Source of the DNA: a virus
IMG/VR virus record: IMGVR_UViG_3300045256_000253
Coordinates: 1-20,176 of that record
Length of the DNA: 20,176 nt
Direction: 5' to 3' (one strand)
The notes beneath the pieces are model-generated. The model saw nothing but the letters and a program-made list of their open reading frames with translations. It did no database searches and was not told where the DNA came from. Positions 1-20,176 of this stretch are shown one piece after another. The number at the start of each line of letters is the position of its first letter. The first letter of the stretch is position 1. The translations under genes were made by a program, and so were the position numbers.

Positions 1-497
1 GGCATGCCGGCCGCCCCCGGAGCAGCGCCGGCCGCAGGCGCGCCGCCGCCCGGCGCCGCCGCCGGCGCCTGCGCCACCTGCACCCCCGAACCGGCGCCCG
101 GCAGGCCGCTGAAATCCGCCTTGCCGACGAGCGTGCCCGGCACCGCGCCGGCGCCGGTCAGGTAGGCGTAGCTCGCCGCGCGCTGCAGGTTGTCGAGCCG
201 CTGCCCCTGCGTCGCCGCGTCCTCGGCCTTCATGCGCGTGCCGATCGCCGCCCGGCGCACGTTCTGGTCATAGCCCTGGTCGTAGCCCTGGCCGAGGCCG
301 AGCAGCGCCTGGCCGAAGCGCGAGCCGAGGCCGACCGGCACGGCGGACGGGCCGCCGAGGAACGCCGCCGCGGCCTGGGCGAGCCCCTCGGAGAGCCCCT
401 GGCGGCGCGCCGCCGCCGGGTCGAAGATCAGCGCGTCGGGCCCGGCCGCCTGCGGCTGGCCGCCGCCGAGCCCGAGCAGCTGGTCGAGCCAGGCCAT
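1..497 (-). CDS. Putative internal virion / ejection protein, 3' part outside window
   Basis: The ATG at 497 lies 3 bases after the TAG of the preceding gene. The frame stays open for 165 codons to the left edge, so the C-terminus is missing. The protein begins MAWLDQLLGLGGG. It has a helical, Ala/Gly-rich N-terminal part with FDPAAARRQGLSEGLAQAAAAF, a Gln/Gly/Tyr segment (GQGYDQGYDQNVRRAAIGTR), then a basic helical stretch and a low-complexity Ala/Pro/Gly tail at the edge. I do not recognise a catalytic domain. Proteins with short amphipathic or Ala/Gly-rich N-termini at the distal end of podovirus structural operons are often internal head (DNA-ejection) proteins. That role is inferred from position only. 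A tail-associated lysozyme with its domain beyond the edge is an alternative. Confidence 0.7.
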   Translation of the reverse strand, partial: MAWLDQLLGLGGGQPQAAGPDALIFDPAAARRQGLSEGLAQAAAAFLGGPSAVPVGLGSRFGQALLGLGQGYDQGYDQNVRRAAIGTRMKAEDAATQGQRLDNLQRAASYAYLTGAGAVPGTLVGKADFSGLPGAGSGVQVAQAPAAAPGGGAPAAGAAPGAAGM

Positions 498-500
498 CGC

Positions 501-1268
501 CTATACCCCCGCGAAGCGCGCGGCGAGGCTGCCGGCGCCGAGCAGCCCGCCGAGCACCTGGGAGCCGACCGAGGGCTGGTAGACCGGCTGGCTGCCCGTG
601 GTGGTGCCGCCATAGTTGCCGCTGACCAATCCCAGATACTGCGCCAGCTTGTTCCAGGGCAGCTGCTGGCCGTAGGCCCAGCGGTCCTGCGCCGCGTTGA
701 TTTCGCTCTGCGCCTGCTGCTGGCGCTGCTGGCCGACGTTCTGCAGCGCGGCGATGTCGGTGTAGTCGGTGCTGGCCAGCGCCGGCGCGCCGGCGGCGGC
801 GCTGTCCATGCGGCCGCGCTCGGCCTCGTAGTCCTGGTAGTGGTAGGGCGCGATGGCGTTGGCGAAGCCGGTGGTCAGCGCGTTGGTCTGGGCGCCGCTG
901 CCGTAGCGCCCGAGCTGGCTGAACTGCGCGTTGACGTTGGGCGCGACCTGGGCCCACATCGCCTGGTCGACGGCGCCGAGATAGGGGTTGCCCGGCTGCA
1001 GGTATTTGCCGCTCAGCACGTCGGTCGCGTAGCCCTGCGCCGCCCGGTTGACCGGCGATCCCGCCACGGCGCGCGCCGCCTGAGCGTTCCAGCCCGACGT
1101 CGTCTCGGGCGCGACCGGCGCGGTGGTGGCGTAGGGGTAGTATTGCGGCCCCGGCGAATTGTAGAGCTGCTTGGCCTGGCTCATGATGTCGGTCAGGTAG
1201 GGGATCTGCTGCGACCAGGGCTGGCTGCTCTGCGTCGTCTTGACCTGGTCGGGCGACGAGCTACCCAT
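501..1268 (-). CDS. Probable internal virion / DNA-ejection protein (255 aa)
   Basis: I place the start at the ATG at 1268 (MGSSSPDQVKTTQ), which overlaps the end of the upstream gene by 8 bases. Longer in-frame readings only run through the upstream gene in another frame. The protein is rich in Gln, Ala, Tyr and Asn. It has the pattern SQQIPYLTDIMSQAKQLYN near the N-terminus, a coiled-coil-like middle (QNVGQQRQQQAQSEINAAQDRW) and a Gly/Ala-rich tail. Phage proteins with a PYL-x-D-I-x-x-A-x-x-LY opening are frequent in podovirus structural operons, in the position of ejection or internal-core proteins. No enzymatic motif is visible. It lies between the GNAT-like gene and another probable ejection protein. 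Family-level assignment is from memory of the pattern, not a search. Confidence 0.8.
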   Translation of the reverse strand: MGSSSPDQVKTTQSSQPWSQQIPYLTDIMSQAKQLYNSPGPQYYPYATTAPVAPETTSGWNAQAARAVAGSPVNRAAQGYATDVLSGKYLQPGNPYLGAVDQAMWAQVAPNVNAQFSQLGRYGSGAQTNALTTGFANAIAPYHYQDYEAERGRMDSAAAGAPALASTDYTDIAALQNVGQQRQQQAQSEINAAQDRWAYGQQLPWNKLAQYLGLVSGNYGGTTTGSQPVYQPSVGSQVLGGLLGAGSLAARFAGV

Positions 1269-1731
1269 GCCACAGCTCCTTCTCGATGATCCCGCCGGCG
1301 GTGGCGCGATAGCCGTGGGCGCGCAGCCGCCGGGCCCAGCCGGCACGGCCGAGCACCTGCATGTGCCCGGCGTCCTGCTCGCGCGCCCAGCCCTCGAGCA
1401 CGGCGAGCCCGGGCGCCAGCCAGGTGCCGAGGCCGTCGCCGGCGATCGCCTTGACGCGGCCGGCCCAGCCGCGCCCCGGGCCTGTCGACGGGCGGGGCAC
1501 CACCTCGGTGATCGCGAGCGCGCGGGCGCCGCCGTCCTCCCACCACAGCCAGAGCTGCGCCCGGCGGCTCGCGCAGCGCGTCAGCAGCTCGAGCGCGCTG
1601 TCGCCGCGATAGGCGCCGGCCGCCCGCTCGAGCAGCGGCCAGATCGCGGTCTGCAGCAGCCCGAGATGCTCCGGCCGCACGTCGACCATCGGCGCCGGCA
1701 CCGGCGGCCGGACGGGCAGCGCGCCGATCAT
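1261..1731 (-). CDS. GNAT-like fold phage protein (156 aa)
   Basis: The start ATG at 1731 overlaps the stop of the Gly-rich gene upstream as ATGA. After a Pro-rich N-terminus the protein shows a beta strand LWLWWEDGG, then RALAITEVVPRP. It ends with a helix and strand typical of phage acyltransferase-like proteins: LEGWAREQDAGHMQVLGRAGWARRL, then a GY, then EKEL at the end. The pattern of a GR-x-GW, a GY and a terminal EK-x-L is shared with small GNAT-like proteins in podovirus structural operons, including T7 gp13-type internal proteins as I recall them. The acetyl-CoA binding loop (Q/R-x-x-G-x-G/A) is not clear, so catalysis is doubtful. A structural role in the virion core or tail is as likely. 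Confidence that it is a gene is high, and in the fold moderate. Confidence 0.75.
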   Translation of the reverse strand: MIGALPVRPPVPAPMVDVRPEHLGLLQTAIWPLLERAAGAYRGDSALELLTRCASRRAQLWLWWEDGGARALAITEVVPRPSTGPGRGWAGRVKAIAGDGLGTWLAPGLAVLEGWAREQDAGHMQVLGRAGWARRLRAHGYRATAGGIIEKELWHG

Positions 1732-3365
1732 CGCCGGCCGCCGAGCCCGAGCAGCGCGGCGCGCACCTGCGGCGCCTTGCGCGGATCGTTGACCAGCCCG
1801 AGCAGCGCCGGCCCGAGCTTGCGGGCCGCCGCCCGCCGCACGACGAACTCGCCCTCGTCGGCGCGGATCGTGCGGTTGTCGGGGATGGCGTCCGGGCGGC
1901 CGGGGATCATGCCGCCGCGGCGGAAGCCGGCGCGATCGGCCTGGCCGCCGCCGTTGATCCCCGTCCCGCTGCCGATGCCGCCGCCATTGCTCGAGCGGCC
2001 ATTCCAGCCGCCCCCCATCGCAGCGGTGGTCGCCGGGCTGTTGGGCGTGCCGCCGATGCCGAGCGCCGTGCCGCCGGAGACGGAGTTGTTGTTGATCGCC
2101 GCCTGGCCGGCGGCGGTCGTGCTCGTGCCATCCGGCTTCATGTAGCCGATGACCGTCCCGTCCGCGCGAGTGATTGGCGTGCCCTGCTGGCTCATGGTGC
2201 TTTGGTGCTGCAGCGCGTACTGTCGCCGCGCGTACTCGTCCGGGGTGTACTCGGTCTGCAGCGTGTCTCCGAACACCCGGGCGATCATGCCGGGGTCGTA
2301 GACGCCGCCGGGGCTGATCCCCGCATTGAGCTGCCCGCCGGTCTTGGCCGACACTGCATCGCGGTTGGCGATCTGCGGGTCTGACAGCGAGCCGTAGCGG
2401 TTCAGGCCGAGGACGCCGCCGAGCACCTGGCCGACGTCGAGGCCGCCCAGGCCGAGCCCGCTGTTGAGGCTGTCGCTGGTCGCCGTGTTGTAGCCATGCA
2501 TGGCGAGGCCCGCGACCGTCGCCGGCAGGCCATAGACGCCCGGCAGCTGGCTGGCGAGGCTGAGGGCGATCTGCGCCGGCAGGCCCATGCTGATGTAGTC
2601 CTGGGGACTGGCCGGGCCGAAGATGCCGCCGCCGGCGCCGCCACTGCCCGCGCCGCCACTGCCCGCGCCGCCACTGCCCGCGCCACCGCCGGCGCCGTTG
2701 CCCGCGCCGCCGCCCAGGCCGAGCAGGCCGCCGAAGCCGCCGCGGTCATTGCCGCCATGCATGCCGCCGCTCGGATTGTCCGACCCGGTGCCGGTGTTGC
2801 CCGCGTTGCCGCCGCGGCCCCCCGAGCTCGAGCCGGTGCCGGATCCGCTGCCGCCCGAGCCGCCCGTCGAGCCGCCGCCCGTCGAGCCGCCGCCCGTCGA
2901 GCCGCCACCCGCCGAGCCCGTTCCGCTGCCGCCCGTCGAGCCGGTCCCGGTGCCGCCGCCCGCCGCCGGCGTGCCCGGCGTGCCGGGCGGCGCGTAGATC
3001 TGGTAGCCGTAGGGCTGCAGGTTCGCCGGCCCGAAGCGGTCCCCGAAATTGTACGGGTCGGCGGTCGGCTGCTGATAGTTGATGCCGATGCCGGTGACCT
3101 GGGCGCCGCCCGGCGCGCTGCTGCCGGCGATACCGCCGCCAGTGCCGCCCGTGCTGCCGCCGGAGCCGCCGCCCTGGCCGCCGCCGGCCGGCAGGGGCGA
3201 GCCCTGCACGCCCTGGCCGGCGAGGATGGCGGCGATCGCCGATTGCGGCACCTGGCCGGTGCCGTTGGCGCTGTTCGCCCAGCGGCCGTCCGGCATCAGC
3301 CAGTAGGAGTGGCCGCCGTAGCTGAAGGGAATGGGCGTGGCGCCCGGAGTGATCGTCGTCGCCAT
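1728..3365 (-). CDS. Gly/Ser-rich repeat virion-associated protein (545 aa)
   Basis: The start is taken as the ATG at 3365 (MATTITPGATPIPFSYGG). A TTG one codon upstream is possible. The N-terminus carries an aromatic YGGHSYWLMPDGRW segment. It is followed by a long low-complexity region of Gly, Ser, Thr and Ala with two perfect pentapeptide repeat blocks (STGGG and AGSGG). A more ordered segment follows (YISMGLPAQIALSLASQLPGVYG; PDEYARRQYALQHQ). The C-terminus reads RRGGMIPGRPDAIP, then RADEGEFVVRRAAARKLG, then ALLGLVNDP. That GGMI...D...EGEFV motif is common at the C-termini of phage tail-length, internal or ejection proteins. A location in the virion, perhaps delivered with DNA, is inferred. 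The sequence also resembles collagen-like linkers. No enzymatic domain is seen. The gene follows the 115-aa protein after a 4-base gap. Confidence 0.85.
   Translation of the reverse strand: MATTITPGATPIPFSYGGHSYWLMPDGRWANSANGTGQVPQSAIAAILAGQGVQGSPLPAGGGQGGGSGGSTGGTGGGIAGSSAPGGAQVTGIGINYQQPTADPYNFGDRFGPANLQPYGYQIYAPPGTPGTPAAGGGTGTGSTGGSGTGSAGGGSTGGGSTGGGSTGGSGGSGSGTGSSSGGRGGNAGNTGTGSDNPSGGMHGGNDRGGFGGLLGLGGGAGNGAGGGAGSGGAGSGGAGSGGAGGGIFGPASPQDYISMGLPAQIALSLASQLPGVYGLPATVAGLAMHGYNTATSDSLNSGLGLGGLDVGQVLGGVLGLNRYGSLSDPQIANRDAVSAKTGGQLNAGISPGGVYDPGMIARVFGDTLQTEYTPDEYARRQYALQHQSTMSQQGTPITRADGTVIGYMKPDGTSTTAAGQAAINNNSVSGGTALGIGGTPNSPATTAAMGGGWNGRSSNGGGIGSGTGINGGGQADRAGFRRGGMIPGRPDAIPDNRTIRADEGEFVVRRAAARKLGPALLGLVNDPRKAPQVRAALLGLGGRR
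2635..2679. repeat. Three perfect 15-bp tandem repeats inside the Gly-rich gene
   Basis: The unit gcgccgccactgccc occurs three times without mismatch at 2635, 2650 and 2665. Read on the minus strand it codes for repeats of Ala-Gly-Ser-Gly-Gly. Perfect nucleotide identity, including third positions, points to recent slippage or expansion. Confidence 0.9.
2866..2910. repeat. Three 15-bp tandem repeats (STGGG-coding) inside the Gly-rich gene
   Basis: The unit gtcgagccgccgccc occurs at 2866 and 2881 exactly, and at 2896 with one mismatch. It codes for Ser-Thr-Gly-Gly-Gly on the minus strand. It is a second, independent pentapeptide expansion about 190 bp from the AGSGG block. Confidence 0.9.
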
Positions 3366-3369
3366 CAAT

Positions 3370-3717
3370 TCACCCGATGATCAGCACGTCGTAGGTCCGG
3401 TCGACCTGGGCGTTGTTGGCGTGGTGCAGGGTGACGGTCCCTTCGCCGCGCGTGTCGTACCAGGGCGTGCCCTCGGCCTTGGCGTTGGCCGTCTGCGGCC
3501 CGAAGAACAGCCGGCTGGTGCCCGACAGCCGCGGGTCGGTCAGCACCGTGGTCGCGACGTTGGCCGTCAGCGTCACCGTCGTGCAGGCGTTGAGCTTGCC
3601 GAGCAGGATCAGGTTGACGACCTTGACCGCCTTCTGGATCCACGCCACCAGGCCGGGCACGCCCGCCGCGATCGCCGGCGCCGGGTCGAGCCCACGATAG
3701 CCGGTGCTTGTGGTCAC
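3370..3717 (-). CDS. Conserved phage structural protein (115 aa)
   Basis: The start is the GTG at 3717, which overlaps the TGA of the upstream gp10-like gene as GTGA. The next gene starts 4 bases after its stop. The N-terminus has a hydrophobic helix (AIAAGVPGLVAWIQKAVKVVNLILLGKLN). A beta-rich half follows: TVTLTANVATTVLTDPRLSG, then FFGPQTANAKAEG, and ending HANNAQVDRTYDVLIIG. The sequence of T-V-L-x-DPR-L-S, PxTANA and HANNAQxDRT is a pattern I know from many podovirus and prophage genomes next to the gp10-like or tail-hub gene, where it is left as hypothetical. A virion component is inferred from context. Confidence 0.9.
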   Translation of the reverse strand: MTTSTGYRGLDPAPAIAAGVPGLVAWIQKAVKVVNLILLGKLNACTTVTLTANVATTVLTDPRLSGTSRLFFGPQTANAKAEGTPWYDTRGEGTVTLHHANNAQVDRTYDVLIIG

Positions 3718-5216
3718 CGCGGCCCCGCCGGGATCGCCAGGATCTCGTCGACGCCGTAGAGGTGCGACCAGCTCGAGGCCGCCGGGACGGCGATCCGCGC
3801 CCGGTGGTAGCGCCCGCGCCAGCGGCCGCGGCAGACGCCCAGGCTGTTGAGCGTCACGGCGCTGGCGAAGCTCACCGCGTCGACCTGGCGGTTGCGGGTG
3901 CCGACCTGCACGGTCGGGCTGCCGCCGTCGATCATCGGCCGGAGCGCGCGCAGGATCGCCCGCTGCGCCTGCGCGCGCGTCCCGTCGGGCAGGTCCCGCG
4001 CCTCGAAGAGCTGCGCCTCCGCGGTGTCGACCGTGGCGGCCAGCGCCGCGCCGGTGAAGAACCCCAGCTTGTGGCTGGTGTCGAAGCCGGCGGTGAGCCG
4101 GCGCGCGATACCGGTCCACACCGCGCTGTCCAGGCTGAAGGGCAGCGCGTCGATGCTGCCGCTGACGCTGTCCAGCGTGTCGAGCGTGTAGCCCTGCTGC
4201 GTCGCGCCCGACCAGATCATCTCGTGGTCGCCCGGCTCGACGCGGGCGAAGCGGTCGACGTCCCACTGGTAGGCCAGCAGCCGGTTCGGGGTGCCGCCAT
4301 TGCCGATCGCCGGGTAGCTGACGACGTAGAGGCCGTTCTCCGGGTCCACGGCCGCCGTCACGCGTTGCAGGTTGTTCTGGTCGACCTCGGCCCAGAAATA
4401 CCGGTCGACCCGCTGCTCGCCGATCGGCACCAGCTGCCCGGTGCTGGCGCTCATCATGTAGAGGCCGCTGCGGTCGACGAAGAAGATCTTGTCCTCGTGG
4501 TAGGCGACCGAGCCGTCGATCGTGGCGCCGACGTTCTGGTGCAGCACGCCGAACTGCCAGATGCCGGGCGGCCCGACGAAGGTGCCGCGGCGAATGGCGA
4601 ACTCCTGCAGGATGACCACCGACTGCTCGTAGCCGACCAGGAACTGCACCTTGCCGCCGTCGGGCAGGTCCTGCTGGTCGGCCATCGTGGTGGCCGAGCT
4701 CGCCCACGAGGTCGGGCTGTTGTTGATGGCGCCCCATTGGACCCGCTGCGGCGCGCCGCTGATGCGGCCCATCATCGGGAAGTCGCCGGCGGTGGCGACG
4801 TAGGTGCCGACCGGCGGCGAGCCCGCCATCGCCGAGAAGTTGGTGTCGCTGTCGACGTTGAACTGCTGCGGCGTGTCCACGCCGTTGACGGCGAACACCA
4901 GGCTGCCGAACTGCGAGAAGCTCCAGCGGCCGTCGGCCGGGCAGGCATAGGCCCCGCCCGCCGTCCGGCTGACGTCGGAGAAGGTCGAGCCGCTCAGCCG
5001 GTAGAGCTTGGTCGCGTCACCGGCGAAGATCACGCCGCTGCCGTCGGACTTGCGCACGAAGATGGCGCCCTGGCAGCGCGCGCCGAGCGCGGTGCTGACG
5101 GTCGCCAGCGACAGGAACGGCCGAACGCTGCTGATCGCCGGGATCACGTTCAGCATCTCGCCGGCGCCGCCCTGGAAGACGGGCCGGTCGGGCAGCCATT
5201 CCGGGATCGGGATCAC
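3714..5216 (-). CDS. P22 gp10-like packaged-DNA stabilisation / tail hub protein (500 aa)
   Basis: The start is the GTG at 5216 (read MIPIPEWLPDRP). It overlaps the adaptor gene stop as GTGA and gives 500 residues, close to P22 gp10 (about 470). It opens with FQGGAGEMLNVIPAISSVRPF, as expected for the gp10 family, whose N-termini call for listing the input gene set. It then shows repeated beta-propeller-like strands with W, Y and D-G turns: VGYEQSVVILQEFAIRRG, HEDKIFFVDRSGLYM, and DPENGLYVVSYPA. It ends with RGRYHRARIAVPA. In P22, gp10 sits below the adaptor, plugs the portal after packaging and connects to the tailspike hub. The placement directly after an adaptor gene fits that role. The family call rests on length, order and fold pattern rather than a search. 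Confidence 0.85.
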   Translation of the reverse strand: MIPIPEWLPDRPVFQGGAGEMLNVIPAISSVRPFLSLATVSTALGARCQGAIFVRKSDGSGVIFAGDATKLYRLSGSTFSDVSRTAGGAYACPADGRWSFSQFGSLVFAVNGVDTPQQFNVDSDTNFSAMAGSPPVGTYVATAGDFPMMGRISGAPQRVQWGAINNSPTSWASSATTMADQQDLPDGGKVQFLVGYEQSVVILQEFAIRRGTFVGPPGIWQFGVLHQNVGATIDGSVAYHEDKIFFVDRSGLYMMSASTGQLVPIGEQRVDRYFWAEVDQNNLQRVTAAVDPENGLYVVSYPAIGNGGTPNRLLAYQWDVDRFARVEPGDHEMIWSGATQQGYTLDTLDSVSGSIDALPFSLDSAVWTGIARRLTAGFDTSHKLGFFTGAALAATVDTAEAQLFEARDLPDGTRAQAQRAILRALRPMIDGGSPTVQVGTRNRQVDAVSFASAVTLNSLGVCRGRWRGRYHRARIAVPAASSWSHLYGVDEILAIPAGPR

Positions 5217-5872
5217 GGCGTCACCGCCACCGGCCGCATCTGCAGGGTCGAGCCGGCGAAGCGCGCCCGCCGGTCGCTCTCCTGCAGGCCGGCGATCGCC
5301 GCCAGGAAGCGGGCGTGCCAGTCGCCCGCCCGGCCGGGATCGTCGACGCCGATCGCCACCGCCTCGAGCAGCGCGCCGAACAGGTAGATGCCGGGCGCGT
5401 TCGTCAGCAGCCAGTTCGTCGTCTGGCTGACCGACAGCGCCGGGAACCGCGCGAGGTAGACGAGCTCGAAGGTGGTGGCCGCGGTGATCACCGGCTTGAT
5501 CTGGAGCTGCTGGCCGACCATCGCGGCGACGTAGCTGGTGCCGCTGTTGCCGCCGAAGAGCGCGACGAGCTGCTCCTCGGTGACCACCGGCACCAGGTAC
5601 GGCGGCGAGCTCGGCAGCACCAACCGCCGCATCTCGAGGAAATCGGTCGGCAGGTTGGTGTACTCGCTCGACACCGAGAAGGCGGCATTGACCGTCTCCA
5701 TCGCCCGCACGCGCAAGGGCGGCGAGGGATAGCTCCCCTCGCCGCCCCGGTGGATGCGCTGCTCGGCGAGCGTGATGAAGTCGGCCGCGTTGCCGGTGAC
5801 CTCGGTGTCGCCGGTCGCGGCCAGCCACGTCGCGATCGCCGCCTGCAGGTTGGCGTAGGTGTCGAGCGCCAT
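5213..5872 (-). CDS. Head-tail adaptor protein, SU10-type (219 aa)
   Basis: The ATG at 5872 starts MALDTYANLQAAIATWLA. No strong Shine-Dalgarno sequence is visible in the 32-bp gap before it. The protein shows the hallmarks of SU10-like phage adaptors. These are a helical N-terminus with DFITLAEQRIHR, a strand region (YTNLPTDFLEMRRLVL), and a C-terminal helical part with ELVYLARFPALS, TNWLLTNAPGIYLFGALLEA and a DW-x-ARF helix. Adaptors form a 12-subunit ring under the portal and receive the tail hub. The gene immediately precedes the gp10-like hub gene with a GTGA overlap, so adaptor and hub are probably produced in matched amounts. This is one of the firmer structural calls. Confidence 0.9.
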   Translation of the reverse strand: MALDTYANLQAAIATWLAATGDTEVTGNAADFITLAEQRIHRGGEGSYPSPPLRVRAMETVNAAFSVSSEYTNLPTDFLEMRRLVLPSSPPYLVPVVTEEQLVALFGGNSGTSYVAAMVGQQLQIKPVITAATTFELVYLARFPALSVSQTTNWLLTNAPGIYLFGALLEAVAIGVDDPGRAGDWHARFLAAIAGLQESDRRARFAGSTLQMRPVAVTP

Positions 5873-5890
5873 CGGCGGGTCGGATGCCGA

Positions 5891-5900
5891 TCAGGCCTGA
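5891..5900. other. 10-bp perfect palindrome in the adaptor 5' gap
   Basis: TCAGGCCTGA lies in the 32-bp gap between the stop of the 217-aa gene and the adaptor start. It could be a small hairpin or protein site, or chance. The gap has no clear ribosome-binding site. Confidence 0.4.
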
Positions 5901-5904
5901 CGGA

Positions 5905-6558
5905 TCAGACCTGCCGCTCGGCCCACCCCATCTCGGGGATGTAGCTCGAGGCGGCGGCCTGGGCCGGCAGCCAGAGGTGGATCAGGCACGAGCCCTGCGG
6001 CGGGATGATGATCTTCGGCACGCCCTCGATCACCTTCTTGATCACCGAGATGCTCATGTTGGCGACCTGGTCGACCGCGCCGAACTTGAGGATGTAGGTG
6101 TCGCCGATCACCGGGATCGCGCCGCTCAGCCAGCGGTTGCCGATGATGGTGCGCGCCAGGCTCGACTTGGCCGACGCCGTGATGTTGCCGGCGCGAACCT
6201 TGGCGATGCTGGTGCCGCTCGCATTCCCGTTCGGGTTCTTGATGTTGGGGGTGAGGTCCGAGCCGCCGGAGGTGTAGCGGTCGACGTTGAGGTCGAGCTG
6301 CGCCGCCACCTGGAGGCTGGTGCCGGAGGTGCCGGGCGCCGTCGCGATCAGCGCCAGGAAGTCGAGCTCGATCGACTTGCCGCCGGCGGCCTCCTGGTTG
6401 TAGATCGCGATGAACGGGTTGGTGTCGGAAAACGCCGTCGGCGCCGCCGCGGTGGCGATGCCGGTCTGGCCGTTGTTGACGGTGAAGTAACCGCCATCCT
6501 CGACCAGGCCGCCCATGTCGGCGCCGATCGGAACCTGGTAGCTGACGGAACGCGGCAT
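5905..6558 (-). CDS. Beta-rich head-associated protein (217 aa), unknown role
   Basis: The ATG at 6558 has a good ribosome-binding site, AGGAG 8 bases upstream. The protein begins MPRSVSYQVPIGADMGGLVEDGGYF. It then alternates short beta strands with Gly/Ser/Asn turns (NPFIAIYNQEAAGGKSIELDFLALIATAP; AAQLDLNVDRYTSGG), and ends IIIPPQGSCLIHLWLP. It lacks transmembrane or enzymatic motifs. Homologues with the GGYF...NPF-x-x-IYN...GK-x-I-x-LDFL pattern occur beside SU10-type capsid genes, which suggests a capsid decoration or head-completion protein. That is inference. It might also be a minor tail component. Confidence 0.88.
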   Translation of the reverse strand: MPRSVSYQVPIGADMGGLVEDGGYFTVNNGQTGIATAAAPTAFSDTNPFIAIYNQEAAGGKSIELDFLALIATAPGTSGTSLQVAAQLDLNVDRYTSGGSDLTPNIKNPNGNASGTSIAKVRAGNITASAKSSLARTIIGNRWLSGAIPVIGDTYILKFGAVDQVANMSISVIKKVIEGVPKIIIPPQGSCLIHLWLPAQAAASSYIPEMGWAERQV

Positions 6559-6577
6559 GCGTGTGGCTCCTATGTTG

Positions 6578-6594
6578 CCGGCCGGAAGGGCCGG
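6578..6594. other. GC-rich hairpin between the 111-aa and 217-aa genes
   Basis: CCGGCC, a 5-nt loop, then GGCCGG at 6578-6594. On the minus strand it lies just after the stop of the 111-aa gene and before the ribosome-binding site of the next. No run of T follows, so I do not call a terminator. An mRNA-stabilising or insulating hairpin is possible. Confidence 0.5.
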
Positions 6595-6597
6595 GGG

Positions 6598-6933
6598 TCA
6601 GACCCCGCCGTCGCCCGGCGTGGCGTAGAGAGTCGAGGCGCCGCCGGCGGTGACGGCGACCAGGTGGGTGGCGCCCTGGGTGGCGAGGACCTCGCGCTGC
6701 CCGGGCAGCAGCGGGATGCCGCCGACCGGCGAGGCGGCCTGGCCGCCCTGACCGTCGAGCTCGAGGAAGATCACCTCGCCGCCGGCATTGACCAGCCGCA
6801 CCGCGCCCGAGCGCAGCACGCCGCCGAGGCCGTCGGCGAAGCCGTCGAACTGCAGGGCGGCACTCACCGTGCCGACCGCCATGGTCACGGTGCAGCCGTT
6901 GCGCTGCGCCCGGAAGGCGCCTGTCTGGGCCAT
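6598..6933 (-). CDS. Small beta-rich phage protein (111 aa), unknown role
   Basis: The ATG at 6933 follows a purine-rich AGGGGCGG and lies 10 bases after the stop of the previous gene. The protein reads MAQTGAFRAQRNGCTVTMAVGT near the start. It then alternates strands and Gly turns (VRLVNAGGEVIFLELDGQGG; GGIPLLPGQREVLATQGATHLVAVTAGG), which suggests a compact beta sandwich. Such short beta proteins between capsid and adaptor genes are often capsid decoration or head-joining proteins. I do not recognise a named family. Coding is supported by its position in the operon, its start signals and the lack of any competing frame. Confidence 0.85.
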   Translation of the reverse strand: MAQTGAFRAQRNGCTVTMAVGTVSAALQFDGFADGLGGVLRSGAVRLVNAGGEVIFLELDGQGGQAASPVGGIPLLPGQREVLATQGATHLVAVTAGGASTLYATPGDGGV

Positions 6934-6943
6934 CGCGCCGCCC

Positions 6944-7519
6944 CTACGTCTTCAGCCCGAGCTTGGGCAGGCTGACCGCGTCGAGATAGGTGATGGCGCT
7001 CGACGGCCAGGGGTCAGGCAGCGCGGCATAGGTGTAGGCGACGCGCAGCCCGGCCGCCAGGTCGGTCGAGGCGGACGGGTCGTTGGCCGCGCTGCCGAGC
7101 GGCGCGTTGCCGTGCTCGACGCTGGCGGTGAGCGCCCGGACCGTCGGCCCCACGCTGTAGACCACCGCCAGCCAGACCAGGTCGTAGAGCGTGTAGGCGA
7201 AGGCCGGCTCGAGCGTCGCGGCGTTGTCGCTGATCTGCTCGGCCGCGATGCCCATCAGGTCCTTCGGCTTGGCGTTCGCCTCGTCATGGGAATAGACGCC
7301 CATGCGGAAGAAGCCGGCGACGCCGCTGGTGATCGTGTGCACCATCTTGGTGAACAGCGTCGGCCGGCCGATGACCATCGGAACGGCATAGAGCAGGTTG
7401 GCCGTCACCGCCTTGGTGGTGCTGCCGGCGCCGCCGCGCGGGAAGAAGTACCGCCCGTCCGGGAAGAGGTCGTTGCCGAAGCGCTTTTCCTGGGGTCCTG
7501 TGCCGCGGTCGGTCGACAT
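6944..7519 (-). CDS. Head-associated structural protein (191 aa), unknown role
   Basis: The ATG at 7519 has a strong ribosome-binding site (AAAGGAG, 6 bases away). It starts MSTDRGTGPQEKRFGNDLFP. A strand-rich core follows: ANLLYAVPMVIGRPTLFTKMVHTI, FFRMGVYSHDEAN and LEPAFAYTLYDLVWLAVVYS. The order of LYAVP, a variable loop, R-x-GVY and a late W-L-A strand is known from beta-sandwich phage proteins that coat heads or form head fibres. The functional assignment is inferred from fold pattern and location. It is preceded by the 110-aa gene with a 16-base gap. Confidence 0.88.
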   Translation of the reverse strand: MSTDRGTGPQEKRFGNDLFPDGRYFFPRGGAGSTTKAVTANLLYAVPMVIGRPTLFTKMVHTITSGVAGFFRMGVYSHDEANAKPKDLMGIAAEQISDNAATLEPAFAYTLYDLVWLAVVYSVGPTVRALTASVEHGNAPLGSAANDPSASTDLAAGLRVAYTYAALPDPWPSSAITYLDAVSLPKLGLKT

Positions 7520-7535
7520 GCTGTCTCCTTTCGGT

Positions 7536-7868
7536 TCAGATGCGGCCCGGGGCCGTGCGCAGCCAGCGCCAGTCCGGGTCGTTGAGCTTGGCCCGGTAGC
7601 GCTTCTGCATCTCCGGGTCGGAATCGAAGATGTCGAGGCCCTCTTCGTTGAGCCACTTGACGATGATGATGTTCGGGATGTGCGCGACGCGCCGCAGCTC
7701 GCGGCTCGGCGACCAGCCGCGATCGTCCTCGTTCTGCAGCCGCTTCGCCGTGTCGAGGTTGGGACGGACGTCCTGCTCGTGCTCGATCAGGAAGGTGCCG
7801 TCCGGCTGGGGGTGGTACCAGACGCGCCCGGCGGGCCCGTGATCGGCGAGCAGGCGCCGGTCAGGCAT
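7536..7868 (-). CDS. Conserved small phage protein with KLNDPDWRWLRT ending (110 aa)
   Basis: The ATG at 7868 (MPDRRLLADHGPAGRVWYHP) overlaps the end of the previous gene by 8 bases. Central and C-terminal blocks are strongly patterned: FLIEHEQDVRPNLDTAKRLQN, SPSRELRRVAHIPNIIIVKWL, EEGLDIFDSD, and RAKLNDPDWRWLRTAPGRI. I know this pattern (R-x-x-RRVA-x-IP, then KWL-x-EEG-x-D, then LNDPD-x-x-LRT) from many podovirus-type genomes, where it sits near the capsid gene and is left as hypothetical. It may be a head-completion protein or a capsid-binding factor. No enzymatic residues stand out. Confidence 0.9.
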   Translation of the reverse strand: MPDRRLLADHGPAGRVWYHPQPDGTFLIEHEQDVRPNLDTAKRLQNEDDRGWSPSRELRRVAHIPNIIIVKWLNEEGLDIFDSDPEMQKRYRAKLNDPDWRWLRTAPGRI

Positions 7869-8100
7869 GCGCCGGCCCCGTCTCGACCGCCGCGGCCGCC
7901 TCGTGCTGCTCGGCAGTCTCGTGCTGCTCGGCGGTCTCGACCAGCTCGACCTGGCCGCGCTCGAGCAGCAGGTCGGCATCGGCCGCGAGCACGTCCCTTT
8001 CCTCGCCCTGGGCGATCGGCCCCTCGCTGTCCCAGGCCTGGGCGATGATCGCGCGCACGCGCACCCGCGCCGGCGCCGCGGCGCAGCTCTTGTCGGCCAT
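7861..8100 (-). CDS. Small acidic head-region protein (79 aa)
   Basis: The ATG at 8100 follows a near-ideal ribosome-binding site, GGAGG with 5 bases spacing. Residues about 13-54 (VRVRAIIAQAWDSEGPIAQGEERDV, then ADADLLLERGQVELVE) fit a small SH3-like or beta-barrel pattern. It is often seen in short phage head proteins, in which a protein of this sort has a late A-x-x-L-x-x-x-G-x-V/A-E-x-V strand. The C-terminus is an acidic tail holding two exact copies of TAEQHE followed by Ala-rich residues, probably a flexible extension. It lies directly after the capsid gene. Confidence 0.82.
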   Translation of the reverse strand: MADKSCAAAPARVRVRAIIAQAWDSEGPIAQGEERDVLAADADLLLERGQVELVETAEQHETAEQHEAAAAVETGPAHA

Positions 8101-8118
8101 GAGCTCCTCCGAATCGAA

Positions 8119-8142
8119 AGGGGCGCCCCGGAGGGCGCCCCT
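8119..8142 (-). terminator. Strong hairpin after the major capsid gene, possible weak terminator
   Basis: AGGGGCGCCC, loop of 4, then GGGCGCCCCT form a perfect 10-bp stem at 8119-8142. On the minus strand it is followed by TTTCGATTC, a poor U-tract, so termination may be partial. A second stem (GCCCGC, 7-nt loop, GCGGGC, about 8148-8166) lies just before it, immediately after the capsid stop codon. A hairpin pair after the capsid gene would lower expression of downstream genes or stabilise the capsid message. Confidence 0.55.
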
Positions 8143-8166
8143 GGACCGCCCGCGGGTCCGGCGGGC

Positions 8167-9126
8167 TTAGGTGAGATCGGCGACGATGCCGTGGCCGGCC
8201 TCGTTGCACATCTCGAGACAGTATTCCTGGATGATCAGCCGCTTCTCGCTGTCGCCCGTCTTGGCCAGCGGGCTGTTCTTCATCGCCCGCAGGCTGGCCA
8301 TCTTCGCCAGCTTCGGGTCGACCAGGATGGCCGAGCGGTTGCGCATGAAGATGTCGATCACCGAGGTCAGCTTGCCGAAATCGCCGACATAGGTGTCGGC
8401 GCCGCCGACGATGGTGACCTGCTTGTCGCGCTCGGCGTCCTGGTTCGTCGTCTTCGTGCTCTGGCCGGCGAAGGTCGAGAAGACGACCTTCTGCGTCGGA
8501 TGCATGAACAGCATCGTCGGCCGCCCGCCGGCGGTATAGGCCGATTGGTGCACGGTCTTCATCAGCGTCTCGGTGAAGGCGCGCTGCGTCCCGTCGGTCG
8601 CCGCCGCCACGATGCCCGAGGAGTAGCCGCCCGAGCTGCCGCCCGAGCCGCGGCTGACATTGCTGGTCAGCCAGGCCTCGATGCCCGCCGACTGGGCCGC
8701 CACCGAGCTGCTGCCGGTGACGCTGGCCTTGTTGCTCAGCATCTGCTTCTCGACGTCGCGCTTCAGCTCGAGGCCCTTCAGCAGGACCTGGTACTCCATC
8801 TCGGAGTCGCGGCCGGCCTTGTTGACCTCCTCGAGCGTGCCGGTGACCACCGCCACCTTGCGGGCGATCTGGGTGCGGTTGCCGACCCGGGTGGTCGGGG
8901 TCGCCGCGTCGCCGGTGGCGTCGTCGCCCTCGATCTGGGCATTGGTGTCGACAGCCGCGGCGAGCGACTGGGTCTGCCATTCATGGTACTTCGCGGTCGC
9001 CTTGCTGCGGCCGATGTTCGAGGTGAAAGGGACGTCGACCGGATCGATCCGGTAGATCAGGTCGGAGAGGTCCTCGCGGATCCCCTTGGCGGTGTAGGCG
9101 TCATAGGTGTTGGTCGGCTGGGCCAT
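8167..9126 (-). CDS. Major capsid protein, SU10-type / DUF5309 family (319 aa)
   Basis: The ATG at 9126 has a good ribosome-binding site (AGGAG, 7 bases). The protein begins MAQPTNTYDAYTAKGIREDLSDLIYRIDPVDVPF, the hallmark opening of the SU10-like major head protein family (HK97 fold). Further family features are the R-x-GNRTQI-x-RK-x-x-V block, the long helix with EMEYQVLLKGLELKRDVEKQMLSN (spine helix), the domain beginning AGGRPTMLFMHPTQK, and the C-terminal strand-helix DIFMRNRSAILVDP...LAKTGDSEKRLIIQEYCLE. Length is usual for the family. It follows the scaffold-like gene and is followed by hairpins. This is a high-confidence call. Confidence 0.95.
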   Translation of the reverse strand: MAQPTNTYDAYTAKGIREDLSDLIYRIDPVDVPFTSNIGRSKATAKYHEWQTQSLAAAVDTNAQIEGDDATGDAATPTTRVGNRTQIARKVAVVTGTLEEVNKAGRDSEMEYQVLLKGLELKRDVEKQMLSNKASVTGSSSVAAQSAGIEAWLTSNVSRGSGGSSGGYSSGIVAAATDGTQRAFTETLMKTVHQSAYTAGGRPTMLFMHPTQKVVFSTFAGQSTKTTNQDAERDKQVTIVGGADTYVGDFGKLTSVIDIFMRNRSAILVDPKLAKMASLRAMKNSPLAKTGDSEKRLIIQEYCLEMCNEAGHGIVADLT

Positions 9127-9151
9127 GGCTTGCTCCTGGAGCCTCTCGCTC

Positions 9152-10156
9152 CTATTGGCGCAGCAGCCCGATCGCGTCGTCGATCGAGCCGGTGCGCTCC
9201 AGGCGTTTCATCTGAGCGGCCCTGTCGCCCGCTGCCCTCTCGCCCCGCGTCGTGCCGGTGCCGGGCTGCTGCACCCGGGCCACCGGCTTCGGCGCCGGCT
9301 TCGCCGCCATCGCCTTGTCGTAGAGCATGGCCTTGCGGGCCATGTTCAGCTCGACCGCCGAGGCCCGCCGGATCCGCTCGTCGGAGGCGCCCGACTGGCG
9401 CAGATAGGCCGTCAGGTCCCGGTCGAGCGACTGCAGCTTTTCCGGGGTGGCGGCGTCGGGGCCGGCGAGCTCGACGAACTTGGCGTTCTCGCTCGCGCGC
9501 CACTGCTCGAGCGCCTGCTGGCTCTCGGCGGCCTCGCGCTGGGCGAGCGCCTGCTGGGTGCCCATCAGGCGGGCGAATTCCGCCTGGTAGGCCTGCAGGC
9601 GCTGGAAGCGATGCGGATCGTCGGCCTGGATCCTGATGGCGTCGGTCTCGCCCTTCACCAGGTCGGCGAACTCCTTCTCGAAGCCCGCGACCAGCGGGTC
9701 GGCGTAGCGCTTGAGGGCGGCGGACAGGTTCTGCCGCTCGGTTCGGGCCGCGGTCAGCTCGGCGTCGACCACCTTCCTGGCCTCGGCATGCTCGTTGTGG
9801 CGCCGCGACTCCTGGGCCCGGAAGTCCCGCTCCCGCTTGGCAATGACCTCTTGCTTCTCGGGAGGAAGGGATTTGAACCAGGCCTGATCGTCCGGCGACC
9901 AGCCGGCGGGCGGGTCGACGGAAGGCCTCGCGGCCGCGTCCTCCCCGGCGCCGGAATCCGTCTCGGCCGCGCCGTCGCCGGCGTGCGCCTCTGCTGGGAT
10001 CTCGAGCTCGGTGCCCTCCTCGGCATCGGCATGCTCGAGATGGGCGTTCTCGTCGCCGGCGCCCTCGCCGGCAGGCGAACGCCGTTCGTCCTCGGCCGGG
10101 GCGCGCAGCGCCGCCGCGGCCTGGGCCAGCGACAGGATGCTGCTGTCCTCGCTCAT
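9152..10156 (-). CDS. Capsid scaffold-like protein (334 aa)
   Basis: The start is the ATG at 10156 (MSEDSSILSLAQAAAALRAP), overlapping the previous stop as ATGA. Longer in-frame readings merely cross the upstream gene. The N-terminal third is acidic and disordered (many E, D, A, G). It is followed by WSPDDQAWFKSLPPEKQEVIAKRERDF, then a long charged helical region suitable for coiled coil (KVVDAELTAARTERQNLSAALK). The C-terminus is basic (MKRLERTGSIDDAIGLLRQ). Placement immediately before the capsid gene, charged helical nature and a basic C-terminal end are what is expected of a scaffold that binds coat subunits. The similar WSPDDQAWF motif is typical of scaffold-like proteins beside SU10/P22-type capsid genes. 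Confidence 0.88.
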   Translation of the reverse strand: MSEDSSILSLAQAAAALRAPAEDERRSPAGEGAGDENAHLEHADAEEGTELEIPAEAHAGDGAAETDSGAGEDAAARPSVDPPAGWSPDDQAWFKSLPPEKQEVIAKRERDFRAQESRRHNEHAEARKVVDAELTAARTERQNLSAALKRYADPLVAGFEKEFADLVKGETDAIRIQADDPHRFQRLQAYQAEFARLMGTQQALAQREAAESQQALEQWRASENAKFVELAGPDAATPEKLQSLDRDLTAYLRQSGASDERIRRASAVELNMARKAMLYDKAMAAKPAPKPVARVQQPGTGTTRGERAAGDRAAQMKRLERTGSIDDAIGLLRQ

Positions 10157-10440
10157 GCCTCGCTCCCTTCTGCGCGCCTCAGGCGCTCGATCTCCTCGAG
10201 CTGCCGCCGCGCGATCTTCCCGCCATTGGCGACCTGGCGCAGCTGCGCCTCGACCCGCCCGAGGATCTGGTCGGCCTGCCACAGCCGCTCGCGCCCGGCG
10301 ACGTCGTCGAGCCGGCTGCCGCGCCACGCCTCGAGGTACTGTCGCCGCAACTCCGCGAAGGCGTGCTCGAGCGAGCCGCGCGCGGCTTCCGCCCGCGCGC
10401 CGGCATCGATGTCCTCGAGGAGCTTCTGCTCGTCGACCAT
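10153..10440 (-). CDS. Small helical head-module protein (95 aa)
   Basis: The ATG at 10440 lies 1 base after the stop of the previous gene. It gives a compact all-helical protein of 95 residues. Its core reads HAFAELRRQYLEAWRGSRLDD, then GRERLWQADQILGRVEAQLRQVANGGKIARRQLEEIERLR. The AF-x-x-LR-x-x-Y-x-x-AW...DD...RE-x-LW...V-x-x-x-L-x-x-V-x-x-GK pattern is common in short proteins beside phage capsid or portal genes, with no defined role. Its end overlaps the scaffold start as ATGA, suggesting coupling to scaffold production. Confidence 0.88.
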   Translation of the reverse strand: MVDEQKLLEDIDAGARAEAARGSLEHAFAELRRQYLEAWRGSRLDDVAGRERLWQADQILGRVEAQLRQVANGGKIARRQLEEIERLRRAEGSEA

Positions 10441-10441
10441 G

Positions 10442-10837
10442 TCAGGCGGCTCCGAACCGGGTTTCCATGAGCCACAGCAGCGTGATCGCGCGGCGCCGCC
10501 CCTCCCGGATGAAGGCTTGGCGCGGGAGCGCCCTGAGAGCTGCCGACCCGAAGCGTCGCACGAACTCGGCCACCGGCATGACGTCGTCGAAGCGGCGGGC
10601 AAGGGCGACACGGCGATGCCATCCCCGCGGATACTCGCCTTCCACGACGCCAGCCGGGTTCAGCCGCCGCAGCCGAGCGGCCACATGCTGTCCGCAGCGC
10701 TGGCGGCGAAGGAACTCCTCGACCGGCCAGACGAGGCGGCCTGGCCGGTCGGCGTAGGCGAGGGCCTCGAGGCCCACCTTCGCGAAGACCGGAGCCAGAC
10801 GCTGCCGCTCCTCGGTGGTCAGCGGTCGCTGCGTCAT
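10442..10837 (-). CDS. Hypothetical basic protein next to portal (131 aa)
   Basis: The ATG at 10837 (MTQRPLTTEERQRLAPVFAKVG) overlaps the portal stop as ATGA. The protein is Arg-rich (about one residue in six) and predicted mostly helical: DRPGRLVWPVEEFLRRQRCGQHVAARLRR, GWHRRVALARRFDDV, and REGRRRAITLLWLMETRFG at the end. I do not recognise a family. The basic charge fits nucleic-acid or scaffold contact, but that is speculation. Its placement between portal and small head genes suggests a virion or assembly role. Confidence 0.75.
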   Translation of the reverse strand: MTQRPLTTEERQRLAPVFAKVGLEALAYADRPGRLVWPVEEFLRRQRCGQHVAARLRRLNPAGVVEGEYPRGWHRRVALARRFDDVMPVAEFVRRFGSAALRALPRQAFIREGRRRAITLLWLMETRFGAA

Positions 10838-13017
10838 GCCGTGCCTCCGTTCGTCATTGGCGAGCCCAGGGGCGCGGCCGGCGCCGGCGCGGCGCCCGCC
10901 GCGGCCAGGGCGCGGATCACCGCCTCCTGAATCGTGCCCTGCAGGTCGAGCCCGGCCTTGATCCGCGCCACCTCGATGTCGGCCGCCGCCTTGATCCGCG
11001 CGATCTCGGCGTCGCTCTCGGCCTTGACGCGCGCGCGCATGGCGGCGACCGCCGGCTCCTGCTCGACCTTCTGGCGGGAGACCTCGGCGTCGAGCTGAGC
11101 GGCGATCACCGTGGCATGCGCCTCCGGCGGGATGCCGCCCGGGCCGCCGGCGCCGGGCTGCGGCTGCGGCGCCGTCGAGGGGTCGCCCCAGAAATCGTCG
11201 GGGTTGCGGAAGCCGGCGTTCTTCGTGATCTCGGTCAGGGTCTTGTGGATCTTCGGCAGCGTGACGATCGGACCGCCCGGCCCGCCCTGGAGCTGCAGCG
11301 CCTGGACCTGCATGCCGAGGATCTGCTGCAAGTGCATCAGCTGCTGGTCCTTGTCGCCGGTGCCGAGCCCGACCGAGACGGTCATGTCGTTGCGCTCGCG
11401 CCAGTCCGAGGGGTCGACCTCGACCCACTGTCCGCGCAGCCGCAGCACGCGGGCCCGCTCCTCCCTTCCATGCACCAGGATCAGCCGGTGCAGCTGCAGG
11501 AACAGGTCCTTGATCCCGGTCTCGGCGAAGATCCGGGCGATCAGCTCGATGCGGTATTGCGCCGCCGTCTGCAGCGCGCGCACCGTCGTCGCCGTCGCCC
11601 GGTCGAGCGATTGCGGGTCGAGCCCGTTGAAGTCGCGCGCCACGCCGGTCCGCCGCTCGCTCGCCTGGTCGACATATTCGAGCAGCGGGAAGATGGTCGG
11701 CCCGATCGGCTGGGTCTGCATCGGGGTGAGGCCGCCCGGCATCCGGGTCCGCACGATGCCGCCCGGCCGGTTGGTCAGCAGGTCGTCGATCGTGTATTCG
11801 CCGGCGTGGCTCTCCGAGACCTCGGTGCGGCCGTTGTTGATGAAGTAGGCGTTGTCGAGCACCGCGCGGTAGAGGGCGGTCTTGATGCGCTGTATGTCGA
11901 TCACCAGGTCGGCGACCGCGAGGCCGATCGCCCGGTGCGGCAGCAGGATCGGGCAGCCCAGGGCGAACGGCATGCCGCCTTCCCACGGCTCGTTGTCGAG
12001 CAGCACGTCGGAGCCGCCCGCCGTCGTCACCTTGCGCAGCTCGGCGATCCCGTCGCCGTCATAGTCGACCCGGACGTAGTGCTCGGTGACGTCGACCAGC
12101 CGCATCGCCGGGTTGGACTCGCCCGAGCCCGTGCCGTCCCCGATCGACTCCGACGCGCCGCCCGTGGTGCGCACGCCCTTGGCCCGCGCCGTGGCCTCCT
12201 CGGTGTCGTCGGTCCAGGTGCTGGTCGGCAGCGCCTCGACCGTCTCGCGGTCATAGCCCTGCTCGAGCAGCTCGGAGACCGTCTTGCGCACCCGGTGGCC
12301 GCAATAGGGCGAATCGGCGACCGAGCGGGCCCGCCGCGCGATCAGGAACTCCTCGGGCGGCACGTTCACCACGCGGGCCCGGCCGACCTTGCGCCGGTGC
12401 ACCAGGGTGAAGTCGTGCAGCATCGGCAGGGCGCCGGCGCCGGGAAAGCCGTCACCGGCCGCCGACAGCGCCTGCAGCCCGGCGACGGCCGGATCGGGAT
12501 ATTCCGTGTGCTCGACCAGCTCGACCCCGTCCTGGCGCGACAGCAGCTCGAGGACGTGCTGCGGCTGGCCGGTGTAGGTCTCGCGCTCGAGGCTGGTGCT
12601 GATCTCCCACCAGCTCTTGACGATCCCGGTCTTCTGCAGCAGCCCGTCCTTGCACATCGTGTAGAGGATCAGGAAGCCCGGGTTGTCCTGCCAGAAGACG
12701 TGGTTGACGTAGTCCGTCTCCTGCGCCGCCGCGTCCTCGTCCTCCGGGCCGACCGGGTTGAAGCGGACGATCTCGTCGCCGGCGGCGAAGATCTTCATCA
12801 GCGCCGGCATGATCGACTCGACGGTGTCGGCGACGTCGCTCGAGACCGCGGCGCTGCGCCCCTGCGCCGACGGCATGTCGGCGGTCATGTCGCCGAGGTA
12901 GTAGTCCATCGCCCGGGCCCGCTGCCGCGACAGGTCGGAGGCGTTGAGCGCCGACAGCGCCTGCGCCTTCTCCGCCGCCACGATCGCTCGCAGCTTGGCC
13001 TCATCCATCACGGGCAT
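10834..13017 (-). CDS. Portal protein, P22 type (727 aa)
   Basis: The ATG at 13017 gives MPVMDEAKLRAIVAAEKAQAL. An ATG three codons later is also possible, and neither has a strong ribosome-binding site. Family features in order: the N-terminal helix with DYYLGDM, the block SAAVSSDVADTVESIMPALMKIFAAGDEIVRF with PVGPEDEDAAAQETDYVNHVFWQDNPGF, DGLLQKTGIVKSWWE, then VPPEEFLIARRARSVADSPYCGHRVRKTVSELLEQGYD. Later come LPHRAIGLAVADLVIDIQRIKTALYRAVLDNAYFINN and DFNGLDPQSLDRATATTVRALQTAAQYRIELIARIFAETGIKDLF. The C-terminal part is a long Ala/Glu/Arg helix (barrel-like). Length matches the P22 family (about 725). It forms the 12-subunit DNA channel at a capsid vertex. Confidence 0.95.
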   Translation of the reverse strand: MPVMDEAKLRAIVAAEKAQALSALNASDLSRQRARAMDYYLGDMTADMPSAQGRSAAVSSDVADTVESIMPALMKIFAAGDEIVRFNPVGPEDEDAAAQETDYVNHVFWQDNPGFLILYTMCKDGLLQKTGIVKSWWEISTSLERETYTGQPQHVLELLSRQDGVELVEHTEYPDPAVAGLQALSAAGDGFPGAGALPMLHDFTLVHRRKVGRARVVNVPPEEFLIARRARSVADSPYCGHRVRKTVSELLEQGYDRETVEALPTSTWTDDTEEATARAKGVRTTGGASESIGDGTGSGESNPAMRLVDVTEHYVRVDYDGDGIAELRKVTTAGGSDVLLDNEPWEGGMPFALGCPILLPHRAIGLAVADLVIDIQRIKTALYRAVLDNAYFINNGRTEVSESHAGEYTIDDLLTNRPGGIVRTRMPGGLTPMQTQPIGPTIFPLLEYVDQASERRTGVARDFNGLDPQSLDRATATTVRALQTAAQYRIELIARIFAETGIKDLFLQLHRLILVHGREERARVLRLRGQWVEVDPSDWRERNDMTVSVGLGTGDKDQQLMHLQQILGMQVQALQLQGGPGGPIVTLPKIHKTLTEITKNAGFRNPDDFWGDPSTAPQPQPGAGGPGGIPPEAHATVIAAQLDAEVSRQKVEQEPAVAAMRARVKAESDAEIARIKAAADIEVARIKAGLDLQGTIQEAVIRALAAAGAAPAPAAPLGSPMTNGGTA

Positions 13018-13123
13018 GTCGGGTTCCGGACCCCTGAAACGACGGCGCCCGCCGCGGTCGGTGACCGGGCGGGCGCAGTGATCGAATCCTGGCGAAGACG
13101 CATAGCAAATTTGTTCAGGATGT
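13018..13123 (-). promoter_or_regulatory. Leader of the portal gene with hairpin
   Basis: This 106-bp gap is locally AT-richer than its surroundings at 13099-13127. It holds a stable imperfect hairpin at 13045-13076. The outer arms are GCGCCCGCC and GGCGGGCGC, and the inner arms are GGTC and GACC with a 3-base loop. A single CTGAAACG octamer (13034-13041) lies between the hairpin and the portal start. It is the same octamer that is clustered upstream of the small terminase gene. A leader structure controlling portal expression is plausible but unproven. Confidence 0.5.
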
Positions 13124-13127
13124 TCAA
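13099..13127 (-). promoter_or_regulatory. Candidate sigma-70-like promoter before portal
   Basis: Reading the minus strand, TTGAAC, a 17-base spacer and TATGCG resemble -35 and -10 boxes. The -35 matches 4 of 6 consensus bases and the -10 matches 3 of 6. It overlaps the stop of the HTH gene and precedes the hairpin leader of the portal gene. It is weak evidence, supported mainly by the correct spacing and local AT-richness. Confidence 0.3.
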
Positions 13128-13549
13128 CCGGCCTCTCCCATCGCCTCGGCGAGCCGGTCGAGCGCCGCGTTCAGCCGGGCCCAGCCGGTGGTCCGGCCGA
13201 TGCGGAATCGGCGGCAGATCTCCGCCCAGTCGGCGCCGAGCATCCAGGCCCCGACCAGGCGCCGCGCGTCCAGGTCGAGCACCAGGATCCAGGCGAGCAC
13301 CTGGTCGAGCCGGTCGAGCTGCTCGCCGGTGGGCTCGGGCGGCCGGCGCCGCGCCGCGGCGGCGGCATAGGCCGTCCAAAAGTCCTGGGGGACGTGCGGC
13401 CAGGTCGCCTGCAGCCGATCGAGCCGATCGAGCTCGCGCGGGTACGGCATGGCGTGCAGCGTCAACGCAGCGTCATGCAGCCGTGATTTCACCGCGTCCC
13501 GCCGCTGGCGCGTCTCGACGTCGATCGTCGCCATGCCGCCGTCCATCAT
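13124..13549 (-). CDS. DUF6362-like helix-turn-helix protein (141 aa)
   Basis: The ATG at 13549 overlaps the stop of the previous gene as ATGA. A second ATG follows at once. The N-terminus is MMDGGMATIDVETRQRRDAV. The C-terminal half carries the diagnostic pattern LDLDARRLVGAWMLGADWAEICRRFRIGRTTGWARLNAALDRLA (about residues 91-134), a helix-turn-helix in which GADWAEIC-x-x-FRIGRTTGWARLN is the recognition segment. I know this layout from DUF6362-like phage proteins in alphaproteobacteria. Its role is unknown. Lying between large terminase and portal, it might regulate late genes or bind packaging DNA. The HTH call is good, the function is not. Confidence 0.85.
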   Translation of the reverse strand: MMDGGMATIDVETRQRRDAVKSRLHDAALTLHAMPYPRELDRLDRLQATWPHVPQDFWTAYAAAAARRRPPEPTGEQLDRLDQVLAWILVLDLDARRLVGAWMLGADWAEICRRFRIGRTTGWARLNAALDRLAEAMGEAG

Positions 13550-13902
13550 CGCCGCCTGCTTCGCTGCCGGCGCCGGCGCTCGGCGAAGCGTCCGTCGGCC
13601 TGCTCGGCGCCGGAGGGACGCTGGCCGACCATGTTGCGGCCGATCGACACCTTGGCGTCGTTCGGCAGGAAGGTGATGATCGCCCGCGTCGCCGGGTCCC
13701 AGACGGCAACCATCGTCACCTCGGCGTGGCGCACCAGGTGCACCTCGCTGCGATCCGCCTGGACCCGGAGCCTGACGGTGCGACCGTTCCCGCACTGCGC
13801 CCCGAGCAATGCCAGCTCGTGCGGCGTCAGCGCCACACCATAGCGCTCCCAGGCCCGCTCGATCGCGTGGCTCCCGACATGCGTGGCATAGGGCGTGCTC
13901 AT
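13546..13902 (-). CDS. Small protein with HAIER...RYG motif, possible RelE/DUF4258-like fold (118 aa)
   Basis: The ATG at 13902 overlaps the terminase stop as TGATG. The N-terminus has SHAIERAWERYGVALTPHELALL (residues about 11-33). Two beta strand stretches follow (RLRVQADRSEVHLVRHAEVTMVAVWDPATRAIITFLP), and the protein ends in a very basic tail (ERRRRQRSRRR). A H-A-x-E/R-R-x-x-E-R-Y-G opening followed by a beta sheet is the pattern seen in small RelE-like or DUF4258-type proteins, some of which are RNases. Catalytic residues cannot be assigned, so nuclease activity is speculative. It might instead be an assembly or DNA-binding factor for packaging, given the neighbouring terminase. Confidence 0.75.
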   Translation of the reverse strand: MSTPYATHVGSHAIERAWERYGVALTPHELALLGAQCGNGRTVRLRVQADRSEVHLVRHAEVTMVAVWDPATRAIITFLPNDAKVSIGRNMVGQRPSGAEQADGRFAERRRRQRSRRR

Positions 13903-15350
13903 CAGGCGACCCCGAGCGCGGGATATTCGAGCTTCCGGCCGAATCGCCCTTCCTTCTGGCCGAGCAGCCGCCGGTGCTCGCCGCCGCCGAGCAGCGCGTA
14001 CTGCAGCCCGTCATGCGGGTGCGAGAAGTCGTTCTTCGCCGGCAGCTCCTCGAAGCGGCTCTGCCCGGCGAGCTGCAGCCGGCGGAAGGCATAGCCGCTG
14101 TTGAAGCCCTTGCGCAGCACCTTGCAGCTCGGCGACAGCAGCAGCCCCGGCTTGTGGCCGTCGATCATCCGGGTCAGCGGCACCCGCACCGCGTCGAGCC
14201 GGACGCTGATCGCGTTCGTCATGGTCGGCGCGATCGCCAGCTTCGTCGTGGCGGCGATCACCTCGGCCCAGCTCCGCTCGTCGGTGCTCGAGCGCGACAT
14301 CGAGGCCGGGTCGGCCCAGGCGGTCGCCTTCAGCTTGGCGTACTTCTCGGCGAGCAGCTGCAGCAGCAGCTCGCCGAAGCGGGTCGCCCCCATGTTGGCG
14401 CCGACCAGCTCGTCGAGGATGCGCCACTGCCCGTCCGGCGCGCGCTGCGTGACGATCGCCGCCGGCGAGAGCCCGGCATCGAGCCCGAGGGTGAGTGCCA
14501 CGCCCGGCAGCGGCTCGAGCGGCTTCGGCGCCACGTGGAACGCGTCGTTGAACTCGGGATAGACCGGCAACCCGTCGCGGCTGTAGCCGAACAGGTTGTC
14601 AACGAAGCGGCGGACATACCAGTCGGGCTGGCCCTGGACCTGCTGCTCGTAGTAGCCGTCCGGCAGGTTGCGCAGGTTCTCCGCCCCCGCATCCCGGCCG
14701 CCCGGCTGGCGGAACCACTCCCAACCCTTCGCCGGCGCCTCGACGAAATCGTGGTAGATCCAGGAATCGGTGTCGGGCGCGTTGCAGTCGAGCACCACGC
14801 CGTACCAGCTCGCCCCGCCGCCGCCGGCACCGTCCTTGGCGGGATAGCGGCCGACGCGGCCGCGCACGAAGGTGAGCACGTCCTTGGCCAGCAGGTCGGC
14901 CTCATTCAGGTACGCCCAGGTGCCTTCCCAGCCCCGCATCGCGTCCTCGACCTTGTGCTCGCCGAGACCGAGGAACTCCATCACCAGGTCGACCATCGTG
15001 CCGTCGGGCAGCCCGAACCGCAGCCGGTGCACCGCCGGCCGGCCGCCCTCGCCGCCGATCCAGTCGCCGGTTTCCTTCGGCACCCAGCGGTGCCAGGACG
15101 GGATGGTGGTCTTCTCGAGCTGCCGGTAGGTGTCGCGGATCACGGCGCCCTTGAACCGGCGAACGCCGTTCGCATCGGGCGCCTGCCGCGCCGCGCGGAA
15201 GACGCCGTCCATCAGGCAGGCGCCGGTCTTGCCCGAGCCGATCGGCCCGTTGATGCAGCGGACCGACGCGTCCGACGCCATGAAGCGCGCCGCTACCGGG
15301 CCCGGCGGCTGGTAGCGGATCGCGAGGCCGCTCACGCCCGCACCCCGCAT
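13902..15350 (-). CDS. terL: Terminase large subunit (482 aa)
   Basis: The start is ambiguous: ATG at 15350 or GTG at 15335, which would read MSGLAIRYQ and fit the short N-terminus usual in this family. Numbering here uses 15350. Walker A is GPIGSGKT at 35-42. The Walker B / catalytic Glu region is TWAYLNEAD at about 144-152. A nuclease (RNase H fold) begins LTLGLDAG at 287-293, giving Asp291. ADP at 346-348 gives a second Asp, and HDGLQYAL near 446-453 gives the third acidic residue. The motor cuts and pumps DNA into the head, powered by ATP. All key residues are present, so it looks functional. It lies downstream of the small terminase, after a 280-bp gap. Confidence 0.95.
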   Translation of the reverse strand: MRGAGVSGLAIRYQPPGPVAARFMASDASVRCINGPIGSGKTGACLMDGVFRAARQAPDANGVRRFKGAVIRDTYRQLEKTTIPSWHRWVPKETGDWIGGEGGRPAVHRLRFGLPDGTMVDLVMEFLGLGEHKVEDAMRGWEGTWAYLNEADLLAKDVLTFVRGRVGRYPAKDGAGGGGASWYGVVLDCNAPDTDSWIYHDFVEAPAKGWEWFRQPGGRDAGAENLRNLPDGYYEQQVQGQPDWYVRRFVDNLFGYSRDGLPVYPEFNDAFHVAPKPLEPLPGVALTLGLDAGLSPAAIVTQRAPDGQWRILDELVGANMGATRFGELLLQLLAEKYAKLKATAWADPASMSRSSTDERSWAEVIAATTKLAIAPTMTNAISVRLDAVRVPLTRMIDGHKPGLLLSPSCKVLRKGFNSGYAFRRLQLAGQSRFEELPAKNDFSHPHDGLQYALLGGGEHRRLLGQKEGRFGRKLEYPALGVA

Positions 15351-15625
15351 CCCGCACCCCGGGCGATGCCGACCCTTTCCGCGCGGGTCCAATTCCGGCC
15401 AACGAGGTCCTGGGAGTTTTTCGAGCCCCCACGGTCGCTCGCTCGGGCCGCGGGGGGTCCCCCCCGGGTCGCGCCGGCGGCGGCCTCGGCCGCCGCCGGG
15501 TCGAGGTGCCCGCCGGCCTGCCCGTCTGATGACCGATCAGCGGGCAGGAGCCACGGAAATGGCGGAGTTCCGCGGGTTTCGCGCGGCTGTCCAACTCGCC
15601 GCTGTCCAACTCGGCTCGACCGCAT
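15332..15625 (-). CDS. Doubtful ORF in the terS-terL gap (97 aa)
   Basis: An ATG at 15625 lies 4 bases after the small-terminase stop, with AGAGGG 8 bases upstream. The ORF ends with a TGA that overlaps the alternative GTG start of the large terminase as GTGA. That junction pattern repeats elsewhere in this operon and argues for reality. Against it, the predicted protein (MRSSRVGQRRVGQPRETRGT...) is Arg/Gly/Ala-rich without a recognisable fold. Third codon positions are much less GC-rich than in neighbours, and the DNA is full of inverted repeats. It may be a non-coding structured region or a degenerating gene. Confidence 0.3.
   Translation of the reverse strand: MRSSRVGQRRVGQPRETRGTPPFPWLLPADRSSDGQAGGHLDPAAAEAAAGATRGGPPAARASDRGGSKNSQDLVGRNWTRAERVGIARGAGCGVRA
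15474..15499. other. Perfect 12-bp inverted repeat in the terS-terL gap
   Basis: CCGGCGGCGGCC, 2 bases, then GGCCGCCGCCGG. As RNA it would form a 10-bp stem with a larger loop. Extreme GC content makes chance more likely than usual, but perfect symmetry over 24 bases is notable. Confidence 0.6.
15517..15548. other. Bulged 13-bp hairpin in the terS-terL gap
   Basis: CCTGCCCG at 15517-15524 pairs with CGGGCAGG at 15541-15548. Inside, CTGAT at 15526-15530 pairs with ATCAG at 15536-15540, closing a 5-nt loop (GACCG). The only unpaired stem base is the T at 15525. The stem is not followed by a T-run on the minus strand, so it is not a standard terminator. It may be an RNA control element or a packaging-protein site. 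Confidence 0.75.
15586..15613. repeat. Tandem 13-bp direct repeat, period 15
   Basis: GCTGTCCAACTCG occurs exactly at 15586-15598 and 15601-15613, separated by 2 bases. It lies just downstream (minus sense) of the small-terminase stop codon, in the same gap as the hairpins. Direct repeats near terS are compatible with a packaging-protein site, but the function is unknown. Confidence 0.8.
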
Positions 15626-15629
15626 CGCG

Positions 15630-16142
15630 CTAACCCTCTGATTTTGCTGGATTCAGGTCGAGGGCGAGCTCGCCCTCGATCGCGGCCGGTCCGGCCGCGC
15701 CGGCGAGCGCCGCCGGGTCGACGATCGCCAGCATCGCGACGCCCTTGCCCTCGACCTGGACGGCCTGCGGCAGCTTCTGGTGGACGTAGGGCGCCAGCTC
15801 CTGCATCGCGCGCAGCTGCAGCTGGAAGGCCTCGAGCCGAGTGCAGGAGAGCAGGCGCGCCAGCTCCTCGACCGGCCGGCTGTACGTCTCCGCCATCGCC
15901 ACCAGCGGCGAGCGGTAGCGGCCGAGGATGTGCTCGACCCAGGCCTGCGTGCGCCGGTTCGGCGTCCCCGGCGCCCGCCCGCCCCGCCGCGGGCTGTCCG
16001 GCGTCTCGTGCTCGCGCGCCGGCTCGGCGACCGCCGCCAGCGGCAGGCCGGCAAGCTCGAGCTGCGCGGGCTCGGCCGGCGCCTCGCCGGCCGCCCGGGC
16101 CGCCGCCTGGACGGCGCCGGCGATCCCCGTCGCCTCGGCCAC
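15630..16142 (-). CDS. Putative terminase small subunit (170 aa)
   Basis: The start is the GTG at 16142, directly after the TAG of a 22-codon leader ORF. A purine-rich GGGGGCGAG precedes it. The N-terminal 45 residues are low-complexity Ala/Glu/Pro. Residues 53-64 (RGGRAPGTPNRR) resemble a basic, AT-hook-like DNA-contact loop. A helical block follows: AWVEHILGRYRSPLVAMAETYSRPVEELARLL, then TRLEAFQLQLRAMQELAPYVHQKLPQAV. It ends with a beta segment (GKGVAMLAIVD). The R-G-R-x-x-G-x-x-NRRT...YRSPL...EAF-x-LQL-x-A...ELAPYVHQK pattern is one I know from proteins immediately upstream of large terminases. It likely recognises the packaging site and stimulates TerL. It might also be an unrelated DNA-binding protein. 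Confidence 0.75.
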   Translation of the reverse strand: MAEATGIAGAVQAAARAAGEAPAEPAQLELAGLPLAAVAEPAREHETPDSPRRGGRAPGTPNRRTQAWVEHILGRYRSPLVAMAETYSRPVEELARLLSCTRLEAFQLQLRAMQELAPYVHQKLPQAVQVEGKGVAMLAIVDPAALAGAAGPAAIEGELALDLNPAKSEG

Positions 16143-16211
16143 CTACTCGCCCCCTACTTCAGGCGTTTCAGCCCGTTTCAGCCAGCGTTTCAGGCCAAGC
16201 CCTTGATCCAT
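16143..16211 (-). CDS. Possible 22-codon leader ORF abutting the small terminase
   Basis: The ATG at 16211 has an upstream AGAGG (about 9 bases). It reads MDQGLGLKRWLKRAETPE and ends GGE. Its TAG is immediately followed by the GTG of the small terminase in the same frame. Three copies of the CTGAAACG octamer lie within it and supply the LKR, LKR and AETPE codons. The exact abutment (TAG then GTG) suggests translational coupling. It may be a leader peptide or only an accident of repeat DNA. Confidence 0.35.
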   Translation of the reverse strand: MDQGLGLKRWLKRAETPEVGGE

Positions 16212-16264
16212 CTCTCTATTCCTCTGTCTGAAACGGTGAAACGGTTGAAACGGTGATGTTCATG

Positions 16265-16283
16265 ACGCGCGCGCGCATATACG
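16265..16283. other. Alternating purine-pyrimidine tract within the octamer array
   Basis: The tract at 16265-16283 (ACGCGC repeats running into ATATACG) alternates purine and pyrimidine over 19 bases. Such tracts can adopt Z-DNA, and the ATAT step is easily melted. It sits between octamer clusters, where an opening site might lie. Confidence 0.55.
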
Positions 16284-16310
16284 GGAGGCCGTTCTAGGCG
16301 TTTCAGCGTT

Positions 16311-16490
16311 TCAGGGTGGTATTGTCGTTGTCCACCAACGACTTAGCTGAAACGGCGGGCGTTTCAGCGCCGTTTCGGGCGTTTCATCTGCGAACCTCTC
16401 GCAGTCCCCGAACCCGCCACCGCAGGTTGCATCGCGCTCGCCCGCCGCGCGATTGACCGACATCCCAAAGGGTCGGGGATCAGGGCGCAT
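16311..16490 (-). CDS. Doubtful small ORF downstream of the helicase (59 aa)
   Basis: The ATG at 16490 overlaps the helicase stop by 11 bases and has GGAGG 8 bases upstream. The predicted protein (MRPDPRPFGMSVNRAAGERD...) has no recognisable fold. Its C-terminal half, from about ETPETALKRPPFQL onward, is encoded by the octamer repeats and the 16324-16342 hairpin. Third-base composition is unlike the real genes here. It may be a real small gene overlapping regulatory DNA, but chance is likely. Confidence 0.28.
   Translation of the reverse strand: MRPDPRPFGMSVNRAAGERDATCGGGFGDCERFADETPETALKRPPFQLSRWWTTTIPP
16324..16342. other. 7-bp-arm hairpin inside the octamer array
   Basis: GTCGTTG, 5-base loop TCCAC, then CAACGAC. 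It lies 4 bases before the dyad made by two octamers. No T-run follows on the minus strand. It may be an operator or structural element of a replication or packaging site. Confidence 0.65.
16346..16368. promoter_or_regulatory. Perfect dyad of two octamers (9-bp arms), operator-like
   Basis: GCTGAAACG, 5-base spacer GCGGG, then CGTTTCAGC. It is the only place in the array where opposite-sense octamers face each other closely. Two half-sites about 14 bp apart centre to centre would suit a dimeric helix-turn-helix or ribbon protein. Confidence 0.6.
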
Positions 16491-18276
16491 GATCGCCCCC
16501 CTCCTCCGACAGCAGCACCGCCTCGAGCGGCAGCAGCGTGCATCGCGCGTAGGCGCCGTTGAACCTGAGCCCGCCATGCGAGCGCGCGCCAGGCACCCGG
16601 CGCAGCGCCTGCGCCCAGACGCCGGCGGCGCCGCTGCGCGCGGCCCAATGGGTGCCGGCGAACAGGGCGGCGAGGCCCTGGTGGCAGTTGGCGACCGCCA
16701 GCCAGCGCTGGCCCTCGGCGTCGCGATGGATGCGCAGGCCGAAGGTGCCGATGACCTCGACGGCCTCGACCTGGCTGCCCGGCTCGAGGCCGCGCGCGTC
16801 GCCGGCGGCGCGCAGCAGCCATTGGTTGAGCACCAGGCGCGCGCCGCCGCGGTAGACGTCGACCACCGAGGTGACCAGGTGGGCAACGCAGCGCTGGTGG
16901 TCGGCGTCGTCGGGAGTGTCCGCGCTGGCGCTCGCCACCCCGGCCGCCCAGGCCTCGAGCTCGTCGCCGCTCGGCAGCTGGTCGTGCAGCAGCAGGTCGG
17001 CGGCGGCGCCGAGAGTGCCCAGCTGGTCGGCGCCGCGGCCGCCCTGCCCCGCCGCCGCGCAGGCCTGCCGGTAGGCCTCGAGAGTGGCGTCCCAGCGGTG
17101 CCAGCCATCGACCAGGCGGCGGCGCAGCGCGGCGCCCAGCGCCGCCAGCTTGCGGCGGTCGAGCGCCGGCGGCCCGCGGAAGACCTCGCCCTCGGCGACC
17201 AGCGGCTCGAGCTCGAGGATGGCGATCCGGCTGCGGTCCTGCCCGAGCATTGGCGGGATCAGGATCGAGGAGAACAGAAAGCACGATCGCGCGGTGAACT
17301 CGGCGCCCTTGTGGTCGGCGCCGCCCCGCAGCACCACGCCGCCGCTCGCCGCCTGGCGCGCCAGCTTGACGATCTGGTAGGCGCGCCGGTTGTCCTCGTC
17401 GGCCTCGAGCTCGTCGATCGCGACCGGCAGCGCGGCATGCCCGAGCTTCTGCCAGATGCCGGCGCCCGACGCGTCCGACACCGAGACGATCGCGTCGTCG
17501 AAGACCCACTGCAGCAGCCGGTGCAGCGTGCTCTTGCCGGTCGCCCGATCGCCGGTGATCCAGGCCATCGGGCGCCACTGCAGCGCGCCGCCGAGCATGG
17601 CCGCGGCGATCCAGCCGAGCAGCAGCTGCGCGTCGACCGCGCCGCGGCGCCAGCGCCAGGTGTTGAGCAGCGCCAGCAGCTCGTGCGCGGGGCCGCGCTC
17701 GCCACCCGCCGCCCGGGTCGGGGCGAAGCGCGGGCGCGCCGGCGCCGCCGGATAGACCTGCGCATCGATAGGGCCCGGCTGGCGCCAGCCGCCGGCGTCG
17801 GCACCGCCCGGCCCGACCCACACCTGGTCGCCGCAATGCAGGATCAAATTCCCGGCCGCGCCGAGCCAGCAGCCGACGCCGCGCACTCGCTCCATCGGGT
17901 TCCAGACGCCGCGGCGCGCGGCCTCCGTCATCAGCGCCTCGGCCGCCTTCTCCGGCCGCCAGCCGGTGGTCTCGCCCTCGGCGTTGACCCGCGGCCAGTC
18001 GCGATACAGCAGCTCGATCCGGGTCCCGAACAGTGCCTGCACCCCGAGCCGACTATGCTCGCGCGCCGGCAGCGCCCGCAGCTGGCGCGAATCGTCGAGG
18101 TAATAGGCAACGTCGTCGAGGATCCCGAGCGGCTCGACCGGGCAGTCCTCGGGCAGCTGGGACCGCCGCTCGCGCGACGGCCCGGCCGGCCCGCCCGGGT
18201 CGGGGATCGAAGTGACCTCGACGGCGCCGTCGAGCGCCGCCCGCACGCCTTCGACGTTGCCGTCCGGTACCGTCAA
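16480..18276 (-). CDS. Phage replicative ATPase, primase-helicase type (598 aa)
   Basis: The start is a TTG at 18276, overlapping the ParB-like stop as TTGA and preceded by GGGGGA about 7 bases away. No ATG gives a sensible N-terminus. Residues 80-155 hold a conserved block (LFGTRIELLYRDWP, GWRPEKAAEALMTEAARRGVWNP, RGVGCWLGAAGNLILHCGDQV). The ATPase core follows: TGDRATGKST at 241-250 (Walker A) and LPVAIDELEAD at 283-293 (Walker B with Asp-Glu). A later stretch reads ARSCFLFSSILIPPML (sensor-like). This resembles the ATPase half of phage primase-helicases of the DUF927 / superfamily 3 type, without a primase catalytic core. With the Toprim primase upstream it would form a two-gene replisome. 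The family assignment is moderate. Confidence 0.85.
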   Translation of the reverse strand: MTVPDGNVEGVRAALDGAVEVTSIPDPGGPAGPSRERRSQLPEDCPVEPLGILDDVAYYLDDSRQLRALPAREHSRLGVQALFGTRIELLYRDWPRVNAEGETTGWRPEKAAEALMTEAARRGVWNPMERVRGVGCWLGAAGNLILHCGDQVWVGPGGADAGGWRQPGPIDAQVYPAAPARPRFAPTRAAGGERGPAHELLALLNTWRWRRGAVDAQLLLGWIAAAMLGGALQWRPMAWITGDRATGKSTLHRLLQWVFDDAIVSVSDASGAGIWQKLGHAALPVAIDELEADEDNRRAYQIVKLARQAASGGVVLRGGADHKGAEFTARSCFLFSSILIPPMLGQDRSRIAILELEPLVAEGEVFRGPPALDRRKLAALGAALRRRLVDGWHRWDATLEAYRQACAAAGQGGRGADQLGTLGAAADLLLHDQLPSGDELEAWAAGVASASADTPDDADHQRCVAHLVTSVVDVYRGGARLVLNQWLLRAAGDARGLEPGSQVEAVEVIGTFGLRIHRDAEGQRWLAVANCHQGLAALFAGTHWAARSGAAGVWAQALRRVPGARSHGGLRFNGAYARCTLLPLEAVLLSEEGGDHAP

Positions 18277-19211
18277 CGCTGTTCCCCCTGCCCTTTGCGG
18301 TAGGCGCGCGTGAACAGCTCGGCGAAGGCCTCGACGGTGCTGCCGCCAACCTCGCGCTTGCGCTCGCGCGCCTTGTGCAGCCAGTCCTGTGCCTTCTGCC
18401 GCCCGAGCACGCCGCGGAACGTGGCCTCGTCGAAGCCGCCGGGCGGGCACCAGTCGCGCCGCGACAGCAGCCAGGCGACGCCGGCGACGATCTCGGCCCG
18501 CAGCTGGTCGCGGGTCGGCCCGGCCGCCTCGCGCACCAGGCGCAGCGCATCGGCGGCGATCCGCTCGCCGTAGCGCGCAATGCAGAAGCGGATCTTCTGG
18601 ACCGCGAGGGTCTGGCCGGGCGGCAGCCCCTCCGGTCGGCCGGTGCTCGCGATGGTGACGCCGGCCAGGCCGCAGACGCGCTCGATCTGCACCGCGTCGG
18701 CGTCGCCGGCGACCACCGCCGCGCGGTGCAGCTGGGTCGGCAGCATGGCGCGCCGGTCGCGATTGAGCGCGATGAAGGACGCGGCCTGCAGCTCGACGCT
18801 GGCAGCGTCGATGATGTAGCAGGGCAGCCGCTCGAAGCCGCAGCGCCGGGCCGCCTCGAGCCGGTGCTGCCCGTCGATCACCGCGTGCACCGGCCGGCCT
18901 TCCCCGGGCGTGCCCTCGTCGACCGCCTCGCGGGACATCTCGGCCACCGTCAGCGGCTGGAACAGCGCCCACCGCCAGCTCGCGGCGATGCGCCGGACAA
19001 GCGCCTGGCTGGCCCGGCCGGAGATGTCGCGCTGGTAGCGATCGTCGATCGTGAGGCCGGCGACCGGCAGCCACTCGATGCGCGGCGGCGGCCCGGGATC
19101 GATCGCCGTCTTCGGCCGCACCGAAGGCGCGGCAAGCACGCGGGCGGCTTCCGGCGCCTCGGCGAGCCGCGGCACCGGCGCTGACAGCAGGTTGGTGCGC
19201 CGCGCTAGCAT
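18273..19211 (-). CDS. ParB/Srx-like protein (312 aa)
   Basis: The ATG at 19211 has no good ribosome-binding site and overlaps the preceding mini-ORF by 7 bases. The ParB-like N-terminal domain is at about residues 44-160. It has IEWLPVAGLTIDDRYQRD, then FQPLTVAEMSREAV, the signature AVIDGQHRLEAARRCG (IDGQHR at 112-117), FERLPCYIIDA, and SFIALNRDRRAMLP. These are the features of ParB/sulfiredoxin-fold proteins that bind nucleotide (CTP in true ParB). The C-terminal part is helical. In phages such proteins sit in replication or regulation blocks and may bind DNA or act as nucleases. No companion ParA is visible. The neighbours are the Toprim primase and the ATPase, suggesting a replication role. 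Confidence 0.88.
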   Translation of the reverse strand: MLARRTNLLSAPVPRLAEAPEAARVLAAPSVRPKTAIDPGPPPRIEWLPVAGLTIDDRYQRDISGRASQALVRRIAASWRWALFQPLTVAEMSREAVDEGTPGEGRPVHAVIDGQHRLEAARRCGFERLPCYIIDAASVELQAASFIALNRDRRAMLPTQLHRAAVVAGDADAVQIERVCGLAGVTIASTGRPEGLPPGQTLAVQKIRFCIARYGERIAADALRLVREAAGPTRDQLRAEIVAGVAWLLSRRDWCPPGGFDEATFRGVLGRQKAQDWLHKARERKREVGGSTVEAFAELFTRAYRKGQGEQR

Positions 19212-19255
19212 GGCTCGAGGCCGAGATCGCAGTGGTTGTTACAGGCGTTGCACAT
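19205..19255 (-). CDS. 16-codon cysteine-rich mini-ORF between primase and ParB-like genes
   Basis: The ATG at 19255 directly follows the primase TAG, and a GGGGG lies 8 bases upstream. It reads MCNACNNHCDLGLEPC, with four Cys and one His spaced like a metal-binding knuckle (C-x2-C-x3-C-x6-C). The ORF then overlaps the ParB-like ATG. It fills the whole gap between two genes in an otherwise tightly packed operon, which makes a translational coupler or a metal-binding micropeptide credible. Length alone cannot exclude chance. Confidence 0.4.
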   Translation of the reverse strand: MCNACNNHCDLGLEPC

Positions 19256-20176
19256 CTAGGCTGCCCCCGCGCCGCGGCCGCGGCATAGGAGTTCATTCAT
19301 GTCCTTCGCGCCCTTCGTCCAGGCGAGCTGCACGCGGCGCCGCTCGCCGAGGAAGCGCGCGATCGCGCGGTCGAGCGCCTTCGCGGTCGCGGCGTTGGCG
19401 CCGTCCTGCTGCGCGCAGAGGATTACTGGCGAGAGCTGCGGCGGCAGCTCGAGCGCCGCCATGTTGGCGAGCGCGACGGCGACCAGCACCCGCAGATCGG
19501 GCCGCGCCACCGCGACGCTGAGCCCGTCCTCGATCCCCTCGGTGATCGCCACCGCCTCGGCCGGCGCGTCGGCGAGCTGCTTGCCCGAGGCGCCGCGCCA
19601 GAGCCGGATGCAGCCGCCCTTGTAGGAGCCGAGCGTCATCTTCGGGTCGGCGAGCGGTGCCTTGCGCACCGTGAGGTCGGGCCGCGCCTCGAGCCAGGTC
19701 CGGTGCACGGCGACGGTGTTGCCCTTGGCGTCGACGACGCCGGCGAGCATCGCCGGCCAGGCGCGCCGGCTCTCGCCGTTCCATAGCGACGGGTGGTAGC
19801 GCAGCGACCGCGGCTGCCGGCCGAGCCCCGCGAGCTCGATGCCGCGCCCGGCGAGGTAGCGGTCGACCGGCGTGCCGGCGAGCTTCTCCTGGGCGGCCAG
19901 CCAGAGCCGGAAGGCGCCGTCGCGCCGATCGCCGCCGTCGGCCGGCGCCGGCGGCGCCTCGGCCTGGCGCCGGCGCGCCGCGAGGCTGCGCTCGAGCGCA
20001 GCCGCATCGTTCCCGTCGAGCCCGAGCCAGGACCGCGCCCACTTGATCGCCTCGGCCTTGTCGGCGCGGCACATCGCCTGCGCCACCAGGTCGAGCGCGT
20101 CGCCGCACTCGCCCGAGGCGAAGTCGGCCCAGATGCCGGCGCGGGGGGCGGCCCCGATGTCGGGGGGCGGAACGCC
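19256..20176 (-). CDS. Toprim-domain DNA primase, 5' end outside window
   Basis: The frame is open to the right edge (307 codons including the stop) with no start inside. A GTG at 20086 is unlikely to be the true start because conserved sequence (GIWADFASGECGDALDLV) runs upstream of it. Family blocks are AGIWADFASGECGDALDL, EKLAGTPVDRYLAGRGIEL, SLRYHPSLWNG, and AMLAGVVDAKGNTVAVHRTWLE. The Toprim core follows as AVAITEGIEDGLSVAVA and LANMAALELP. The usual D-x-D motif reads QQD (19403-19411), with the first Asp replaced. The region ends WTKGAKDMNELL. A zinc-binding N-terminus is likely beyond the edge. It makes RNA primers for replication and pairs with the ATPase two genes downstream. Confidence 0.9.
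   Translation of the reverse strand, partial: GVPPPDIGAAPRAGIWADFASGECGDALDLVAQAMCRADKAEAIKWARSWLGLDGNDAAALERSLAARRRQAEAPPAPADGGDRRDGAFRLWLAAQEKLAGTPVDRYLAGRGIELAGLGRQPRSLRYHPSLWNGESRRAWPAMLAGVVDAKGNTVAVHRTWLEARPDLTVRKAPLADPKMTLGSYKGGCIRLWRGASGKQLADAPAEAVAITEGIEDGLSVAVARPDLRVLVAVALANMAALELPPQLSPVILCAQQDGANAATAKALDRAIARFLGERRRVQLAWTKGAKDMNELLCRGRGAGAA

Follow-up and report, generated by a model that had tools for sequence, protein, structure and literature searches.

In the virus record analysed here, a dense cluster of short words lies between the replication genes and the terminase genes, raising the question of which phage protein reads these words and in which process. The original prediction offered a replication origin bound by the ParB-like protein or by the ATPase, a pac site bound by the small terminase, or an operator array for late genes. 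Our analysis favours the replication origin, with the ATPase (a primase-helicase, hereafter PriHel) as the likely binder, and favours neither the ParB-like protein as binder nor a pac site; the pac, ParB and operator readings are all weaker than that of an origin. It is very likely, we infer, that the array is the replication origin of the phage and is recognised by PriHel.

The array and the genes around it

The window, by which we mean the whole stretch of DNA analysed, is a virus record of 20,176 bases. A near-identical longer contig (IMGVR_UViG_3300045107_000831, 39,293 b; hereafter G001) matches it at 100% in DNA over window positions 3000-20000, with 99% identity for TerS and 100% for PriHel. 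As originally located, the array lies between the stop of the primase-helicase gene (16480) and the start of terS (16142), in the following surroundings:

15630-16142, minus strand: small terminase (TerS) of the GRPxGxxNK type, 22 bp from the array, with a homologue in MT835930
16480-18276, minus strand: PriHel, primase-helicase and proposed initiator binding the array; PHROG 21086 (E 7.4e-79) and PHROG 35358 'DNA primase' (E 1.5e-44); predicted fold like Cch, SaPI5 primase-helicase and MCM
18273-19211, minus strand: ParB-like protein, not generally accompanying the array
19256-20176, minus strand: DUF7146/Toprim primase, upstream in the replication block, running off the window

No Pfam match was found for PriHel, whose start codon may be TTG at 18276 or GTG at 18246, and neither a Pfam nor a PHROG match for the TerS of the window. 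SU10-type portal and major capsid protein genes are also encoded in the window. The phage is probably temperate, because rough gene calling on the longer contig revealed an apparent integrase and a CI-like repressor, both recognised by eye.

The array itself consists, just as first described, of 12 copies of CGTTTCAG in both orientations, eight exact and four with one mismatch, within 224 bp (16164-16387). They form the following blocks:

16164-16193, plus strand: outer block beside terS, three CGTTTCAG (16164, 16174, 16186), spacing 10 and 12
16194-16227, no strand: A/T-richer gap from outer to inner block, 44 bp site to site, A+T 0.50 versus 0.27 in G001; candidate unwinding region
16228-16252, minus strand: inner block, three sites (16228 exact; 16236 and 16245 one mismatch), spacing 8 and 9
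16253-16298, no strand: centre, with a 19-base alternating purine-pyrimidine run at 16265-16283 (by eye)
16299-16314, plus strand: inner block of the other side, two exact sites (16299, 16307), spacing 8
16315-16346, no strand: second A/T-richer gap, 42 bp site to site, A+T 0.50
16347-16354, minus strand: outer site, exact
16360-16387, plus strand: outermost block, three sites (16360 exact; 16371 and 16380 one mismatch), spacing 11 and 9

Both strands of the window together hold 21 matches to CGTTTCAG with at most one mismatch, against 9.4 expected (100 shuffles, largest 16). Position 13034 is indeed the sole exact octamer in the window outside the array; the claim that 9204 is the only one-mismatch variant there fails, eight such variants lying outside the array. 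The octamer is not equally dense elsewhere and is concentrated in the gap, which in G001 holds 11 of 14 copies of CGTTTCA and eight of nine copies of CGTTTCAG. The spacing is not irregular, as had been stated: neighbouring sites of a block lie 8-12 bp apart, and one block is separated from the next by 42, 52 or 44 bp. Classical plasmid iterons are direct repeats of ~17-22 bp in one orientation, and the view that the array is unlike them is right in one respect, its words being short (7-8 bp) and in both orientations.

Arrays beside PriHel genes in related phages

Relatives were collected by PriHel and TerS alignment scans, giving 22 and 14 loci on viral contigs, and 10 loci came from genomes (Sphingomonas, Albimonas and other alphaproteobacteria). 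Scanning for k-mer clusters, with no motif presupposed, detected a dense array, mostly in both orientations, between the PriHel and terminase genes at nearly all PriHel loci. After removal of six duplicates (L164, L165, L170, L173, L174 and L180), and with L158 and L136 left out as the same contig as G001, a downstream array was present in 35 of 36 PriHel loci, among which near-identical pairs such as L147/L154 remain; at the one locus where none was seen (L144), the contig ends ~1.6 kb after PriHel. The array was the best 6-mer cluster of the whole locus in 35/35, with scores of 9.5-24.4 in 34 of them versus a maximum of 6.8 in 105 Markov copies, the other being a weak array (score 6.6) in the fragment L160. 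The strongest non-array cluster in the same loci scored 9.5 (L006), equalling the array of L181. Arrays are ~200-370 bp long and occur once per locus, with no second cluster above 9.5 in the stretches examined; they lie 95 bp from PriHel in G001, at most 300 bp away in 20 of 35 loci and up to 4.3 kb away in others. Listings from our searches of the open-access (PMC) literature contained no description of such an array.

The heptamer varies by lineage. Fifteen words, oriented by hand from array geometry, were found: CGTTTCA (the window), CGTTGCA, CGTGGCA, CGTAGCA, GGTTTCA, GGTAACA, GGTAACG, TGGAACA, TGGAACC, CAGAACC, CGCAACC, CGGGACA, GGTATGG, TGTTAGG and TGTTACT. In related phages the array and its broad layout are thus kept, but the word itself is not.

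In the plan that the loci broadly share, outer sites spaced at typically 11-12 bp are followed by a gap that mostly measures 39-56 bp (range 27 to 59). Next come inner sites, oppositely oriented and spaced at 8-9 bp, then a centre of 52-96 bp, and beyond it the mirror image. At the 20 loci with <65% PriHel identity used for tests of geometry, signed site positions gave a mean pairwise score of 6.62, versus 4.62 with spacing shuffled and 4.61 with orientation shuffled (20 rounds each), and the mean dyad self-score, against the reverse complement, was 9.1 versus 5.7 in 100 shuffled rounds. The dyad is a property of the family: single loci scored 6 (G001), 4 (L145) and 10 or 12 (ten loci), the score of G001 itself being hardly above the shuffled mean. 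When loci were compared with G001 alone, three of 19 (L137, L145 and L176) beat both shuffles at no more than 12/300. The two gaps have a mean A+T of 0.53 (20 loci) and 0.65 (19 loci) versus 0.34 for the loci, and in 20/20 loci no more than 3.3% of 300 random segments equalled the alternating purine-pyrimidine run of the centre.

Dense CGTTTCA arrays also occur in phages without a PriHel hit (L131:1106-1365, L091:4933-5045 and L076:4796-4930). In L131 the array follows a DUF5906 helicase and is followed by a protein that is Nu1-like by eye, and L091 carries Toprim, an AAA_25 helicase and the array, with terminase-like genes, by eye, further on. We count the position of the L131 and L091 arrays beside unrelated helicases against a PriHel origin; because both were found by word search, they tell us that the arrangement also exists with other helicases, but nothing about its frequency. 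The CGTTTCA cluster search yielded at least 120 stretches, many of these clusters being in long open frames. Judged from translation by eye, clusters of CGTTTCA/TGAAACG at L041:5442, L022:5529, L032:349, L109:8838, L066:2255 and comparable positions may fall within the 3' portion of replisome-organiser-like genes; they are possibly origins within genes, as the lambda origin lies inside gene O. A further cluster, in BcepC6B (25,220-25,488, score 10.4), lies beside an integrase gene.

Which gene the array follows

The motif changes together with PriHel, and the geometry is broadly kept. In partial Mantel tests, which tend to be over-optimistic, motif distance correlated with PriHel distance given TerS (0.60), TerL (0.63) or Toprim (0.52), with 0/1000 permutations each. 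Given PriHel, the correlation was 0.014 for TerS (371/1000 permutations) and 0.063 for TerL (181/1000). These tests used 26 loci, leaving out L160 (fragment), L146, L150, L155, L172 and L176 (no TerS hit), L153 and L167 (no Toprim) and L007 (no TerL).

That the motif does not track TerS given PriHel bears directly on the proposal that the array is a pac or cosB-like site, recognised by the small terminase and marking the start of packaging. Proximity speaks for this proposal, the array ending 22 bp from terS in the window and at most ~100 bp from the terS frame in 15 of the 30 loci with a TerS call; in 14 of the 30, however, array and terS are 500-860 bp apart (terS frames taken from the first start codon). 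In lambda, too, the gap that precedes the small-terminase gene nu1 holds CGTTTCC three times, both orientations being represented (L135:50-165); we take these words to be the R sites of cosB, which are terminase sites. Only three words were seen in that gap by eye, and the likeness is probably a coincidence of word. The HTH protein after the L131 array resembles Nu1 by eye (Phage_Nu1 E 0.053, below the cut-off), and in the Atlantibacter plasmid L189 a terS-related gene follows the array.

Against these points, the array does not travel with the small terminase. None of the four loci that combine a homologous TerS with another helicase, D5_N/DUF5906 in L159, L163 and L168 and Prim-Pol/AAA_25 in L161, has such an array before TerS (L169 was not counted as lacking PriHel, as its record begins ~300 bp before the TerS frame), and BcepC6B, whose TerL is 41% identical, has no comparable cluster in 300 + 480 bases upstream of terS. 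Other repeats were seen by eye upstream of TerS at these four loci. In L159 (~2700-2944), L163 and L168 these are longer inverted repeats that flank an alternating CG/TG centre, apparently another origin type; in L161 (~5510-5929) they are several TCCGGTGT-like direct repeats beside the Prim-Pol/AAA_25 gene. Two clusters above the Markov null of the other loci, one in L163 after TerS (6142-6363, score 10.6-10.7) and one in L168 in one orientation (5-143, score 14.7), were not counted as arrays, being tandem-like repeats by eye.

PriHel matches comprised 23 phage and 14 plasmid records, of which L006, L007, five further phages and seven plasmids were examined. These five phages and seven plasmids are more distant relatives in the helicase core. 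By score and by eye, seven of the 12 had clear arrays (L183, with the array 1.7 kb downstream; L185, with the array upstream of its helicase; L186, L189, L190, L191 and L192), four had weak or mixed ones (L184, L187, L188 and L193) and in one (L182) none was seen. In four Arsenophonus plasmids, 7.9-11.6 kb in size, a PriHel-like gene is followed directly on its 3' side by a mirrored array, the mirror being complete in L190 (-12-12-12-44+8+87-8-59+12+12+12, word GGTAACA) and L191 (GGTTGTA) and approximate in L192 (CTAACAA) and L186 (ATTACAA). An annotated terminase small subunit lies 3.3-4.2 kb from the array in L190 and L192, and none is among the five features of L186 or the 7/9 features shown for L191, the plasmid gene table being incomplete. 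Because the motif does not follow TerS once PriHel is allowed for, four TerS loci with another helicase lack the array and the Arsenophonus arrays lie beside the helicase, we do not favour a packaging site and regard it as decidedly unlikely.

The same plasmids weigh against an operator through which a phage regulator would time the late genes, with the terS promoter within the array. The position of the array between the replication genes and terS-terL would suit such an operator; a mirrored array directly 3' of a helicase gene in small plasmids, another that precedes the helicase gene in Acinetobacter phage Acjo_20 and a motif that follows PriHel would not, making this reading very improbable. 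A partition site bound by the neighbouring ParB-like protein is suggested by the position of its gene between those of Toprim and PriHel in the window. Among the loci listed, however, a ParB homologue occurs only in G001, L006 and L181, in the latter two away from PriHel, and because the array is nearly universal we do not favour binding by the ParB-like protein and consider a partition site extremely improbable.

An origin might also be recognised by Toprim or another phage protein instead of PriHel. Toprim distance retains a partial correlation with the motif given PriHel (0.24, 1/1000 permutations), and L091 combines Toprim, another helicase and a CGTTTCA array. PriHel given Toprim is nevertheless stronger (0.516, 0/1000), L159, L163 and L168 have Toprim but neither PriHel nor such an array, and, according to PMC7581432, SaPI Rep and Cch2 themselves bind origin DNA. 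We judge recognition by a protein other than PriHel unlikely.

PriHel as candidate initiator and the plan of the proposed origin

The AlphaFold2 model of PriHel (pLDDT 85.6) resembles SCCmec Cch (5dgk; Z 15.6, rmsd 5.3, 340 residues) and the SaPI5 primase-helicase (7ola; Z 15.2, rmsd 5.2, 310 residues). A helicase initiator like Cch or SaPI Rep, as in SaPI/PICI elements, is therefore matched at the level of the predicted model, with MCM helicase chains scoring equally (Z up to 16.1). The Foldseek ranking is headed by poxvirus E5/D5, African swine fever virus PrimPol and NrS-1, with SaPI5 in 28th place, and in sequence PriHel gave matches at the level of the P-loop only. The C-terminal domain (model pLDDT 88.4) has a winged-helix-like order by eye; its best structural match, TcpK with oriT DNA (5vfx), is weak at Z 4.8, and Foldseek gave no match for it at E<=0.001.

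Motif correlation was spread along PriHel, the N-terminal and AAA parts (0.66 for residues 1-200, 0.65 for 201-440) doing slightly better than the C-terminal ones (0.50 for 441-540, 0.61 for 541-610); residues 541-610 given 201-440 keep 0.23 and residues 201-440 given 541-610 keep 0.38 (0/1000 each). An attempt to place specificity in the C-terminal domain by column covariation failed. With motifs from 31 of the 35 loci (not L006, L154, L160 or L179), or 27 after dropping those at >=85% PriHel identity, residues 541-600 were not enriched (6/59 top PriHel tests versus 360/2994 overall), the mean score of TerL columns (0.119) exceeded that of PriHel columns (0.100), and the top columns, which probably reflect ancestry, were spread over PriHel, TerL, Toprim and TerS. 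The best column within 541-600 was residue 583 (adjusted MI 0.71), which is Lys in 10/10 loci with C at motif position 7, Arg in 13/16 with A or G, and Tyr in one with T; this link is confounded with ancestry and suggestive only.

Known replication systems offer several likenesses. The C-terminal domain of SaPI Rep recognises iterons of an origin directly downstream of the rep gene (PMC7581432), and PICI origins are described as an A/T-rich region with one set of iterons on each side (PMC6092414). The helicase fold of these elements and of SCCmec Cch/Cch2 is that predicted for PriHel (5dgk, 7ola), and multiple short iterons likewise lie 3' of the initiator gene beside A/T-rich DNA here, 95 bp away in G001. 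Set apart by description, the present array has several mirrored blocks, two A/T-richer gaps and an alternating purine-pyrimidine centre. PICI satellites by definition lack capsid and portal genes of their own, whereas the array here belongs to a phage that encodes both.

The likeness to P4 is one of geometry. According to the annotation of NC_001609, its type 1 octamers occur in both orientations, with signed spacing -10 -11 -22 +43 -10 - at ori and +9 +43 -18 -14 + at crr, the latter directly 3' of the alpha gene. Over the 20 loci, the fit to P4 ori averaged 4.15 versus 3.40 shuffled (largest shuffled mean 3.7, 60 rounds), with at least 5/6 sites matched in six loci (0.8 expected) and all six in one, L138 (-11-11-23+41-9-). 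The fit to crr, which resembles the other half, averaged 3.85 versus 3.14 (largest 3.4, 60 rounds), with 17 of 20 loci matching 4/5 sites (4.4 expected) and none all five. G001 matched 4/6 sites of ori and 4/5 of crr, and the four Arsenophonus arrays, at 3/6 and 2-3/5, did no better than shuffles. P4 differs in its word, TGTTCACC versus CGTTTCA, in its alpha protein, annotated as a 777-residue DNA primase where the Toprim primase is here a separate gene, and in having two separate cis elements, ori and crr lying ~4.7 kb apart in the record, where each of our loci has one array that would hold both halves. The array looks like an ori-like half joined to a crr-like half, a reading of geometry and not of demonstrated descent.

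In the PLE satellites of Vibrio, too, relatives that differ in their origin also differ in the part of the initiator that binds DNA, according to PMC8263062, much as word and PriHel change together here. The PLE initiator is RepA_N, which PMC7145576 describes as not predicted to be a helicase, and PLE iterons are ~30 bp and semi-palindromic.

From these likenesses we propose how a PriHel-dependent origin could work. The twelve CGTTTCA-type words would serve as iterons bound by the C-terminal domain of PriHel, which may act as an MCM-like, self-loading initiator helicase encoded beside the array. Two PriHel assemblies pointing in opposite directions could sit on the inverted blocks at either side of the purine-pyrimidine centre; melting of the A/T-richer gaps, each of which separates an outer from an inner block, would let rings load, and the Toprim protein would prime. 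Besides the arrays adjoining unrelated helicases, points against this proposal are the weak fold match of the C-terminal domain and the plasmid matches without it, the Arsenophonus helicases matching PriHel only up to ~370-377 (24-27% identity) with the C-terminal domain outside the match. Along G001, GC skew has no turning point at the array.

A broader reading, which we hold tentatively and regard as possible rather than probable, is that phages, satellites and small plasmids share one plan for loading MCM-like initiator helicases. Its outer sites would lie about one helical turn apart, followed by a melting gap of 40-45 bp and inner sites at 8-9 bp, with the mirror image beyond a Z-prone centre, so that two rings could load head to head. 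The plan would be conserved and the word free, and P4 ori and crr would be this dyad cut into two half-origins joined by alpha. Against this reading, the plasmid arrays fit P4 spacing no better than shuffles and the dyad of G001 is not strong by itself.

If this reading is true, the free word would prevent elements residing in one cell from using or titrating one another's origins. A freely changing word on a fixed scaffold also fits selection against cross-talk: lambda replication is blocked by extra copies of its origin at ectopic positions (PMC4488673), and PLE iterons are the target of a nuclease directed at the origin (PMC8263062). The geometry of the arrays would also suggest a reason for the two cis elements of P4, and the family would offer many natural initiator-iteron pairs for reading a recognition code. 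A related plan in capsid-encoding phages and in plasmids of 7.9-11.6 kb would widen the class of such origins.
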